From Oscillospiraceae bacterium (GTDB lineage: Bacteria; Bacillota; Clostridia; Oscillospirales; Oscillospiraceae), in contig CACWLG010000006.1 of NCBI GenBank assembly GCA_902761635.1, positions 75,121 through 139,120 of the forward strand: a stretch of DNA of 64,000 nucleotides, read 5' to 3'. Of the stretch, positions 1 through 64,000 are shown piece after piece. A model generated the notes under the pieces. It had not been told where the DNA came from and ran no database searches. It was given only the letters and a program-made list of their open reading frames with translations. Both the position numbers and the translations under genes were made by a program. Position 1 is the first letter of the stretch. Each line of letters opens with the position of its first letter.

Positions 1-1
1 T

Positions 2-379
2 GCCAAGGTCCGCGGTATTGAGCTGAGCCTGCTGCAGCGCTGCGGTGCTCACCTCGCCTCTGCGACTGACGTTACCGAAGCCTGCACCGCCGGCATGGAA
101 GCTGTAAAGAATGCCGTCAACGGCGTAACGGGCAAGATGGTCGCCTTCGAGCGCGAGATGATCGACGGCAAATATCACTGCAAATATGTGCTCCTTCCCC
201 TCTCCTCTGTTGCCAACTATGAGAAGAAGGTCCCGCTGGAGTGGATCAATGAAGAAGGAAACGGCCTCAAGCACGAGTTCATCGACTACGTCCTGCCTCT
301 GATCCAGGGTGAGCCGGAGCTTCCGCGCGTTGATTCTCTGCCCCGCTACGCTAAGCTCAAGAAGGTTCTCGCAAAGTAA
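2..379 (+). CDS. pfk: PPi-type 6-phosphofructokinase, C-terminal part
   Basis: Only the last 125 codons are in the window; the frame is open from base 2 and ends in TAA. The tail has the ANYEKKVPLEWIN region followed by LIQGEPELP, which I recognise from the C-terminus of clostridial PPi-dependent phosphofructokinases; ATP-type enzymes of the same superfamily are a less likely alternative. The enzyme phosphorylates fructose 6-phosphate to fructose 1,6-bisphosphate in cytosolic glycolysis. The gene is followed at once by a strong hairpin terminator shared with the convergent GGDEF-EAL gene, so it is the last gene of its unit. The family is well supported, but the phosphodonor cannot be proven from this fragment. 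Confidence 0.8.
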   Translation, partial: AKVRGIELSLLQRCGAHLASATDVTEACTAGMEAVKNAVNGVTGKMVAFEREMIDGKYHCKYVLLPLSSVANYEKKVPLEWINEEGNGLKHEFIDYVLPLIQGEPELPRVDSLPRYAKLKKVLAK

Positions 380-398
380 AAAAATGAAATAAAAAATG

Positions 399-465
399 GC
401 CCGGCTGCAAACGTTTTACTGTTCTGTTAAAGCAGTAAAACATTGCAGCCGGGCTTTCTCTTTCT
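399..465. terminator. Bidirectional terminator between pfk and the GGDEF-EAL gene
   Basis: An inverted repeat has outer arms at 399-410 and 443-454 and inner arms GTTTTACTG/CAGTAAAAC. A T-rich tract follows on the plus side and an A-rich stretch precedes it, which suits termination of both convergent genes. Confidence 0.85.
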
Positions 466-471
466 GTTTTT

Positions 472-2694
472 TTACTTGTCTTTCTGCCCTTCCATGATGC
501 GTTCAAATTCCAGGACGGGAAGAGGTTTATAAAAGTAATAGCCCTGCATCTCATTGCAGCCTTTGCTTTTTAGAAAGGCCGCCTGTTCAGCCGTCTCTAC
601 GCCCTCGGCAATCAGGCTCAATCCCAGCAGCTGCATCATCTGGATCATGCAGCTGACGATCGTGCGGCTTTTTTTCGGATCGCCGGATTCTGTCAGGAAG
701 TGGAGATCCAGCTTGATCCGATCAACAGGTACCTCTTTGAGCATGTGCAGGGAGGAATAGCCGCTTCCAAAATCATCCATTTCCACGTGGAAGCCATAGG
801 CACGCAGCTTTTCCGTAGTGCCGATCAGAAGCTCCGGACTTTCCACATAAGCCGTCTCCGTAATCTCAATGCGAAGCTGATCCGGCGTCACGCCGTACTT
901 TTGCACCAGGTTATAGAAGTGCCCGGGCATATCCCTATCCTCCCGGATATCCCCGCGGGACACATTGACCGACACAAAGCGGCGACTCCCCTGCTCATTC
1001 CACCGCTGCAAATCCCGGCAGACAGTCTCCCAGACATAACAGTCCAGATCGTAGATAAGTCCGGCATCTTCCAGCGTGGAGATAAACCCCTCCGGGTGCA
1101 GCCAGCCGAGCTTGGTATGATCCCAACGGCAGAGAGCCTCAGCACCGGTTATCTCCCCTGTTTCATAGTTCACCTGGGGCTGGTAAAAGACCTGGATATC
1201 GCCCGTCTGGAGCGCCTTGGGAAGATAGTTGATGATGTCGGAGATACGTTTCCCCTTCTCCCACTGATCTGGGTTATAAAGGGCATAGTCACCGCTGCGG
1301 CTCTCGCGCACTCTTTTTTCGGCAACGCGGGCCAGGTCCAGCATGTGATCAACATCAATGATCCTGTAATCCTTCGGCGTCAGCACATAGATGCCGCTGC
1401 AGATCTGAACCCTGTTCTCTTTCCCCTGATTGATGAAGAAGTTTTGTACAGGCTCTAATACGCGCTTCTCATCCTCGCGTATCTGTTCCTCTCCCGAAAT
1501 ATGCCGAAGGACGACGAAATGGTCTGCTGTAATGCGTCCAAGCGCTTCCTCCTCTGTCAGGGTCTCCATGGTTTTCTTCGCCCACATCTTCAGCAGATCG
1601 TCACCCGCTGTTCGTCCAAGGCTGTCGTTGATGAACTTAAAGTCACGGATATTATTGTAAGAAAGATAGTATGCCGAGTCAGGATGCGCGTGCAGCAGCT
1701 CCTCCACCCGCTTTCTGAAGCCCGTCATGCTCAGGGCTCCGGTCAGAGGATCATAGTCCAGCATCATCTGGCGTTTCTGCTCCTCCTCCCTGCGGACGGC
1801 TTTGATCTGCTGTAAGGCGATGACGATCACCGCCGCAAGCAGGAGTGCCGCCAGTAAATAAACCAGGCCAAATTCATGCAGATAATCGGAAAAGTCATAC
1901 TTATACAGCTTTTTGGAGGTATAATCCAGAATGATTGCCTGACGGCGCGTATCGCTGATGGCTGCGATACCCCCGTTCAGACGTTCGATCATCTCCCGTC
2001 CGCGCTCCGTATCTGTTGTGCCCGCCCGAAAGTCCATGGAAAACACCGTTGAGGGCTGGACTACAAGGTCCTCGTAGGCCGGCTTTTGCAGCACATAGCT
2101 CCAGACAAAGGAATTGTGCAGCAGCGCATTGACCTCACCGGTTCGCAAAGCCTTCACGCTGTCGCCCATCGTTTCATAGCTGGTAATCTGCATGTCGGGA
2201 TAAAGCTGGTGGAGTGTCTCGACCGCACCGGCAAGGGCGCGAAGCATTCCCACATGCAGCGTATTCATGCTCGGCAGTTCCCTGCTCCCTTCTGTGACAA
2301 AGGTAAAGGGGGTCTGCATAAGATTGTCAGAGACGAGGGTCGGCATACCGGATTCGCTTGCAATGGCGCTTCCAAAGGGCAGGATCACATCATAAGCAGG
2401 ATTATCGAGGGCAGATTTGAGTGTTCCCTCGGTGATTGCACGAAAGTTTGCGGAATAACCCGCTTCCGCGGCAGCAAAGCGCATCAGCTCCACACCGATG
2501 CCCATAATGGCGCCGGTCGCATCGTCCTGATAAAAGATCGGGCACCGGTCCACGGGGACACCGACCGTAAGCATCTCCCCGGGAGCCTCGCCCTGAGCCC
2601 CTGCGATTGGCATGATGGCGACAGAGAAAAGAAGCGCTGCGCACAGGAGCACTGTCACAAGACGGATATGTTGTTGCTTATTACCCGTTTTCAT
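472..2694 (-). CDS. Membrane-bound sensor with SBP_bac_3, degenerate GGDEF and intact EAL domains
   Basis: 740 aa. Order: signal/TM segment (about 9-30), extracellular solute-binding domain of the amino-acid-binding type (about 42-255), TM helix (about 275-300), GGDEF domain (about 315-470), EAL domain (about 485-735). The GGDEF signature is replaced by TADHF, so cyclase activity is unlikely. The EAL domain keeps EALCRW, the Asn of NVSR, the Glu of EITE, DDFGSGYSS, KLD, AEGVE and the Gln of MQGYYF, so c-di-GMP hydrolysis is expected. The family logic is an extracellular small molecule controlling phosphodiesterase output. The start at 2694 is preferred because AGGGAG lies 7 nt upstream; in-frame starts at 2700 and 2718 are worse placed. 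A functional link to the degenerate EAL protein at 59.9-61.4 kb is only inference. Confidence 0.9.
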   Translation of the reverse strand: MKTGNKQQHIRLVTVLLCAALLFSVAIMPIAGAQGEAPGEMLTVGVPVDRCPIFYQDDATGAIMGIGVELMRFAAAEAGYSANFRAITEGTLKSALDNPAYDVILPFGSAIASESGMPTLVSDNLMQTPFTFVTEGSRELPSMNTLHVGMLRALAGAVETLHQLYPDMQITSYETMGDSVKALRTGEVNALLHNSFVWSYVLQKPAYEDLVVQPSTVFSMDFRAGTTDTERGREMIERLNGGIAAISDTRRQAIILDYTSKKLYKYDFSDYLHEFGLVYLLAALLLAAVIVIALQQIKAVRREEEQKRQMMLDYDPLTGALSMTGFRKRVEELLHAHPDSAYYLSYNNIRDFKFINDSLGRTAGDDLLKMWAKKTMETLTEEEALGRITADHFVVLRHISGEEQIREDEKRVLEPVQNFFINQGKENRVQICSGIYVLTPKDYRIIDVDHMLDLARVAEKRVRESRSGDYALYNPDQWEKGKRISDIINYLPKALQTGDIQVFYQPQVNYETGEITGAEALCRWDHTKLGWLHPEGFISTLEDAGLIYDLDCYVWETVCRDLQRWNEQGSRRFVSVNVSRGDIREDRDMPGHFYNLVQKYGVTPDQLRIEITETAYVESPELLIGTTEKLRAYGFHVEMDDFGSGYSSLHMLKEVPVDRIKLDLHFLTESGDPKKSRTIVSCMIQMMQLLGLSLIAEGVETAEQAAFLKSKGCNEMQGYYFYKPLPVLEFERIMEGQKDK

Positions 2695-2850
2695 AGGCAT
2701 TCTCCCTGTATCGCACAAAAGATCTCATGACCCGGTGGGCTGATGGACAAAGTATAGCATAACAAAGGTGCTTTTTCCACCCTGTTTTGTGGACAATTGC
2801 GCTGCTTCTGAGGCGGCGGCGTTTTTTGAGGCCTTGCCAGGTTTTAAGAT

Positions 2851-4161
2851 TCACTCGAAGACAGGTGCATTGCGTATGAACGCTTTCATCGAATCATCTA
2901 TTTCATAGCGGACATCATCGTGTACCGAAATTCTTTCACCGCAGCGGATGTAGACTGTCGGCACCGCATACGGATAGACGCCCCGCCTTGACGGCTGCTC
3001 ATCCAGACAGTCCGGGGTCAGCGAACCCTGCCGCTTCCATAAGAAGGACGAATCCCGGATGCTGACATCGCGAATCGGCGAATCCTTCTCCCCGGCGATC
3101 ATGATGGCTCCCTCACAGGCGATGTGCAGGTTATCCATGTATACAGACTCGATCACGCCGGGGATTCTCTCAACACCGGCTCTCTGCGTTGCCGAGAGGA
3201 AGACCGCTTCCCCCTTGCCCCACCAGACGACGACCTCGGAATCCTGCTTGAGCCGATCCCGGTAGCGGCGTGTGCTGCCGGTGATGTGATGAATCATGAT
3301 ATCATGGATTCTTCCTCCGTCGCGGGACCATATGCCGACGCCGCGCGTGCAGCGGTCCAGGACACAGTCGCTCATGGTGATATGATGGATATCCCCCCAG
3401 GTCTCCGTGCCGATTTTTAAAGCGGAGGAATGGGAGCGCAGGATACAGTTTGAGATCAGGATGTTTTCACACGGGCCATATTTCTTCGTCATCGGCGCCG
3501 TTGTTTTGACCACAATGGCGTCATCGGCGCAGGCAATGATACAGCCGCGGATAATCACATTCTGACAGGAATCCGGGTCGATGCCGTCATTGTTCGGGCC
3601 GTGCTCATTGTTTTCGATCCGAATACCGTCGATCAGCACGTCCCGGCAGCCCGCCATGTGCAGCGTCCAAAACGCCGCATCATAAAAGGTCACATTCCGG
3701 ACGGTCAGATTCCGGACATCCTCCAGGAAACTCATACGCGGGCGATAACCGCGCACCTTCAGGGGGCTTTCGTGACTGCCGCCGTCCGTGTCATCCTCGT
3801 AGAAGACCTCCCTGCCGCGCCCGTCAATGCGTCCGGTGCCGGAGATCGTAATGTTCTCGGCGTGACGCGCCAGGAGGAAGCAGCCCCCTTCCCACCCGGT
3901 GTCACGGTTATCGTCTTCGAAGCCGCCCATCAGATCCGGCATGTCAGCCGGGTCAAGACTGGAAATAAGTTCTGCTCCGCTTTCAAGGTGAAGCTCGACA
4001 TTCGACTTGAGGCAGATGGTACCGGAGAGAAACTTTCCGGCAGGGACGATCACCCTGCCGCCGCCGGAAGAGGTGCAGTTGTCAACAGCCTTTTGAATAG
4101 CCGCGGTGTTGAGAGTCTTCCCATCCCCTGCCGCGCCAAAATCTGTTATGAGATAGTTCAT
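2851..4161 (-). CDS. Glycoside hydrolase family 28 (polygalacturonase-like)
   Basis: 436 aa. It begins with the family hallmark ITDFGAAGDGKTLNT and consists of right-handed beta-helix coils. Active-site-like motifs are NNDGIDPDSC (NTD/NxD equivalent) and CADDAIVVK (the DD pair), with the later TRGVGIWSRDGG region. GH28 enzymes hydrolyse alpha-1,4-galacturonic or rhamnogalacturonan linkages. No signal peptide is visible, so it probably acts on imported oligosaccharides. It lies directly behind the zinc-ribbon protein gene: an in-frame GTG at 4191 overlaps that gene's TGA, and another GTG is at 4170 with a well-spaced AAAGGA. ATG 4161 is used here because the conserved domain starts at that residue. 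Substrate specificity is not determined. Confidence 0.85.
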   Translation of the reverse strand: MNYLITDFGAAGDGKTLNTAAIQKAVDNCTSSGGGRVIVPAGKFLSGTICLKSNVELHLESGAELISSLDPADMPDLMGGFEDDNRDTGWEGGCFLLARHAENITISGTGRIDGRGREVFYEDDTDGGSHESPLKVRGYRPRMSFLEDVRNLTVRNVTFYDAAFWTLHMAGCRDVLIDGIRIENNEHGPNNDGIDPDSCQNVIIRGCIIACADDAIVVKTTAPMTKKYGPCENILISNCILRSHSSALKIGTETWGDIHHITMSDCVLDRCTRGVGIWSRDGGRIHDIMIHHITGSTRRYRDRLKQDSEVVVWWGKGEAVFLSATQRAGVERIPGVIESVYMDNLHIACEGAIMIAGEKDSPIRDVSIRDSSFLWKRQGSLTPDCLDEQPSRRGVYPYAVPTVYIRCGERISVHDDVRYEIDDSMKAFIRNAPVFE

Positions 4162-4187
4162 TCGATTCACCAGCCCGTCCTTTCCTG

Positions 4188-5309
4188 TCACTCGTCGATA
4201 TACCAGAGCTCGTCGGCATCGTATTCTGCGGGCAGCGGGATCCAGTTTCCGGCTGATGACTCAATATACCAGCCGTCCGTGTCATGCTCCATCCAGCCAA
4301 ATTCGCCGAACTCGGAGGAAATATCCTCATACCAGTATTGCCACAGCGCCGGTCTCACATCGGTGTTGTACCAGAGCCAGCAGTCGCTCTCTTCATCAAA
4401 GTAACACGCCGCATCCGCATCCCAGACAAGGACCTTTCCATCATATACGGTGCTGCTGGTTTCGCGGTAAGAAACGGGACCGATCTTCTCCAGATAGACA
4501 GGTTTTTCGTCAGCAGTATTCGTAATCTGGATCTGCTGGACGGTGGATTGAGAGACAGGGTCAGCGTATTGCCTCGCCCTGAGCCGCTGATACCCGGTTC
4601 CAAGTCCCAGAAGAATCAGAAATGCGATCAGGATGTTTCTAAGGCTGTGACCTTTTTTATCCTGTGGTTTTTCAAAAAAAGGACGCGGAGACTCCTCGGA
4701 TGCGGAAACATGGGTATCGTTGTTCTCCGGGAGTATTTCATCCAGCTCGGATCGGATTTCCAACGGACCGCCGCAGTTTGGGCACTGAAGCTTCCGGGTG
4801 CTGCCGTCCGTACCGTCGAGCGTCAGGAGATGGTCGGTGCCGCAGTAGGGACAGTGACAGGCAACATTCTCATATTTCCCGTTTTCCTGGAAAGCCACGC
4901 TCTCATAGCGCTGCCCGTTCTCGTCGTAGTAACCTCTTTCGTAATGTGTACCGGAGGCTGTATCTGTCCAGGCTTCCGGATAATATACATAGTCGTGCCG
5001 ACGTCCATAGTATATTGTCGGCTTCAGGATTCCCGAGATAAGATAGCCGACCGGCTGATTTACGCGGGGCCGCCCCATTGCTTCTATTTTCGGACTCGGC
5101 TGCCGCCCGCCTCTGGTTACCCCGCTGTTGCCGGAAAACGGTTTGCTGCTGCGGCTGGAGGAAGAATGGGAGCCGGGTCCGCGGGAAGATCGCGCAGCGG
5201 AACTGTGAGAGCCGGATGAGCGAAACGCGCTTCCAGAGGACCTCGAGGACGATCTCGAAGCGCTCGACCTTGAGGAATGGGAGCTTGAGCTGTGTCTGTT
5301 GGGCGGCAT
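4188..5309 (-). CDS. Ser/Arg-rich zinc-ribbon membrane protein, function unknown
   Basis: 373 aa, not recognised as a named family. The first 60 residues or so are almost entirely Ser, Arg, Gly and His in low-complexity runs. A middle segment rich in Tyr and aromatic residues follows, then a zinc ribbon with CxCPYC and CPNC knuckles (about 150-180). One TM helix (about 225-240) is followed by a C-terminal domain rich in Trp, Tyr, Asp and Glu. The ribbon suggests metal binding and the basic Ser-rich tail suggests nucleic-acid or anionic-polymer contact, but both are inference. AGGAGG is 9 nt before the ATG. GH28 follows with a stop/start overlap, so the two are probably cotranscribed. Confidence 0.75.
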   Translation of the reverse strand: MPPNRHSSSSHSSRSSASRSSSRSSGSAFRSSGSHSSAARSSRGPGSHSSSSRSSKPFSGNSGVTRGGRQPSPKIEAMGRPRVNQPVGYLISGILKPTIYYGRRHDYVYYPEAWTDTASGTHYERGYYDENGQRYESVAFQENGKYENVACHCPYCGTDHLLTLDGTDGSTRKLQCPNCGGPLEIRSELDEILPENNDTHVSASEESPRPFFEKPQDKKGHSLRNILIAFLILLGLGTGYQRLRARQYADPVSQSTVQQIQITNTADEKPVYLEKIGPVSYRETSSTVYDGKVLVWDADAACYFDEESDCWLWYNTDVRPALWQYWYEDISSEFGEFGWMEHDTDGWYIESSAGNWIPLPAEYDADELWYIDE

Positions 5310-5451
5310 TGATGATCGCCTCCTATGTTATCCCCAGGGCAACACCGCACAATCCGCCTTCGGCATCTCCTGGAAAATTTGTGCCCTGATTTCGTCACTT
5401 TTTCTTGAGGTACACAAAGTACATCTGCGAAAAAGACTGTGCCTGGCCTTG

Positions 5452-6126
5452 TCACAGGACATATTTCAGAATGCAAACTGCCTGCAGAACGCTGCCGAAA
5501 ACCGTAAAAACATGGAAGACGGCATGAAAGTACCGTTTTTTCTTGCCCAGCTTATATAACACCGCGCCGAGCGTATAGCAGATCCCGCCTGCCAGCAGCC
5601 ATAAAAAACCAGTCATGGAGACCGCTTCGATTGCAGGCTTGAGTGCTGCAATCACAAGCCAGCCCATGGCAATGTAGCAAATCATGGACAGCCGGCTGCT
5701 TCCTTTCAGATCCTTGGCTGTAAGGAAGGCTGCAAGCAGGCCGATCCCCCATTCCGCCGCAAACAAAATCCAGGCCAGTGCCGGGTGCGCGGGCCGTACT
5801 GCGGTTAAAAGGATCGGCGTGTAGGATCCTGCAATCAGCAGATAGATCGTGCAGTGGTCAATAACCCGCATGATGCGCTTGGCATCCCCGGGCGGCAGCC
5901 CGTGATAGACGCTGGAAACCACGTAAAGGAGGAGCATGGACAGGCCATAGATCCAGCAGCTCAGCAGGGCGTATTCCTTCTGATGCCTGCTTGCCGTAAT
6001 GAGTCCCAGGATCAGGATCACTACGGCGATCGCGGCTCCGATCACATGGGTGGCGGTGTTCAGCCGCTCTTCCTCTTCCGTATACTTCGGCAGCTCAATT
6101 TCCTTGATCGTGAGATAGTTCATCAT
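5452..6126 (-). CDS. Hemolysin III family (PAQR-type) membrane protein
   Basis: 224 aa with seven predicted TM helices. Family motifs visible are ERLNTATHVIGA near the N-terminus, SSVYHG after the third helix, DHCTIYLLIAGSYTP, and the C-terminal FHAVFHVFTVFGS His cluster. The conserved His/Asp/Ser residues form a metal site in the PAQR/hemolysin III superfamily. Homologues occur in most Firmicutes; the physiological role is unclear and hemolysis is not implied. The Shine-Dalgarno site is weak (GGAA about 10 nt upstream). It is a single gene with about 140 bp before the next gene downstream. Confidence 0.9.
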   Translation of the reverse strand: MMNYLTIKEIELPKYTEEEERLNTATHVIGAAIAVVILILGLITASRHQKEYALLSCWIYGLSMLLLYVVSSVYHGLPPGDAKRIMRVIDHCTIYLLIAGSYTPILLTAVRPAHPALAWILFAAEWGIGLLAAFLTAKDLKGSSRLSMICYIAMGWLVIAALKPAIEAVSMTGFLWLLAGGICYTLGAVLYKLGKKKRYFHAVFHVFTVFGSVLQAVCILKYVL

Positions 6127-6261
6127 AAAGCGATTATTCCGGCCTCACGCCGATGACAAGCTGTTTATCCTCACAGGTTTCGGTCACAATCCATTTCTTT
6201 ATAAGATCATGCTAACACAAAGCAGAATATAAATCAAGGCATACGCAGCCTTTTGTTCCGA

Positions 6262-7440
6262 TCATGCCCGGGGTTCCCTGCTTCTGCTCCCCACCGTCCT
6301 GCAAAGCTTTTCGTGAGAGGCAAGCATGAGGATCAGCAGAACGAGAAGAAAGACCGGAAACAGGCGCAGAGATGTGCATGCTGACAACCAGCCGAAAAAC
6401 GGCGGCATCAGAGAGGTGCCCACATAGGCGCTGGCCATCTGAACGCCAATGAGTGCCTGAGAGCGCCCCGCGCCAAAATGTGCGGGGGTAGCGTGGATCA
6501 GACTGGGATAGACCGGCGCACAGCCAAGGCCGATAATAATGAGGCCGGCAAGGGCTGCGCTGTTGCCGAGAGGCAGGAACAGGAGCATCAGTCCTGCGGC
6601 AATGATCCCCTGCCCCAGCCGTACCATCCGGGTATCGCTCAGGAGCATGGTGATGAAGCCGCTGACGGCTCGCCCGATCGTAATGCCGAGGAAAAAGAGG
6701 CTCCCATAGCGGGTAGCAGTCACAGCATCCACCCCGCGCACCGTAACGAGATAGCTGCTGGCCCAGAGGCCGACAGTCTGTTCGAGCGCGCAGTAACAGA
6801 AAAAGCAGAGCATGACCGATTTTGCACCATGGATGGCCACCACCTCCCCAACGGACAGGACATGTCCGTCACCCGTTTTCCCCTTTTCGCCGCTCGACGA
6901 TTTCCAGAGCGGGAGACTCAGCAGGAGGACAGCAGTCAAGCCGAGCTGGATAAAGCCGATGACGCGGTAGCCCGTACTCCAGCGAAAGCCGCCGGCGAGC
7001 ACGGCGCCCATAATGTATGGACCCACCGTTGCACCGACTCCCCACATGCAGTGCAGCCAGCTCATATGGCGGCTGGCATAATGCAGCGCCACATAATTAT
7101 TGAGTGCTGCGTCTACTCCGCCTGCACCGAGGCCGTAAGGCACAGCCCAAAGACAGAGCGCGATAAAGGAGTGGCTGAAGGAAAAGCCGAAAAGCGCGCA
7201 GCAGGTCATGCCCACGCTGATCGCCGTCACCTTTCCGGTGCCGAGGCGATGCGTCAGGCGGTCACTGAGCAGACTTGACACGATGGTGCCGACAGAGATA
7301 ATCATAAAAACGGCGCCGGACCAGGAGAGCGGTACCCCGATCTCCTGATGAATCACCGGCCACGCCGAGCCGAGCAGTGAGTCCGGCAGACCCAGACTGA
7401 TAAAAGCCAGATAGATGATGGCAAGAAGCAGTGAGAGCAT
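6262..7440 (-). CDS. MFS transporter (sugar/drug-type permease)
   Basis: 392 aa, about 12 TM helices. It begins MLSLLLAIIYLAFISLGLPD and has the MFS loop 2-3 signature as SDRLTHRLGTGKV. The central loop (about 190-205) is short and charged. The arrangement resembles the FucP/YfkF-like branch, but the substrate cannot be read from sequence. The start at 7440 is chosen because AGAGGA sits 7 nt upstream and because the promoter at 7521-7549 lies downstream of the in-frame ATG at about 7530. It is monocistronic with its own promoter, just below a terminator that ends the 40-aa peptide gene. Confidence 0.88.
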   Translation of the reverse strand: MLSLLLAIIYLAFISLGLPDSLLGSAWPVIHQEIGVPLSWSGAVFMIISVGTIVSSLLSDRLTHRLGTGKVTAISVGMTCCALFGFSFSHSFIALCLWAVPYGLGAGGVDAALNNYVALHYASRHMSWLHCMWGVGATVGPYIMGAVLAGGFRWSTGYRVIGFIQLGLTAVLLLSLPLWKSSSGEKGKTGDGHVLSVGEVVAIHGAKSVMLCFFCYCALEQTVGLWASSYLVTVRGVDAVTATRYGSLFFLGITIGRAVSGFITMLLSDTRMVRLGQGIIAAGLMLLFLPLGNSAALAGLIIIGLGCAPVYPSLIHATPAHFGAGRSQALIGVQMASAYVGTSLMPPFFGWLSACTSLRLFPVFLLVLLILMLASHEKLCRTVGSRSREPRA

Positions 7441-7520
7441 AAGCAGTTCCTCTCTGTAAACGGCATGAAAACAGCACAGTTGAATCCAAGCCGCCCTGTA
7501 AAAAGCAAGACTTTTCATGT

Positions 7521-7549
7521 AAATTATCATAGCTGCCCGAGACTGTCAA
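7521..7549 (-). promoter_or_regulatory. Promoter of the MFS gene
   Basis: On the minus strand a TTGACA box (7544-7549) is 17 nt from a TAATTT -10 box (7521-7526), about 80 nt before the MFS start codon. Confidence 0.7.
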
Positions 7550-7571
7550 GCGTAGTTGGCCGTATTGACAC

Positions 7572-7630
7572 AAAAGAAGAAGGACCTGCGGTATGCAGAG
7601 GCACCCGCAGATCCTTCTTCTTTTTATATT
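7572..7630. terminator. Hairpin terminator between the 40-aa peptide gene and the MFS gene
   Basis: Long arms AAGAAGAAGGA-CCTGCGG and CCGCAGATCCTTCTTCTT are followed by T-runs in both orientations. It ends the peptide transcript on the minus strand, 70 nt after its stop codon. Confidence 0.8.
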
Positions 7631-7695
7631 GTCTTTTCTATCTTTCGGTCAAGATTGAATTGCCGCTGATCCAGTACAGCGCAAGTGCTGTGCGA

Positions 7696-7818
7696 TCAAA
7701 GCGTGCAGACAGGGAGCGTCCAATAGTAATAAGCAAAATCCTTATCCGCAAGCAGATTGGGGAATTCATTGGAACGCTCAGGCTCGAAAACCGAGAAGAC
7801 TTTACGATCTTCCATCAT
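7696..7818 (-). CDS. 40-aa peptide ending in an aromatic/Cys segment, function unknown
   Basis: 40 aa, unknown family. The N-terminal 28 residues are charged (MMEDRKVFSVFEPERSNEF) and the C-terminus is YYYWTLPVCTL. Expression signals are complete: promoter TTGATT-17-TATAAT at 7853-7881, AGGAGG exactly 10 nt before ATG 7818, and a long terminator 70 nt after the stop. An in-frame ATG at 7827 is too close to the Shine-Dalgarno site. It could be a ribosomally made and modified peptide precursor, a small regulatory or membrane-targeting peptide, or, less likely, an aromatic-amino-acid leader peptide (YYYW) for the downstream MFS gene. That the gene is expressed is well supported; its function is open. 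Confidence 0.65.
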   Translation of the reverse strand: MMEDRKVFSVFEPERSNEFPNLLADKDFAYYYWTLPVCTL

Positions 7819-7852
7819 GGTTATCATGCCTCCTTTCCTTGAGTTCGTGCAG

Positions 7853-7881
7853 ATTATAGCCCTTTTCCTGTGAATAATCAA
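7853..7881 (-). promoter_or_regulatory. Promoter of the 40-aa peptide gene
   Basis: A minus-strand TTGATT (7876-7881) is 17 nt from TATAAT (7853-7858). The predicted transcript start lies about 28 nt before the ATG. Confidence 0.8.
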
Positions 7882-8021
7882 GAAGCGTTTTGACCAAAGT
7901 TTTGTGCGTATTGTCCAAGTTGCCGGTTTCAATTTTGTGCAACATTCTAAATTTATTGATTATTATTCCACTTTGCTCAAGGTTTTATGCGCTTCCAAAA
8001 AGGCTGTTTTGCCGGGATCTA

Positions 8022-8051
8022 TTGTATAAACCGTTTCCTTCGTGTTATACT
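8022..8051 (+). promoter_or_regulatory. Promoter of the LOG-family gene
   Basis: TTGTAT (8022-8027) is 18 nt from TATACT (8046-8051), about 30 nt before the start codon and divergent from the 40-aa peptide promoter. Confidence 0.55.
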
Positions 8052-8079
8052 GTTGTCAGCTTTTTTGGGAGGTTCTTCC

Positions 8080-8664
8080 ATGAATATCTGTGTTTTCGGA
8101 GCATCCTCCGATCGGATTGATTTAACCTATCTTGAAGCTGCCGAAAAGCTCGGCACGTTGATTGCCCGCGGTGGGCACCGCCTTGTTTTCGGCGGCGGAA
8201 GAGAGGGCCTGATGGGTGCCTGTGCCCGCGGGGTGCTTCGTGAGGGCGGAAAGACCCTCGGTATCGCACCGCGCTTTTTTGATGAGCCGGGCGTCCTTAT
8301 GAAGGAGGCGGAATGCGAGATCCTTTTTACCGACACCATGTCGGAGCGCAAGCGCCTCATGGAAGAGAAGGCCGACGCCTTTATTGCCCTGCCCGGTGGA
8401 ATCGGCACCTATGAGGAGTTTTTTGAGGTGCTGACACTCAAGCAGCTCGGCCGGCACGACAAGCCTATGGCAATGCTCAACACCCTCGGCTATTTTAATA
8501 TTTTCAATAAGCTTCTCCAGCAGGCGGCGAAACAGGGCTTTATGCGTAAAGATGTGCTCTCCCTCTTTGCCATGTGTAAAGATCCTGAAGCCGTTATGGA
8601 CCATATTCTTCACAGCGAGACAGCCCCGCAAAGTCCGCGCTCCCTGTCCAGCTACAGCAAATAG
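8080..8664 (+). CDS. LOG-family nucleotide 5'-monophosphate phosphoribohydrolase
   Basis: 194 aa. It has the LOG (lonely guy, TIGR00730) layout: N-terminal FGASS, GGHRLVFGGGREGLMGA, then the catalytic block ALPGGIGTYEEFFEVLTLKQLG equivalent to PGGxGTxxE. The family cleaves nucleoside 5'-monophosphates, including cytokinin ribotides in plants, to base plus ribose 5-phosphate. In bacteria the usual role is in purine salvage or stress. The ATG at 8080 has GGGAGG 7 nt upstream; the longer frame upstream lacks such a site and would precede the promoter. It is monocistronic with its own terminator. Confidence 0.9.
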   Translation: MNICVFGASSDRIDLTYLEAAEKLGTLIARGGHRLVFGGGREGLMGACARGVLREGGKTLGIAPRFFDEPGVLMKEAECEILFTDTMSERKRLMEEKADAFIALPGGIGTYEEFFEVLTLKQLGRHDKPMAMLNTLGYFNIFNKLLQQAAKQGFMRKDVLSLFAMCKDPEAVMDHILHSETAPQSPRSLSSYSK

Positions 8665-8672
8665 AGCATTCA

Positions 8673-8708
8673 TCCCTCATTTTCTCAAGAAAATGAGGGA
8701 TTTTCCAT
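8673..8708 (+). terminator. Terminator after the LOG gene
   Basis: A perfect hairpin TCCCTCATTTTCT/AGAAAATGAGGGA with a 2-nt loop is followed by TTTTCC. Confidence 0.85.
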
Positions 8709-8717
8709 TCTTCACTA

Positions 8718-8746
8718 TTGAATTAGTCCCGTTTTTTTGTTAATAT
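8718..8746 (+). promoter_or_regulatory. Promoter of the recJ-rel-dtd operon
   Basis: TTGAAT (8718-8723) and TAATAT (8741-8746) are separated by 17 nt, about 35 nt before recJ. Confidence 0.6.
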
Positions 8747-8781
8747 AAGTCATTAATAAAAAATGAAAAGTTGAAGTGTGT

Positions 8782-10791
8782 ATGAATAATAAAGATTGGA
8801 AGATTCCCTTTACAAGGCCTGATGTACCCCAGGACCTTATAGAGGCTGGTTTTTCGCCGCTTTTATGCCAGGTTCTGGCACTTCGTGGGATCAAAAATAC
8901 CCGCCAGGCGCAGGAACTGCTTTACGGCGGTGAGGAAACGCTCCATGATCCCCTTCTCATTCTGGGCATGGACAGGGCGCGGGAGCGTGTACTGCAGGCA
9001 ATTGAACGTCAGGAAAACGTTGCGGTCTATGGTGACTATGATGTGGACGGGATCACCTCCACCTGCATGCTGACCGATTGGCTGCGCAGCAAGGGTCTCA
9101 CCTGTTATTACTATATCCCCGATCGAAACGAGGAGGGCTACGGTCTCAACTGCGGTGCTCTTGACGCGCTCAAAAGCCGTGGGGTAAGCCTTATAATCAC
9201 GGTCGATTGCGGCATCACTGCCGTTGAGGAGGCTGCCTATGCCCGGCAGATCGGCGTGGATATGGTTATCACCGATCACCATGAATGCAGGCCGGATGCC
9301 CTGCCGGATTCGGCGGCCCTCATTGACTGCAAGCGTGAGGGAGATACCTATCCAAACAAAAACCTTGCCGGTGTCGGCATGGCGCTCAAGCTGATCTGCG
9401 CCTGTGAGGGAGAGAGCGAGCATGTGCTGAGCCGTTATGCGGATCTTGTCGCTATCGGGACGGTGGCGGATGTGATGCCTCTGACGGATGAGAACCGCTA
9501 CCTTGTACGTCTGGGCCTCGAACAGATCGCCCGGCATCCAAGGCCCGGCATCGCTGCCATGCTGCGGGAGTCCTCCATGGACCCGGCGCATCTTAACGCC
9601 TCCTCCATCGGATTCAGCCTCGCTCCGCGCCTCAATGCCGCCGGTCGTCTCGGCAGGGCGTCCATAGCGGCAAAGCTCCTCCTGACCCGGGATGAGGACA
9701 GTGCCGCCTCTCTGGCACGGGAGCTCTGTGAGCTCAACCGGAAACGTCAGAGCATTGAGAATGAGATTTGGAAAGAAGCCAATGCCCAGCTTGCGGAACA
9801 GCCGCCGGACGGTCCGATCGTTCTTGCCAGTGAGAGCTGGCACCAGGGAGTGATCGGGATCGCTGCCTCGCGTCTTGCCGAACAGTATTCCCTGCCCGCA
9901 ATCATCGTCTGTCTCAACGGCGATGTGGGAAAAGGCTCCTGCCGCAGCTATGGCGGCTTTAATCTGTTTGAGGCGCTCTCGGCCTGCTCTGATCAGCTCA
10001 TTGGCTTCGGCGGCCATGCCCTTGCGGCAGGACTGAATGTGCGGCGGGACAAGCTGGACGACTTTCGCAATGCGCTCAGAGATTACTATTATAAAAATAA
10101 ACCGGAGCCGAAGCCTGAGGTACAGTGTGACCTGCTGATCACGGACCCGGCGCTTCTGTCCTTGGATAATGTGAAGTCCCTCGACCTTTTGGAGCCTTAC
10201 GGAAACGCCAACCCCAAGCCCGTCATGTGTGTCAGCGGGGTACGGCTTGAATCGATCAGTGAGGTCGGCGGCGGAAAACATACGCGTTTTCGCATTCGTC
10301 TCGGCAGAGCGCATTTTGAGTGTATCTTTTTTTCCCACAATGCCGCCTCTACCGGCGTACATGAGGGAGAACTGATTGATATGGCCTTTTCACCCCAAAT
10401 CAACGAATACCGCGGCAACGTCACCGTGCAGCTTGTGACCTCCGCATTGCGTCCGCATGATCCCGGCGCACTGTGTGAGAATATTCTCTGCGGGGAATCC
10501 GGAACCTGTTGGGCTGCAGCTCCCTACTGCCCGGAGCGCGCCGACTTCGTGCGCATCTGGCGCAGCATGGGCCCGAGCTTCACAGTCGGCAGCGACACGC
10601 ACGCGGTCGTCTCTCAGTGCCCCGCCGACATGGAGCCTGAAAAATTCTGTCTCTGCCTGATGGTGCTGCGGGAGGTCGGACTTCTGTCAGGCGCGGACAG
10701 CGGGGTTTTCAGTGCGCGACAGGCAAAAATATCCGGGAAGGCAGATCTTGAAGCAACGCAGCTCATCCGCAGTCTGCGCAGTTTTCTGTAA
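8782..10791 (+). CDS. recJ: Single-strand-specific exonuclease RecJ
   Basis: 669 aa. The DHH phosphoesterase motifs are clear: YGDYDVDGITST (motif I), a VDCGI motif II, TDHHEC (motif III), and the DHHA1 motif GFGGHALAAGL at about 410-420. An OB-fold-like region and a Clostridia-type C-terminal extension follow. RecJ degrades ssDNA 5'-3' in recombination and mismatch or base-excision repair. A GTG at 8776 is an alternative start; the Shine-Dalgarno site (GAAG) is weak for both. It is the first gene of a recJ-rel-dtd operon, with 14 nt to rel. Confidence 0.95.
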   Translation: MNNKDWKIPFTRPDVPQDLIEAGFSPLLCQVLALRGIKNTRQAQELLYGGEETLHDPLLILGMDRARERVLQAIERQENVAVYGDYDVDGITSTCMLTDWLRSKGLTCYYYIPDRNEEGYGLNCGALDALKSRGVSLIITVDCGITAVEEAAYARQIGVDMVITDHHECRPDALPDSAALIDCKREGDTYPNKNLAGVGMALKLICACEGESEHVLSRYADLVAIGTVADVMPLTDENRYLVRLGLEQIARHPRPGIAAMLRESSMDPAHLNASSIGFSLAPRLNAAGRLGRASIAAKLLLTRDEDSAASLARELCELNRKRQSIENEIWKEANAQLAEQPPDGPIVLASESWHQGVIGIAASRLAEQYSLPAIIVCLNGDVGKGSCRSYGGFNLFEALSACSDQLIGFGGHALAAGLNVRRDKLDDFRNALRDYYYKNKPEPKPEVQCDLLITDPALLSLDNVKSLDLLEPYGNANPKPVMCVSGVRLESISEVGGGKHTRFRIRLGRAHFECIFFSHNAASTGVHEGELIDMAFSPQINEYRGNVTVQLVTSALRPHDPGALCENILCGESGTCWAAAPYCPERADFVRIWRSMGPSFTVGSDTHAVVSQCPADMEPEKFCLCLMVLREVGLLSGADSGVFSARQAKISGKADLEATQLIRSLRSFL

Positions 10792-10805
10792 AATGGGGGA
10801 AGAGA

Positions 10806-13046
10806 ATGGATACGCAGGAACGAAATAATATGGTACTTGATCCTGACGTAATGTTCGAGGACCTGGTCAGGAAAATCAAGGAAAACGCGCCGAATATGGA
10901 TCTCAGCCGTATTCGCGCCGCCTATGATATGGCGCGCACAGCCCATTCCGGGCAGAAGCGCCGGGACGGCTCACCCTATGTAACGCACTGCATCGCCGCC
11001 GCTGACATCAGCGTGGATATCGGCCTGGATGAAGATTCCATCATCGCTGCACTGCTGCATGACGTGATTGAGGATACCTCTCTTACCCACGAGGATATAG
11101 CGCGGCAGTTCGGCAATGCGGTTGCCGATATCGTGGAGGGCGTCACCAAGCTCACGCGCGTACAGTACACCAGCAAGGAAGATGAGCAGGCCGAGAACCT
11201 GCGAAAAATGCTGCTGGCCATGGCAAAGGATATCCGTGTCATCCTGATCAAAATTGCCGATCGTCTCCACAACATGCGCACCATGGCCTATCAGACCCCC
11301 GCGAAGCAGAAAAGCAAATCCCTGGAGACGATGGAGATCTATGCTCCCATTGCGCACCGTCTCGGTATGCAGCGGGCCAAGTGGGAGCTGGAGGACCTGT
11401 CGCTGCAGTATCTGGACCCCGAGGGCTATAAGGAGATCACCGACAACCTGAATCGCCGCATGCCGGAATTGGAGCGCTTCATGGACAGCATGAAGGATAA
11501 AATCCAGACGCGTCTGGCGGCAGAGGGGGTACAGTGCACCATTTACTGCCGCATCAAGCACGTCTATTCCATCTATCGCAAGATGTATGCGCAGAAGCTG
11601 GACATCAACGGCATCTTTGATCTTTGCGCTTTTCGCGTGATTGTCGATTCCATCCCCGACTGTTACAACGTCCTGGGCATCATTCATGATATGTTCAAGC
11701 CGGTGCCCGGCCGTTTCAAGGATTACATCTCTACCCCGAAGCCCAACATGTACCAAAGCGTACACACCACTGTCATCGGTTCTGAGGGCATTCCCTTTGA
11801 AGTGCAGATCCGTACCTGGGAAATGCACTACACTGCCGAGTACGGCGTTGCGGCTCACTGGAAATACAAAATGGGCTCGAGCGCCAACACGGTGCTGCGC
11901 GAGGGGGACGAAAACACCTTCGCCTGGATCAGACGTCTGCTGGAGAGCCAGCAGGAGTCGGATGCCTCTGATTTCTTCTACAATATGAAGGTGGACATGT
12001 TCGCCGACGAGGTGTTTGTCTTCTCACCAAAGGGCGACGTTATCAACCTTCCGGCGGGTGCCACTCCCATCGACTTTGCCTACAATATTCACTCCGACAT
12101 CGGCAACCACATGGTGGGTGCCAAGGTGAACGGACGCATTGTCACCTATGACTATGTGCTGCAAAACGGTGACATTGTGGAGATCCGCACCTCCAAAAGT
12201 GCCCCCGGCCCCAGCCGCGACTGGCTGAACACCGCCAAGAGCAACTCCGCCCGCACCAAGATCAAGCAGTGGTTCAAGAAGGAACGGCGAGAGGAAAACA
12301 TCATCCGCGGCCGCGCCATGCTGGAGGACGAGCTCAAGCACAACGGTCTTACCCTTGACGATGTGACCGACGAGGCTATCTGCGCTCCGATCCTCAAGCG
12401 CTTTTCCTTCACCTGCATGGACGACATGTATGCCGCCGTTGGTTATGGCGGCCTCACCGCCACACGTGCGGCAAACCGTCTGCGCGATGAGATGAGAAAC
12501 CAGGAGCCGAAGCGAAAGACTGTCCTCGACAAGGTTTCCGAGGCGGCTGAGCGGCGCGAGACCCATGCCCCCAAAAAGGAAGGCAAGGCGGTCCATGGGA
12601 TTCTGGTAGAAGGCCTTTCCAACTGCCTTGTTAAATTCTCCCGCTGCTGCACCCCTGTGCCCGGCGACGATATCATGGGCTTTATCACCCGCGGCCAGGG
12701 CGTCTCTATTCATCGGCGGGACTGCACCAATTGCCAGCAGCTTCTCAGTCAGCCGGAGAATGCAGGCCGTTGGGTGCAGGTTTCCTGGGCCGGCAAAATT
12801 TCTGAGAGTTATCTGACTACAATTATGATCTCTGCCAAGGACCGCAATGGCATGGTCATGGATGTGGCCACAGTGCTCAATTCCGTCAATGCCAAGGTCC
12901 ACTCACTCAACGCCCGCACCACCGGGCTCAACTTCGGCGTAGTCACTGTCACGCTGGAAGTCAAGGACGCCGCAGAGCTTAAATATATCATCAGCCGCCT
13001 GACCTCTGTCCCAGGCGTTATCAATATCACCAGAAACGGTATGTGA
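10806..13046 (+). CDS. rel: Bifunctional (p)ppGpp synthetase/hydrolase
   Basis: 746 aa. Domains in order: HD hydrolase (about 45-195, with HSGQKRRDGSPYVTH, LLHDVIEDT and ADRLHNMRT), RelA synthetase (about 240-350, with RIKHVYSIYRKM, YQSVHTTV and EVQIRTWEMH), TGS (about 395-455), helical/zinc-finger region with RCCTPVPGD, and a C-terminal ACT domain. Both catalytic halves keep their signature residues, so it should make and destroy (p)ppGpp in the stringent response. A GGGGGAAGAGA site precedes the ATG. Position between recJ and dtd is the conserved Firmicutes order. Confidence 0.96.
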   Translation: MDTQERNNMVLDPDVMFEDLVRKIKENAPNMDLSRIRAAYDMARTAHSGQKRRDGSPYVTHCIAAADISVDIGLDEDSIIAALLHDVIEDTSLTHEDIARQFGNAVADIVEGVTKLTRVQYTSKEDEQAENLRKMLLAMAKDIRVILIKIADRLHNMRTMAYQTPAKQKSKSLETMEIYAPIAHRLGMQRAKWELEDLSLQYLDPEGYKEITDNLNRRMPELERFMDSMKDKIQTRLAAEGVQCTIYCRIKHVYSIYRKMYAQKLDINGIFDLCAFRVIVDSIPDCYNVLGIIHDMFKPVPGRFKDYISTPKPNMYQSVHTTVIGSEGIPFEVQIRTWEMHYTAEYGVAAHWKYKMGSSANTVLREGDENTFAWIRRLLESQQESDASDFFYNMKVDMFADEVFVFSPKGDVINLPAGATPIDFAYNIHSDIGNHMVGAKVNGRIVTYDYVLQNGDIVEIRTSKSAPGPSRDWLNTAKSNSARTKIKQWFKKERREENIIRGRAMLEDELKHNGLTLDDVTDEAICAPILKRFSFTCMDDMYAAVGYGGLTATRAANRLRDEMRNQEPKRKTVLDKVSEAAERRETHAPKKEGKAVHGILVEGLSNCLVKFSRCCTPVPGDDIMGFITRGQGVSIHRRDCTNCQQLLSQPENAGRWVQVSWAGKISESYLTTIMISAKDRNGMVMDVATVLNSVNAKVHSLNARTTGLNFGVVTVTLEVKDAAELKYIISRLTSVPGVINITRNGM

Positions 13047-13057
13047 AAGGATCCGGT

Positions 13058-13501
13058 ATGAGAGCTGTTTTAACACGTGTGCGCTCCGCCTCGGTGGAGA
13101 TCGAGGGAAAAACTGTCGGGCAGATCGGCACCGGCTTTCTCATTCTGCTGGGCGTGCACCAGGAGGACACAGAAGCAGAGGCGCTCAAAATCGCAGATAA
13201 AATCTGCGGCCTTCGCATCTTTGAAGACGAAAACGGAAAGATGAATGTAAATCCCGCAGACGCCGGCGCAGAGCTTTTGATCATCAGCCAGTTTACCCTG
13301 TTTGCCGACTGCAAATCCCGCCGCCCGGGGTTTTCCAGAGCGGCACGGCCTGAGACCGCGATCCCCCTCTACGAGCGGGTGATCAGCGAATGCAGGGCCA
13401 GAGGCTTTCATGTAGAAACCGGCGTCTTTGCCGCAGACATGCAGGTTGCCTCCATCAACGATGGGCCCGTAACGATTCTTCTGGACACAAAGGAGCTTTA
13501 A
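13058..13501 (+). CDS. dtd: D-aminoacyl-tRNA deacylase
   Basis: 147 aa, the family's normal length. Hallmarks are MRAVLTRVRSASVEI at the start, the SQFTLFADCKSRRPGF active-site block (usually SQFTLYADTKKGRRPSF) and NDGPVT near the C-terminus. It removes D-amino acids such as D-Tyr from mischarged tRNA in the cytosol. The ATG at 13058 follows AAAGGA with 6-7 nt spacing, only 11 nt after rel, which fits cotranslation. The Cys in FADCK is a minor substitution of unknown effect. Confidence 0.95.
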   Translation: MRAVLTRVRSASVEIEGKTVGQIGTGFLILLGVHQEDTEAEALKIADKICGLRIFEDENGKMNVNPADAGAELLIISQFTLFADCKSRRPGFSRAARPETAIPLYERVISECRARGFHVETGVFAADMQVASINDGPVTILLDTKEL

Positions 13502-13504
13502 GCC

Positions 13505-14116
13505 ATGCTGATCAAAACTATTCCCGTTGGGCAGCTTGAAACAAACTGCTACGTAGTCATCAACGAAGGCTCGCTTGAATGCGTCGTCATTGATCCGGGC
13601 GACGAATCGAATACGATTCTGGACTATATGGAGTCAAATCATCTCCGCTGCCGTGCCATCCTGCTGACCCACGGTCATTATGACCATGTAGGCGCCGTGG
13701 ATACCATCGCCGAAGAGACCGGTGCCGCCGTGTATATGAACGAGCGGGACGATTATCGCCATGCTGTGGACACCCATTTGCCCTATACGCTCAAGGAAAA
13801 CGGGAAAAGCTATGACGATGGTGACATGATCGAGGCTGCAGGGCTGCGCTTTGACGTGATCGGTACGCCCGGCCACACCCCCGGCGGCGTGACCCTCCGC
13901 TGTGAGGACGCCCTTTTTACCGGGGATACCCTCTTTAAGGGAAGCTGCGGCAGAACCGATTTGCCCGGCGGCGATATGCAGCAGGAGCTGGCATCTCTGC
14001 GAAAAATCTGTGAGCTGCCGGGTGACTATGAGGTCTATCCCGGTCATATGGATCCCAGCACGCTCGAACGCGAGCGCAGCTTCAATTACTATTGCCGTGC
14101 CGCGATGCGCAGCTGA
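13505..14116 (+). CDS. MBL-fold metallohydrolase (glyoxalase II-like)
   Basis: 203 aa. The metal-binding motif THGHYDHVG and downstream TPGHTPGG, FTGDTLF and YPGHMDPS histidines identify a metallo-beta-lactamase-fold hydrolase of the YcbL/GloC type. These hydrolyse S-lactoylglutathione-like or other thioesters; with no glutathione expected in this organism the true substrate is uncertain. It starts 3 nt after the dtd stop, so it belongs to the recJ-rel-dtd operon. Confidence 0.9.
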   Translation: MLIKTIPVGQLETNCYVVINEGSLECVVIDPGDESNTILDYMESNHLRCRAILLTHGHYDHVGAVDTIAEETGAAVYMNERDDYRHAVDTHLPYTLKENGKSYDDGDMIEAAGLRFDVIGTPGHTPGGVTLRCEDALFTGDTLFKGSCGRTDLPGGDMQQELASLRKICELPGDYEVYPGHMDPSTLERERSFNYYCRAAMRS

Positions 14117-14157
14117 CTGACATACCAGGCCTTTCGTGTACAAAGGAGGAGAACAAG

Positions 14158-14337
14158 ATGTGTCTTTTCAAATGGCTCAAAAAGAATGCGTCCCGCGAAA
14201 AATCTGCCGCGCCCCTGGAGGAAACGGATAAGTCCGTGCCGGCAGACAAGTCGACGAAAATGTTCACTGAAATGCGCCACCAGGCAGGCACCGGTGATCC
14301 GAAGCTGAAAGGCAGGCACCACACCGGTTCTTTCTGA
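14158..14337 (+). CDS. 59-aa basic/charged protein, unknown function
   Basis: 59 aa, not recognised. It begins MCLFKWLKKNASREKS, is rich in Lys, Glu, Ser and Thr, and ends KGRHHTGSF with no hydrophobic core, so it is probably disordered. AAAGGAGG lies about 9 nt upstream of the ATG, an excellent Shine-Dalgarno site, which is the main reason to accept the gene. It follows the MBL hydrolase by 41 nt and precedes a hairpin, so it may be the last gene of the recJ operon. Confidence 0.55.
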   Translation: MCLFKWLKKNASREKSAAPLEETDKSVPADKSTKMFTEMRHQAGTGDPKLKGRHHTGSF

Positions 14338-14407
14338 TAATAACCTGTTACTCCAGCTGTACAGCCCTGTTGCATGGGGATAATGCATTGCCGGAGCAAT
14401 CATTACA

Positions 14408-14434
14408 ACAGCGCCCCGCAGTTGCGGGGCGCTG
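14408..14434. terminator. Hairpin between convergent small genes
   Basis: Perfect arms ACAGCGCCCCGCA and TGCGGGGCGCTGT with a 1-nt centre. The T-tracts are poor on both sides, but the position between two convergent units suggests a shared terminator. Confidence 0.6.
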
Positions 14435-14454
14435 TCTCACTGTGAGCGTGCGGT

Positions 14455-14637
14455 TTATTTCCCGTTGTGTACCTTTTGATCGTGATCCTTGATCGCTTTT
14501 TCCTTTGCATAGACTCCATTGAGATGGATGGTCTTGCCGCATTTCTCGCAGAAAAAGCTGCTGACATATTTTGGACGCGCGACACCGCCGTTCACATCTT
14601 CAAGAAGGCTGTCGCTCAGTTTGTTTCTTTCCGTCAT
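14455..14637 (-). CDS. Double-glycine-leader peptide with CxxC...H...H core
   Basis: 60 aa. Residues 1-18 form a classic double-glycine leader, KLSDSLLEDVNGG, as cleaved by peptidase-containing ABC exporters. The 42-residue core holds C30-x2-C33, H38, H52 and H57, a possible zinc site of the form CxxC-x18-H-x4-H. The start ATG 14637 has GGAA 10 nt upstream; a GTG at 14643 is the alternative. The gene starts 21 nt after the trpB2 stop on the same strand, so it is probably cotranscribed under the Trp T-box. No exporter is visible in the window. The leader is convincing; function (bacteriocin, signal or metal peptide) is not known. Confidence 0.65.
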   Translation of the reverse strand: MTERNKLSDSLLEDVNGGVARPKYVSSFFCEKCGKTIHLNGVYAKEKAIKDHDQKVHNGK

Positions 14638-14658
14638 GTTCACTATTTTCCGATCGTT

Positions 14659-16035
14659 TTATCCCTCGACCTTTGGCAGGCCGGCAAAACCGCGCTCCAG
14701 GTCTGCATCAGTGGGAATATAGTCGCTCATCTCACCGTCATTATACTTCTGATACGCCGTCAGGTCGAAATAGCCGGTGCCGGTTAGGCCGAAGAGGATG
14801 TTCTTCTCCTCCCCTGTCTCTTTGCAGCGCATGGCCTCGTCGATAGCCGCTCTGATGGCGTGGCTGCTCTCCGGGGCGGGCAGGATGCCTTCCGACCGGG
14901 CGAACAGCTCCGCTGCCTCAAAGACCGAGGTCTGTTCCACCGCGCGAGCCTCCATGAGGCCGTCGTGATAGAGCTGGCTGAGGATCGTGGACATGCCGTG
15001 GAAACGCAGGCCGCCCGCGTGGTTCGGTGAGGGAATAAAGCCGCTGCCCAGCGTATACATTTTGGCAAGCGGGCAAATCATGCCGGTGTCGCAGAAGTCA
15101 TAAGCGAACCTGCCGCGCGTAAAGCTCGGGCAGGAAGCCGGCTCCACAGCGATAATGCGGTAGTCAGCCTCGCCCCGGAGCTTCTCGCCCATGAAGGGAG
15201 AAATCAAGCCGCCCAAATTGGAGCCGCCGCCGGCGCAGCCGATGATGATGTCAGGCTTGACGCCGATTTTGTCAAAGGCCGCTTTCGCCTCAAGGCCGAT
15301 GATGCTCTGATGCAGCAGGACCTGGTTGAGAACACTCCCCAGTACGTAGCGGTAGCCCGGGGTTTGGGTGGCAACCTCTACCGCCTCGGAGATCGCGCAG
15401 CCGAGGGAACCGGTGGTTCCGGGATGCTCGGCAAGGATCTTTCTTCCTACCGCCGTCTCAGCAGAGGGGGACGGCGTCACGCTGGCGCCATAGGTGCGCA
15501 TGACCTCCCGGCGGAAGGGCTTCTGCTCATAGCTTACCTTGACCATGAAGACCTTGCAGTCCAGGCCCAGGTAGGCACAGGCCATGGAAAGAGCCGTACC
15601 CCACTGTCCGGCTCCGGTCTCGGTGGTGACGCCCTTGAGCCCCTGCTGCTTGGCATAATAGGCCTGGGCAATGGCGGAGTTGAGCTTATGGCTGCCCGAG
15701 GTGTTATTGCCCTCAAATTTATAATAGATCTTCGCCGGCGTGTCCAGCACCTTCTCCAGGCAGTAGGCGCGCACCAGGGGCGATGGGCGGTACATTTTGT
15801 AAAAGTCCACGATATCCTGCGGGATGGGGAAATATGCGGTGTCGTTGTCCAGCTCCTGTCTGACCAGCTCCTCACAGAAGATGGGCGTGAGCTCCTCCGC
15901 CGTGAGGGGTTTTCCGGTGCCGGGATTGAGAAGCGGCGCCGGCTTCGTCTTCATATCGGCCCGAAGATTGTACCAGGCTTTCGGAATTTCGTTTTCATTC
16001 AGATAGGTTTTGTAGGGAATGTTGTTTTCGGACAT
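14659..16035 (-). CDS. trpB2: TrpB2-type tryptophan synthase beta-like enzyme
   Basis: 458 aa, longer than TrpB1 (about 400). The PLP lysine is K117 in SGSHKLNSA, the substrate loop is TETGAGQWG, and the phosphate-binding loop is GCAGGGSNLGG. The N-terminal extension and overall length place it in the TrpB2 (TIGR01415) group, which condenses indole with serine to give tryptophan and often works without TrpA. No trpA or other trp gene is nearby, so indole salvage is the likely role. AAAGGAG is well spaced before the ATG. Expression is predicted to be controlled by the upstream T-box with a UGG specifier. Confidence 0.92.
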   Translation of the reverse strand: MSENNIPYKTYLNENEIPKAWYNLRADMKTKPAPLLNPGTGKPLTAEELTPIFCEELVRQELDNDTAYFPIPQDIVDFYKMYRPSPLVRAYCLEKVLDTPAKIYYKFEGNNTSGSHKLNSAIAQAYYAKQQGLKGVTTETGAGQWGTALSMACAYLGLDCKVFMVKVSYEQKPFRREVMRTYGASVTPSPSAETAVGRKILAEHPGTTGSLGCAISEAVEVATQTPGYRYVLGSVLNQVLLHQSIIGLEAKAAFDKIGVKPDIIIGCAGGGSNLGGLISPFMGEKLRGEADYRIIAVEPASCPSFTRGRFAYDFCDTGMICPLAKMYTLGSGFIPSPNHAGGLRFHGMSTILSQLYHDGLMEARAVEQTSVFEAAELFARSEGILPAPESSHAIRAAIDEAMRCKETGEEKNILFGLTGTGYFDLTAYQKYNDGEMSDYIPTDADLERGFAGLPKVEG

Positions 16036-16069
16036 GGGGATCGCTCCTTTTCGATAATGTCAGAGGCAA

Positions 16070-16345
16070 AACAAAAGCCCTTGCCTCTGCAAAATGCAGG
16101 GACAAGAGCAAAGCTCCTGCGGTACCACCCGGCTTGGCGCAGATGCGCCCTCTCTAACGTGCAGTCACACGTCGGCCCTATGATAACGGATCGCCGGCTC
16201 CGTCGCCCATACTGAGGGGAAATCCCCCGTTCTGTTTGCCCTCACGGGTCCATTCATCCGCGCATTCCCTGCTGCCTCGCACCATACAGCAGCTCTCTGA
16301 AAAGGAACAGCCTGCGGATTACTCTTCCCGCTCCTTGGTTTATGG
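16070..16345 (-). promoter_or_regulatory. T-box leader with Trp (UGG) specifier, upstream of trpB2
   Basis: On the minus strand the conserved T-box core GGGTGGTACCGC lies at about 16118-16130. It is followed by a terminator hairpin (16077-16109: CTTGTCCCTGCA paired with TGCAGAGGCAAG) and TTTTGTTTT. Upstream is a stem I with a GAGTAA bulge region and the specifier loop GAATGGACC; TGG at 16250-16252 reads as a Trp codon. Uncharged tRNA-Trp would favour the antiterminator and switch on trpB2 and probably the downstream peptide gene. This accounts for the 360-base gap between genes. Confidence 0.9.
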
Positions 16346-16349
16346 GTAT

Positions 16350-16378
16350 ATGGTAACACTAACGATTTAAAGTGTCAA
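16350..16378 (-). promoter_or_regulatory. Promoter of the T-box/trpB2 unit
   Basis: A minus-strand TTGACA (16373-16378) is 17 nt from TACCAT (16350-16355), directly before stem I of the T-box. Confidence 0.6.
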
Positions 16379-16394
16379 GTGTTTTTTGCTTATA

Positions 16395-17036
16395 TTATCT
16401 TAAAGAATCCTTGGAAACCGGGAAGCTGAAGTAACTGTCGGGATACGGCTCATCCCGCAGGGTGAAGTGCCACCACTCGCACGCAATCGGTTCAAAGCCG
16501 CTGCGAATCATGGCGCTGCGCAGGAACATGCGATTATCATATTGCTCCTCGGTGATGCCGCGATAGTCTGGATGTGAGATTTTCCCGAAGAAATCAAAGG
16601 GACTGCCCATATCAAGCTCCTTGCCGGTGCTCATATCCAGCAGGGTCAGGTCCACCGTGCTGCCGCGGCTGTGGCTGGAGCGCCTGGCGATATAGCCCTC
16701 AGAAAAAAGTGCCTGCTTTTCTACCTCCGGATAAAAATAGGGCTTCATCCGCACATCGGTATCTTCGATCCCCCAGAGGAGGAAGTGCTTGACCGCCGTA
16801 TCAGGCCGGTAGGCGTCGTAAATTTTCAGACGGTAACCCTTGACGATCATCTCGTTGCTGACTGATTTCAGCGCTCTTGCGGCTTCCTTTGTCAGCAGGG
16901 CAATCGGCTGCTCATAACCGTCAATACGGTCCCCGATGAAATTATAGGTAGAATAATAGCGGATCTCCTGTACAATGTGCGGAACGTAATCCGCCAGCAG
17001 TACAAATCCGGAGGAATCCTGACTGTCCTTTTTCAT
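16395..17036 (-). CDS. D-Ala-D-Ala dipeptidase (VanX/DdpX family, M15D)
   Basis: 213 aa. Zinc-peptidase motifs are SSHSRGSTVDLTL (SxHxxGxxxD) and CEWWHFTL (ExxWH). The substrate-fixing Arg in YDAYRPDTA is also present. The family cleaves D-Ala-D-Ala for vancomycin resistance or for recycling of wall dipeptide. No vanH, vanA or vanRS genes are near and there is no signal peptide, so a cytosolic nutritional or recycling role is more likely than resistance. AAGGGGAG precedes the ATG. The next gene upstream on the strand is the ArsP_2-like transporter, about 50 nt away, so the two may be cotranscribed. Confidence 0.92.
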   Translation of the reverse strand: MKKDSQDSSGFVLLADYVPHIVQEIRYYSTYNFIGDRIDGYEQPIALLTKEAARALKSVSNEMIVKGYRLKIYDAYRPDTAVKHFLLWGIEDTDVRMKPYFYPEVEKQALFSEGYIARRSSHSRGSTVDLTLLDMSTGKELDMGSPFDFFGKISHPDYRGITEEQYDNRMFLRSAMIRSGFEPIACEWWHFTLRDEPYPDSYFSFPVSKDSLR

Positions 17037-17087
17037 TCGCGTATCTCCCCTTTTATGTTTGCGTCAAAGCTTTCTGCCAGCACCGCA

Positions 17088-17948
17088 TTACAGGAGCAGT
17101 CCGATCAAAATCCCGCTCAGGGCGGAGAACAAATAGCTGATGCCGACTACGGCAAAATTTTCACGCATGTCCCGGTTGCTGCGAAAGAGCACCAGCATGC
17201 CAATGCCCGCGTTGGAAAGCAGGCCCGCGAAGAGGCCGCCGAGGCCGATGATCCCGGAAAGGAAGGCGCGCGTCAGGATCACCGAGACAGAGCAGTTCGG
17301 GATCAGGCCAAGCAGCGCCAGCAGCATCGCGCCGAGAACAGGCTGCGCCAGGATCGTGCCGGAAAGCTTTTCCGGTTCCACATTTGCCAGGATCAGGTTC
17401 AGCAGGAAGGTCACAATGATCAGCATTCCGGCGATCTTCAGGGTATGAATCAGGGCAGAATGCAGGGCACTCCCCTCTTCCTCCTCGCACTCGCAGTGCT
17501 CGCGCTCACAGAAGGAATGAATATTCTTGCGGGCAAAGAAGCGGCCAAACAGAAAATCTGCCAGATAACCCAGCACAATGCCGAAGCCGGCTTTGAAGGC
17601 GACGATGCCGAAAATCCGGCCAAGGCCGAGACCATTTGTCTCCGTGATGGAGGAGAGCATGATCGGAAGCATCTCATCCGAGGTGGCAAAGAAGACGGCC
17701 AGCATGGTGCCTGCCGTGATGGCACCGGTCGAAAACAGCGTCGCCGCCGCGCCGGAGATGCCGCATTGCGGCACCACACCCAGCAGGCCTCCGATTGCGG
17801 GACCCGCTTTGGCCGAATAGGCATGCAGGATGGATTCATCCAGGCGCTTGCTGCGCTCCAGCAGCTCCATCAGGTAATAGGCAATAAAAAGGATTGGTAT
17901 GCTCAAAGCGCCATCCTTCAGCGCATCCAGCGCGCAGTCGATCATCAT
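17088..17948 (-). CDS. ArsP_2-type transporter (putative Mn/As efflux)
   Basis: 286 aa, about 9-10 TM helices in two similar halves. Each half has a signature, VPQCGISGAAA and IPNCSVSVILT, typical of the family annotated as arsenic efflux or putative manganese transporter. The cytosolic loop between the halves contains HSFCEREHCECEEEEG, a Cys/His/Glu-rich metal-binding-like stretch. Substrate is uncertain: Mn and As are both quoted for relatives. The start is ambiguous between ATG 17948 and an in-frame TTG at 17957 (GGGAGA 8 nt upstream). The promoter at 18001-18030 fits either. A Mn riboswitch was looked for and not found. Confidence 0.8.
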   Translation of the reverse strand: MMIDCALDALKDGALSIPILFIAYYLMELLERSKRLDESILHAYSAKAGPAIGGLLGVVPQCGISGAAATLFSTGAITAGTMLAVFFATSDEMLPIMLSSITETNGLGLGRIFGIVAFKAGFGIVLGYLADFLFGRFFARKNIHSFCEREHCECEEEEGSALHSALIHTLKIAGMLIIVTFLLNLILANVEPEKLSGTILAQPVLGAMLLALLGLIPNCSVSVILTRAFLSGIIGLGGLFAGLLSNAGIGMLVLFRSNRDMRENFAVVGISYLFSALSGILIGLLL

Positions 17949-18000
17949 GTCAAGCAAAGATCCCGTCTCCCGTCATATAAAGAAAAATACAATAGTATTA

Positions 18001-18030
18001 ATATTAATCGCAGTTTACTTGGTTTGTCAA
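18001..18030 (-). promoter_or_regulatory. Promoter of the ArsP_2-like/VanX unit
   Basis: A minus-strand TTGACA (18025-18030) is 18 nt from TAATAT (18001-18006), in an AT-rich stretch. Confidence 0.65.
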
Positions 18031-18085
18031 GTATATTTGCTTTTCATTTCTCACGTGGAATGACAGATTTTCTTTACAAAAGCGA

Positions 18086-18115
18086 TTGCAGAGGGCGTGG
18101 GGCCTGTGATATAAT
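18086..18115 (+). promoter_or_regulatory. Extended -10 promoter of the DHH gene
   Basis: TTGCAG (18086-18091) is 18 nt from TATAAT (18110-18115), with TGA immediately before the -10 box. Confidence 0.7.
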
Positions 18116-18156
18116 GGATAAAACCAAAAAAAGAAAGCAAATCAGGAGGTCCCGAA

Positions 18157-19089
18157 ATGGAACAGCAAGTAAGAAGACTTGTCACGAGAAGCGATTTTGA
18201 CGGTCTGGCCTGCGCCATGATGCTCAAGGAACTGAAGCTGATCGATGAAATCAAGTTCGTGCATCCCAAGGATGTGCAGGATGGGAAGATCGAACTGTCC
18301 AAAAATGATATCACAACGAATCTGCCCTACGATCCCAGAGTATCCATTGCCTTTGACCATCATGAGTCTGAGGTGGACCGTCTCAAGGCCACCGAGACCA
18401 ACGGCAAGCTGATCATTGATCCCAAAGCCCGCAGCGCTGCCCGCGTTGTTTATGACTACTACGGCGGTAAAGAATCCTTCCCGGGCATCTCTGACGATCT
18501 GATGAATGCCGTGGACAAGGGCGACAGCGCAGATTTCACGATGGATGAGATCCTGAACCCGAAGGACTGGGTCCTGCTGCACTACCTGATGGATGCGCGT
18601 ACGGGCCTTGGCCGCTTCCACAATTTCCGCATCTCCAACTACGATCTGATGATGGAGCTGATCGACTACTGCCTCAACCACAATATTGAGGAGATCCTTC
18701 AGCTGCCCGATGTGAAAGAGCGCGTCGATCTCTATTTCGAGGAGGCGGAGGAGTTTAAGAAACAGCTCCTGCGTATTGCGAAGGTTTATGACAAGGTGGT
18801 TGTGCTGGATCTGAGAAATGAAGAGGTCATCCATGCCGGCAACCGCTTTATGATCTATGCCCTCTTCCCCGAAACGCAGATCTCCGTCCATGTGGCCTGG
18901 GGCTTCCGTAAGCAGAACACCGCCGTCATGATCGGCAAGTCCATCGTCAACAAGGGCTCCAACGTGGATATCGGCGAGCTCTGCCTCAAGTATGGCGGCG
19001 GCGGGCATCACAATGCCGGCACCTGCCAGCTTGACAACGACGTTGTAGATGAGAAGCTGCCCGAGATCATTCGTGCCCTCAACGCCTGA
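18157..19089 (+). CDS. DHH/DHHA1 phosphoesterase
   Basis: 310 aa. It has TRSDFDGLACAMM (motif I), FDHHESE (DHH), a VDKGDSAD motif, and the DHHA1 motif GGGGHHNAGTCQ near the C-terminus. The family includes oligoribonucleases, cyclic-dinucleotide phosphodiesterases and exopolyphosphatases; which one applies cannot be decided here. It differs clearly from the second DHH protein in the window (NrnA-type, 28.3-29.3 kb). AGGAGG precedes the ATG. The PRTase-like gene follows 83 nt later in the same direction without an evident terminator. Confidence 0.88.
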   Translation: MEQQVRRLVTRSDFDGLACAMMLKELKLIDEIKFVHPKDVQDGKIELSKNDITTNLPYDPRVSIAFDHHESEVDRLKATETNGKLIIDPKARSAARVVYDYYGGKESFPGISDDLMNAVDKGDSADFTMDEILNPKDWVLLHYLMDARTGLGRFHNFRISNYDLMMELIDYCLNHNIEEILQLPDVKERVDLYFEEAEEFKKQLLRIAKVYDKVVVLDLRNEEVIHAGNRFMIYALFPETQISVHVAWGFRKQNTAVMIGKSIVNKGSNVDIGELCLKYGGGGHHNAGTCQLDNDVVDEKLPEIIRALNA

Positions 19090-19172
19090 TTGATCAGGCC
19101 GCCTCCCCGTTTCAGGAAAAAGCCAAAGCTTTTGCGAATATCGCTTATTATTTAGAAAGGGAGCGTGACACC

Positions 19173-19811
19173 ATGGTTATTCCGACAATTCATTTCCACA
19201 GCGAGTACAGCCGAATCCCCCTGCGTATCGCAAAGGGGCACTTTGCCACCAACCACAGCCATATCAATTACTACATCGACATGACCTACACCAAGCACCG
19301 CCTTGCGGAAGCTCGTCAGGCAGCACAGGAGCTGGTCATGAAGCTGAATCACTCTCTGATCATTGACACCGTACTCTGCCTGGACGGGACTGAGGTACTG
19401 GGCGCCTGTCTTGCGGAAGAGATGACCGCTGCGGGCATCCGCACCACCAATGAGCATAACACCATGTATGTCGTAACGCCGGAGTACACCTCGGCCGGAC
19501 AGATGATCTTCCGTGAAAACACCGCGCACCTGATCCGCAACCGCCGCGTCCTCGTGCTGGCAGCCTCCGTCACCACCGGCGGCACCGTGCAGAGCGCGAT
19601 CCAGACGATTCATTATTACGGCGGCGCCTGCCTTGGGGCATGCAGCATTTTCTCCTGCCTGGAGGAATGCGCCGGCATCCCTATTACAACGATCTTCCGC
19701 TCCGAACAGCTTGAAGGTTATATGTGCCTGCCGGCCAGCCAGTGCCCGCTGTGCAAATCCGGTGTCAAGCTGGATGCTCTGGTCAACAGCTACGGTATCT
19801 CCAGCTTCTGA
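19173..19811 (+). CDS. Phosphoribosyltransferase-fold protein with altered PRPP motif
   Basis: 212 aa. The fold is that of orotate-type phosphoribosyltransferases: a central DGTEVLGACLAEEM helix and a PRPP-loop-like segment VLVLAASVTTGGT (about 126-138). In active enzymes the loop normally carries two acidic residues (VDDVxTTGGT); here they are A130-A131. TTGGT itself is intact. A CPLC knuckle sits near the C-terminus. It may bind a nucleotide or PRPP as a regulator rather than catalyse transfer, which is inference. AAAGGGAG is 9 nt upstream of the ATG. It probably shares a transcript with the DHH gene. Confidence 0.8.
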   Translation: MVIPTIHFHSEYSRIPLRIAKGHFATNHSHINYYIDMTYTKHRLAEARQAAQELVMKLNHSLIIDTVLCLDGTEVLGACLAEEMTAAGIRTTNEHNTMYVVTPEYTSAGQMIFRENTAHLIRNRRVLVLAASVTTGGTVQSAIQTIHYYGGACLGACSIFSCLEECAGIPITTIFRSEQLEGYMCLPASQCPLCKSGVKLDALVNSYGISSF

Positions 19812-19843
19812 CCTGAAGATTTCTTAATACCGCCCTGTATGTC

Positions 19844-19873
19844 TGGACAGAGCATCTTTTGATGTGATATACT
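19844..19873 (+). promoter_or_regulatory. Extended -10 promoter of the Cpl-7-domain peptide gene
   Basis: TGGACA (19844-19849) is 18 nt from TATACT (19868-19873), with TGA before the -10 box. Confidence 0.7.
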
Positions 19874-19918
19874 CAAGACACCCTCAGATGAGGCATAAAG
19901 AATATGGAGGATATACAG

Positions 19919-20155
19919 ATGAATAGATTGACCGATGATGCGCTGCTTGCTGTCGCAGGAGGACAAAAAAGCGATATTGCTGTTGCGTATGACGTGATCG
20001 ACGGAAAATACGGCAACGGCCAGGATCGCATCAACAGACTTCGCGCCGCCGGCTATGACCCCGTTGCTGTTCAGCAGATCGTAAACTACATTCTCAGCCA
20101 GCCCAGATATACACAGTACAATCCCCCCTTCAGCAAAGATCCCTATCTTGGCTGA
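19919..20155 (+). CDS. Double-glycine-leader peptide carrying a Cpl-7 (CW_7) domain
   Basis: 78 aa. Residues 1-15 are a double-glycine leader (MNRLTDDALLAVAGG). Residues 19-58 match the Cpl-7 lysozyme C-terminal repeat (CW_7): VIDGKYGNGQDRINRL, RAAGYDPVAVQQIVN. A 20-residue aromatic/Pro tail follows. CW_7 repeats normally sit in multiples at the end of phage or bacterial lysins and bind muropeptide. A lone repeat behind an export leader suggests a small secreted wall-binding peptide, bacteriocin or immunity-type factor (inference). GGAGG is 8 nt upstream of the ATG, with its own promoter and a strong terminator. No catalytic domain and no exporter are nearby. Confidence 0.8.
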   Translation: MNRLTDDALLAVAGGQKSDIAVAYDVIDGKYGNGQDRINRLRAAGYDPVAVQQIVNYILSQPRYTQYNPPFSKDPYLG

Positions 20156-20162
20156 TTTAAGC

Positions 20163-20208
20163 GGACATAAAAAGGCACAGGCGAAAAAGCCTGTGCCTTT
20201 TTATGTCC
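20163..20208. terminator. Bidirectional terminator between the Cpl-7 peptide gene and rnj
   Basis: Perfect 20-bp arms (20163-20182 and 20189-20208) surround a 6-nt loop. The AAAAAGGCACAGGC/GCCTGTGCCTTTTT layout gives T-runs on both strands. Confidence 0.9.
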
Positions 20209-20215
20209 ATGGAGA

Positions 20216-21874
20216 TCATATCTCGGTAATGACCGGCAGGATCATGGGGCTTCTGCGGGTTGTCTTGTACAGATAGCCGGAGATATTGTTTTTCACTTTG
20301 TTTTTGATGGCGGTCCAGTCGTTGATATTCTGGGCGGCACAGGTGTCGGCAGATTCCATGGCAACACGCTTGAGCTCCTCCATCAGCTCCTCCGCTTCCT
20401 TGACATAGATAAAGCCGCGGGTAATGATCTGCGGTTCGGAGATAAGCCGATGATCGTGCGTGGAATAGGGCAGCACCACAACGACCATGCCGTCCTCTGC
20501 GAGCTTATGACGGTCACGCAGTACAACGCTGCCGACTTCGCCGACGCCGCTGCCGTCGATCAGAATCGCACCGGCAGGAACACTCGCTTCACACTTGATG
20601 CTCTTCTTTGTGATCTCGATGACACCACCGTTTTCCGTGATGACAATATTCTTCGGCAAAACGCCCATGCGCTTGGCAAGCTCTGCATGCTTGACCAGCA
20701 TACGGTGCTCTCCGTGGATGGGAACAAAAAATTTAGGCTTTGTCAGCGCCAGCATCATTTTCAGCTCTTCCTGGCAGGCGTGACCTGTTACATGCAGATC
20801 CGTATGGCGGTCATAGATAACCTCGGCACCCTTGTGGAAAAGCTCGTCGATAACACGGCTGATCATAGTCTCGTTGCCGGGGATGGCGGAGGCGGAGATA
20901 ATGACGCGGTCACCGGCGTCCACATTGATCTGCTTATGCTCCGAGAAAGCCATGCGGTAAAGGGCGGACATGGTCTCGCCCTGGCTGCCGGTGGAGATGA
21001 TGACCGCCTGGTTGCGCGGCAGCTTGTTGAGCTTTTCAATATCCACCATGACGTTCTCGGGGATATCCATGTAGCCGAGGACATTCGCCACGTGCAGGAC
21101 ATTCTCCATGCTGCGGCCGGTGATGCCCACCTTGCGCTTATACTTGGCGGCGACATTGATGATCTGCTGCAGGCGATGCACATTGGAGGCAAAGGTTGTG
21201 ATAATGATACGCTTGTCACAGCCCATAAAGAGCTTGTCAAAGCTCTCCCCTACCTTGCTCTCAGAGTCGGAATGACCGCGCACCTCCACATTGGTGGACT
21301 CTCCCATCAGCGCCAGCACACCCTCGTTTCCGAACTGACCAAAGCGGACAAGATCAATCATTTTGCCCGAGATCGGCGTCACGTCGATCTTATAGTCGCC
21401 GGTGTGGATCACCGTGCCGATAGGTGTTGTAATCGCGACAGCGGCAGAGTCCGGAATCGAGTGGTTGACGTGGATAAATTCCACGGTGAAACACCCGAGC
21501 CGGAAACTCGACCCTGTTTTCTTGGTAAAGATCTGCGTGTTGTACAGCAGATCATGCTCTTCGAGCTTCAGCTCTATGAGCGCCGCAGTCAGAGGCAGCG
21601 TATAGATCGGCACGTCCAGTTCCCGCAGGACATAGGGAATCGCACCGATATGATCCTCATGCCCATGGGTGAGGATAATGCCGCGAAGCTTTTCCTGGTT
21701 TGCCCGCAGATAGGAAATGTCCGGAAAGACGCTGTCAATGCCGTACATATCCTCATCCGGGAAGCCCATGCCGCAGTCGACTACGATGATGTCGTTGCCG
21801 AACTCATAGGCATACATATTTTTACCGATCTCACCAAGACCGCCAAGGGGAATAACTTTTAACTTAGATACCAT
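20216..21874 (-). CDS. rnj: Ribonuclease J
   Basis: 552 aa, typical length. It begins KVIPLGGLGEIGKNM and has the metallo-beta-lactamase motif THGHEDHIGA, HTGDYKID, the beta-CASP motifs including SGHACQEE, and PIHGEHRM. It acts in cytosolic RNA processing and decay as a 5'-3' exonuclease and endonuclease. The start at 21874 has GGAG 5 nt upstream; an ATG five codons earlier lacks it. recR ends 85 nt upstream; a possible TTGGAC-16-TATTAT lies in that gap, so it may be transcribed both with recR and alone. Confidence 0.95.
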   Translation of the reverse strand: MVSKLKVIPLGGLGEIGKNMYAYEFGNDIIVVDCGMGFPDEDMYGIDSVFPDISYLRANQEKLRGIILTHGHEDHIGAIPYVLRELDVPIYTLPLTAALIELKLEEHDLLYNTQIFTKKTGSSFRLGCFTVEFIHVNHSIPDSAAVAITTPIGTVIHTGDYKIDVTPISGKMIDLVRFGQFGNEGVLALMGESTNVEVRGHSDSESKVGESFDKLFMGCDKRIIITTFASNVHRLQQIINVAAKYKRKVGITGRSMENVLHVANVLGYMDIPENVMVDIEKLNKLPRNQAVIISTGSQGETMSALYRMAFSEHKQINVDAGDRVIISASAIPGNETMISRVIDELFHKGAEVIYDRHTDLHVTGHACQEELKMMLALTKPKFFVPIHGEHRMLVKHAELAKRMGVLPKNIVITENGGVIEITKKSIKCEASVPAGAILIDGSGVGEVGSVVLRDRHKLAEDGMVVVVLPYSTHDHRLISEPQIITRGFIYVKEAEELMEELKRVAMESADTCAAQNINDWTAIKNKVKNNISGYLYKTTRRSPMILPVITEI

Positions 21875-21959
21875 TTCTTCTCCAATCAAATGTATTCAGG
21901 TTGAATATGTAATAACAGAATAATACAAAAAGAATATAACCGTCCAAAGTAAAAACTAA

Positions 21960-22559
21960 TCAAATCTCGGTGCGCCCTTCGATGGCGCGGTTCAGTGTGG
22001 CGTCATCCGTGAACTCCAGGTTGGAGCCCACCGGAATCCCGTAGGCCAGGCGTGTGGTCTTCACACCGAAGGGCTTCAGAAGACGGGAGATATACATTGC
22101 CGTGGCCTCCCCCTCCGTGTCGGGGTTTGTGGCCATAATGACCTCTTCCACATCGTTTTCTGCCACACGCACCAGCAGCTCCTTGATCCGGATATCGTCC
22201 GGTCCCACATGACCCATCGGGCTCAGCACACCGTGGAGCACATGATAGGTGCCGTTATACTCCCGGCCTCGTTCGATGCTGAGCACATCCCGCGGCTCCG
22301 ACACGACACAAATGGTGCTCTTATCGCGGGCAGGACTCGCACAGACAGAGCAGATCTCCCCTTCCGTCAGGTTCTGACAGATACGGCAGCAGTGCACATT
22401 GCGCTTTGCGTCAAGGATCGCATCAGCAAAAGCTTTCGCCTCACTGTCGGGCAGAGACAGGATGTAAAAGGCAAGGCGCTGGGCACTCTTCCTGCCGATG
22501 CCAGGCAGAGAAGCAAAGCGATCCACAAGATTGTCCAGAGATGCAGGGAAAAATGACAT
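21960..22559 (-). CDS. recR: Recombination mediator RecR
   Basis: 199 aa. The helix-hairpin-helix LPGIGRKSAQRLAFYIL, the four-Cys zinc finger CCRIC...CSVC, and the Toprim domain with VVSEPRDVLSIE and ATNPDTEGEATA are all present. It loads RecA together with RecO in gap repair. AGGA is 8 nt before the ATG. Here it lies between rpe and rnj rather than behind dnaX, the usual Firmicutes neighbour; rpe ends 18 nt upstream, so rpe-recR are cotranscribed. Confidence 0.95.
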   Translation of the reverse strand: MSFFPASLDNLVDRFASLPGIGRKSAQRLAFYILSLPDSEAKAFADAILDAKRNVHCCRICQNLTEGEICSVCASPARDKSTICVVSEPRDVLSIERGREYNGTYHVLHGVLSPMGHVGPDDIRIKELLVRVAENDVEEVIMATNPDTEGEATAMYISRLLKPFGVKTTRLAYGIPVGSNLEFTDDATLNRAIEGRTEI

Positions 22560-22577
22560 ACCGATTTCCTCAAGTCT

Positions 22578-23234
22578 TTACGGATTATGACGGATGGAAT
22601 GGATGGCGGCTGCGCGGTCTGCCTTCCCGAATACGGCGCTGCCGGCCACAAGCACGTTCGCGCCGGCCTGCACGCAGAGCGGGGCTGTATGTTCATCGAC
22701 ACCGCCGTCAACCTCCAGATCACAGCCAGGAGCATATTGCGAAAGGATCTCCCGGACGCGCGAAATTTTCGGAAGCTGGTCTTCCATAAAGCGCTGACCG
22801 CCAAATCCCGGCTCTACCGTCATGACCAGCACAAGATCCACACAGTCGACAAAAGGCAGGATCGCCTCTGCCGGTGTGTGCGGCTTGAGGGTCACACCGG
22901 TCTTTTTTCCCTGTCCCCGGACCACCTCAAGAGCCGCACGGATGTTTTCCTCCGTATCGGCCTCCACGTGGACATTCACGAGATCAGCACCGGCTTGACA
23001 GAAACGATCTGCATAGCGCAGAGGCTTTTCGATCATCAGGTGAACATCAAGAAACATCGCTGTACTTTGCCGCAGGGATTTGATTACAGGAAAGCCGACG
23101 GAGATATTCGGCACAAACAGCCCATCCATCACATCGACATGCAGCCAGTCTGCTCCGGCAGCCGCGATTTCCGATACTTCTGCCCCCAACTGGCAGAAGT
23201 TTGCCGATAAAATGGACGGCGCAATTTTGATCAT
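22578..23234 (-). CDS. rpe: Ribulose-phosphate 3-epimerase
   Basis: 218 aa TIM-barrel. MIKIAPSILSANF, LHVDVMDGLFVPN, DVHLMIEKP, VEPGFGGQRF and LEVDGGV give the metal-binding His/Asp set and phosphate-binding loop of the family. It interconverts ribulose 5-phosphate and xylulose 5-phosphate in the pentose phosphate pathway. Promoter TTGCAA-17-TATAAT lies at 23272-23300, and the gene heads the rpe-recR unit. Confidence 0.96.
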   Translation of the reverse strand: MIKIAPSILSANFCQLGAEVSEIAAAGADWLHVDVMDGLFVPNISVGFPVIKSLRQSTAMFLDVHLMIEKPLRYADRFCQAGADLVNVHVEADTEENIRAALEVVRGQGKKTGVTLKPHTPAEAILPFVDCVDLVLVMTVEPGFGGQRFMEDQLPKISRVREILSQYAPGCDLEVDGGVDEHTAPLCVQAGANVLVAGSAVFGKADRAAAIHSIRHNP

Positions 23235-23271
23235 GATGTCATTCCATCCTTAATTCAGTACAAACTAAGTT

Positions 23272-23300
23272 ATTATACTTCTTTTTTTTGCTATTTGCAA
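23272..23300 (-). promoter_or_regulatory. Promoter of rpe-recR
   Basis: A minus-strand TTGCAA (23295-23300) is 17 nt from TATAAT (23272-23277). Confidence 0.8.
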
Positions 23301-23390
23301 GAGATTTTCGCAGGGAAATATATTGTTTTCAATGATTTAACAACTTGACTCTTGCTTGTTATAACTTACGTCCTCTGGTGCTTTCTCCAC

Positions 23391-23419
23391 TTGACGTGCC
23401 CGGGAATTAGCGATAAAAT
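23391..23419 (+). promoter_or_regulatory. Promoter of xpaC-telA
   Basis: TTGACG (23391-23396) is 17 nt from TAAAAT (23414-23419). The -10 box is only 4 nt before the ATG at 23423, which bears on the true start of xpaC. Confidence 0.6.
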
Positions 23420-23422
23420 ACA

Positions 23423-24160
23423 ATGAATGAATTTGAACGGGGGTACGATGCATTGAAAAAGAAAAGCAACACCGGACTGTGGGTGGCGCTGGGTGTCGGC
23501 GGATATGTCGGCCTCTGGGTGCTGGCCGCCCTGATGGGCTGGACAAGCGTTATTTACTTTCTGATCGTGCTTACTGCCGCCGTTGCCGCCGGTGGGATTG
23601 CCGCCCTGTTTATGCGGGCCCGGGCAAAAAGGCAGGAAAGGAAGCTTGAGCGCGAACAGCGCAGCCAGGCCGACAAGAAACCGGCGACCAGGACTACCGC
23701 TTCCGCAAAGAAGAGCTACGGTCCCGAAATCGACCCTATCATTCAGGAAGGGAACCGTGCGCTGAGTGAGATGGGCCGTCTGTACATGTCGATCAAGGAT
23801 CCTGTAGTGCGCCAGAAAATCAATGAGCTCATGCGCATAACAGACAAGATCACACAGGACGCCATTGCCGATCCGTCTGATATCCCCCAGATCCGGAAGT
23901 TCATGAACTATTATCTCCCCACAACCATCAAGCTTCTCAACGCCTATGACCGAATGAGCTCGCAGGGGATCGAGGGAGAGAATCTGGACAAGAGCATGAA
24001 GAACATCAACGAGATGCTCGATGCCGCGATTGAGGCCTATAAAAAGCGTCTGGACTCCCTGTTTGAAGACCAGGCACTGGATATTGAGACGGACATTGAA
24101 GTCATGAACACCATGCTTGCCAGAGAGGGTCTCTCCGGCAATAAGGATTTTGATATTTGA
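23423..24160 (+). CDS. xpaC: XpaC-family membrane protein
   Basis: 245 aa. Two N-terminal TM helices (about 18-62), a basic linker, then a helical cytosolic domain with IDPIIQEGNRALSEMG and YYLPTTIKLLNAYDRM, recognised from XpaC (5-bromo-4-chloroindolyl phosphate hydrolysis) proteins. Its biochemical role is unknown; it is normally paired with TelA, as here. The ATG at 23423 has no clear Shine-Dalgarno site and would fall at or before the start of a transcript from the promoter at 23391-23419. An in-frame TTG at 23453 with GGGGG 9 nt upstream is a serious alternative, giving 235 aa. Confidence 0.85.
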   Translation: MNEFERGYDALKKKSNTGLWVALGVGGYVGLWVLAALMGWTSVIYFLIVLTAAVAAGGIAALFMRARAKRQERKLEREQRSQADKKPATRTTASAKKSYGPEIDPIIQEGNRALSEMGRLYMSIKDPVVRQKINELMRITDKITQDAIADPSDIPQIRKFMNYYLPTTIKLLNAYDRMSSQGIEGENLDKSMKNINEMLDAAIEAYKKRLDSLFEDQALDIETDIEVMNTMLAREGLSGNKDFDI

Positions 24161-24179
24161 CAGAAAGGATGCAGACAGC

Positions 24180-25343
24180 ATGAACGAAGAGAGCCATATC
24201 CCCTCCCTGACCCTGGACCCGACCCCTGCCGCGACTGCCGCCGCTGTTGAGGTGGCCCCCAAGGAGGAAGCCAAGGAAGAAAAGACGGAAGAAATCGCTG
24301 CAAAGGAATACGATCTGAACAGCCTCTCTCCTGCCGAGCAGGCCGCGGTCCGCAACTTTGCAGAGAAGATCGACATCATGAACACCGAGCAGGTCATGCA
24401 TTACGGCAGCAACGCCCAGAAAAACATCTCTGATTTTTCCGGCGCTGCTCTCGGCACCGTGCGCACCAAGGATCTTGGCGAGGTCGGCAATATGCTTGGC
24501 GATCTGGTCGTGGAGCTCAAGGGCTTGAATTTTGACGGTGAGCAGAAGAAGGGCCTGAGGGGCCTGTTTAAGAAATCCACCCAGAGCATTGCAGAGTTGA
24601 AGGCCTCCTACGACAAGGCTGAGACCAACGTGGACAACATCGTCGATTCTCTTGAGAAGCACGAAATCACGCTGATGAAGGATATCAGCCTGATGGACAA
24701 GATGTATGACAAAAACCAGGAGTACCTCAAAGAGCTGACAATGTATATCCTGGCCGGCAAGCTCCGCATCGAGCAGCTTCGCAATGAAGAGCTTCCCAAG
24801 TACAAAGCGAAGGCGCTTGAGACAGGCCTGCCCGAGGATGCGCAGGCAGCGAATGATTTCTCCAATATGATCGGCCGTTTCGAGAAAAAAATACACGATC
24901 TGGAGCTGACACGCACCATCTCCGTGCAGATGGCCCCGCAGATCCGTATGATCCAGAATAACGACAGCCTGATGGCGGAGAAGATCCGTTCCTCCATCAT
25001 GAACACCATTCCCCTGTGGAAAAGCCAGATGGTGCTTGCCCTTTCCCAGTACCACTCTGACCAGGCCATGAAAGCCCAGCGTGAGGTGACCGATGTTACC
25101 AATTCCCTGCTGATGAAAAATGCCGAAGCGCTGCACCAGGGCAGCGTCAATATCGCCAAAGAAGCTGAACGCGGCATTGTCGATATTGAGACGCTCAAGA
25201 AGACCAATCTTGAACTGATCCAGACGCTGGACGAGGTGCGTCAGATTCAGGACGAAGGCCGTGCCAAGCGCCAGCAGGCCGAGCAGGAGCTTGCCCAGAT
25301 CGAAGGCGAACTGAAGAACAAGCTGATTTCCATGCGCGGCTGA
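24180..25343 (+). CDS. telA: TelA family (toxic anion resistance) protein
   Basis: 387 aa, largely alpha-helical and coiled-coil. Recognised by the TelA pattern: IDIMNTEQVMHYGSNAQKNI, then YDKAETNVDNIVDSLEKHE, then RTISVQMAPQIRMIQNND. The N-terminal 45 residues are low-complexity Ala/Glu/Lys. TelA homologues are linked to tellurite and cell-envelope-antibiotic tolerance, but the mechanism is unclear. AAAGGA precedes the ATG; xpaC ends 19 nt upstream, forming the standard xpaC-telA pair. A strong terminator follows. Confidence 0.92.
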   Translation: MNEESHIPSLTLDPTPAATAAAVEVAPKEEAKEEKTEEIAAKEYDLNSLSPAEQAAVRNFAEKIDIMNTEQVMHYGSNAQKNISDFSGAALGTVRTKDLGEVGNMLGDLVVELKGLNFDGEQKKGLRGLFKKSTQSIAELKASYDKAETNVDNIVDSLEKHEITLMKDISLMDKMYDKNQEYLKELTMYILAGKLRIEQLRNEELPKYKAKALETGLPEDAQAANDFSNMIGRFEKKIHDLELTRTISVQMAPQIRMIQNNDSLMAEKIRSSIMNTIPLWKSQMVLALSQYHSDQAMKAQREVTDVTNSLLMKNAEALHQGSVNIAKEAERGIVDIETLKKTNLELIQTLDEVRQIQDEGRAKRQQAEQELAQIEGELKNKLISMRG

Positions 25344-25386
25344 GTTTTCCTCTGAACCTGCCTGGATTTATAATACAGTGAGAGTA

Positions 25387-25430
25387 AGCCCGCCGCCTTT
25401 ATGATGCAAATCAAAAGGCGGCGGGCTTTT
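25387..25430 (+). terminator. Terminator after telA
   Basis: Arms AGCCCGCCGCCTTT and AAAGGCGGCGGGCT (25387-25400, about 25414-25427) are followed by TTTT. Confidence 0.88.
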
Positions 25431-25434
25431 CAAA

Positions 25435-25476
25435 GAAGAGAGACCGCTTTGATTTGAACAAAAGCGGTCTCTCTTC
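25435..25476. terminator. Second hairpin, end of the PepSY gene transcript
   Basis: Arms AAGAGAGACCGCTTT and AAAGCGGTCTCTCTT lie just downstream of the minus-strand PepSY stop codon. It probably serves the minus-strand operon. Confidence 0.75.
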
Positions 25477-25479
25477 CCT

Positions 25480-26502
25480 TTATCGAAGTTCAAAGCTCAG
25501 GATCTCGCCGGTATAGGCATCAACGCTGTAATCAAATCTGCGGTCTGTGATTCTGAATACCACATGGTAACAAGCCTTATCGTTGCTCTGCTCAAGCTCG
25601 ACACTGCTTCGCAGTACATCTGCCGCTTTTACACCGGCATGCGCGTAAGCATGCTCTCTGGCCTGTTCATCGCTGATCATTTCCGGCGCGGCGCCAGCTT
25701 CTGCCTCCGTCTGGTCATTGCCATGAAAATCAGCTGCGAAAGTCAGAGTTTCAGAAGCGCTCATCCCGGACATCTTCCAGCTCAGGATCTCTCCGCTGAA
25801 TGCATCAAGCACGTAGTCGTAGAGAATCTCTCCGATATGAAAGCTGACATTATATACAGCTTCACCATCATCGTTTTTTGTACGATATACGCCGTCAACT
25901 TCGACTTCTTCTTTGGCGTGCTCTGCGTGTTCAAGGGCGATTCGGAGAGCGTTGTCGACGCCGATGTATTTTGACGGAGCGCTGCTTTCAAATGCGTTTG
26001 TTTCTGTCACAGCAGGCATCATCTCGACCGTGTTCTTGGGCGCAGGTGATGCTTCGGCGGCAGGGACGGATTCACCCGCAGGAGCCGTCACTGTATTTGA
26101 ATCTGCGGCAGTCAACGGCTCAAAGGATGTTTCGGGTTCGGATGCGGGAAACGGCGTCACTTCCGGAGCGACCACAGCTTCCTGTGCAGGAGCAGCGTCG
26201 GGAACTGCTTCCGGGGCCTCAGCAGAGTCGGGAGTCGAAGTCTGCGCAGGGACAGCCGTCGCCTCAGGCGCTGCAGTCGGCAAATGCGGTAAATGCAATG
26301 TAGTTCCGCCGGGAATATAGGACTCGATCACCGGATACAGTTTTTCTTTCACCTGCATCGGCAGCGGCAAGGTATTCAGCTTCAGCCCTGCAATGATTCC
26401 CCCGGCAAAAGCCACCAGAATCAATATGAGCCAGAGCCACCACAGGGAACGGCGCTTTTTGACGGGCTTTGCATTGTATTCTGCAGTTTGATTGTTGCTC
26501 AT
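25480..26502 (-). CDS. Membrane-anchored protein with two PepSY domains
   Basis: 340 aa. A short basic N-terminus and one TM helix (about 19-42) give an extracytoplasmic protein. A long Ala/Pro/Glu/Thr-rich linker (about 70-170) follows, then two PepSY-type repeats: IGVDNALRIALEHA with YVLDAFSGEILSW, and ISDEQAREHAYAHAG with YSVDAYTGEILSFELR. PepSY domains are associated with regulating or inhibiting exported peptidases near the wall. GAGGAG precedes the ATG. ribF ends 18 nt upstream, so it is the last gene of the rbfA-nrnA-truB-ribF operon. Confidence 0.88.
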   Translation of the reverse strand: MSNNQTAEYNAKPVKKRRSLWWLWLILILVAFAGGIIAGLKLNTLPLPMQVKEKLYPVIESYIPGGTTLHLPHLPTAAPEATAVPAQTSTPDSAEAPEAVPDAAPAQEAVVAPEVTPFPASEPETSFEPLTAADSNTVTAPAGESVPAAEASPAPKNTVEMMPAVTETNAFESSAPSKYIGVDNALRIALEHAEHAKEEVEVDGVYRTKNDDGEAVYNVSFHIGEILYDYVLDAFSGEILSWKMSGMSASETLTFAADFHGNDQTEAEAGAAPEMISDEQAREHAYAHAGVKAADVLRSSVELEQSNDKACYHVVFRITDRRFDYSVDAYTGEILSFELR

Positions 26503-26520
26503 GGTTTTCTCCTCTCTGCA

Positions 26521-27444
26521 TCAAGTCTGAACATATTCATATGCTGAGCTCTGCCGAAAATAGACTCTGGCCTCATCGGCATCCTGTCTGATCTGTCGGG
26601 ATAGTTCTTCATAGTCGGGAAATTTTCGCTCCGGTCGAAGAAATTTATAAAACTCCACACGGGCCTGGCGCCCATATAGATTGCCGGAAAATTCGATCAA
26701 ATGTGTCTCCACGTTGACACACTGATCCGCACTCACGGTCGGTCTTACGCCCACATTTGCCACCGCGATATGCTCCGATCCGTCCTCCAGGTAAACCTTT
26801 GCCGCGTATACACCGTGCCGCGGTACGATAACACCGTCCGGAAAGCGCATATTGATTGTCGGGGCACCGAGCCTGGTTCCCAAGTGGTAGCCGGAATGTA
26901 CGGTATCCTGGAGTGTATGCGGATGACCCAGGAAACGGGCCGCCTGCTCCATATCGCCGTCCGCTATCAGCGTGCGAATATAAGTGGAGCTTACAATCCT
27001 GCCGTCCAGACACACCGGTTCGATGATATCGCAGCCGATGTTTTTTTCGGCACAGTATTCCTTTAGCTTCACCGCTGTCCCTTTCCCCTGATAACCGAAG
27101 CAGAAATCATGTCCAACCACGATCCATACAAGGCCCAGCTCATCAATAATGTTGTCGGCAAACTCCTGCCACGGCATAAGCATGGTGTGCCGGTTAAAAT
27201 GAATGAACACCACATCGTTGATCCCATAGCAGCGGCGAATGATTTCCTCACGGCTGATAGCGCTGTTGATCAGCGGCACATCTTTGCCGAAGACAAGCTT
27301 ATCCGGGTGTACATCAAAGGATAGAACGGAAGGGACCGCGCCCAGCTCCCGAGCACGCGCCTTCGTCTTGTTGAGCAGTGCACCATGCCCGATATGGACT
27401 CCGTCAAAAAAGCCCAGCGCAATGGTGCGCTTCAATTGTGACAT
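26521..27444 (-). CDS. ribF: Bifunctional riboflavin kinase/FAD synthetase
   Basis: 307 aa. The nucleotidyltransferase half has GFFDGVHIGHGALL and SFDVHPDKLVFG; the riboflavin kinase half (about 185-300) has RLGAPTINMRFPD, HGVYAAKV and NVGVRPT. It converts riboflavin to FMN and FAD in the cytosol. It starts 6 nt after truB ends, within a well-known Firmicutes gene order. Confidence 0.96.
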   Translation of the reverse strand: MSQLKRTIALGFFDGVHIGHGALLNKTKARARELGAVPSVLSFDVHPDKLVFGKDVPLINSAISREEIIRRCYGINDVVFIHFNRHTMLMPWQEFADNIIDELGLVWIVVGHDFCFGYQGKGTAVKLKEYCAEKNIGCDIIEPVCLDGRIVSSTYIRTLIADGDMEQAARFLGHPHTLQDTVHSGYHLGTRLGAPTINMRFPDGVIVPRHGVYAAKVYLEDGSEHIAVANVGVRPTVSADQCVNVETHLIEFSGNLYGRQARVEFYKFLRPERKFPDYEELSRQIRQDADEARVYFRQSSAYEYVQT

Positions 27445-27450
27445 AAGCCT

Positions 27451-28320
27451 TCATACCTCAAAAAAACTTTTTATGGTCTTCATGATCCCGGCTTCCGCTC
27501 TGCCGAGCATGAGAAATTTGCCGTCACGATCATATACGCGGTATACACCATCTCCGTACGCTGTCGGATATTCCGATCCGCAATAAATACGGCGTATTTC
27601 ACTTTCCGTTGCTGTGCAGGACATTTCCCGGGAAAAAAGGCTGTCCACCGGGAGGAGGCTGTTCTCAATCTTTCCTTCGTCCCGAAGCCGCTGCACATCC
27701 GCAACCCGGAGGGCATCGTCAACGGAGAAGTTCCCTGCCTCTGTCCGCCGCAGCGCGCTCATGCATGCGCCGCAGCCGAGGCTTTGACCGATATCGTGGC
27801 AGAGCGTGCGGATATAGGTGCCTTTAGAGCAGCTAACGTCCAGCAGCCAGTCCTCCCCATCCTTTCCGAGGAGCCGAAGCTCATGGATCGTGATGGGACG
27901 CGGCGCGCGCTGGACTTCTCCGCCTTTTCTGGCTATTTCATACAGGCGTTTTCCCCCGACGCGGATCGCGGAATACATGGGAGGGATCTGCTGCTGCTCC
28001 CCGCGAAAGCGATCAAGTGCGGTGGCCAGCTCTGTCTTGCTGACAGAAACCTGCTTCTGTTCCAGAATGTTTCCTGTAATGTCCTGCGTGTCGGTAACAA
28101 TACCCGGCCGCAGGCGGGCAAGATAACGCTTTCTGTCATGCTCAGCAAATTCCACAGCCCGGGTCGCCCTTCCGACGAATATCACGAGAAGGCCGGTGGC
28201 CATAGGATCGAGAGTGCCGGAATGACCGATACGCCGCTCATGCAGGATACCCTTGAGTTTGATAACCACGTCATTGCTGGTCCAGCCCTGCTCCTTATCT
28301 ATGAGGAGGATACCGTTCAT
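27451..28320 (-). CDS. truB: tRNA pseudouridine(55) synthase
   Basis: 289 aa. GILLIDKEQGWTSNDVV, the catalytic block GHSGTLDPMATGLL with the nucleophilic Asp, YRTF-type substitute KRYLARLRPG, and SCSKGTYIRTLCHDIG identify TruB. It modifies U55 in the T-loop of tRNAs. Its ATG overlaps the nrnA TGA (ATGA), so translation is coupled. Confidence 0.96.
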   Translation of the reverse strand: MNGILLIDKEQGWTSNDVVIKLKGILHERRIGHSGTLDPMATGLLVIFVGRATRAVEFAEHDRKRYLARLRPGIVTDTQDITGNILEQKQVSVSKTELATALDRFRGEQQQIPPMYSAIRVGGKRLYEIARKGGEVQRAPRPITIHELRLLGKDGEDWLLDVSCSKGTYIRTLCHDIGQSLGCGACMSALRRTEAGNFSVDDALRVADVQRLRDEGKIENSLLPVDSLFSREMSCTATESEIRRIYCGSEYPTAYGDGVYRVYDRDGKFLMLGRAEAGIMKTIKSFFEV

Positions 28321-29255
28321 TTCCAGACCTCTTCCACCACGCCGACAAGAAGATCACGCACATGCTCCGGCGTACCTTCTATGGTGCAGCCCGCTGCCGC
28401 GGCATGTCCGCCGCCGCCGAAGACCTTGCAGATATCGCTGCTGTTAACGCCGGGGAAGGATCGCACGGATACGCGGCAGCACCCATTCTCCTTCTCCCGG
28501 ATGGTAATGTTGACAAGGCTCTTTTCAGAGCGTCCGGCAAGCCCTGCCAGATCATCCAGATCATCCTCCACTGCGCCCGTTCTGCGAAGCATATCCTGCG
28601 TCACGGTTGCCACAGCGATCCGGCCTCCCCGATAAAAGCGCATGGTATCGTATATCATACTCTCCAGTTTGAGACGGGCCGACGACACCTTGCGGAAAAA
28701 CACGGTATTCACGCCCCGATTATCAGCGCCGCAGCGCATCAGCTCGGCAGCTGCCTCAAAGGCTTCCGCATCCGTGTTGTTATACTGGAAGCAGCCGGTG
28801 TCCGTGGAAAGGCCGATGTAAAGAACGGTCGCCTCCTCCTGCGTGAGATCGGCATTCATGCTGAGGATAATACCCATAATAATCTGTGCGCAGGAAGCTT
28901 TTTCATCCTCAACAAAGTTCTTCTCCGCAAAATGCGTATTGGAGGGATGGTGGTCGATACACAGGTCAACCTTTCCATCATAACCCAGGCAGAATAGTTT
29001 TTCATCCGCAATATCGACTGAAACGACATACTTTGCCTTAAAGCCGGCAGGCGCATAGTATTTCTCGCAATACGGACGCAGCTTTCGCCCCATCTGGGGA
29101 TTTGGGAAAACGTACGCTCTGCGTCCGCCGCGCCGCAGCGCACTGCACAGCGCCGCAGCGCAGGAGGCCGTGTCCCCGTCCGGATTCATGTGCGTAAGGA
29201 TCAGGATATCCTCATGCGTCAGCAGGAGCTTTGCGCAGCTTTCATAGTCCATCAT
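28317..29255 (-). CDS. nrnA: DHH phosphoesterase, NrnA/oligoribonuclease type
   Basis: 312 aa. LTHMNPDGDTASCAAAL (motif I), a VDIAD motif II, CIDHHPSN (DHH), and DTGCFQYNNT, then DHHA1 with GGGGHAAAAGCTIEG. NrnA degrades nanoRNA and pAp. It sits in the conserved rbfA-nrnA-truB-ribF order. Several in-frame ATGs lie at 29267-29252; the one at 29255 has GGGG 6 nt upstream and is chosen. It overlaps the rbfA 3' end by 14 nt. Confidence 0.93.
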   Translation of the reverse strand: MMDYESCAKLLLTHEDILILTHMNPDGDTASCAAALCSALRRGGRRAYVFPNPQMGRKLRPYCEKYYAPAGFKAKYVVSVDIADEKLFCLGYDGKVDLCIDHHPSNTHFAEKNFVEDEKASCAQIIMGIILSMNADLTQEEATVLYIGLSTDTGCFQYNNTDAEAFEAAAELMRCGADNRGVNTVFFRKVSSARLKLESMIYDTMRFYRGGRIAVATVTQDMLRRTGAVEDDLDDLAGLAGRSEKSLVNITIREKENGCCRVSVRSFPGVNSSDICKVFGGGGHAAAAGCTIEGTPEHVRDLLVGVVEEVWK

Positions 29256-29613
29256 CTGCATCCCCATCCTGTCTGATGTCCAGGGAATTGATCACCTCAT
29301 TAATATGCGCCCCGTATTCGATGCTGTGATCCAGCTCAAAAACCAGCTCGGGCGTATAACGCAGATTCAGTACAGTCCCAAGCTCATGGCGCAGCCAGCC
29401 GCCGGCGGATTTGATGCCGCGGCGAAATTCTTTCTCATCTTTCAGGCCCATCACGGAGAGCCAGATTTTACTGTAACGCAGGTCTCCCGTTGTCTCAACA
29501 CGGGTGACGCTGATCATACCCTGCTGCACACGCGGATCTTTGATATCCCGCAGCTTGGCGGAAATAACACGCTGAATATCGTCATTGATTCTTGCAATTT
29601 TATTGGATGACAT
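29242..29613 (-). CDS. rbfA: Ribosome-binding factor A
   Basis: 123 aa. IARINDDIQRVISAKLRDIKDP, VTRVETTGDLRYSKIWLSV and the late ELVFELDHSIEYGAHINEVI match RbfA, a KH-like 30S maturation factor. It is the first gene of the operon here. infB, usually directly upstream, is absent, and a strong promoter sits in the gap instead. Confidence 0.95.
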   Translation of the reverse strand: MSSNKIARINDDIQRVISAKLRDIKDPRVQQGMISVTRVETTGDLRYSKIWLSVMGLKDEKEFRRGIKSAGGWLRHELGTVLNLRYTPELVFELDHSIEYGAHINEVINSLDIRQDGDADDGL

Positions 29614-29693
29614 GCTTCTCTCCTAAAAGAACAGTCGACGGATCAAAAGATCCGAACGATTAACCGTTTTGTATCAAACAACATACAAATTGT

Positions 29694-29722
29694 ATTATAG
29701 CATCAGCCCTGCCGTTTTGCAA
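29694..29722 (-). promoter_or_regulatory. Promoter of the rbfA-nrnA-truB-ribF operon
   Basis: A minus-strand TTGCAA (29717-29722) is 17 nt from TATAAT (29694-29699), about 80 nt before rbfA. Confidence 0.8.
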
Positions 29723-29786
29723 GCGGGCATCCCTAAGCTCTCTGTGTCCCGTTTGACAGTGCGGGTTATTGGCGTATATACCCGGT

Positions 29787-31235
29787 TCACGATGCGCCGT
29801 CATGGTTCAGAACAACCTTGACCGTTTTTAAAAGGATACGGATATCGAGCAGCGGTGACCAGTTTTCCAGATATTTTTTGTCCAGGGCCACGACCTGCTC
29901 AAAATCTGTGATCTTACTGCGCCCGCTTACCTGCCACATGCCGGTTATGCCGGGCTTGACCGCCATGCGGGCCCGATGACGCGGGGCATAGTTGTTCCAC
30001 TCGTCAATAGTTGGCGGACGGGTACCGACAAGACTCATGTCCCCCTTGAGGACATTGAAAAACTGCGGAAACTCATCTATGCTGGTGTTGCGGATAAAGT
30101 TGCCGATCCCCTTTGGCTTGCCGTCTTTTCCCTTTTTCTCACTGCCGATGATGCGCGGATCATCATCCATCTTAAACATCATTCCGTCCTTGATCTTGTT
30201 CTGCGCCAGCAGCTCCGCCTTACGCTCCTCAGCGTCCAGATACATACTGCGGAATTTGTACATATAAAAAAGCTTGCCATTAAGTCCGACGCGCTTCTGC
30301 TTGAAGAAGATGGGCCCGGGAGATTTTATATAAATGACGGGGCCAATCACGAACGCCAGCAGGATCGTGACAAAGCTGCCCGCAAGGCCGCCCAGTATAT
30401 CCATACTGCGCTTCAAGAAAGCGGCACGGTCGGTAATGAAGTGGGTGGAGTTGGTGATAACCTTATACTCGCCGAGCCTGTCCACATCTGTCTTGGCATA
30501 ATTGAAATCATCCAGAACCGATAGACTGTAATGGATGGTCATGCCCATGGTGAGAAAGTCCTCCATCAGTTCCTTGGGATAACCGCCCTTTTCGGTACTG
30601 AGGACGAATACATCGTCGATCCACCAGGTTGTCAGTGTCGGCAGCAGGTTTGGATCTGTTATGTAAAGAACCGGGATCCTCAAATCAGAAAACTGACCGA
30701 GCTCGGCATCGTCAGTAAGACAGATTCCCGTGATCTCATGATCATCGGCAACAACACTGTGATTGATTTTGCGTATGGCCCTTCTCACCTGGTCGCTGGA
30801 GGTTACCACGAGTACATGCCGCCGGGCAGGCTTTCTTCTTCGGTGCAGGAGCTTGTTTAGCTTCCGCCCAAAAAATGCCAGGTCAAAGTAGAAAAGTGTG
30901 GCCATCAATAGCTGCGGCAGCTTCGCCTCAATATTTGCAAGGATCACAAACACGCCGCACAAAAGCCACACCTCAAAGACGTAGCGCAGCATGATAATGA
31001 ACTCCTCATGCATGTCCCTGATAAGGATACCGTTATAGCAATCCGAAAAAAGCCCCAGCGCCATCTGACCGCTGAAGAAAACAATGGCCTGGATTCGGTA
31101 TACCGGATCCAGGTAGATGATACCCCTGTGCCCGGTCGCCCAATACATGAGCATGAAGCTAAGCTGCATCAAAAGAATATCAATAACGGTAAAATCCAAA
31201 TGCCGTAAGACATTATCCTCCCCTCGCCGATGCAA
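29787..31235 (-). CDS. Initiating sugar-phosphate transferase (WcaJ/RfbP type)
   Basis: 482 aa. Four or so N-terminal TM helices, a CoA-binding-like Rossmann segment (about 135-230), then a TM helix and the Bac_transf catalytic domain (about 270-475) with KRSMDILGG, FFKQKRVGLNGKLF, YKFRSMYLDAEE, NTSIDEFPQFFNVLKGDMSLVG (shown in part) and MWQVSGRS. It transfers a hexose 1-phosphate to undecaprenyl phosphate, the first step of Wzx/Wzy exopolysaccharide synthesis. The ATG at 31235 has only GAAG 8 nt upstream. It sits at the left end of the polysaccharide locus, downstream of the permease and sugar-nucleotide genes. Confidence 0.93.
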   Translation of the reverse strand: MHRRGEDNVLRHLDFTVIDILLMQLSFMLMYWATGHRGIIYLDPVYRIQAIVFFSGQMALGLFSDCYNGILIRDMHEEFIIMLRYVFEVWLLCGVFVILANIEAKLPQLLMATLFYFDLAFFGRKLNKLLHRRRKPARRHVLVVTSSDQVRRAIRKINHSVVADDHEITGICLTDDAELGQFSDLRIPVLYITDPNLLPTLTTWWIDDVFVLSTEKGGYPKELMEDFLTMGMTIHYSLSVLDDFNYAKTDVDRLGEYKVITNSTHFITDRAAFLKRSMDILGGLAGSFVTILLAFVIGPVIYIKSPGPIFFKQKRVGLNGKLFYMYKFRSMYLDAEERKAELLAQNKIKDGMMFKMDDDPRIIGSEKKGKDGKPKGIGNFIRNTSIDEFPQFFNVLKGDMSLVGTRPPTIDEWNNYAPRHRARMAVKPGITGMWQVSGRSKITDFEQVVALDKKYLENWSPLLDIRILLKTVKVVLNHDGAS

Positions 31236-31326
31236 AATGCTTCACTTCCTCTCTGCGTATACTAAGGCTGAAACTCTTTCAAGCGTATCACTTCGTGGAT
31301 TCTTCCATACGACCGCATAAAAGCGC

Positions 31327-32718
31327 TCATGTATCCAAAATGGTGTCGGGCTTACGGCAGGTAATCGCGTATCCCCATATGCCGATAAATACCCAGACGC
31401 CAAGGCTGACATAGAGCTTTGCGCTCAAAAAGGATTGGATGGGTAAAATCGGTATGGACAGGAACACCAGCCAAAATATGCAGACGAGCAGACCTGCTGC
31501 CCCCGTAAACAAATATCGCCTGTTTCCCCGTTTTCTTGCGTTGAGAAGGGCAGAAAGAGAGCAGTAGCCATATCCGAAAGCAGTGCAGATAGAAGCTACC
31601 ATCTCGACCGTATTGAAGGTTGTTGAGATGAGCACCAGCACCAGGGAGGCGATGACCGCGGAATTGATGGCCCTGTCCGGCACGCCTTTATCATTGGTTT
31701 TGCCAAGAACGGGAAAAAGAGAATTGCTGCGGGACATGGTATAAAACAGGCGGCTCACATTGGCAATGCTGCCGTTAACACCGGTTATAATGCCGCCAAG
31801 GAGTGTAATAAGCGCAAGGATCAACCCTCCTGTACCGTACAGCCTGCGGATGGCGGCCACCACCGCGATGCTCTCCAGTCCGCCGCCGATATTGTGCACG
31901 TATTCCGGCCAGGGCTGGGGCGCGCCAAGAAGCGTAATCACAATGTGGGACATATAACTGAAGGTGCCGAACAAAATCGCTATGATCATGATTTTTCCCA
32001 GCGTTTTCTTGGAGAAGGCCGCCTCCCGGGAGAGGGCGGGGGCAGAATCAAAGCCCACAAAAGCCCACGGGATCATAATAAAAATCAGCATAAAGGAGAC
32101 GACAGGATTGCTGCCGGGATAGAAAGCAGGGGTCATTTTCTCCCGAATGTTAACACCGGAGAACAATGCCATGAAAAACATCAGGATAATCCCTGCAGCC
32201 AGAATCACAGCCCCTGTCGTCTGAATGCCGGCACTCACACGAATACCCTTGAAATTCACATAGGCAAAACAGATCAGGGTCAGAAAAATCATAAAGAAAT
32301 CTACGACCAGGACCTTCGTCCCAGGGAGCAGAGCGTGATATTCCACTTGGAAATACTCCAGCATCAGTGCGCGGATCAACTGTGCAAGAGCACGGGTGTT
32401 CAGGGGGATGATGAGCAGATGGGCAAAGCAGATGGCCCAGGAAGCGGCAAAGGCGTGGCCTCGTCCCATGGTGTTCTGAAGCAGATAGAAAATCCCGCCG
32501 TTTCCCGGACACAGGGAGGAGAGATAGTAATAATTCATAGCGATAAGAATAATAAAGAAGCCGCCCACCGGATAGGTCAGCAGGGAGCCGGCAACGCCGC
32601 CCTGGGGCAGGAACATCGTTGCTGTCATAACAAAGGCGCCCCAGCACATGATGCAGCCGTAAGCGTAGGACCAGGCCTGCAGCGGAGAGAGGACTTTCTG
32701 AAATTTATAATCGTTCAT
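31327..32718 (-). CDS. APC-family amino-acid permease
   Basis: 463 aa with about 12 TM helices. The N-terminal SYAYGCIMCWGAFVM, IMIPWAFVGFDSAP (helix 6) and NVSRLFYTMSRSN (helix 8 region) are typical of the amino acid-polyamine-organocation family. Substrate is unknown. It starts 26 nt after pgm, with AAAGGG as Shine-Dalgarno, so it is probably cotranscribed with the sugar-nucleotide genes, an unexpected neighbour for a permease. Confidence 0.88.
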   Translation of the reverse strand: MNDYKFQKVLSPLQAWSYAYGCIMCWGAFVMTATMFLPQGGVAGSLLTYPVGGFFIILIAMNYYYLSSLCPGNGGIFYLLQNTMGRGHAFAASWAICFAHLLIIPLNTRALAQLIRALMLEYFQVEYHALLPGTKVLVVDFFMIFLTLICFAYVNFKGIRVSAGIQTTGAVILAAGIILMFFMALFSGVNIREKMTPAFYPGSNPVVSFMLIFIMIPWAFVGFDSAPALSREAAFSKKTLGKIMIIAILFGTFSYMSHIVITLLGAPQPWPEYVHNIGGGLESIAVVAAIRRLYGTGGLILALITLLGGIITGVNGSIANVSRLFYTMSRSNSLFPVLGKTNDKGVPDRAINSAVIASLVLVLISTTFNTVEMVASICTAFGYGYCSLSALLNARKRGNRRYLFTGAAGLLVCIFWLVFLSIPILPIQSFLSAKLYVSLGVWVFIGIWGYAITCRKPDTILDT

Positions 32719-32744
32719 ATCTGTTACGCCCTTTGTCTCTGTAG

Positions 32745-34391
32745 TCAGAATCTCTTCTCCAGGTCGGCAGCAAGGCGCTTTTCGATCAGCTCTGCCTGCT
32801 GCCGCTTATCCGCTGTGACGGAGAAATAGGTCTTAAGCTTCGGCTCCGTGCCGGAGGGACGCACGACCACCGAAGCGTTTTCCAGCCGGAACTTGAGTAC
32901 TTCGGACTTCGGCAACCCATTGAGTCCGAGGCTGAAATCCTCGGTGCCGAGAACCCTTTCCCCGCCGATCGTCTCCAATCCCCGGTGAAAGGCAGCCATA
33001 ATCTCCGCCATTTTCTCCATGCCTGCACTTCCGGGAAAGGAATACGTGCGGAGAGTGTTCAGACAGTATCCATAACTGCGGTAAATATCGGTAAGCTTTT
33101 CCGTCAGACTAACTCCCCGGGTCTTGTAGAAGGCAAACATCTCCGCAATCATGAAAGCCGCGTTCACGCCGTCCTTGTCCCGAACATAGCTGCCGGTGAG
33201 ATAGCCGTAGCTCTCTTCAAAGCCGCAGATGAAATTCTGTTCATTCTCCAATTTTCCGATGACCTCACCGATAAACTTGAATCCGGTGAGGACGTTCACG
33301 GTCTCAACGCCGTAATGCGCTGCGATCTTTTCCGCCAGATCCATCGTAACGATGGTCTTGACAAAGACAGGATGAGCAGGCATTTTTCCGTGCCTTATAC
33401 GCTGGGAACAGATATAGTCGAGCAGCAGAAGTCCCACCTCATTACCTGTCAGAAGCTGATATGCCCCATCCCTCCCACGCACGGCGATGCCGCAGCGGTC
33501 GCAGTCAGGGTCGGTGGCAAGAAGAAGGTCTGCATGTACGCGCGCGCAGGTTTTCAGTCCCAGCTCCATCGCCTCCCGGATCTCGGGATTCGGGTACGGA
33601 CAGGTGGGGAAATGTCCGTCCGGTTTTCGCTGCTCTTCGACAACTGTGATATTCTGAAAACCGGCGTCCCTCAGCGCACACGTCACGGGCTTCAGGCCGG
33701 TGCCGTTGAGCGGTGTATAGACGATGGCGACGTTTCGGTCGATTGCATCTCCGTACAGAACGCTCTGTCCTCGAATCTCCTGCAGGTATGCCGTGAGCAC
33801 GCTGTCGTCGATATACGTGATGCTGCCGTCCCGCAGTCCTTGCTCAAAGGCAATCGAACAGGTATTTTTGAAGAGGTCAAGGCTGCTGATCTCCTTTAAG
33901 ACCTCAGCGGCAGCTTCTGTGGTGATCTGGCATCCATCAGGGCCATAGACCTTATAGCCGTTGTATTGAGCCGGATTATGGCTGGCGGTAATCATCACGC
34001 CCGCAGACGCCTTCAATTGACGCACCGCATAAGACACAGTGGGCACAGGCAGAAGCTCCGGCCAGATGTGTGCCTTTAACCCTGCAGCAGCGAAAACGCA
34101 GGCGGCGGTCCTGGCAAACACACTGCTTTTCAGCCGACTGTCATAGCCGATCACCACACTGCCGCCGCGCCCGATATAGTGTGCCAGGCCCAGGCTTGCC
34201 CGTGCCACCACATAGGTGTTCATACGGTTTGTGCCCGCCCCGAGCGTGCCGCGCAGGCCTCCGGTCCCGAAGGCAAGATGGCGATAGAACGCATCCTCGA
34301 TCTCTGCGTCTTTCATACTCCGGAGCTCTTTGAGGAGTTCTTCGTCCTGCACCTCTATGAGCCAGCGTTCGTATTCTGTTTTATGGTCCAT
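32745..34391 (-). CDS. pgm: Phospho-sugar mutase (phosphoglucomutase/phosphomannomutase)
   Basis: 548 aa, the length of the PgcA type. The phosphoserine loop is TASHNPAQYNGYK, the metal loop is DPDCDRCGIAV, and the sugar-binding loop is GFEESYGYL; the C-terminal phosphate site is RPSGTEPKLKTYF. It interconverts hexose 6- and 1-phosphates; between manA and the transferase gene it would supply Man-1-P or Glc-1-P for nucleotide sugars. ATG 34391 has AAAGAGG 8 nt upstream; a GTG three codons earlier is not preferred. Confidence 0.94.
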   Translation of the reverse strand: MDHKTEYERWLIEVQDEELLKELRSMKDAEIEDAFYRHLAFGTGGLRGTLGAGTNRMNTYVVARASLGLAHYIGRGGSVVIGYDSRLKSSVFARTAACVFAAAGLKAHIWPELLPVPTVSYAVRQLKASAGVMITASHNPAQYNGYKVYGPDGCQITTEAAAEVLKEISSLDLFKNTCSIAFEQGLRDGSITYIDDSVLTAYLQEIRGQSVLYGDAIDRNVAIVYTPLNGTGLKPVTCALRDAGFQNITVVEEQRKPDGHFPTCPYPNPEIREAMELGLKTCARVHADLLLATDPDCDRCGIAVRGRDGAYQLLTGNEVGLLLLDYICSQRIRHGKMPAHPVFVKTIVTMDLAEKIAAHYGVETVNVLTGFKFIGEVIGKLENEQNFICGFEESYGYLTGSYVRDKDGVNAAFMIAEMFAFYKTRGVSLTEKLTDIYRSYGYCLNTLRTYSFPGSAGMEKMAEIMAAFHRGLETIGGERVLGTEDFSLGLNGLPKSEVLKFRLENASVVVRPSGTEPKLKTYFSVTADKRQQAELIEKRLAADLEKRF

Positions 34392-34410
34392 GTGCTGCAC
34401 CTCTTTCGTC

Positions 34411-35385
34411 TCAACAGCTCACATCCAGGAGCTGTGCCTTGCCATGCAGTTTAAGCGGGATGCTGTCCGCCGGAACAAAGATGCAGTCGCCCTTAAAGAA
34501 ATTCAGCATAAACCCCTTACCGCTGAAGCTGCCGCAGCCTTCTACACACAACAGTGCATGAAAGGAATCTGTACCGGTTTGGAAACGGACAAGTTCCCGG
34601 TGGATTTCCGTGTTCAGCAGTACCCGCTCTACCTGGAAATAGCGGCAGCGCGTCAAAAGCTCCGATGCCCAGCCGCCCCGATAGCGGAGTACACGCATCG
34701 GCTGGCGCGGGACTGCCGATGATTGAAGCCGTGCCACCTGCATGGCCTTGTCAATATGCAGCGCTCGTTTCTTTCCGTCTTGTCCCACGCGATCATAGTC
34801 ATACAGACGATAGGTAATGTTGGAGCTTTCCTGGATTTCCGCAACGACGCAGCCGGCCCCCAGGGCGTGCACTGTCCCGGCTTCAATAAAGAAAAGATCA
34901 TCCTTCTTCACCGAGATATGGTTTAAGAGCATGTCGAGCTTCCCGTTTCGGATTGCCCGCCGTACCCGAGCCTCCGTAACATCCTGATCAAATCCGTAAA
35001 CCAGCCTGGCCCCGGGCTTTGCTGCCAGCACATACCACATCTCCGTTTTTCCGAGGCAGCCTTCCTTTTCCAGCGCATAGGCATCGTCCGGGTGTACCTG
35101 CACGGAAAGATCCTGCCGCGCATCAATGAGCTTGATGAGGACGGGCAGCTCTGCCTTTCCTCCGGTGATTTTCAATGGGTGGCTGCCGAGCCATTCCGGA
35201 TGCCTTGCCAGAACAAGACGGAACCGTTCTCCGTTTACACGGGACTCCCCGTCCGGATGGGTACTGCACTCCCAGGTCTCGGCGAGTGGGGACAGCGCGA
35301 TTTTCTTTCCGAAATCGTCATTCAGCCTTGAGCCGCCCCAGAGATAGTCCTTGCCCGCTGGCTCAAGCAGAAAAGGCGTGTTCAT
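34411..35385 (-). CDS. manA: Mannose-6-phosphate isomerase, class I
   Basis: 324 aa. LLEPAGKDYLWGGSRLND, ETWECSTHPDGES, QVHPDDAYALEKEG and the metal-site segment IEAGTVHALGAGCVVAEIQ place it in the type I PMI family. It isomerises fructose 6-phosphate and mannose 6-phosphate, feeding GDP-mannose synthesis. Its ATG overlaps the manC stop (ATGA), so the two are translationally coupled. Confidence 0.94.
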   Translation of the reverse strand: MNTPFLLEPAGKDYLWGGSRLNDDFGKKIALSPLAETWECSTHPDGESRVNGERFRLVLARHPEWLGSHPLKITGGKAELPVLIKLIDARQDLSVQVHPDDAYALEKEGCLGKTEMWYVLAAKPGARLVYGFDQDVTEARVRRAIRNGKLDMLLNHISVKKDDLFFIEAGTVHALGAGCVVAEIQESSNITYRLYDYDRVGQDGKKRALHIDKAMQVARLQSSAVPRQPMRVLRYRGGWASELLTRCRYFQVERVLLNTEIHRELVRFQTGTDSFHALLCVEGCGSFSGKGFMLNFFKGDCIFVPADSIPLKLHGKAQLLDVSC

Positions 35386-36698
35386 AGTTCATATTTGTGC
35401 TTGTCCGCAGCGCTGATCTCGCTGCCGATCTGCACCTCAATGAGCTGCAGGCCATCATTCCCGGCAATCACCGTATGCCGGGAGCCCGCCTCCATGGTGA
35501 TCACATCCCCGATGCGGATCTGCTGCTCCATCCCGTCCACGATGGTTTTGCCCGAGCCGCGGATCACCGTCCATACCTCGTCACGGTGTTCATGGCTGTG
35601 ATAGCTCATATGCTGGCCTGGATTCAGGGTGGCAAGGATAGTCATGGAATGATCCTGTACATCCAATACATGATACCTGCCCCAGCTTTTTTCCGCAAAC
35701 ATGATCTGCTGGTCGAGTTTTTCCACATAGGGCTTTATCCTGTCTGACGCCTCCCCGGACGAAACCAGAATGCCATCGGGGCCTGCAGCGATTACCGTAT
35801 CCTTGAGTCCCATGGCAAGAATGGGCAGGTTGAGGTTGTTGACGATATGTACGCCCTCACAGCCGTCACCGATCATGCCGCGGCCGATTATTTGATCCTC
35901 CATCGCCTCTGTAAAGGTATTCCAAGTCCCGATATCCTTCCAGGTCCCGACATAGCGCACGACTTCGATATCGGTCTCCTGCTCCACCACCGCGTAATCA
36001 AAGGAGATTTTCCGAAGCCCGTCATAGTTGTGAAAAAGTGCCGTATAATCTGACGCGCCTAGAAGCTCCTTTGCCTTATCCAGCACATAGGAGAGCCTGA
36101 AAGCAAACACGCCCCCGTTCCAAAGTGCGCCTGCAGCGATATATTCCTCCGCCTTCTTCCTGTCCGGCTTTTCGGTAAAGGTATAGCCTCCCTTGCCGTC
36201 GGGCTTGATATAGCCGTATTTTTCCGAGGGATATGTCGGTTCAATGCCCATGAGCGTGAGCTTGTTTCTCCCCTGCTGGGCCGCCTCATACAGGCGCTCG
36301 ACACATCGGAAATAATCGATATCCACATAGGGATCCACCGGGCAGACCACAACAGCCTCTTCCGCGGGCAGACCGATTACATCATGGAGGTATGCCGTTG
36401 CCAGCGCTATTGCGGGAAAGGTATCGCGGCGGCAGGGCTCCACGGAGATGCCCACTTCGCCGAGCTGATTATGAATGGCGGAGACCTGTGACTTTGAAGT
36501 TGCGACCGTCACAAAGGCATTGGGGTCCACACTTCTGATCTGACGGTACACCCGCTGCACCATGGACTCATACGTGTCCGGATCGCCCTCCCGTGTCATG
36601 GGCTTCCGGAATATTTTGATAAACTGCTTGGAGCGTACTTCATTGGACAGCGGCCAGAGGCGCTTGCCCGAACCGCCAGATAAAAGAACGATATTCAT
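35382..36698 (-). CDS. manC: Mannose-1-phosphate guanylyltransferase with C-terminal cupin
   Basis: 438 aa. The nucleotidyltransferase domain starts VLLSGGSGKRLWPLSNEVRS and has VVCPVDPY and the FTEKPDRKKAEEY loop. A C-terminal cupin (about 335-430, with MSYHSHEHRDEVWTVIRG and GSRHTVIAG) resembles the isomerase half of type II PMI-GMP enzymes, so it may also isomerise mannose 6-phosphate. The product is GDP-mannose. The start at 36698 is chosen for AGGGAGAG nearby and because the GSGKR motif must be near the N-terminus. The GH26 gene ends 19 nt upstream in the same operon. Confidence 0.94.
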   Translation of the reverse strand: MNIVLLSGGSGKRLWPLSNEVRSKQFIKIFRKPMTREGDPDTYESMVQRVYRQIRSVDPNAFVTVATSKSQVSAIHNQLGEVGISVEPCRRDTFPAIALATAYLHDVIGLPAEEAVVVCPVDPYVDIDYFRCVERLYEAAQQGRNKLTLMGIEPTYPSEKYGYIKPDGKGGYTFTEKPDRKKAEEYIAAGALWNGGVFAFRLSYVLDKAKELLGASDYTALFHNYDGLRKISFDYAVVEQETDIEVVRYVGTWKDIGTWNTFTEAMEDQIIGRGMIGDGCEGVHIVNNLNLPILAMGLKDTVIAAGPDGILVSSGEASDRIKPYVEKLDQQIMFAEKSWGRYHVLDVQDHSMTILATLNPGQHMSYHSHEHRDEVWTVIRGSGKTIVDGMEQQIRIGDVITMEAGSRHTVIAGNDGLQLIEVQIGSEISAADKHKYEL

Positions 36699-36717
36699 GG
36701 GTTCTCTCCCTGTATGT

Positions 36718-38220
36718 TCAGTTTCGAAATTGCTTGAGATCGTCAAGGTTAAGGACGTGCTCACTCCCATAGATTTTTCGGAGCATGTCTTCCTCGGTGT
36801 ATTCCGAAGAATAAGCACCGTCCTTCACTACATAATCATACTCCCATCCGCAGAACCAGGACCAGCGTATATTTGCGGCAAAGCACCGCTCCACATCCGG
36901 CAGGACGCCGGTCTCGGTCAGGGCCAGCATGCGCCCGGCCGGGGAGCAGTCTCTGAGTGCCAGGAAGTTTCGGATCTGAGGTCCGTACTGCCGGGGCAGC
37001 GTATAGATGTCATCCCCCAGAATATCGACATAGGCATCCCCCGGATACCATTCGGGGTCCAGACAGGTGCATATCCAGATCAGGTTGTTGCAGCGGTAAA
37101 CCTCGGTGAGCGTTTTATAAAGATAGATCCAGAGCTGTTTGAAGGCATCCGGACCGTCAGCTCCCCACCAGAACCAGCCGCCGGAGGCCTCATGCAGCGG
37201 GCGCCACAGGACGGGCACCCCCTCCTCCTCCAGACGCTTGAGCTGAGCGGCAACAGCCTGAATGTCCATGTCCAGCGCTCTTTTCAGGTCCGGCTCATCC
37301 CCGTGCATGACCCGCAGGATGTTAAAGAAACTGTTTTTCTCCCGATAGCCCTGATGCCAGGCTGGGTCGCTCCCCTTCTCTCCGCTGGGCAGAATAGTCT
37401 GCGCCGGGGCATTCCAGTGCCAGCAAAAACTCACGATGCCGCCCGCCCGGTGATACTCCAGGGCGTGCTCGATGGAGTTTCCCACCGCGCCGAAATACGT
37501 TCTGCTCTCGGAATAATCCCGGATATCCATGCTCAAAATGGCCGGGTATTCCCCGGTGACAGAATAGATTGCCTGTATCTCCTCTCCGTTGAGGCCGCCG
37601 GGACAGTGCTGACCGGAGAGGGTATAGCGTCCGTAGCAATCGCATAAGAGGTGGAAGAGCTCCTTCGTCTCCTCGGTTGCCTTGGGGTTGGTAAGCGTGG
37701 GACTTACATTGTAGAAGCTTTCAGGGATTGGCTCCGTCGGAATGACGGTGAGACTGTCCAGATAAAAGTTGCCGCGCCGTACACGCACGCTGATCTCATG
37801 GCTGCCTGCGCTCAAGGGCGTTTTCGGGATCACCCGTGTGCCGTATTCTCCATCTTCCGGCAGGCGCAATTCACTGATTTGCCAACCGTCTACAAATACG
37901 TAATCCAGCTTGTCATGCTCGAACCCTTTCCCGGTGAAAACCAGATCGTATACGCCGTCCTGGGCGATATCCACCTGAAAGGCAACCCCCTCCTCGGGCT
38001 TTGCATAGACAAGCACCGCTTTTCCGCCGGAGGCGTTCTCGTCCCCGACAATCTGACTGCCCCCCAGGATAAGCGCCTGTTCCGCCTCAAAGACGCTCCC
38101 GGTCTGCGCGCCGGTCTCTATGCCGGCACCGCAGAGCAGCAGGATCACGAAGGAGCTCAGTGTGACGGCAATCAGCTCTTTCAGCTTCTTTATACGAAGC
38201 TGCTTGCTTGACAGAATCAT
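36718..38220 (-). CDS. Secreted GH26 beta-mannanase-like hydrolase with CBM6/35-type domain
   Basis: 500 aa. N-terminal signal/TM segment (about 15-40), a carbohydrate-binding module of the CBM6/35 type (about 43-165: VFEAEQALILGG, SGGKAVLVY), then a GH26 catalytic TIM barrel (about 185-490). The acid/base Glu lies in WRPLHEASGGWFWWG and the nucleophile Glu in LALTETGVLPD; LSGQHCPGG is a family landmark. GH26 enzymes mainly cleave beta-1,4-mannan. Cotranscribed with manC-manA-pgm, it may trim or release the cell's own mannose-containing polymer; use of dietary mannan is the alternative. ATG 38220 is used; an in-frame GTG at 38244 exists. Confidence 0.9.
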   Translation of the reverse strand: MILSSKQLRIKKLKELIAVTLSSFVILLLCGAGIETGAQTGSVFEAEQALILGGSQIVGDENASGGKAVLVYAKPEEGVAFQVDIAQDGVYDLVFTGKGFEHDKLDYVFVDGWQISELRLPEDGEYGTRVIPKTPLSAGSHEISVRVRRGNFYLDSLTVIPTEPIPESFYNVSPTLTNPKATEETKELFHLLCDCYGRYTLSGQHCPGGLNGEEIQAIYSVTGEYPAILSMDIRDYSESRTYFGAVGNSIEHALEYHRAGGIVSFCWHWNAPAQTILPSGEKGSDPAWHQGYREKNSFFNILRVMHGDEPDLKRALDMDIQAVAAQLKRLEEEGVPVLWRPLHEASGGWFWWGADGPDAFKQLWIYLYKTLTEVYRCNNLIWICTCLDPEWYPGDAYVDILGDDIYTLPRQYGPQIRNFLALRDCSPAGRMLALTETGVLPDVERCFAANIRWSWFCGWEYDYVVKDGAYSSEYTEEDMLRKIYGSEHVLNLDDLKQFRN

Positions 38221-38259
38221 CGTTTTCAGGGCGCATCCTCTCACTGAATGTATTGATTT

Positions 38260-38288
38260 ATTTTACCTCTATTTGCCGCAAAAGTAAA
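38260..38288 (-). promoter_or_regulatory. Promoter of the GH26-manC-manA-pgm operon
   Basis: A minus-strand TTTACT (38283-38288) is 17 nt from TAAAAT (38260-38265), divergent from the plus-strand promoter 65 nt away. Confidence 0.7.
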
Positions 38289-38351
38289 GCTTTCTCGCCG
38301 TGCTTGCCGGACTAAGAACGATTCCATCATACTTTTTTTGCCATGCAGTTA

Positions 38352-38380
38352 TTGTCTGGTCAGGCAAAGCATGATATAAT
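38352..38380 (+). promoter_or_regulatory. Promoter of the nucleotide-sugar dehydrogenase/asnB pair
   Basis: TTGTCT (38352-38357) is 17 nt from a perfect TATAAT (38375-38380). The 5' leader is about 80 nt long. Confidence 0.75.
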
Positions 38381-38422
38381 AGATATGCTTGTCAATCTGC
38401 CTTGACATATACGGGCACTTTT

Positions 38423-38437
38423 TTGCGTTTTACGCAA
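38423..38437. promoter_or_regulatory. Perfect dyad TTGCGTTTTACGCAA in the dehydrogenase leader
   Basis: 6-bp arms around TTT, 31 nt before the start codon and downstream of the predicted transcript start. It could be an operator or a short RNA hairpin close to the ribosome-binding site; which is not known. Confidence 0.4.
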
Positions 38438-38468
38438 TACAGTTTGTAAAAATAAGGAGAATTCTGGA

Positions 38469-39842
38469 ATGAATATCAGCATTTTCGGTTTGGGATATGT
38501 AGGCTGTGTCGGCGCTGCATGTCTCGCTAAGCTTGGGCATCATGTGATCGGTGTTAACCACACCCAGGGAAAGGTCGACCTCATCAATGCGGGCAAGCCC
38601 ACCATTATTGAGGCGGACATTGAGGAGCTGGTCAAAGAGGCACATGAACGCGGAATGTTGGAGGCGACCACGGATTACAGATACGCCGTGAAAAATACAG
38701 ATGTCTCCTTCATCTGTGTCGGTACGCCCAGCAGCAAAGACGGACACCTGAATCTCGATTACATTTACAGGGTTGCCCGGCAGATCGGGGAAGGCATCCG
38801 TGAAAAGGACAGCTTCCACATTGTCGCCATCCGCAGTACCGTTCTCCCCGGCACGAACCAGAAGGTCGGCGAGATCATCACCGAGGCCTCAGGCAAAGAG
38901 CGCAATGTGGACTTTACGGTCGTATCCAACCCTGAATTTCTGCGTGAGGGTACCTCTGTCCAGGATTATATGCATCCCCCCATCACGCTCATCGGCACTG
39001 ACAGTGAAAAGGCCGAAGCTGTTTTCCGTGAAATCTATAAGGATATCCCCGCTGAATTCGTATGCACGGATATCCGCGTGGCCGAAATCATGAAGTACGT
39101 GAACAACACTTTTCATGCCCTCAAGATCGTCTTCGGCAACGAGGTCGGAAATATCTGCAAGCAGCTGGATATTGACAGCCATAAGGTCATGGAGATTTTC
39201 TGCAAGGATAAGCAGCTCAACATTTCCCCCTATTATTTCAAGCCCGGCTTTGCCTACGGCGGCTCCTGCCTGCCCAAAGATTCCAAGGCCCTGCGCACGC
39301 TGGCCCACGACCTGTACGTCGATGTACCCGTGATCAACAGCATCGACCAGTCCAATGAGATTCAGAAAAGGACTGCCGTGGAGATCATTGAGAGCAAGGG
39401 ACGCCGCAATGTGGGTATTCTCGGCCTGAGCTTCAAGGCCGGAACGGACGATCTGCGCAACAGCCCCATTGTGGATGTGATTGAGGTGCTCTATGGCAAG
39501 GGCTACAGCATGCGCATCTATGACCGCAATGTGCGCCTTTCCCAGCTCACGGGCACCAATGCCGACTTCATTCAGGCAAAGCTGCCCCATCTGCATCAGA
39601 TCATCTCCGATGATCTGGATGCGGTCTGCATGGCGAGTGACGTGCTGGTTATCACGAACAAGGAAAAAGAATATGCCGATCTGCCTGCGCGTTATCCCGA
39701 CAAGTGCATCGTGGACCTTGTGAGACAGTTTAATGAGCTGGATTACGAGGGAAACTATGAGGGCATCAGTTGGGCAAATATCAACTGCAATCCCGCCCAG
39801 GACAAGCCCATTGAGCGCGACATGGTTACGACGGAATACTGA
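38469..39842 (+). CDS. GDP-mannose 6-dehydrogenase-like nucleotide-sugar dehydrogenase
   Basis: 457 aa. Rossmann start MNISIFGLGYVGCVGAACLA, substrate region NPEFLREGTSVQDYMHPP, and catalytic Cys267 in GFAYGGSCLPKDS, the same spacing and context as Pseudomonas AlgD. C-terminal domain has GLSFKAGTDDLRNSP. It oxidises an NDP-hexose to the uronic acid. The close fit to AlgD and the nearby manC/manA make GDP-mannose to GDP-mannuronate the best guess; UDP-glucose is the alternative. The acidic residue that usually ends the second beta strand (GVD) is Asn30 here. AAGGAG precedes the ATG. Confidence 0.88.
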   Translation: MNISIFGLGYVGCVGAACLAKLGHHVIGVNHTQGKVDLINAGKPTIIEADIEELVKEAHERGMLEATTDYRYAVKNTDVSFICVGTPSSKDGHLNLDYIYRVARQIGEGIREKDSFHIVAIRSTVLPGTNQKVGEIITEASGKERNVDFTVVSNPEFLREGTSVQDYMHPPITLIGTDSEKAEAVFREIYKDIPAEFVCTDIRVAEIMKYVNNTFHALKIVFGNEVGNICKQLDIDSHKVMEIFCKDKQLNISPYYFKPGFAYGGSCLPKDSKALRTLAHDLYVDVPVINSIDQSNEIQKRTAVEIIESKGRRNVGILGLSFKAGTDDLRNSPIVDVIEVLYGKGYSMRIYDRNVRLSQLTGTNADFIQAKLPHLHQIISDDLDAVCMASDVLVITNKEKEYADLPARYPDKCIVDLVRQFNELDYEGNYEGISWANINCNPAQDKPIERDMVTTEY

Positions 39843-39878
39843 TTATCCGTTCCAATAAACACAGAGAGGTATTGATTT

Positions 39879-41774
39879 ATGTGTGGCATTGCCGGCTTAT
39901 GCAACAGCAGAATAGACCGACGCGCGCTCATCCGTGCCATGACAGACCGGATGCGTCATCGCGGGCCGGATGCCGAAGGCTTCTGGTTTGACGATCAGTC
40001 CGGCTGGACGCTGGGACATCGGCGCCTGTCGATCCTGGACCTGTCCTCTGCCGGCTCTCAGCCGATGCTCTCAGCCTCGGGGCGCTATGTGCTCAGCTAT
40101 AACGGCGAGATTTACAACGCCTCTGAGCTGCGGGACATGCTTTTGGATGAGGGCTGTGTTTCCGATTTTCGCGGTCATTCCGACACGGAGATCCTGCTGG
40201 AAGCGATTGAAGCCTATGGCCTTGAAGAGACGCTTCGGCTCTCAAAGGGCATGTTTGCACTGGCTGTCTATGATCGGCAGGAGAAGGTCCTGCAGCTTGC
40301 CCGCGACCGTGCCGGAGAAAAGCCCCTTTATTACGGCATGGCGCACGATGAATTCGGCAAGCCCTTTTTTACCTTTGCGTCCGATCTGGCGCTGTTTCTG
40401 TGCGTCCCCGGCTTTCGCCCCGAAATCGACCGGGATGCGTTGGCAGCTTTCCTCATGTACAAATATGTCCCCGCGCCTTCCTCCATTTACAAGGGGATCT
40501 TTAAGCTTCCGGCCGGGTGTATCCTCACACTGCATGAGCCTTTCAAAGCCTGGGATATCTCTCCCTATTGGTCCCTTGTGGAGACCGCGCTTCATGGGCA
40601 GGCATGTCCTTTTACCGGAAGCTACACAGAGGCAAAGGAACAACTGGAAGAGCTGCTGACCGCATCCATCCGCGGGCAGATGGTGGCAGATGTGCCGGTC
40701 GGTGCCTTCCTGTCCGGCGGAATCGACAGTCCGCTTGTGGTGTCGATCATGCAAAAGCTCTCTGACCGCCCGGTCAAGACCTTCACCATCGGATATGACG
40801 ATCCAAAGATCGATGAATCCCGCTTTGCCGCGGAGATTGCCGCGCATCTCGGTACGGACCACACGGAGCTCATCCTTACAGAGCGGGAGATGCAGGAGCT
40901 GATCCCCTCCCTCCCCTATTATTTCTCCGAGCCGCTGAGTGATTCCTCAGTGATCTCCACCTGCTTTGTCAGTAAGCTCGCCCGTTCAAAGGTTACGGTC
41001 TCGCTCAGCGGTGATGCGGGGGACGAGCTCTTTTGCGGTTACGAGCGCTACTGGGAGACGCCGAAGCTCTGGAGGAAGGTCCGCAGAGTTCCGGCATTTC
41101 TGCGGCATCCGGCCGCTGATCTGCTGAACAAGCTGGGCCTGACGGAAAAGCCCTTCTGCTACAAGGCCGCCTCCTGTATGCGTGCAGAAAATATCAATCA
41201 GGTACGTGAGATGATCCAGTACCGGCGTGATATTGAAGTACTGAGTCTGGTCCCCGGCGCTTGTCTCCCACCGCTTGAGGAAGTGAAGGCAAAGCTTGAC
41301 AGTCCCTATGCTTCCATGCAGCTGGCAGACATGGAATATTATTTCCCGGACGACATTCTCTATAAGGTCGATCGGGCCAGTATGGCGGTGTCGCTTGAAA
41401 GCCGTATTCCCATGCTGGACCGGGACTTGCTGGAATTTGCCTGGACATTGCCTGACAGCTTCAAGTATTCCAACGGCGTCAGCAAGCGTATTCTGCGGGA
41501 CCTGCTGTATCAGTATGTGCCGAAGAACATGCTTGAACGTCCGAAGCAGGGCTTTTATGTACCGCTGCGGAAATGGCTCCTGGAGGGCAGCACCTATGAA
41601 TACACAAAGGAGCTGCTGGAGCACAGCCACCTTGTTCGCGACGGATGGCTTGACGGCAAGACAGTACAGGCCGTTTGGGAATACTTTCAGAAAAACCGCA
41701 AGAAGCACCAACTCACCTTTAACATTCTGATGGCTGAACAGTGGTACCGCAGCCAGCAGGAGGACATAAACTAA
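39879..41774 (+). CDS. asnB: Asparagine synthase-type amidotransferase (first copy)
   Basis: 631 aa. Cys2 of MCGIAGL is the glutaminase nucleophile; RHRGPDAEG, SYNGEIYN and SDTEILLEA follow. The synthetase half (about 230-560) has the ATP loop FLSGGIDSPLVVS, SLSGDAGDELFCGY and DRASMAVSLESRIPMLD. Such proteins make asparagine, but copies inside polysaccharide clusters often amidate uronic acids. It follows the GDP-mannose-dehydrogenase-like gene by 36 nt on the same strand, which favours mannuronic acid amidation (inference). A strong bidirectional terminator follows. Confidence 0.92.
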   Translation: MCGIAGLCNSRIDRRALIRAMTDRMRHRGPDAEGFWFDDQSGWTLGHRRLSILDLSSAGSQPMLSASGRYVLSYNGEIYNASELRDMLLDEGCVSDFRGHSDTEILLEAIEAYGLEETLRLSKGMFALAVYDRQEKVLQLARDRAGEKPLYYGMAHDEFGKPFFTFASDLALFLCVPGFRPEIDRDALAAFLMYKYVPAPSSIYKGIFKLPAGCILTLHEPFKAWDISPYWSLVETALHGQACPFTGSYTEAKEQLEELLTASIRGQMVADVPVGAFLSGGIDSPLVVSIMQKLSDRPVKTFTIGYDDPKIDESRFAAEIAAHLGTDHTELILTEREMQELIPSLPYYFSEPLSDSSVISTCFVSKLARSKVTVSLSGDAGDELFCGYERYWETPKLWRKVRRVPAFLRHPAADLLNKLGLTEKPFCYKAASCMRAENINQVREMIQYRRDIEVLSLVPGACLPPLEEVKAKLDSPYASMQLADMEYYFPDDILYKVDRASMAVSLESRIPMLDRDLLEFAWTLPDSFKYSNGVSKRILRDLLYQYVPKNMLERPKQGFYVPLRKWLLEGSTYEYTKELLEHSHLVRDGWLDGKTVQAVWEYFQKNRKKHQLTFNILMAEQWYRSQQEDIN

Positions 41775-41817
41775 GCCGCAGGACTGTGAATGCGTTTTTC
41801 ACAGTCCTGCGGCTTTT
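41773..41817. terminator. Bidirectional terminator between asnB and the main EPS operon
   Basis: 18-bp perfect arms (41773-41790 and 41798-41815) with a T-run after the right arm. It overlaps the asnB stop codon and lies just after the stop of the minus-strand glycosyltransferase. Confidence 0.9.
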
Positions 41818-41820
41818 GCC

Positions 41821-43017
41821 TTAATCAAATTGGCCGGTAAAGAACTTCTCATAGCCTTCCAACAGTGCCTGACTGGTTTTGTCCCAGCACAGATCGTTCA
41901 GGATGCGATTGCGGCCGTAATGCCCCATATACTCTCTTTTTTCCGGATCTGCCATGAGCTCCTGTATCTTTCGGGCCATGTCCACTGCATCATTTCGCCT
42001 GGCATAGAGCGATGCCTCCTGTGCCGAGAAACGCCCCTCGGTCAGGTCAAACTGCACGATGGGCTTGCCAAGCGCCATATACTCGAGGACCTTGTTCATG
42101 GTGCTCTTGTCGTTCATTGCGTTGCAGGTGTCGCTGTTGACGCAGACATCGGCTGTGTTGAGGTATCGAAGCATCGTCTCGTCATCCACACGTCCGGTGA
42201 ACTCCACGCAGTCGTCCAGCCCCATCTCATGGGCCTGCTTTTTCAGCGCCTCGCAATGCGGGCCGCCCCCGATAATGCCCCAGAAGATATTGTTCTCATG
42301 AGCTTTGATATACTGTGCTGCCTGCAGGATATACTCGATGCCCTCCTGCTGCCCGATCACCCCCACATAGCCCACCATGCAGGGATAGCCGCGGCGGATG
42401 GACGGGTCAGGCGGCAGAATGCGCATGCGTTCGAGTCTGGGTCCGCTTCGCAGAACGATGACCTTTTCCGGCGGCATATGGTCCCGCTCGATGGCGATTT
42501 TCCGATAGCTCTCATTCGTGACGAAGGCAAACGTACAGTGGCGATAGGTCTGCCGCTCCAGCCAGACCTGACTCTTATACAGCAGCCCTTTTGCGCTGCC
42601 GAATTTCGCCTCGAAGAGCTCAGGGCAGATATCGTGATGATCGAACACATAGCGGACACCGTATTTTTTAAAATAGGAGGCCACGAGATAAATATCATCC
42701 GGCGGGTTGCAGCCGTGGATCACATCGAAGCCGATCTCCCGGTATATTTTTTTTGCAAGGCGCAGTTCCTCCTTGAGTGCTGTGCCGTATTCACGAAAAT
42801 ATCCGATGGCCCCGTTCCCCTCCGGGGGCAGCCTGTGGCGGAAGATATGCACGCCCTCCAGCGTTTCTTCCTCTTTGGTATAGCCCTTTCCCACCGGGCA
42901 GATTACCGAAACCGTATAGCCATTGGCAGCCAGGGTCGTAGCCTCCTGCCAGACGCGGGTGTCGAAGGGGACGGGCAGATTTTCAACAATGATCAGGATC
43001 TTTCTCTTCTTTTCCAT
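41821..43017 (-). CDS. Glycosyltransferase family 4
   Basis: 398 aa GT-B enzyme. N-terminal ENLPVPFDTRVWQEATTL (as in WbuB-like transferases), VIHGCNPPDD and FDHHDICPE; C-terminal VGVIGQQEGIEYILQAA, ALKKQAHEMGLDD, and a donor-site region NDKSTMNKVLEYMALGKPIV. It adds one sugar to the lipid-linked repeat at the inner face of the membrane. It is the last gene of the main operon, 17 nt after the second asnB. Donor and acceptor are unknown. Confidence 0.9.
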   Translation of the reverse strand: MEKKRKILIIVENLPVPFDTRVWQEATTLAANGYTVSVICPVGKGYTKEEETLEGVHIFRHRLPPEGNGAIGYFREYGTALKEELRLAKKIYREIGFDVIHGCNPPDDIYLVASYFKKYGVRYVFDHHDICPELFEAKFGSAKGLLYKSQVWLERQTYRHCTFAFVTNESYRKIAIERDHMPPEKVIVLRSGPRLERMRILPPDPSIRRGYPCMVGYVGVIGQQEGIEYILQAAQYIKAHENNIFWGIIGGGPHCEALKKQAHEMGLDDCVEFTGRVDDETMLRYLNTADVCVNSDTCNAMNDKSTMNKVLEYMALGKPIVQFDLTEGRFSAQEASLYARRNDAVDMARKIQELMADPEKREYMGHYGRNRILNDLCWDKTSQALLEGYEKFFTGQFD

Positions 43018-43034
43018 TGCTTACTCTCCGTTTT

Positions 43035-44867
43035 TCATGCTGTTTGCACATCAAATATTCGCATCCACTTTTCCAGACAGATATAGCGGAACAGACCGAT
43101 ATCATCCTTGCCGCGGGTGAGACTGTCCCAATCGGCGGCAACCTTTTCCGGATCTATGTAGCGGCGCGCCCGAAAGTCAGGTGAAGTGAACACGGCGCGG
43201 TATTCCGCGCTGTGGGCAGCCATCCAGGAGTTTTCAGGCGTATAGAAGCCGATCTTGTCCCGGCGCCTGCGAATCGGCTCCGGCATATCCAGTGCCCTGC
43301 GCATGATGGCTTTGGAATAGCCGTCGCTGATCTTGGCATTGAGGGGAAGACTCATTGCGTATTCCACCAGCCGGTAGTCCAGAAACGGCAGGCGGTCCTC
43401 AATGGAGAAGGCCATGGAATTACGGTCCACATAGCGCAGCAGCGCCGGGAGCACGATGCGGTCAAAGTCGTTGAGCAGAAAGCGTTCGTTATCGGCATAG
43501 CTGTTGGTGAGCCGGCGCTTTGCAAACTGGCCTTCCAGATAGCGATGACGAATGTCCCCGCTGCTGGACTTGCCGAGAAACTGCCGCATCATATTGAGGT
43601 CTGCAAGCAGTGACACGTTTTTGCCCTTGCGCATATAGGGCAGATACCGGACGATCTCCTTTGCAGCAAGAGCCAGTTTTCCGGCGGAGAGGAGGCGCTT
43701 GATGTAGTAGACACGCGCCTTGCGATAACCGCACAGGATCTCATCCGCTCCCTGGCCGTCCAGCAGGACCTTTGTGTTGTTTTCATGGGCCAGTTTCATC
43801 ACGCAGTAAGAGGCATACATGCTGGTGGAAACAAACGGCTCATCCTGTGTATAGATCAGATGATCCAGGTCCTGGAAGAGTGTATCCCCGGTGGGGTAGG
43901 TATAATGTGCCTCTGCGCCTGTCTGCCGTACCACTGCGTCGATATAAGCGCGCTCGTCATTGGGATCGCCCTGGTAGCAGGAAGAAAAGGTTTTCTGCAT
44001 CTGCTTTGCCCCCTGCTCCCGAAGCTGTCTGCTGCTCTCACACACGATAGCCGAGGAATCGAGGCCGCCGGACAGGCAGCTCCCCACCGGCACATCCGCG
44101 CGCAGGCGCAGACGCACAGACTGCCGGAAAAGATGCCGAAACGCCTCCGTCTCCTGCTCGCCCGCTTCGCCGATCAGTGTCTCTTTATAAGGCAGGGTAT
44201 AATAGCGGCGATGTGTTTTTTTGCCGTCCTGCTCCAGCCGCAGGGAGCAACCGGCCTCCAGGCGCAGGATACCGTCAAAGAAGGTCTCCGCCGTGCAGTC
44301 CACAAAGCCATTCACCAGATAATCAAATATGACCTTGTCGTTCGCGATACGCGGGACATTGTTGTCCTGCAGCAGGGTCTTGATCTCGGAGGCGAAGAGA
44401 AAATAGCCCGGTTTTTCCGTATAATACAGGGGCTTGACGCCGTAACGGTCGCGGGAGAGGAAAAGAACCTGCGTCTGATTGTCATAGAGGGCTATTGCCC
44501 AGAAGCCGTTGAAGCGATTCTGGCACTCCTCCCCCCAGTGGTCATAGGCGGCAAGCACCACCTCCGTATCCGTGGCTGTGGTGAACCGGTATCCCGCCTG
44601 CTCGAGCTCCTGCCGAAGTTCAATGTAATTGTAGATTTCCCCGTTGAAGACGAGGGCATAGCGATCACCGCCCAGCATAGGCTGGTGTCCTGCACTTGAA
44701 AGATCGAGGATCGACAGACGTACATGGCCGAGTCCGACCGGGCCGTCGAGATAAACGCCCTCATCATCCGGGCCGCGGTGCTTCTGCGCCGCGTTCATTT
44801 TCCCGAGAAGCGCCGCACCGTCCCGCTGCCGGTGGTTCGGATCATAAAAGCCACAGATTCCGCACAT
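43035..44867 (-). CDS. asnB: Asparagine synthase-type amidotransferase (second copy)
   Basis: 610 aa. MCGICGF with nucleophilic Cys2, KHRGPDDEGVYLD, VFNGEIYN; synthetase ATP loop SCLSGGLDSSAIV, LLDGQGADEILCGY, and DRNSMAFSIEDRLPFLD. Clearly a paralogue of the plus-strand copy but from a different subgroup, judging by the loops. Lying among glycosyltransferases, it probably amidates a uronic-acid residue of the polymer or its precursor. The start at 44867 is fixed by AAGGAG and by the need for Cys at position 2; an upstream in-frame ATG at 44921 would bury the catalytic Cys. Confidence 0.92.
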   Translation of the reverse strand: MCGICGFYDPNHRQRDGAALLGKMNAAQKHRGPDDEGVYLDGPVGLGHVRLSILDLSSAGHQPMLGGDRYALVFNGEIYNYIELRQELEQAGYRFTTATDTEVVLAAYDHWGEECQNRFNGFWAIALYDNQTQVLFLSRDRYGVKPLYYTEKPGYFLFASEIKTLLQDNNVPRIANDKVIFDYLVNGFVDCTAETFFDGILRLEAGCSLRLEQDGKKTHRRYYTLPYKETLIGEAGEQETEAFRHLFRQSVRLRLRADVPVGSCLSGGLDSSAIVCESSRQLREQGAKQMQKTFSSCYQGDPNDERAYIDAVVRQTGAEAHYTYPTGDTLFQDLDHLIYTQDEPFVSTSMYASYCVMKLAHENNTKVLLDGQGADEILCGYRKARVYYIKRLLSAGKLALAAKEIVRYLPYMRKGKNVSLLADLNMMRQFLGKSSSGDIRHRYLEGQFAKRRLTNSYADNERFLLNDFDRIVLPALLRYVDRNSMAFSIEDRLPFLDYRLVEYAMSLPLNAKISDGYSKAIMRRALDMPEPIRRRRDKIGFYTPENSWMAAHSAEYRAVFTSPDFRARRYIDPEKVAADWDSLTRGKDDIGLFRYICLEKWMRIFDVQTA

Positions 44868-44901
44868 TTTTTCTCCTTCTTTGCCCGTATTCAGGCTGCA
44901 A

Positions 44902-46026
44902 TCAACTTCTCTGATTTTCAATCTCCCGGATAAAGGCCCGGGCGCATGGCTTCCAGGAGAAGTCCTCTACCACCTTTCCGGCGCTCTCCGCAAGCTCTTC
45001 CTCATTGGGATAGGGGCCGGTGATCCAGCGCTCGATATCCGCATCGGTATCACACAGGCAGTGGCCGCGCATGTTTTTGAGGGTCAGCGAAGGCCCAACA
45101 GCCCGGATGGCTGCCACGGAGGTGTGATAGTATACAGCCTCCATGATCGCCATCCCGAATATTTCCACCTTGCTCAGATTCAGGAAATAGTCCGCGGCTG
45201 TGTAGATCCTCCACATATCCGCATAAGGCACACGGTCCAGGATTTTGACCTTATCTCCGATGCCATATTCGCGGATCTTCTCGTCCATCTGCTGACGGAG
45301 CTGCCCCTTGCCCACAATCAGGAGGCGAAACTGTTTCTTATCCTGTACATTCCGGAAAAGCTTCAGCAGATCAAGGGGCCTCTTGTCATCCTCCAGCCGT
45401 GCAACGGTGCACAGGATCACATCATCCGCCGCAAAGCCCAGTTCTTTTTTCAGCGCCGACCGGTCAGCCGAGAGAAAGTCCTTATTCAGTACACCAACAT
45501 CCAGGCCCACCGGCGCGATGGAGATGAGGCTGGGGTCCACGCCGAGATCCGTCAGCTCCTTTTCAGCCGCTTCGGTCTTGGCGAGGACCGGCCGCCGCTT
45601 ATAGATTCGCAGCGTTGTATGGGCAAAGATCGTATCCATGATCCACCCACGCAGGGTATGCACATAAAGACTGTAGGTTGTGCCGACATAGGGGACAAAG
45701 ACAATGCCGTTTTTCCTGCAGAAGGCTTCCACATGCGGCAGGAAGATCTGCTGATCGGAAAAGACAAACAGCCCGTCCAGATCCCTGTCGATCCAGCCCG
45801 TCGGCATCCAGCCATGGGCTACGAAGTACGGCATCCACAGGTAGCGCACCGTCAGGCGCTCATTGAGCTGAACAGTTTCCACCTGCTTTTTGTCCTTGAC
45901 GCCCTTGTAGATCATCACGGTATGTCCCATCTCAGACAGCGCACGGCCCAGACCGATTTCCTGGCTGTTATAAAAGCCCTTGATCCCGAAGCGCTTCATC
46001 ATCGTGCAGAGAATTGCGAGCTTCAT
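44902..46026 (-). CDS. Glycosyltransferase family 4
   Basis: 374 aa GT-B enzyme. Donor-binding C-terminal half has ILCTVARLEDDKRPLDLLKLF, LLIVGKGQLRQQMDEKI, and the EX7E-like SKVEIFGMAIMEAVYYHTSV. The N-terminal half is acceptor-specific. It starts only 2 nt after the fused acyltransferase gene ends and is followed by asnB with a 34-nt gap. Exact sugar unknown. Confidence 0.9.
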   Translation of the reverse strand: MKLAILCTMMKRFGIKGFYNSQEIGLGRALSEMGHTVMIYKGVKDKKQVETVQLNERLTVRYLWMPYFVAHGWMPTGWIDRDLDGLFVFSDQQIFLPHVEAFCRKNGIVFVPYVGTTYSLYVHTLRGWIMDTIFAHTTLRIYKRRPVLAKTEAAEKELTDLGVDPSLISIAPVGLDVGVLNKDFLSADRSALKKELGFAADDVILCTVARLEDDKRPLDLLKLFRNVQDKKQFRLLIVGKGQLRQQMDEKIREYGIGDKVKILDRVPYADMWRIYTAADYFLNLSKVEIFGMAIMEAVYYHTSVAAIRAVGPSLTLKNMRGHCLCDTDADIERWITGPYPNEEELAESAGKVVEDFSWKPCARAFIREIENQRS

Positions 46027-46028
46027 TC

Positions 46029-49000
46029 TTAGCTGTCCTTTCTTACCTGTGGATCGGTGCTGCGCTGTGCATTGCCCACAAGCAGGGTCTCAATTTCTTC
46101 CAGATCGGAAATATCCTCTTTCGGCACTTTGTACACAAACGGCGTTTTCTTATTCTTCCGGCGCAGTATTTTCGGATTTGTAAAGAACGACTTCAGCATG
46201 GATGTCACGAGCTTATAGGCAAGCGTTGCCAGGATGCCGAGCGCGCAGGCAACAAAGACATGGACAAAGGAGCTTGTGAAAGGGCCAAGCTTCCTGGATG
46301 CAAATTCATAGGCGAACCATGCCGTATCACGCCAGTAGCGTTCGAAAAGATAGGTGCCGAAGGTACCGGTGGATAGGAGCGACCAGACCGCCGCCGTTGT
46401 CCCGGAGACAGGATGACGCCTGAACCAGGCCTTTGCCGCATAGAACACAGTGATGCTCGGAATGGCAACGAAGGTATTCATAAAGGTCTGTGATTCCGCT
46501 TCCGACCATTGTCCCACATAGGCCATCTTCCACTCGGTAAGCATATAGCCAGCGCCGATGGCAAGCACGCTGAGCATGACAAGGATCGCAAAATTCTCCA
46601 GATTGATGCGCTCCGGCTTCATGGTACGATCAATGTAGAAGCCGAAGAGTGTAAAAAGCACGTAATTCTGGCTGGTAAAGAGAACAAAATCCCAGCTGTG
46701 CGTCTGCGATCCGTGGAACCAGAAATAGTCTGCCACACTGATGAGCTGTGTCAGCAGGTACAGCCCCAGCAGCCAGAGGTAATCCTGCTCCCGCATACAC
46801 CTGGCAAGCTTGCGCAGGAACGGCAGCGTCAGGAGCAGGGCAAGATATGTATAGAGATACCACAGCGGCGTCATGACATTCCCCGTATAAAGCCGTACGA
46901 GAAAGTCATAGATCGAAAAATTCTTATCCTGATTATAGTAGTAGACATAGTTGATGATGGAAACCACCAGCAGGATCATCACAAAGCGCTTTACACGGCG
47001 AGTCAGGATCGTGCGCCAGCTCTCCTCCCGCCCCAGAAGCAGGGCGCCGGAGGCCATGAAAAACAGGGGCACCGCAATCTTGTCAAAGAGAGAGACACAC
47101 AGATACAGCAGATGCTGCGGCATGTCAAGAACTCTATTAAAGAGCGCAAAGCCATTACTGGTGTGGTTCCAGAGCACCAGATAAATGGCCAGGACCTTCA
47201 GTACGTCCAGATACGTCTTGGGGCTTGCGGGAACCGGAATATAGCGTGTGATAAAGCTGAGCACCGTGCCGGGCTTGTAGGCCCGTTTGAAGCGTGTCTT
47301 CTCTGCCGGCGGCAGATCAGGTGTAACCTTTTCAGGATCAAAGCCTTCCGGCAGCTCCTGCGGCAGGTCATCCTCGGTGGCCTCTTCGCTGTCGACGATC
47401 AGAATGTCCCCGGAAAGACTCTGGGCCTGCTTCCTTTTGGCCGCGGCCAGCGCATCCTTTTCCGCGCGGATACGGTTTTTTTCCGCCTGCAGCTTTTCTT
47501 TCCGGGCTACGGCATACAGCATCCATCCATAAACCAGCGGAGTAACCGCAGTCAGGGGGTAGCCGCAGCGGATTTCACCGTTGACATGGCTCATAAACAG
47601 GCCGAGAAAGAGAATGACCACCGGGACCTGCCCGAGAAGAGAGAGCAGTGAACGCTTTTTGGCGGTATAGCCGAAGGCGACAGCGCACAGCCACATATAA
47701 AGGCCTGTGCCGATGAAGAGCCTTGCCGCAGGAACCTTCAGCCAGCCATTCCAGTAGTCACAAATATCATAAGCATTCTCATGCGCATAGCCGACCTGAA
47801 GCTTGTCGTCAATGTCCGGGATATAGACACGCAGTTGAGGGGAATCGAACCAGGGGTTCATGTGCTCAAAGCTGTCCATCACGATTGCTTTCAGAAAGAT
47901 GCCCGGATGCCGCAGGAACATTTTCCAATACAGATCCCAGAATTCCCGATGATCCTCGCCGGTGCCATGGTAGCTAAGCTTCACCGCGTCCGAAATCATC
48001 GGGTTATATTCCCGCACGATCGTATCGAAGTCCAGCGTTGTGTTGATAATCTGCTTTTCCTTGTCCGACATCTCATTCTGGTAAGTCCGGCAGTACAGGG
48101 CTGTCTGCTGAAACTGCATGCTGCAGATTTCAGATTCCCATTCCGGCTGTATGTCAAGCGCCGGATAGACGACCTGATTGCAGAATGTAAAAATGCCCAC
48201 GACAGAAATCAGGCAGAATACATACGGGAGAAAGTACTTTTTCCAGTGGACAAAAGCGACGATCACAAGGCTGATGATGCCGATAAAACATGCCGCGCGC
48301 CGGGTAAAAGAAATGGCCAGAACAAGAATACCCAGCAGGATCACATTGGACAGGCTTTTTTTCGGTTCCTGTATGCAGCGAAGATAGTGGATGAAGAAGA
48401 GCAGAAAACAGCCCGTGTGTAACACGTCCGTCACAATCAGCTGCATCGCGTTCTGCCACACAGGATTGATGCCGAAAAACAGAATACAGACGATATAAAG
48501 CTTCCGTGAACGGGTATAGCGAAAACACTCCTCCGCAACAAACGCCATGGCCAGACCGTTGAGCAGCACCTGCGCGATTACGGACAGGGACAGCCCCAGC
48601 CCTTCGTTCCCGACAGCAAGGCCGAACTGATAGAGATACCCGAACACCAGTGTGGAGAGAATGGGGGGTGCGGCGGTGATTCCTTCCGGTCCGGCAACGG
48701 AGCGGATCTGATTGAGGGTATCGGCCATGGCGGAACCGGGGCAGCAATAATACAGTCCCGGTATCCAGCAAAGTACGATTAGTAAAAAGGCAATCAAAAA
48801 ATGCCGTCTGTTCTCGCGCGAAGTCGCCTCATCCCGTTGGTTGACGGCATTTGCCGCTTTGTCACAGAAGTGAAAAACGGTCTCCGTCCCCATTGTACAC
48901 ATGCACGTAAAACCGAACAATACCAGCAGATTGATCTTCAAGCCGCCCGGCAGGAAGATTTCATGCAGTTCGGTGTGCTCCATGCTGAGGCTGACCAGCA

Positions 49001-49295
49001 TGTTAAAGCCGAGCGCCAGTCCGACGATCAGGCCGGGAATGCTGATGCGGGAGACACAGCGGGAGAGCAGCAGATATGCCGCAGCAGTCAGCAGCACGAT
49101 GAGCAGCACCGGTGTCCCGTTCAGCGCGTCACGTAAAAGGGCACCCTCTCCCGCATTCTGATACTGCGTGATGCTTTCCTGTGCGCGTACAAAGACGAAT
49201 ACGCACACACTCACCGCCGAAAAGAGCGATGCAAACAGGAGAAGCATCAGGCCGGTCGGAGAGCCGGTATAGATTTTTCCGAGTTTTTGCTTCAT
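46029..49295 (-). CDS. Polytopic membrane protein (DUF6020-like) fused to acyltransferase-3
   Basis: 1088 aa, an unusual fusion. The first 610 residues or so form about 12 TM helices with a large extracellular loop and resemble the DUF6020/GT-C-like membrane family (WIPGLYYCCPGSAMADT, GGLKIN). A charged cytosolic linker of about 80 residues (KLQAEKNRIRAEKDALAAAK) follows. The C-terminal 350 residues are an acyltransferase-3 domain of OafA type, beginning YLDVLKVLAIYLVLWNHTS with the catalytic His. The second half should O-acylate a sugar; the first half could be a lipid-linked glycosyltransferase (inference). Start 49295 has GGAAAG 7 nt upstream. Confidence 0.82.
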   Translation of the reverse strand: MKQKLGKIYTGSPTGLMLLLFASLFSAVSVCVFVFVRAQESITQYQNAGEGALLRDALNGTPVLLIVLLTAAAYLLLSRCVSRISIPGLIVGLALGFNMLVSLSMEHTELHEIFLPGGLKINLLVLFGFTCMCTMGTETVFHFCDKAANAVNQRDEATSRENRRHFLIAFLLIVLCWIPGLYYCCPGSAMADTLNQIRSVAGPEGITAAPPILSTLVFGYLYQFGLAVGNEGLGLSLSVIAQVLLNGLAMAFVAEECFRYTRSRKLYIVCILFFGINPVWQNAMQLIVTDVLHTGCFLLFFIHYLRCIQEPKKSLSNVILLGILVLAISFTRRAACFIGIISLVIVAFVHWKKYFLPYVFCLISVVGIFTFCNQVVYPALDIQPEWESEICSMQFQQTALYCRTYQNEMSDKEKQIINTTLDFDTIVREYNPMISDAVKLSYHGTGEDHREFWDLYWKMFLRHPGIFLKAIVMDSFEHMNPWFDSPQLRVYIPDIDDKLQVGYAHENAYDICDYWNGWLKVPAARLFIGTGLYMWLCAVAFGYTAKKRSLLSLLGQVPVVILFLGLFMSHVNGEIRCGYPLTAVTPLVYGWMLYAVARKEKLQAEKNRIRAEKDALAAAKRKQAQSLSGDILIVDSEEATEDDLPQELPEGFDPEKVTPDLPPAEKTRFKRAYKPGTVLSFITRYIPVPASPKTYLDVLKVLAIYLVLWNHTSNGFALFNRVLDMPQHLLYLCVSLFDKIAVPLFFMASGALLLGREESWRTILTRRVKRFVMILLVVSIINYVYYYNQDKNFSIYDFLVRLYTGNVMTPLWYLYTYLALLLTLPFLRKLARCMREQDYLWLLGLYLLTQLISVADYFWFHGSQTHSWDFVLFTSQNYVLFTLFGFYIDRTMKPERINLENFAILVMLSVLAIGAGYMLTEWKMAYVGQWSEAESQTFMNTFVAIPSITVFYAAKAWFRRHPVSGTTAAVWSLLSTGTFGTYLFERYWRDTAWFAYEFASRKLGPFTSSFVHVFVACALGILATLAYKLVTSMLKSFFTNPKILRRKNKKTPFVYKVPKEDISDLEEIETLLVGNAQRSTDPQVRKDS

Positions 49296-49329
49296 AGTTT
49301 TTCTTTCCGGGCGGACGGGCCGCCTCGTT

Positions 49330-51636
49330 TTATGATTCTTTTCCCCGACAGCAGTCGCAGAAGCAAACGAGCTCATAGAGCCTTGCCGTCAGTGTTTCGG
49401 GGTCGGCGTTATGGCGATCCATGCGTTTGGTCCGCTCGTCATAACAGAGTGACTTTTGCAGCTCAAGAAGCTTTTGAACCTTCTGTTCCTCCGGCATACC
49501 GTAAAACATCAGGTCGATAAACGGCAGCTCATACGCCGGGGAATTGTAGCTATAGGCGTATTTGTTCATCGTCTCCGGTCTGTCTGTGCCGAGACGCCGG
49601 TTAAGGGTATCGAGATCCCGGTCATAGGCCAGGGCTTTATTGAAATCCCTGCGGCGAAACAGGCGGTAATCCGGTCGAAGCTGTCTGATGTGCGCATAGC
49701 CGAAGAGTTCAAAGAGATGGTATCCCTCCTCCTGGGTCAGGATATCCACCTTCTGCGGTCTGAAGATTTTCATGCGCAGTCCCGCATACTTCACATATTG
49801 CTTGGCATAGAGGCTGATAAATGCCTTGCGCGGACGTTTCATTGCACCGAAATGCCGGATAAGCCCGTTGTTATGCACGCCGAAATACTCTTTTTCCAGA
49901 AGCTTCAGATGCCGTTCGGTCTGACGGCGGATCTCCGCGTCCTCCCGATGCCGCAGAAGCAGCAGACCGCTGAGTGCGAACCACACCTGATGGTTGAGGG
50001 TGCAGTCATAGCTCAGCACAGTCCCGTCTGGTTCCACGCGCTTCCAGAAGCCGGTCTTCACATCAAAGCGCTGCGAGTGGAAAATTGCCGCCGCGCAGTC
50101 CAGATAAGCTTCCTCTCCAATGGTTTCATAGGCATATACCAACGCCTCGATCGTCCAGGCCTGACCGATCAGGCCGTTCAGGTGGTCCGAAGCCCCGTGC
50201 ACCACACAGGCAATCGCGCCGGAGCTGCTCCTCTCCTGCTCCTCCAGAAGATACCGGGCAAAGCGCAGGGCCAGCGTGCGGTATTTTTCCTCCCCTTTGG
50301 TTTTCCACAGGTAAGCATATATGATCAGCCAATGGGCGGTATTGCGCACCGGTGTATCGGTACAGCCGTAGGGGCCGTTGCTGCCGGGATTTGCGTGACC
50401 GTTCTTCAGAAAGGCATCATACCTTGCGTCCGCACATTCGGTCAGGAGCTGATCAATCGCCTGCAGATCAAATTTCGGATACTGTACGCCTGTCTTGTCG
50501 GTATCCAGAAACTGTCGGAAGGCTGTCACGGTCTGATGGGCGGTGGTCTTCCAGTTGTGCCGCTCGGCGACGATGGCGTTTATAGCCTCCTTGAAGGCTT
50601 TCCTCTGCGCCGGGGTGGTGGCCATGGCCTGCAGCAGCGCATTCTTCATCGCCACGGGATCCTCGGACGCAAAAAGGATGCCGGCCTTGCCGCCGTCAGT
50701 CCCCTCCACGAAGGTGGGTACATCACTTGCCACAACGGGAATGCCGTAGGTATAGGACATGAGCAGTACGCCGCTGCCATAGATTTTCCGATAGGGAAAA
50801 AGCAGGAAGTCCGCATTGCCGATGAGCTTCGGGATTTCCTCCTCCGGGACGCGGGTGTTGTCAAACTCCACACAATCGCCGATATTGTATTCGCGGATCA
50901 GCGCGGCATAATCCGTCGGGTCGAGCTTGGGGTACTGCTCGCCCCGGATCACGAAGCGGCAGCGGGCCCGGTCCTTTTCCTCCATCAGGGAGATCGCCTT
51001 GAGCAGGATATCCACGCCCTTATAGGGGCGGATTCGCCCGAAATTGAGAAAATGCACGCGCTCATCCTTGTCCCTGGCGTCCTCGTCTATACGGTAAGTG
51101 GTGTACAGTCCACGCGGGATTACGCGGATTTTCCCGTCCGGGATGTTGAATCTCTCCTTCAGCTCCTGCCTGGAGGCGTCGTTGTGTACGATCAGCAGAT
51201 CGCAGGCGCGATAGAAACGCCCGTAGAGCTCGGCGTCGCCGGGGGCAGGTTCGTGCGGGAGCACATTGTGTACCGTCATGACGAGCATGCGGTAATACCG
51301 GCGTGTCTGCTCATAGAGCCTCATCTCCGCCGAGGCCTTCTTAAAGCTTTGAATGTGCAGCACGTCATAATGCCCGCAGCGTATCTCATGCTCCAGCTCC
51401 AGAAGCGTGCGTCCGTATTCCAGCACCGCGGCAGCTTTGCCCTTGCCGCCGTTATAAAAGCGCCGTTTCCACCGGATCCCCTCCTCCTGCAGATCGCTGC
51501 GCATATCACAGAAAATGGTCAGGTCGCACTCCTTTTTCATCTCTCGCGCAAGCTCCAACACATAGCGATTGCCGGGAGAGTGATGTTCTACCATCAAGAC
51601 CCGCAGGCGTTCATCCTTCTTCTGAAAAGACTTCAC
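49330..51636 (-). CDS. Glycosyltransferase family 4 fused to a putative alpha/alpha-barrel domain
   Basis: 768 aa, about twice the usual GT4 length. Residues 1-375 are GT4: MVEHHSPGNRYVLELA, MTVHNVLPHEPAP, FLNFGRIRPYKGVDILL, YRKIYGSGVLLMSYTYGIPVV (shown in part). Residues about 395-650 are helical with TAHWLIIYAYLWK, HLNGLIGQAWTIEALVYA and TLNHQVWFALSGLLLL spaced like the repeats of an (alpha/alpha)6 toroid, the fold of uronate C5-epimerases, GlcNAc 2-epimerases and several lyases/hydrolases. The function of that half is not recognised. GTG start with GGAGG well placed. Neighbours: Wzx 18 nt upstream, the AT3 fusion 34 nt downstream. Confidence 0.82.
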   Translation of the reverse strand: MKSFQKKDERLRVLMVEHHSPGNRYVLELAREMKKECDLTIFCDMRSDLQEEGIRWKRRFYNGGKGKAAAVLEYGRTLLELEHEIRCGHYDVLHIQSFKKASAEMRLYEQTRRYYRMLVMTVHNVLPHEPAPGDAELYGRFYRACDLLIVHNDASRQELKERFNIPDGKIRVIPRGLYTTYRIDEDARDKDERVHFLNFGRIRPYKGVDILLKAISLMEEKDRARCRFVIRGEQYPKLDPTDYAALIREYNIGDCVEFDNTRVPEEEIPKLIGNADFLLFPYRKIYGSGVLLMSYTYGIPVVASDVPTFVEGTDGGKAGILFASEDPVAMKNALLQAMATTPAQRKAFKEAINAIVAERHNWKTTAHQTVTAFRQFLDTDKTGVQYPKFDLQAIDQLLTECADARYDAFLKNGHANPGSNGPYGCTDTPVRNTAHWLIIYAYLWKTKGEEKYRTLALRFARYLLEEQERSSSGAIACVVHGASDHLNGLIGQAWTIEALVYAYETIGEEAYLDCAAAIFHSQRFDVKTGFWKRVEPDGTVLSYDCTLNHQVWFALSGLLLLRHREDAEIRRQTERHLKLLEKEYFGVHNNGLIRHFGAMKRPRKAFISLYAKQYVKYAGLRMKIFRPQKVDILTQEEGYHLFELFGYAHIRQLRPDYRLFRRRDFNKALAYDRDLDTLNRRLGTDRPETMNKYAYSYNSPAYELPFIDLMFYGMPEEQKVQKLLELQKSLCYDERTKRMDRHNADPETLTARLYELVCFCDCCRGKES

Positions 51637-51654
51637 AGTTTTTCCTCCGTCAGA

Positions 51655-53190
51655 CTATCTTTTTATAAGCTGTACAAGTGCTTTCTGCTGCTCCCTGCTG
51701 CACGCAAGACTCACATGCAGCACCGTGCCGATGACGCCGCAGACGCCGGCGCACAAAATCAGCGAAATCCACCCATGTGGTGTATACAAGCGGGACAGGC
51801 CAGTGAGACAGGCCGTAATCACACCGCATGAAATCACATTGCGGATTATATCCGGATAAAAGGTCCCCGCCGGCAGCTCCAGCACGTGGGCCATATACAG
51901 CGGATTGGAAACAAAATTTATAAAACTCATGACCGCAACCGTCGTCCAGGCCACGGCATAGACGCCCATGCGGGCATATCTGATAAGCACGTACATACCG
52001 GCAACATTGAAAAGTCCCCCAAGCAGAGTGACATAGCAGGGAAATTTCTGCTTCAGCTTGAGGGTATAGATATAGTAAAGCGGGTGCATGGCACCGTTGG
52101 GGATACAGGTCATGATGGTCACGACGGTCAGTCTGTAGATCAGCTCCGTGTCCTCCCCCGGTATCCAGAGCCGGTAGAAGGCCTGCCCAAGCGCCACAAA
52201 TCCGGCAAAGGCGACGTTTGCCAAAAGGCCGGAAACCTTCATCGAGATTTTCAGTTCCTTCAGCAGCTCGTCCTTTCCGCGTTCGGCATAGGTCTTGAGA
52301 AAGTGCGGAATGAACGCCTGATCCACAACAGTATAGAGACTCTGCACAATGGTGTCCACAGTTTTTGCGATGGCGAGCTGGCCCATGGCGAGGGAGGAAA
52401 GCATCTGGTTGCACACCAGCAGATCGAGCCCGCTGTTGAGAAGATTACCCACCATATTAAAGGAGGCCCAGAAGCCCTCCATTACCAGAAGCCTGACTGC
52501 CGCAAAGGAGTAATTCTCCCGGGCGATGTGCAGCACAGGCAGCAGCTTCCGGCTCATCCAGAGGTCGGACAGAGCAATAACGAGCGCAGCGCTCAGTGTG
52601 CCGAGTCCAACCCAGGCGACCCTGGCCGGGAGCAGCAGATAAGCCGCCACCAGCACCAGGGCGTTCGTGATATAGGACAACAGCTTGAAACAGCCCTTCC
52701 AGTCCATGCGGTTGCGTACATATCCCGCACAGCCGAACACGGAAAAAACCGTTGTCACCCAAAAGGCAATGAAGGAGAAAACAAACAGCAGCTTGACGTC
52801 CGCCACAAGTTGGGTCGGGACAGAGATCAGACGATCCAGGAAAAAGGTCATCAGCAGCGCCAGCGTCAGCAGCGCAAAGCCCAGATAGACATTTCCCCAG
52901 AACACTGAGGCATAATAACGATTCGCCTGGTCGATGTCCCCCCTGTGATAGCTCAGGCCGATGTAGCGTGCCGCATAGATATTCAGCGCCGTGGTCACGA
53001 TCGTGGCATATTGAGTAAATTGCTTGGCAAGCGTTACAAAACCATAGGCCTCGGTTCCGACAGTACCTGTGATATACGGCGTCAGAATCAGGGTGATCCC
53101 GTAGTTAACGACATAGGCCATGCCCGTGACAAGCATCGTGCGCGCCATATGCAGGAGCTTGTTTCGTTTTTCGGAATTGTCTTCCGGCAT
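51655..53190 (-). CDS. wzx: Polysaccharide flippase Wzx (PST/MOP family)
   Basis: 511 aa with 12-14 TM helices. MAYVVNYGITLILTPYITGTVGTEAYGF is the family's opening pattern (first part shown), and the rest has evenly spaced helices with short loops. It flips undecaprenyl-linked repeat units outward. ATG 53190 follows GAGGGG at about 10 nt; a GTG one codon upstream is possible. It lies between the Wzy gene and the fused glycosyltransferase. Confidence 0.9.
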   Translation of the reverse strand: MPEDNSEKRNKLLHMARTMLVTGMAYVVNYGITLILTPYITGTVGTEAYGFVTLAKQFTQYATIVTTALNIYAARYIGLSYHRGDIDQANRYYASVFWGNVYLGFALLTLALLMTFFLDRLISVPTQLVADVKLLFVFSFIAFWVTTVFSVFGCAGYVRNRMDWKGCFKLLSYITNALVLVAAYLLLPARVAWVGLGTLSAALVIALSDLWMSRKLLPVLHIARENYSFAAVRLLVMEGFWASFNMVGNLLNSGLDLLVCNQMLSSLAMGQLAIAKTVDTIVQSLYTVVDQAFIPHFLKTYAERGKDELLKELKISMKVSGLLANVAFAGFVALGQAFYRLWIPGEDTELIYRLTVVTIMTCIPNGAMHPLYYIYTLKLKQKFPCYVTLLGGLFNVAGMYVLIRYARMGVYAVAWTTVAVMSFINFVSNPLYMAHVLELPAGTFYPDIIRNVISCGVITACLTGLSRLYTPHGWISLILCAGVCGVIGTVLHVSLACSREQQKALVQLIKR

Positions 53191-53213
53191 CACCGGCGGC
53201 CCCCTCTGCTTTT

Positions 53214-54536
53214 TTATAATGCGTTTTCAGCTTGCTTTTTTTGCGGCCTCGCGGTGTTTCTGATGTTCACCAGGGTGCGTTTACGCGTGCCGGCGGCATG
53301 ACAGCCGACAGCCGCAGCCATAAAACAGGCCACCACTCTATAGTCAAAGTTTCCGCCCAGGCAGCGCTCTGTCAGTCCGTTGATGGTCAGGAAGCTCATA
53401 ATTCCCGTACAGAATCGGTACTGATCCTCCTGCAGGCTGTTCATGTCGCGGAAGGAATAAAGCATCATATAGAAAAACGCAGCCAGGCCCAGCAGTCCGG
53501 AGTTGAGCCAGGTCTCCAGAATGACGTTATGCGCACCGGTTGTGAGGGAGGCCATAAAGGGATTTTTTCGCATGCTGAAGCCTGTCTGAAATTTCAAAAG
53601 GGCTGTCGGGTCTCGCCAGAACATGCCATAGCCGAAGCCCGTCATGGTTCTGTTCGCCATCATCACGTCGATGACCCTCCGCCAGATCGGGATGCGCCCG
53701 GTAAGTGTGGCGTCCTTTCCCATTGCCACCAGCATATCCTCAAACAGAGGCATCAGCGCCAGCATACAGAACAGGAAAACAACATTGACCGTGATATACA
53801 TCAGCCCCAGCGGTACGCGGACAGGCTTAAACAGGTAAATAGCGAGCACGGCGAAGACCACCGTGATGATAGCGCCGGTTGCCTGGCACATAAAAAGCAG
53901 GACGAGCTGGACAAACAGAAGCATCCACCATTTCAGCTCTCGCTTGTGTAGCTTTCTTTTTTCATGCAGCAACAGAACCGTCATCACGATTCCAAAATCG
54001 AGCTCGGTGCCGCAGGCGTTTTTTGTCTGAAAAAGCCCGACAAGCGCATGGGCCTGTCCCTCCTCGTCCGAAAAGCCATAGCCGGGAAAACATATGATGA
54101 AGAAAACCGTTATCAGGACAAATGCCCCCTGGGCAATACAGACCATTTGCAGGATCTTAAACAGGCTGTATCTCTCCTGAAGCCAGATCACGAACAGCAT
54201 CGTTACCACAAGGCGCACGCAGGTGATGATCTGCGCCTTCTTATCAAAAGTGACCAGCATGGAAATACCGAAGCAGGAGAACACGAACAGATACATTACC
54301 CAGTATTTCCTGTCCAGATGCAGCAGCTCAACATCCTGCCAGGAGCCGCCGCTGGAGAACATAATGAGGACGAGCTCCAACACGAAAGCGCCGTATTCGA
54401 GAATGGTCTCCATGGATTCGCCCACAACCTTTGTCAGGTTTCCGGGGAAACCGAGTGACACCAAAAGGCTGTATATGATCGCCAATTCAAAGAAGATCTC
54501 GGTCTCAAGCTTCCTCTCGTTATTTGGATTTGTCAA
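53214..54536 (-). CDS. wzy: O-antigen ligase/polymerase-like Wzy
   Basis: 440 aa, about 10-11 TM helices. The Wzy_C/WaaL-type landmark is the loop around GRIPIWRRVIDVMMANRTMTGFGYG (partly shown) followed by AHNVILETWLNSGLLGL with the conserved His. It polymerises the flipped repeat units outside the membrane. It starts with TTG (54534-54536), supported by AGGAGG 7 nt upstream. The VanZ-like gene is 89 nt upstream. Confidence 0.88.
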   Translation of the reverse strand: MTNPNNERKLETEIFFELAIIYSLLVSLGFPGNLTKVVGESMETILEYGAFVLELVLIMFSSGGSWQDVELLHLDRKYWVMYLFVFSCFGISMLVTFDKKAQIITCVRLVVTMLFVIWLQERYSLFKILQMVCIAQGAFVLITVFFIICFPGYGFSDEEGQAHALVGLFQTKNACGTELDFGIVMTVLLLHEKRKLHKRELKWWMLLFVQLVLLFMCQATGAIITVVFAVLAIYLFKPVRVPLGLMYITVNVVFLFCMLALMPLFEDMLVAMGKDATLTGRIPIWRRVIDVMMANRTMTGFGYGMFWRDPTALLKFQTGFSMRKNPFMASLTTGAHNVILETWLNSGLLGLAAFFYMMLYSFRDMNSLQEDQYRFCTGIMSFLTINGLTERCLGGNFDYRVVACFMAAAVGCHAAGTRKRTLVNIRNTARPQKKQAENAL

Positions 54537-54625
54537 GGTTCCCCCTCCTTCCCTACTGACTGTGATCGCAAAGCATGGCGCAAATTCTGCCGGGAAAACG
54601 GAGAGCGTTCTGTCAAGGGATCGTA

Positions 54626-55324
54626 TCAGTTGTTATCTGAAGGGCTCATCCGTCGAACAAGCTTGAACAGCAGAAGCCCCACGCAGGCGCCCAGCGTATT
54701 GGCAGCCATGTCCTCCAGGTCACATTGGCCGTTGCGCATCAGAAGCTGCGTCGTCTCGATGATGGTCGTCAGCAGCATACCGAGCGGCAGCACAACACTC
54801 AGTTTGGCAAGCCGCGGATGGATCGCAGCAAAGAGCGCCCCGATCGGCACAAACATCGCAATATTCAGCCACAGATGCTGCAGCGGCTCAAGAGAATGTC
54901 GGTTGATCGCCTCTTCTATGGATTCAAAGCTCAGCAGAATATCGGTCTGCACATGCCCTTTTCGGGAGAAGACCGTCACATAGCTTACCATCAGCAGATA
55001 GAGAAAAAACATCACCAGCGCGGTTTTGTTCAGCTCCCCAAAATGCCGGACGATAAATACAAAAAAGGCAAAAACTCCAAAGAAAGCCGCCAGAATCAGC
55101 AGTGCCAGAAAGACGAAGCTTAAGCCGCCCATTTGACTGATGATCAGAACCAGCGGCAGGGAGATCAGCAGATAGACCACCAGCAGCACAACTGCAAGCA
55201 TCGGGATGGAGGAGCGGCTTGAGGCGCGCTTGGCAACCGCCTGAAAGAGATAAAAATACCCGCACAGAAGCAGAATTACGATCAGCAGCAATTGCATGCT
55301 GTCTATTGTTCCGGTTCGCCCCAT
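54626..55324 (-). CDS. VanZ-family membrane protein
   Basis: 232 aa. Four N-terminal helices precede a VanZ domain (about 115-225) with VTVFSRKG, LWLNIAMFVPIGALFA, TTIIETTQLLMRNGQCDLEDMAANTLG (partly shown). VanZ homologues are frequent in Firmicutes polysaccharide loci; teicoplanin resistance is not implied. AGGAG is 8 nt before the ATG. It belongs to the main EPS operon, between the 67-aa protein and Wzy. Confidence 0.88.
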   Translation of the reverse strand: MGRTGTIDSMQLLLIVILLLCGYFYLFQAVAKRASSRSSIPMLAVVLLVVYLLISLPLVLIISQMGGLSFVFLALLILAAFFGVFAFFVFIVRHFGELNKTALVMFFLYLLMVSYVTVFSRKGHVQTDILLSFESIEEAINRHSLEPLQHLWLNIAMFVPIGALFAAIHPRLAKLSVVLPLGMLLTTIIETTQLLMRNGQCDLEDMAANTLGACVGLLLFKLVRRMSPSDNN

Positions 55325-55381
55325 TTTCCAGGCTCCTTTCCGTCAAAACAATATGTATCGCAGCCCGACCGGCCCCGCCTG

Positions 55382-55585
55382 TCAGGCAAGAGGGGCTGCC
55401 GTGGTCTGAAGATTCGGGAGGATTCCCGAGTAATCAAAACGTATGCGGGCGATAAGCGACTGATAGATTTCCAGTGCTATTTCCATCGGATGTGCGCCGA
55501 GCACAAAGCCTGCCACAACCAAGGCCAGGCCGGCCACAAGAACGGCTGCAAGGATGATCAAAAGGATTTTTCGAAACTGTTTCAT
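55382..55585 (-). CDS. 67-aa single-pass membrane protein
   Basis: 67 aa, not recognised. A basic start MKQFRKILL, one TM helix (about 8-31), then a 35-residue outside tail. Its ATG overlaps the stop of the BY-kinase gene (ATGA), and GAGGAGG lies just upstream, so it is almost certainly translated together with the kinase. A partner or modulator of the Wzz/kinase is a reasonable guess. Confidence 0.75.
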   Translation of the reverse strand: MKQFRKILLIILAAVLVAGLALVVAGFVLGAHPMEIALEIYQSLIARIRFDYSGILPNLQTTAAPLA

Positions 55586-58149
55586 TCCTCTACCTCCTCG
55601 CCGCGGTATTTACGTCCGCGCGAAACCGCAGCGCGGAACATGGACGGTATCGCCCCAAGAACTGTCCGAAATACGAGCCAGAACATCAGCAGGGCAAGGG
55701 CAAAAGCGCTCAGAGAAAGGCCGGCGGCGACAAGCTTGTCAGCAAGCTCCGTATAAGTATGCAGCAGGGCACTCAAACCGCTCGCACCATAGGCAAAGCC
55801 TGCGGCAGAAAGGCCAGCAAACAGGAGAGCTGCCGCCAGAAGCAGCCCCAGGCATAGGGCCGTTACCGGGACCGCAAGCAGGATGTACAGCAGGAGACTC
55901 CCCTTTTTGGCATGTCGTGCGGTTTTGGCCGCAGGCTTCACCGTTTCAGATGCCGGCGTCTCCGGGGAAACAGTCTCCGCCGCATCACAAGGGTCTGCCG
56001 GGGAATCTGTCACTTCTGCATTGCTTCCTTCTGCCGGCTCCTCTGCCCTTATCTGATTGGGGATCATATTGACTGTATCCGCCGCATCATTCTCGTCGAG
56101 AATCACGATCGGTCCTGGAGGCGCGGACTGCTCAGTCGTGTGCGTCGTTCTCCGCCTGAAGCTGACGGAATGGACGGTGTGTGTGTTCTTCTTGTGTTCT
56201 GCACTTGTCAGGTGTTCTTCGCTGTCTTCCGGGATCTTCTCGCTTTTCTCAGGCAGCAGGATCCTGCCCGGCTGTTCCTCGGGAGGCGCGCTTTCCTCAG
56301 CGCGATAAGCTGTGCTGACAGCCTCATCCTCATAATCCGCAGCGTTTTCAGGTGCAGTCGGCTGCGCCTCACTTTGCCCATCCGCGTTGTCAGGAACAGC
56401 GTCTGACGGATTGCTTCCCCAGTCATTGCTGAGACCGATGCGCACAAGCTCCGTGATTGTCTCCTGCGTAGTGGGCGCTTCAGGCTTCTCTTCCGTTTTC
56501 TCTATGGTATCCTCATAGATGTTCCGCCGTTTTGGCAGCTCACCGGTCTCGATCTGATTTTCTTTATCGGGCGCCGCCGGCTCTTCTCTCTTGTGACGGC
56601 TGAAACGGCTGCCCTTTTTCTCTTTCTTTTTCTTGCCTTTGCCAGCGCCGATTTTGACGTCCGGCGTCGTTTTCCCGTCGTCGTCAAAGCCGTATTTTTC
56701 TTCCTCCTGTTTCTTCTTGGCAGCCTTCTGGGAAATGTTTTTCTTGCGCTCGTCAATAGACGGCGTCATGCCGATCGCCTTGCCGGAGACAACATTGTTG
56801 ACAACGCATCCCAATACACGCGTACCGGACTTATCCAGTTTTTCAAGGGTGCTTTGAATCTCCGGAAGAGAGGACTGGTCGTAGCCGATGACAAAAAGAA
56901 CCGAATCGGCAACCTGATTAAGGCTCAATGTGCCGGAAACCTCGCCCACAGGAGGTGCGTCCATGATCACATATTCATAGCGCTGCTTAAGATTCTCAAC
57001 CAGTTCAATCAGCATATTGTCCACGCTGATGGCATTATGCTCCAGCACGGCAGGCAGGAGGTCAAGATAGCCGGAGAGTGTAGTGATGGCTTCCTCTGTG
57101 GTCACATCGCCGCGGTAGAGCGCATTGAGGGAGTGCTCGTAATCCACCTTGTTCAGGAAAAGCGCGCCAAGGTTCGGGTTGCGGGTATCAAAGTCGATCA
57201 GAAGCGTTTTGTGTTCCATGTCCGAAAGCTGGATGCCGAGGTTTGCGGCCACGGTCGTCTTACCCTCCCCCGCGATTGCCGAGGTCACATAAAAGCACTG
57301 GTGCCCCTCTCTGGATCCCAGCCGGTTGCGCAGGATATAGGCCGCAGCGGAGAAGTTCTGCACCACAAGCGAATTGCCGACCTCGTCGCGTGTCATAATG
57401 GAGTCTTTGCGCTTGTAGTATGCGTTGTCGCGCGGAATAACGCCGATCGTCTCCAGGCCAAAGAGCGTCTCCACATCGCGCACATTGTTGAGTGTCGGGT
57501 GCATCAGCAGCTCCACCACAGCAAAGCCGACGCCCGCAGCAAAGCCCAGCAGAGTTAGCAGCACGACCTTGTTGTTGCCGCCGCCCACCACGCCGACCAG
57601 CTCCGCAACCGGTTCATTGATGATCTCCAGGGAGCCAAGCTGCAGGGTCTTGGGCAGAATATTGCTTGCGTGTTGAAGGATGCTGTTCCAGACGGCCAGT
57701 CCCTCTTCGGCATTGCGCCAGGTGAGCCTCATCTCCAGAATCTGTGTGCTGTTATACTGTGTGACCGTGATGGCGCTTCTGATCTGGGCAACCGTATAAC
57801 CAAGCAGCTCATTTTCGTTGATGACATCGGTGAGCACGCGCTCGCTGCGAAGCACATAGCGCACAGCGTCCACCATATCCTCCGCCAGGTGAAAGTCATT
57901 CACATTCGGGGCGTTGTAGCCGCCGACATACTGTCCGTCCAGATTTTTCGATGTAACGGCGAAGGAGCCGCTGATATTGAAGGACTGATAGGAGCTGCGC
58001 ACGACGGTCATGGCCGAGAGGATCAGGCCAAAGGTCAGTCCCACCAGCGACAGCGCCACGATGATCATCCAACGCTTCTGCAGGGCGAAGAGCAGGTCAC
58101 TCACCCGCACCCGTATTACACCGTTTTGTGTTGATTCAGTACCTTGCAA
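55582..58149 (-). CDS. Wzz-type copolymerase fused to a BY-kinase, with a long tail and C-terminal TM helices
   Basis: 855 aa. Residues 27-51 and 194-217 are the two Wzz TM helices flanking an extracellular loop. The ATPase has Walker A GEGKTT (294-299), Walker A' LLIDFDTRNPN and Walker B VIMDAPP (394-400). Beyond about 470 comes a 265-residue low-complexity tail (first Lys-, then Glu/Pro/Thr-rich) and then about three TM-length segments (about 738-835), which standard CpsCD/Wzc proteins lack. The usual C-terminal tyrosine cluster is absent. It controls chain length and export. TTG start with AAAGGAGG 9 nt upstream. Confidence 0.87.
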   Translation of the reverse strand: MQGTESTQNGVIRVRVSDLLFALQKRWMIIVALSLVGLTFGLILSAMTVVRSSYQSFNISGSFAVTSKNLDGQYVGGYNAPNVNDFHLAEDMVDAVRYVLRSERVLTDVINENELLGYTVAQIRSAITVTQYNSTQILEMRLTWRNAEEGLAVWNSILQHASNILPKTLQLGSLEIINEPVAELVGVVGGGNNKVVLLTLLGFAAGVGFAVVELLMHPTLNNVRDVETLFGLETIGVIPRDNAYYKRKDSIMTRDEVGNSLVVQNFSAAAYILRNRLGSREGHQCFYVTSAIAGEGKTTVAANLGIQLSDMEHKTLLIDFDTRNPNLGALFLNKVDYEHSLNALYRGDVTTEEAITTLSGYLDLLPAVLEHNAISVDNMLIELVENLKQRYEYVIMDAPPVGEVSGTLSLNQVADSVLFVIGYDQSSLPEIQSTLEKLDKSGTRVLGCVVNNVVSGKAIGMTPSIDERKKNISQKAAKKKQEEEKYGFDDDGKTTPDVKIGAGKGKKKKEKKGSRFSRHKREEPAAPDKENQIETGELPKRRNIYEDTIEKTEEKPEAPTTQETITELVRIGLSNDWGSNPSDAVPDNADGQSEAQPTAPENAADYEDEAVSTAYRAEESAPPEEQPGRILLPEKSEKIPEDSEEHLTSAEHKKNTHTVHSVSFRRRTTHTTEQSAPPGPIVILDENDAADTVNMIPNQIRAEEPAEGSNAEVTDSPADPCDAAETVSPETPASETVKPAAKTARHAKKGSLLLYILLAVPVTALCLGLLLAAALLFAGLSAAGFAYGASGLSALLHTYTELADKLVAAGLSLSAFALALLMFWLVFRTVLGAIPSMFRAAVSRGRKYRGEEVEE

Positions 58150-58165
58150 GAGCAGGCACCTCCTT

Positions 58166-59869
58166 TTACGTCTGGTTCACGGAAGCTGTATTCTTCCTTT
58201 TCCGTTTGCGCACGAAATGAACGATCAATACCGTCAGTCCTATGACACCGAGAACAAGCAGGACCGCGTAAATAATATAGTGTACAAGATAGGAATCCCG
58301 CAGGTTGATTGTCTGGATCTCCGCACTGTCGAGCACACGCACATCATATCGGGTCTCTCTGTCGCCGCCCTTGAGCAGATAATAGGCGCCGGGGTCAAGC
58401 GACTCCATATTCATTGTACTGCCCGAGGAGGTCCAGGTGTAGATCAGCCCGTTTCTGTCAGAGTACAGCGCCAGGTTGATGCCGGGGATCTGCATGTCGC
58501 TGAACTCATCGGTAATACCGAACTGAACACGGATCATGCGGTTGGTAGCTTCGACCGTTGTATCGCATTCACCTGACATATAGCCGAAAGCATCTACCGG
58601 CACAAGCAGCTCCGGCTGCGTGATGCGATAATTGCCGACAGCCTCTGTCTGCCGGATGCGATAGGTCGTCCCCTTCTCCACAGCGTCAAGCACGAACTTG
58701 CCGTTCTGGTTGGTTGTAAGCTCGATCGGTTCCCCGCGTCCTGACAGGATCTCAAACTTCGCGCCGGCAATCCCACTTTCGGGGTAAAGCTCGTCGTTGA
58801 GCGAGAAACGGATACGGATGCGCGGGCAGGCAACGGTTTCCGGCGCGGGCATCACTGTGGATTTTTTGACAACCTGGACCTCAATGTCCTCGAGGATGCC
58901 CGCATAATACTGCGGGATCTCCCGTTCTCTCAGGAGATAGTTGCCGAGGTACAGCTCCCCGCTTTCCCCGAGGCCGTTCTCGTCGCAGATGATTTCATCC
59001 ACGATCTGGCCGATACGGTAGCGCAGCGTTCCGTCAGCGGTGATGATGTTCTCGGCCGCAACCACGTCAAAGCTGCCGCCGGGAATTTTCCCGCCGTTTT
59101 CGCTGTCCACCATCTGCACACGGATGACATTCTTTGAGGGCATGACCGGAACACGCACGACATAGGGATCCGGCCAGTCATAGATGTCATTCAGCACAAA
59201 TTCAATGTTTTCGGAGGCGTCATAGCCTTCCGCCTCGGTCAGCTCATGCAGCTCATAGGTACCGGCTGCCAGCTTCTCCGGGAAGTAATAGGTGCCTGCT
59301 TCCGTTGTCTCATAAAACCGGAAGGACACGCGTTCCGGATAATAGGTGTTCAGAATCTGCAGGGCATGCTTATCTCCGTACAGTTCAAACTGTACGCTGG
59401 CTTCCTTCACGGTACGGTCGGTCTCCGCATCGACCAGCATGACATAGACTGCGGATTTCCGTCCCAGGTCCGGATCATCTCCCGGTCCTTCTCCCTGGCC
59501 GTTGCCGCCGCCGTCACCGCCGCCGCTGCCGCCGCCGCTGCCCGGCAGATCGGGAGTCGGCGTAACCGTCGGTGTCGGTGTGGGTGTGGGCGTCGGCGAG
59601 GGGATTATATCGAAGGTCGGGACGGGCGACCACCCTCCTCCGCCGCCATCGTCATCCCGCTGAGCGGTCATGGTGGGTGTGGGAACGCCTGCACCGCCGT
59701 GATCGTCCCCATACCACGGGTCAACCTCATCGTGGTCGGGTATATGTACAAGATAGAGACACAGCAGCAGAATGATAAGCATCAGGATCAGCAACAGCGC
59801 GCTGAACATATCCGACGCAGGCTGCCAATAGTTCAGTTCACTTTCGGGCTGCTTGCTTTTTTTCTTCAT
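58166..59869 (-). CDS. MotB/ExbD-like membrane protein with extracellular Cna-B-like domains
   Basis: 567 aa. The N-terminus ELNYWQPASDMFSALLLIL (11-29) has the Trp, the Asp (D20) and the helix pattern of the MotB/ExbD/ZorB stator subunit. Outside follow a Thr/Pro stalk (about 62-106), a Gly-rich stretch, and three or four Cna-B/SpaA-like beta-sandwich repeats (about 138-525) with YELHELTEAEGYD and FVLDAVEKGTTYRI type signatures. A second TM helix (about 530-552) and a basic cytosolic tail end it. No OmpA-type peptidoglycan-binding domain is present. Its ATG overlaps the stop of the MotA-EAL gene, strongly suggesting one complex. Confidence 0.82.
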   Translation of the reverse strand: MKKKSKQPESELNYWQPASDMFSALLLILMLIILLLCLYLVHIPDHDEVDPWYGDDHGGAGVPTPTMTAQRDDDGGGGGWSPVPTFDIIPSPTPTPTPTPTVTPTPDLPGSGGGSGGGDGGGNGQGEGPGDDPDLGRKSAVYVMLVDAETDRTVKEASVQFELYGDKHALQILNTYYPERVSFRFYETTEAGTYYFPEKLAAGTYELHELTEAEGYDASENIEFVLNDIYDWPDPYVVRVPVMPSKNVIRVQMVDSENGGKIPGGSFDVVAAENIITADGTLRYRIGQIVDEIICDENGLGESGELYLGNYLLREREIPQYYAGILEDIEVQVVKKSTVMPAPETVACPRIRIRFSLNDELYPESGIAGAKFEILSGRGEPIELTTNQNGKFVLDAVEKGTTYRIRQTEAVGNYRITQPELLVPVDAFGYMSGECDTTVEATNRMIRVQFGITDEFSDMQIPGINLALYSDRNGLIYTWTSSGSTMNMESLDPGAYYLLKGGDRETRYDVRVLDSAEIQTINLRDSYLVHYIIYAVLLVLGVIGLTVLIVHFVRKRKRKNTASVNQT

Positions 59870-61440
59870 TTATTGCCTACCCCAGAAATCTGCTTCTCAA
59901 ACTCATCCACAGGCATGGGCTTTGAGAGGAAGAAGCCCTGGCCCTCCGTGCAGGCGCATTTGCGCAGCATGGTAAGCTGCTCCATGTTCTCAATGCCCTC
60001 CACCGCAACTTTCAGGTTGATTTTTCTTGCCTGCTCAAAAACCGCGTTGAGCGCCCCTTGGTTCTGTCTTCCGTCAAAGCGGCGCAGATCCAGCTTCAGC
60101 AGATCGACAGAGAGCTTATTGATGGTGCTGAGAGAAATATAGTCTCCGTTGAAGCCGTCCATGATTACGCGGAAGCCATCCTGGCGCAGCCGTTCCTCTG
60201 CCTCCATTACAGACTCCGGAGATTGGAGATATGCGTTTTCTGCAATTTCCACCTCCAGATAACGGGGCGGAATGCGGTACTTCTTGAGCATTTCCTCCAG
60301 AAAGCCCGCAAGGTCCATGGCCAGGATGTCTGTTTTGGTGGCGTTGATTGCAAGCGGCATCGGGCGTATGCCGTTGTCAATCCAGCGGCGTATGGTTGCG
60401 AAAACACTCTCCCAGATATACTGGTCAAGCTTTGTGATATAGCCATTGTTTTCAAGGATGGGGATAAACACAGCCGGTGACACTGTGCCAAGTTTGCCGT
60501 GATTCCAGCGCACAAGGGCTTCTCCGCCAATGATATTTCGGGTGTTCAAATCATGCTTGGTCTGCAGGTAGAATACAAATTCGCCATTTCGCAGGCCTTC
60601 CAGGATCTGCGGCATGAGAATCTGCTCGTTCCCGCCGGAGACCGCATGCGCGGCACCGCCAATCTGGCCGGAAGCGGCGGAGAACCCCTGCCCCCTGGGC
60701 AGGCGTTCCAGAAGTTCGGTGATCTGTTTCAGCTCCTTCTGTTCGCGGTAACGCATCTGGTCGGCTACAGGCGGGATGACGTTCTTGTGAAACTCCTCCA
60801 CAAAAAGGCCAAGGTTCCGGCGCAGCATATTCCAGGAGATGCGATATATGATGTTGAACAGCAGCGACAGAATCATGCCGGCGATGGAGGTATAGAATGC
60901 AACCTGAATACCGGAGAGCAGCGTCTGGACGCTGGTCAGAGCGATCTCCACCGAGCTGAAGCCGATACCGCGAATGCCGATGATCAGGCCGATGAAGGTG
61001 CCGAGAATGCCGAGACCGGTCAGCGTTCCGGGAATCTGGAGCACCACGTTCTGCCAGCTGCGCAGGGCAAGAATGTCCTCATTGATATAATCCTCAATAT
61101 CCGTAAGCGCCTGGCCGGATTCGCGCTGCACCTGGACCTTCTCCTGATAATCTCGAAACAGGCCGTCCAGAGTACGCTGATGAAAGAAGTCTTCGATCTG
61201 TACCATGACAGACCAGGTGGAGCTTGTCTGAACCTCAAGGGCCCGTTCAATATTCGCCAGTCCCGTCTCAAAGGCATGGTAATACTGCACAACCGGCAGC
61301 ACGCCCAGTACCACCCCGGCCAACACAATAAACTCCATAATCACGATAAATACAGTGGATATGCTGTCTGGGGCATAGGACGTCAGAACAATGCCGCCTA
61401 TCAGTATGAATATTACAAGCGTATAAATCAGTCTTCGCAT
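59866..61440 (-). CDS. MotA/ExbB-like proton-channel domain fused to a degenerate EAL domain
   Basis: 524 aa. Two N-terminal TM helices (about 4-22, 28-54), a cytosolic helical stretch, then the channel helices PGTLTGLGILGTFIGLIIGI (137-156) and SGIQVAFYTSIAGMILSLL (176-194), the signature of the MotA/TolQ/ExbB superfamily. After a linker (200-270) comes an EAL domain (about 275-515). EAL (307-309), N366, E398, K449, E481 and Q501 remain, but the DDFG motif is DGFN (428-431), so it more likely senses c-di-GMP than degrades it. First gene of the main EPS operon; AGGAG is 6 nt before the ATG. Confidence 0.85.
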   Translation of the reverse strand: MRRLIYTLVIFILIGGIVLTSYAPDSISTVFIVIMEFIVLAGVVLGVLPVVQYYHAFETGLANIERALEVQTSSTWSVMVQIEDFFHQRTLDGLFRDYQEKVQVQRESGQALTDIEDYINEDILALRSWQNVVLQIPGTLTGLGILGTFIGLIIGIRGIGFSSVEIALTSVQTLLSGIQVAFYTSIAGMILSLLFNIIYRISWNMLRRNLGLFVEEFHKNVIPPVADQMRYREQKELKQITELLERLPRGQGFSAASGQIGGAAHAVSGGNEQILMPQILEGLRNGEFVFYLQTKHDLNTRNIIGGEALVRWNHGKLGTVSPAVFIPILENNGYITKLDQYIWESVFATIRRWIDNGIRPMPLAINATKTDILAMDLAGFLEEMLKKYRIPPRYLEVEIAENAYLQSPESVMEAEERLRQDGFRVIMDGFNGDYISLSTINKLSVDLLKLDLRRFDGRQNQGALNAVFEQARKINLKVAVEGIENMEQLTMLRKCACTEGQGFFLSKPMPVDEFEKQISGVGNK

Positions 61441-61779
61441 TTTAAACTCCTACCTATTTCATTGCTTGATTGGGATTGTGATAGACCGAGCCGGGACAAA
61501 ACAAAGCACAGTGAATAGATGTCTCTTTTTGCATCCAATGAAGGGCTTCAAGCCCTCAATCGTGAATAATCTGCCACAATCTGCCGTATCGTGCCGATGG
61601 ATGACTTTGAGCTCAAAGAAATTCCGATTCATTCAGTTGTATATGTACGTCTATTTGTTGACTTACAATTGTCTTATTTTATCATTAATTGCTTCGGTTT
61701 TCAAGAACTGGAAAGACAAAAAGCTGTCATCTCCTATGCAGTGTCAGTCAACCGGCACAGCCGCTCTTCTCCGCAGTTT
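61441..61779. other. Intergenic region: 5' leader of the main EPS operon
   Basis: 339 bases without a gene. It holds the predicted EPS promoter at its right end and a leader of about 230 nt with one short hairpin (AGGGCTTGAAGCCCT, around 61541-61556). I looked for a c-di-GMP riboswitch core and did not find one. Confidence 0.6.
61676..61703 (-). promoter_or_regulatory. Predicted promoter of the main EPS operon
   Basis: A minus-strand TTGAAA (61698-61703) is 16 nt from TAAAAT (61676-61681). This implies an untranslated leader of about 230 nt before the MotA-EAL gene. Confidence 0.5.
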
Positions 61780-62220
61780 CTAATTCAGCTCAAGCAGCAT
61801 TTTCACATGGGCAATTCCATCCTCAAGAAACTCCTCTGAGATCATGCGAAAGCCCTGTTTTTCGTAGAGCGCCCGTGCATAAGTCTGCGCCTCTAAATAG
61901 ACAGCATCCGCGTGAAAAAACTCCCTGGCGATTTGAATGCCCGCCTGCAGCACCCTGGTTCCCAGACCTGCTCGGCGCTTTGCCGCAATCACGCGCCCGA
62001 TCGTGACCCATTCGCTTTTTATTCCCCTGTCGAGGACGCGCAGATAGGCTTCGATCCCGTTTTCATCCTCCAGCCACACATGTACCGCTTTCTGATCGCA
62101 GCCGTCCAGTTCGGGATAAGGGCACTGCTGTTCCACAACAAAGACGTCCACGCGCAGTTTAAGGATCCGATACAGTTCGTCTGTCGTCAACTCTTTAAAT
62201 TCTTTAACACAAAGTGTCAT
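61780..62220 (-). CDS. GNAT acetyltransferase, ElaA type
   Basis: 146 aa. VKEFKELTTDELYRILKLRVDVFVVEQ is the ElaA-like opening (first half characteristic), followed by the acetyl-CoA loop AAKRRAGLGTRVLQAG and a C-terminal YEKQGFRMISEEFLEDG. It acetylates an amine on an unknown substrate. The start at 62220 follows AGAGG at about 10 nt; the longer frame to 62310 has no ribosome-binding site and overlaps the divergent glycosylase promoter. It ends just before the EPS leader. Confidence 0.88.
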   Translation of the reverse strand: MTLCVKEFKELTTDELYRILKLRVDVFVVEQQCPYPELDGCDQKAVHVWLEDENGIEAYLRVLDRGIKSEWVTIGRVIAAKRRAGLGTRVLQAGIQIAREFFHADAVYLEAQTYARALYEKQGFRMISEEFLEDGIAHVKMLLELN

Positions 62221-62249
62221 CTGCTTTTCGCCTCTCAAACAACAGATTC

Positions 62250-62278
62250 TTGCTTTTCCGGAAGCTGATCGGTATAAT
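62250..62278 (+). promoter_or_regulatory. Promoter of the DNA glycosylase gene
   Basis: TTGCTT (62250-62255) is 17 nt from TATAAT (62273-62278), 30 nt before the start codon. Confidence 0.7.
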
Positions 62279-62308
62279 AGGCAAAACGGGACAAAGGAGG
62301 CAGAAGCC

Positions 62309-62806
62309 ATGCCGAGAACAGAGATCGTGCACCCGTTTCCCCCGCTTTATAATGCTGACTCCCGTATTCTGATTCTTGGCTCCTTCCCTTCCGTCAAATC
62401 AAGGGAGCAGCGCTTTTTCTACGGCCACCCGCAGAACCGCTTCTGGCGTGTAATCGCAGGCGTCCTTCATTGCCCTGTCCCGCAGGAAATCCCGGAGAAA
62501 AAGGAATTGCTGCTGTCCCATGGCGTCGCCCTGTGGGATTCGATTGCCCGCTGTGAGATTTCTGGTTCCTCCGACGCCAGCATTGACCATGTCATACCAA
62601 ATGATTTGGGCCCCATTTTTGCTGGAGCCGGGATCCGGCAAGTCTTCTGCAATGGGAAAAAATCCTGGGAGATCTATCATAGATACAGCGAACCGCTGAC
62701 CGGGCGCACCGCTGTTTGTCTGCCGTCGACAAGTCCGGCCAATGCAGCCTGGTCCTATGACAGATTGCTGCAGACCTGGGAGGAGCGGCTTGCGCCATAT
62801 CTGTAA
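62309..62806 (+). CDS. DNA-deoxyinosine/uracil glycosylase (UDG superfamily)
   Basis: 165 aa, normal for the hypoxanthine-DNA glycosylase branch. LILGSFPSVKSREQRFFYGHPQNRFW is the motif 1 area (ends shown), with the LWDSIARCE region and LPSTSPANAAWS as the second motif. It removes deaminated bases from DNA to start base-excision repair. AAAGGAGG is about 8 nt before the ATG, with its own promoter. Monocistronic. Confidence 0.9.
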   Translation: MPRTEIVHPFPPLYNADSRILILGSFPSVKSREQRFFYGHPQNRFWRVIAGVLHCPVPQEIPEKKELLLSHGVALWDSIARCEISGSSDASIDHVIPNDLGPIFAGAGIRQVFCNGKKSWEIYHRYSEPLTGRTAVCLPSTSPANAAWSYDRLLQTWEERLAPYL

Positions 62807-62855
62807 AGCGTTTCAAAAAAAACCGCAAAATATTGGGCAAAAATGAAAAAAGCAC

Positions 62856-62884
62856 TTGAAATGTCCATTGAGCTGTGTTATACT
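62856..62884 (+). promoter_or_regulatory. Promoter of secG
   Basis: TTGAAA (62856-62861) is 17 nt from TATACT (62879-62884), about 45 nt before secG. Confidence 0.75.
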
Positions 62885-62927
62885 TCAAAAGCTGTTTAGT
62901 TTACAATAATCGAAAGGATCGAGATAC

Positions 62928-63164
62928 ATGTCTGCTCTTACTATTGTTTTCACTATTCTTCAGGTGCTCTCCGGCCTGGCCGTGACCGTTATCGTTCTTA
63001 TGCAAAGCGGCAAGAGCGCCGGTCTTTCCGGTTCGATTTCCGGCGGTGCTGATACCTTCCTTTCCAAGGGACAGGCCAAAACGCTGGATGCAAAGCTGGC
63101 AAAGGCAACCAAGTGGTTTGCTCTCGCTTTTGTTCTGCTGACCCTGATCCTCAACCTGATCTGA
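62928..63164 (+). CDS. secG: Protein translocase subunit SecG
   Basis: 78 aa with two TM helices (about 4-24 and 58-77). VTVIVLMQSGKSAGLSGSISGG is the SecG core between them (partly shown), followed by FLSKGQAKTLDAKLAKAT. It assists SecYE-mediated export at the membrane. AAAGGA precedes the ATG. It has its own promoter and terminator and stands alone; smpB/rnr, frequent neighbours in Firmicutes, do not follow within the window. Confidence 0.95.
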   Translation: MSALTIVFTILQVLSGLAVTVIVLMQSGKSAGLSGSISGGADTFLSKGQAKTLDAKLAKATKWFALAFVLLTLILNLI

Positions 63165-63180
63165 TTCTTTAATCCGAAAA

Positions 63181-63209
63181 AGGCGCTCATGTATTGAGCG
63201 TCTTTTTTT
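63181..63209 (+). terminator. Terminator after secG
   Basis: Arms AGGCGCTCA and TGAGCGTCT around a 5-nt loop are followed by seven T residues. Confidence 0.88.
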
Positions 63210-63540
63210 ATTCCCATTTTTCCCAGGTTTCCGGACAATAGCCCACCGTGGCCTGCTTTCCGTTACGCACAATGGGTGTTTTGAGGAGATAAGGAACCTC
63301 AAAAAGCTTGTCCATTTTAGCCTCTGTCGCAGCAAGGTATTGAAACAGCGGATAGTCCTGATCCGTGGGATCGACCATAGCCTCAAGTCCCACGGCATTT
63401 TTCACGCTGGCAAGCTCTCCCCTGCTCATCCCATATTTTAGAATATCAATGTACTGGTATTTGATTCGCCGTTCCTTGAACCAGCGTTCTGCTTTTTTTG
63501 TATCGAAGCATTTGCTTTTGCCGAATATTTGAATGTTCAT
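63208..63540 (-). CDS. ArsC/Spx-family thioredoxin-fold protein
   Basis: 110 aa. MNIQIFGKSKCFDTKKAERWFKERRI (start) matches the ArsC/Spx/YffB family, with Cys11 as the candidate redox residue and no second Cys of a CxxC. TPIVRNGKQATVGYCPE is the late cis-Pro and glycine region. Family members are arsenate reductases or the RNA-polymerase-binding regulator Spx; the sequence is closer to the ArsC-like group of unknown substrate. It starts 3 nt after the preceding small gene, so they form a pair. Confidence 0.85.
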   Translation of the reverse strand: MNIQIFGKSKCFDTKKAERWFKERRIKYQYIDILKYGMSRGELASVKNAVGLEAMVDPTDQDYPLFQYLAATEAKMDKLFEVPYLLKTPIVRNGKQATVGYCPETWEKWE

Positions 63541-63543
63541 TGC

Positions 63544-63708
63544 TCAGCCTCTCCGTAAAATGTTGGTATTCTTCGACTTTTTGGCTTTCCGCTCCCGGTT
63601 TGAAAAAGCCTCAAAGCCGCTGACAAGCTTCTTTTTTTGCGCAATTTCTTTTATTCTCTGATATTCACCCTTACAAGGATCTTTTTTTATGTTTTCTGCA
63701 GTTATCAT
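63544..63708 (-). CDS. 54-aa basic protein upstream of the ArsC/Spx-like gene
   Basis: 54 aa, not recognised. Very rich in Lys and Arg (IKEIAQKKKLVSGFEAFSNR), with one Cys and no TM helix. It is placed by the promoter TTGACA-17-TATACT at 63737-63765, which excludes the in-frame TTG at 63747 and leaves ATG 63708. The ribosome-binding site is weak (GGAA adjacent to the ATG). The 3-nt gap to the ArsC/Spx-like gene supports cotranslation; a role in the same pathway is inference. Confidence 0.5.
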   Translation of the reverse strand: MITAENIKKDPCKGEYQRIKEIAQKKKLVSGFEAFSNRERKAKKSKNTNILRRG

Positions 63709-64000
63709 TTCCGTAAAAGAAAGCTCGATCGCATTCAGTATATGCAATCAGGCTCCCACTGTCAAATATTTCTTCAAGTCTCTCTGGGACACGCCTTTCC
63801 ACGGCATCTCTGTATTGCGGCAGCATGGCGGGGGCTATTGCGAATAACACAGCGTTTGGGCTGGTGTTCGCAGCATCCCGATCAAGATCTTCACTTCATC
63901 TTGTACGTTTGTCAATGATGTGAGACCAAGAGATTGAGTTTGAAAGATGAGCGCGTTAGCTGTTGATGGAGGGAGGGCGTAGCCCGACCGGAGTCAGCAG
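63709..64000. other. Right-edge sequence with no assigned gene
   Basis: 292 bases. It holds the promoter of the 54-aa/ArsC-like pair at its left. Short open frames occur on both strands without Shine-Dalgarno sites. The last 60 bases (from about 63935) differ in character and contain GAGGGAGGGCGTAGCCCGAC. I cannot identify it; it may be the start of an element cut by the window edge. Confidence 0.3.
63737..63765 (-). promoter_or_regulatory. Promoter of the small basic protein/ArsC-like pair
   Basis: A minus-strand TTGACA (63760-63765) is 17 nt from TATACT (63737-63742). Confidence 0.75.

Follow-up and report, generated by a model that had tools for sequence, protein, structure and literature searches.

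Sequence comparisons suggest that a motor-like ion channel pair, fused to a second-messenger domain, heads a sugar-coat operon in some gut bacteria

The window analyzed here is a stretch of 64,000 nucleotides from an Oscillospiraceae bacterium (contig CACWLG010000006.1), and all features described below lie on its minus strand (-). Two open reading frames, 59866..61440 and 58166..59869, overlap by four bases (ATGA), as originally predicted, and encode proteins of 524 aa (the A subunit) and 567 aa (the B subunit). The pair forms the head of a Wzx/Wzy operon and stands, again as predicted, directly before a Wzz/BY-kinase gene (55582..58149), which starts 16 bases after it. The next genes code for a VanZ-like membrane protein (54626..55324, Pfam), a Wzy-type polymerase (53214..54536, Wzy_C 44.6 bits), a Wzx-type flippase (51655..53193, Polysacc_synt 44.8 bits), a glycosyltransferase of group 1 with a C-terminal extension (49330..51636), and a fusion of DUF6020 with acyltransferase_3 (46029..49376). 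The operon also contains two further group 1 glycosyltransferases (44902..46026 and 41821..43017) with, between them, an asparagine synthase family protein (43035..44921).

The product of the third gene is a Wzz-type co-polymerase of 855 aa fused to a BY-kinase-like ATPase, with two extra hydrophobic segments at the C terminus. Its Wzz domain scores 16.5 bits, under the Pfam cut-off of 25.5. The Walker A, A′ and B-like motifs are kept in the window protein, and its tail contains no YxYxY-type cluster. The Walker A lysine is lost in 9/28 Wzz proteins (window included), so that the kinase is not a general target of the pair.

The A subunit combines a four-helix channel domain of the MotA/ZorA type with an EAL domain, according to Pfam, NCBIfam, PADLOC and a PDB profile search. 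The Pfam MotA_ExbB match (30.7 bits vs. a cut-off of 22.9) covers residues 107–202 (60835..61122) and contains the motifs PGTLTGLGILGTF and AFYTS. Residues T141, T148, T184, and S185 are invariant in 32/32 copies (31 relatives and the window). Of the named and the solved relatives, ZorA proteins score best: ZorA chains come first in the PDB profile search (E 4.7e-16 for 8VVN), with no MotA, ExbB, or TolQ chain among the 13 matches up to E 10. The NCBIfam ZorA model gives 58.8 bits, under its curated cut-off of 100 bits, and no ExbB/TolQ model of NCBIfam matches the A protein up to E 1. The original prediction had been staked beforehand on profile matches to the 5:2 motor superfamily, and such matches were obtained (MotA_ExbB, ZorA, and ZorB). 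The assignment to a stator-type channel with an EAL domain stands; within the superfamily, the nearest solved relatives are ZorAB and not MotAB, ExbBD, or TolQR.

The B subunit consists of an N-terminal helix of the MotB/ZorB type, a linker, a Cna-B/SpaA region, and a C-terminal helix. The aspartate of the first helix, Asp20 (59810..59812), already recognized in the original prediction, is invariant in 31/31 readable copies. ZorB models give a weak match to the N terminus (19.6 bits), and a profile search also links it to the B chain of the solved ZorAB complex 8VVI (E 0.0019). The Pro/Gly-rich linker (residues 44–135, 59465..59740) is of low confidence in the structure model and predicted to be disordered. 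Four beta-sandwich Cna-B/SpaA domains follow at residues 137–525 (58295..59461, Pfam and structure model); the Pfam SpaA match, in three stretches, reaches 83.3 bits vs. a cut-off of 23.1, in agreement with the Cna-B domains claimed earlier. Foldseek TM-scores of the B model against pilins are low (0.13–0.28 by query length among the top rows, two lower ones aside), as expected of a flexible string of domains. A second membrane helix with a basic tail and without an LPxTG-like motif occupies residues 528–565 (58175..58288). This second hydrophobic helix, missed in the original prediction, is present in 27/27 complete copies, that of the window included. The Cna-B array is thus retained but not the free stalk: the sequence predicts that the outer part of B is a loop closed by the second membrane helix. 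No OmpA domain is matched in the B protein by Pfam up to E 1. A sortase-anchored Cna-B pilin was considered and rejected, since the last 110 residues of the 31 B copies (4 of them incomplete) contain no LPxTG-like sorting motif.

The EAL domain of the A protein (residues 279–508, 59917..60606) scores 175.7 bits in Pfam vs. a cut-off of 31.3, and the fold is also predicted. Among the best 50 of 1287 Foldseek matches to the A model, there are only EAL structures, with 4rnj at the top (E 1.8e-18). EAL catalysis requires the second Asp of the canonical DDFG loop. In the window, the first Asp of that loop is kept (D428) and the second is G429 (60154..60159, alignment of copies). The second Asp is replaced in 31/31 EAL copies of the family, by Gly in 29 and by Asn in 2, with the loop variants DGF (26), DNF (2), KGF (1), HGY (1), and YGY (1). 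The DD is kept in 7/8 other EAL domains examined from the window's genome. Much of the pocket is retained in most copies (E307 27/31, N366 28/31, D428 28/31, K449 27/30, E481 26/30, and Q501 27/30), but E398 (20/31) and E401 (17/31) are less conserved, so that copies differ in how intact their pocket is. With such a loop, a normal phosphodiesterase is unlikely; the altered catalytic loop together with the mostly kept pocket indicates that the EAL of this family is probably a c-di-GMP receptor rather than an enzyme. The c-di-GMP-type module of the original prediction is, consequently, present as a domain but hardly as a normal enzyme. The pocket is largely lost in L105–L107 and the EAL is absent from L108, so that c-di-GMP sensing would not be essential to the cassette. 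The window's genome (85.8% complete) contains 41 GGDEF matches and 16 EAL matches, the fusion included.

With the whole A protein as query, 69/300 family genomes matched, only 3/300 at full length (at most four candidates scored per genome). Because the EAL swamps such searches, the N-terminal part was used thereafter. One genome scan gave 31 loci of the A–B family, hence 32 copies with the window. Wherever the contig continues beyond A, the B gene comes next (30/30 loci); the two homologs are thus not found apart, and the pairing is not due to chance. In third place, a Wzz co-polymerase gene is found in 27/27 loci whose contig extends, which fixes the predicted linkage to polysaccharide genes. 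Judged from gene order, A–B–Wzz is a fixed three-gene cassette. Among 26 copies, the divergences of the A domain and B (r 0.94) and of B and Wzz (r 0.95) run in parallel, species phylogeny not being corrected for. No Wzx/Wzy, VanZ, or glycosyltransferase match occurs within the 20.7-kb stretch of L108. Two carriers, Lachnoclostridium sp. Marseille-P6806 (L093) and strain 1XD21-72 (L094), are in records not marked as metagenome assemblies.

A tree was built from longer cores of the A domain with 38 hand-picked rows (18/32 family copies, 12/49 outgroup loci, and 8/10 Zorya-like loci). The family forms one clade in it (support 100/99), apart from the Zorya-like genes and from an orphan motor pair of Lachnospiraceae; no single branch separates the outgroup set from the rest, and the tree program gave a warning about long branches meeting. 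The near-copy L070, the odd L077, and the E. coli references were left out, and MotA, ExbB, and TolQ are hence unplaced. In a discarded first tree, with the LAC_L124 core cut at the wrong place, family support was weak (20/28); E. coli MotA was absent already from that tree, its motif falling outside the cutting pattern. In profile comparisons, the A domains nearest to those of the family are from the MotA/ZorA-like orphan pair (L109–L157; E 2.2e-37). This pair differs in having neither an EAL match nor a full Cna-B partner in 49/49 loci, and Wzz in 0/49 of the surrounding stretches (same scan); an OmpA domain is present in L066, whose B protein was the only one scanned.

Among known systems, the flagellar stator MotAB shares with the window pair the four-helix A subunit and the B helix with its Asp, but here B is without an OmpA-type domain. 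In the window's genome (85.8% complete), the fusion is the only MotA_ExbB protein found and Flagellin_N, the only flagellar family searched, has no match (the control was positive in 4/14 genomes); a flagellar stator is rejected on these two grounds. ZorAB of Zorya is alike in the topology and the GILGTF and AF.TS motifs of the A domain and in the N-terminal W....D helix of B. It is unlike in that, here, the EAL replaces the ZorA tail, and Cna-B domains plus a second membrane helix replace the peptidoglycan-binding domain. The PADLOC models for ZorC, ZorD, and ZorE match 0/4 window neighbors, and Pfam identifies most of the remaining genes scanned in the operon as polysaccharide genes. Beside ZorA-like genes, ZorC or ZorD models do match in 3/3 loci tested of the 10 found in the phylum. 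Identity with Zorya is rejected because of the missing ZorC/ZorD/ZorE neighbors, the lack of OmpA in B, and the separate clade. The pair is read as neither a flagellar stator nor Zorya.

PCP-2 proteins (Wzc, CapAB, EpsV-EcpK) also join a Wzz to a BY-kinase or pseudokinase in Wzx/Wzy loci, and pseudokinase partners are known among them (PMC12004946); they differ in that here an ion-motor pair precedes Wzz in 27/27 relatives read. Degenerate EAL receptors of the LapD type resemble the A subunit in being membrane proteins whose altered EAL would bind, and not cut, c-di-GMP (PMC3032553). LapD controls a periplasmic protease, whereas here the EAL is attached to an ion channel. The AglRQS channel of Myxococcus xanthus is needed for spore-coat assembly, in which the channel-dead AglQ D28N fails (PMC3858216). 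AglRQS-Nfs is thus alike as an ion-driven channel needed for the transport or compaction of a surface polysaccharide (PMC3858216), and ion flow may by analogy be coupled to polymer export in the present system. It is unlike in its three-subunit channel and separate Nfs envelope complex. To our knowledge, it is also without an EAL and without an A–B–Wzz cassette. Literature searches returned no description of a system such as the one in the window.

The reading that we favor, with a probability of about 0.5, is that the pair forms a membrane motor of the 5:2 kind, driven by ions, gated by c-di-GMP, and dedicated to the assembly of Wzx/Wzy polysaccharide. The first helices of two B subunits would sit inside a ring of five A subunits, and ions passing Asp20 would turn the A ring against B. 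MotB and ZorB are held by peptidoglycan; here, the second membrane helix and the Cna-B array would hold B in place, with the Wzz oligomer as its probable support. The EAL ring would bind c-di-GMP and thereby unlock or lock the motor, and the movement could aid chain-length control, the opening and closing of the Wzz–Wzy assembly, or polymer transit across the wall. We know of no other 5:2 motor with a second membrane helix in B, and that helix could hinder rotation, which counts against a motor. In a bolder form, which we hold tentatively and at clearly less than even odds, this would be the first ion-driven rotary motor in a Gram-positive Wzx/Wzy machine: c-di-GMP on the EAL ring of the rotor would switch it, the Cna-B/two-helix axle would work on Wzz, and ion flow would power or time the assembly or release of polymer, in some members perhaps replacing ATP turnover by the kinase.

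The second membrane helix of B, found in every complete copy, agrees with a c-di-GMP-gated ion channel or sensor that is not rotary, in which an ion leak or a conformational change would signal to Wzz/BY-kinase and the two-helix Cna-B loop would sense polymer or wall. The constant third place of Wzz and the nucleotide-binding motifs kept in the window protein point the same way, but the invariant ion-path motifs are those common to ion-driven motors, and, with the Walker A Lys lost in 9/28 third-gene products, signaling to a kinase would not be general; we regard this alternative as unlikely. If the EAL were an active c-di-GMP phosphodiesterase, the channel would mainly localize it and lower c-di-GMP beside the polysaccharide machinery. 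Such activity would fit the six mostly kept pocket residues and the predicted fold with its 4rnj match, but is made improbable by the loss of the second DDFG Asp in all copies, vs. DD in most of the other EALs examined from the same genome, and by the variable E398 and E401. A motor moving a surface structure or the whole cell in a gliding-like manner, on a polysaccharide acting as adhesive or track, would make use of the pilin-type array of B and has a parallel in the Agl gliding motor of the same superfamily (PMC3858216). We consider it quite improbable, B being anchored at both ends and devoid of a sorting motif near its end (31 copies, 4 incomplete), and no flagellin gene being found in the genome (85.8% complete). 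A Zorya-like anti-phage system has very little in its favor beyond ZorA being the nearest named family, against the neighbors (polysaccharide genes, none of the four tested matching PADLOC, vs. ZorC/ZorD beside the ZorA-like loci tested), the absence of OmpA from B, and the separate clade.

A motor–EAL fusion locked to a co-polymerase offers a direct test of the source of force that brings a Wzx/Wzy polymer through a thick wall, and of c-di-GMP control over capsules in Clostridia. If the c-di-GMP-gated motor is real, 5:2 motors would have a wider range of uses, the second messenger would act directly on a motor subunit and not via an adaptor, and the building or export of a sugar coat would be mechanically powered and switched by a second messenger.

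Signals ahead of the operon vary. No c-di-GMP riboswitch precedes the window operon, and a genome-wide riboswitch search of the window's genome gave no match, yet the control was silent too. Riboswitches of the c-di-GMP-I class occur in only 2/32 loci (31 relatives and the window), ahead of the operons of L098 (63 bits) and of L104, where the score of 35.9 just exceeds the threshold of 35. These two cases favor the c-di-GMP-gated reading, and their scarcity counts against it. A conserved leader was considered and rejected: in an alignment of 350 bases ahead of the operon in the window and L078–L084, mean column identity is 45%, and the number of promoter-like matches (2, vs. 0.9 ± 0.9 expected) does not clearly exceed chance. 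In L094, a GGDEF gene (141 bits), likewise in favor of c-di-GMP gating, is located 36 bases upstream.

The overlapping A and B genes of the window (minus strand, 61440 to 58166) encode a MotA/ZorA-type channel subunit with an EAL domain (A, 59866-61440, 524 residues) and a subunit with Cna-B domains (B, 58166-59869, 567 residues). The next gene (55582-58149), which starts 16 bases past the B gene, encodes a Wzz-type co-polymerase combined with a BY-kinase-like ATPase. After it, still on the minus strand, come VanZ, Wzy, Wzx and glycosyltransferase genes down to 41821; upstream of the A gene, across a 339-base gap, lies a GNAT gene of the same strand. A single operon protein of 1115 residues (46029-49376) combines DUF6020 with acyltransferase_3. 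The A-B-Wzz system is real, conserved and part of a known superfamily; its build and genetic setting are new, and we infer its function.

The family scan of genome contigs, with the A-domain alignment, gives a lower bound because two peptide patterns were used; 371 stretches matched and 122 were confirmed. Among the best 80 of these 122, 31 loci (L078-L108) carry the A-B-Wzz family and 49 (L109-L157) another pair, without EAL and without Cna-B. Some of the 31 loci are near-copies of each other or belong to the same genomes as in the whole-genome surveys, and two (L102 and L103) stand under one isolate's name. The B gene directly follows the A gene in 30/30 loci with a contig long enough (that of L099 stops within the A gene), with a 4-base overlap in 14 of the 29 junctions compared and a gap of 91 bases at most; in L100, the B gene is broken across two frames close to the contig end. 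Wherever the contig continues beyond B (27/27), Wzz is the third gene. At least one polysaccharide marker (the window's Wzy, Wzx, VanZ, glycosyltransferases and UDP-sugar dehydrogenase as queries, E below 1e-8) occurs in 21 of the 31 loci, a count that favors close relatives of the window because the markers derive from it; two of the ten marker-negative loci (L105 and L106) have polysaccharide genes by Pfam. By the same count, the 49 outgroup loci contain neither Wzz (0/49) nor markers (0/49).

In the whole-genome survey, the N-terminal A domain is matched in 8 of 400 genomes of the taxonomic family: on inspection, five (G000, G174, G235, G372 and G384) have the cassette or, where the contig ends, its A-B part, and three have nothing but the other pair. 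The phylum sample gives 11 matched genomes out of 398, the window's included; the remaining 10 have A and B genes but not the cassette, and PADLOC finds ZorC or ZorD models next to all three of those loci searched. The cassette of L108 (9947-14326), with an A of 271 residues, B and Wzz, has no EAL and no recognized Wzx/Wzy genes, and a LuxR-type response regulator precedes its A gene. This locus points to A-B-Wzz as the minimal unit.

The A protein matches MotA_ExbB (30.7 bits vs. a cut-off of 22.9) and EAL (175.7 bits) in Pfam, and the B protein SpaA (83.3 bits). The top stator model for A in NCBIfam and PADLOC is ZorA, under NCBIfam's curated cut-offs. A profile of six A domains, searched against all PDB sequences (E ≤ 10), gives 13 matches, six to ZorA, five to a glutamate transporter and two to designed proteins, with no MotA, ExbB or TolQ chain among them; the best is ZorA of 8VVN (E 4.7e-16), a Zorya type I complex (PMC11890865). 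The profile of five B subunits matches a pilin-type protein (E 4.5e-5). With residues 6-59, it also matches the B chain of 8VVI (E 0.0019), a Zorya type II complex.

In a tree of A domains (18 chosen family members, 8 Zorya-like and 12 outgroup), which carries the tool's warning that long branches meet, the A-B-Wzz family forms one side of a branch (support 100/99), as do the Zorya-like domains (99/98), and the outgroup domains do not fall on one side of any branch. With shorter cores, including one that was miscut, a previous tree supported the family at only 20/28. The profile-profile E-value of the family is 2.2e-37 with the outgroup pair vs. 8.4e-24 with the Zorya-like set, which places the orphan pair nearer to the family than Zorya. 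Over 26 copies (the window's among them; six that are incomplete or lack the EAL were dropped), pairwise identities covary: r is 0.91 to 0.95 among A domain, B and Wzz and 0.84 to 0.89 between the EAL and these three, both uncorrected for shared descent. The orphan pair (L109-L157, also L064-L067), a putative second motor pair, belongs to Lachnospiraceae, Blautia wexlerae (L124) and Enterocloster (L157) among them, and has a ZorA-like A without EAL. Its B protein in L066, the sole one scanned, has an OmpA domain and matches ZorB models (236 bits), and the L066 pair adjoins an endonuclease IV-like gene, named by inspection.

T141, T148, T184 and S185 are invariant in 32/32 A subunits, and Asp20 in 31/31 B copies. 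In Zorya, the corresponding Asp packs on a Ser/Thr ring of ZorA and is required for defense (passages of PMC11890865). These invariant residues support a putative ion conduction by the pair.

The AlphaFold2 model of A (39 aligned sequences; mean pLDDT 82.1, pTM 0.48) has helices at 2-21, 26-69, 136-157 and 164-220, a low-confidence linker (245-271) and then an EAL fold; hydropathy assigns the window copy four membrane segments and some relatives three. Foldseek with this model retrieves EAL structures (4rnj, E 1.8e-18). The B model (26 sequences; mean pLDDT 78.5, pTM 0.56) has a helix at 15-41, low confidence at 44-135, four beta domains (pLDDT mostly about 90 or higher) and a helix at 528-565; Foldseek retrieves Cna-B-type pilins and adhesins, with low whole-chain TM-scores. 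Because pTM is low, the models do not predict how the parts are placed relative to each other. A hydrophobic C-terminal segment is present in 27/27 complete B copies, window counted (the copies of L086, L097, L100 and L103 are cut or short), and the last 110 residues hold no LPxTG-like motif in 31/31 B copies. The first strands of the four B domains presumably lack the usual isopeptide Lys, as judged by inspection in the light of general Cna-B chemistry.

Active EAL enzymes have a DDFG(T/S)G loop, and DDFG is seen in 7/8 other EAL domains, from seven loci of the window's genome. In the 31 family EALs (window and 30 relatives), this loop reads DGF (26), DNF (2), KGF, HGY or YGY (one each), so that the second Asp is lost in 31/31 and the first retained in 28/31. 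At the other positions, which we take to be catalytic or binding residues, retention is 27/31 for E307, 28/31 for N366, 20/31 for E398 (Asp in 8), 17/31 for E401, 27/30 for K449, 26/30 for E481, and 27/30 for both E484 and Q501. Most of the pocket is gone in L105-L107 and the EAL is missing in L108. Most likely, the core members sense c-di-GMP rather than cleave it, and sensing has been abandoned in some members.

The window's genome has 41 GGDEF and 16 EAL matches, the A-subunit fusion among the latter. A c-di-GMP-I riboswitch lies upstream of the VanZ-A-B-Wzz genes in L098 (63 bits) and another immediately upstream of the A gene in L104 (35.9 bits vs. a threshold of 35); at threshold, there is none in the 29 other relatives and the window, some with short upstream sequence, and a more permissive search finds none in nine relatives or in the window leader. 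L104 has a second c-di-GMP-I riboswitch on the opposite strand (7016-7109, minus; 54.5 bits), upstream of a 707-residue ORF. In L094, 36 bases separate the A gene from a GGDEF gene (141 bits) upstream of it, and L095 has an ORF of equal length at that position.

We favor the pair as a c-di-GMP-gated ion motor working on Wzz/Wzy or on the polymer: c-di-GMP would gate the motor, and the motor would act on either target. B is tethered at both ends, a special feature of this system; its second helix might substitute for peptidoglycan anchoring and may touch Wzz. The main rival is a gated channel without rotation. For the motor, the best functional precedent is AglRQS-Nfs, in which, according to passages of PMC3858216, the aglQ D28N channel mutant is unable to sporulate, the spore coat is loose in aglQ mutants and an uncoupler halts transport. 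Among the papers listed from the open full-text literature, which leaves most subscription papers and preprints outside, none deals with a stator that bears EAL or Cna-B domains or with one encoded in a Wzx/Wzy operon, and no paper there combines MotA, proton channel family, EAL domain and polysaccharide; by term search, "polysaccharide" is absent from the main text of two works on the superfamily, a phylogenetic one and a review (PMC12505986, PMC9389320).

The Walker A Lys of Wzz is kept in the window's subclade and replaced in 9/28 Wzz (L085, L087, L089, L090, L102, L103, L105, L106 and L107). Since the motor motifs persist where the kinase motif is lost, the common driver could be ion flow rather than kinase turnover. 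Wzz partners independent of phosphorylation exist (passages of PMC12004946). In the window's genome, the operon copy is the sole full-length match of the Wzz-BY-kinase protein, besides five partial matches. Its long tail with two additional hydrophobic segments, present in the Wzz of the window's subclade, has a match elsewhere in the genome (C1:83565-83897). The window further contains a T-box leader (16095-16344, minus strand, 97.2 bits) and, at its start, another EAL protein (472-2718, minus strand; C6:75604-76341), where a GGDEF match also falls, likewise on the minus strand, within an equally long open frame.
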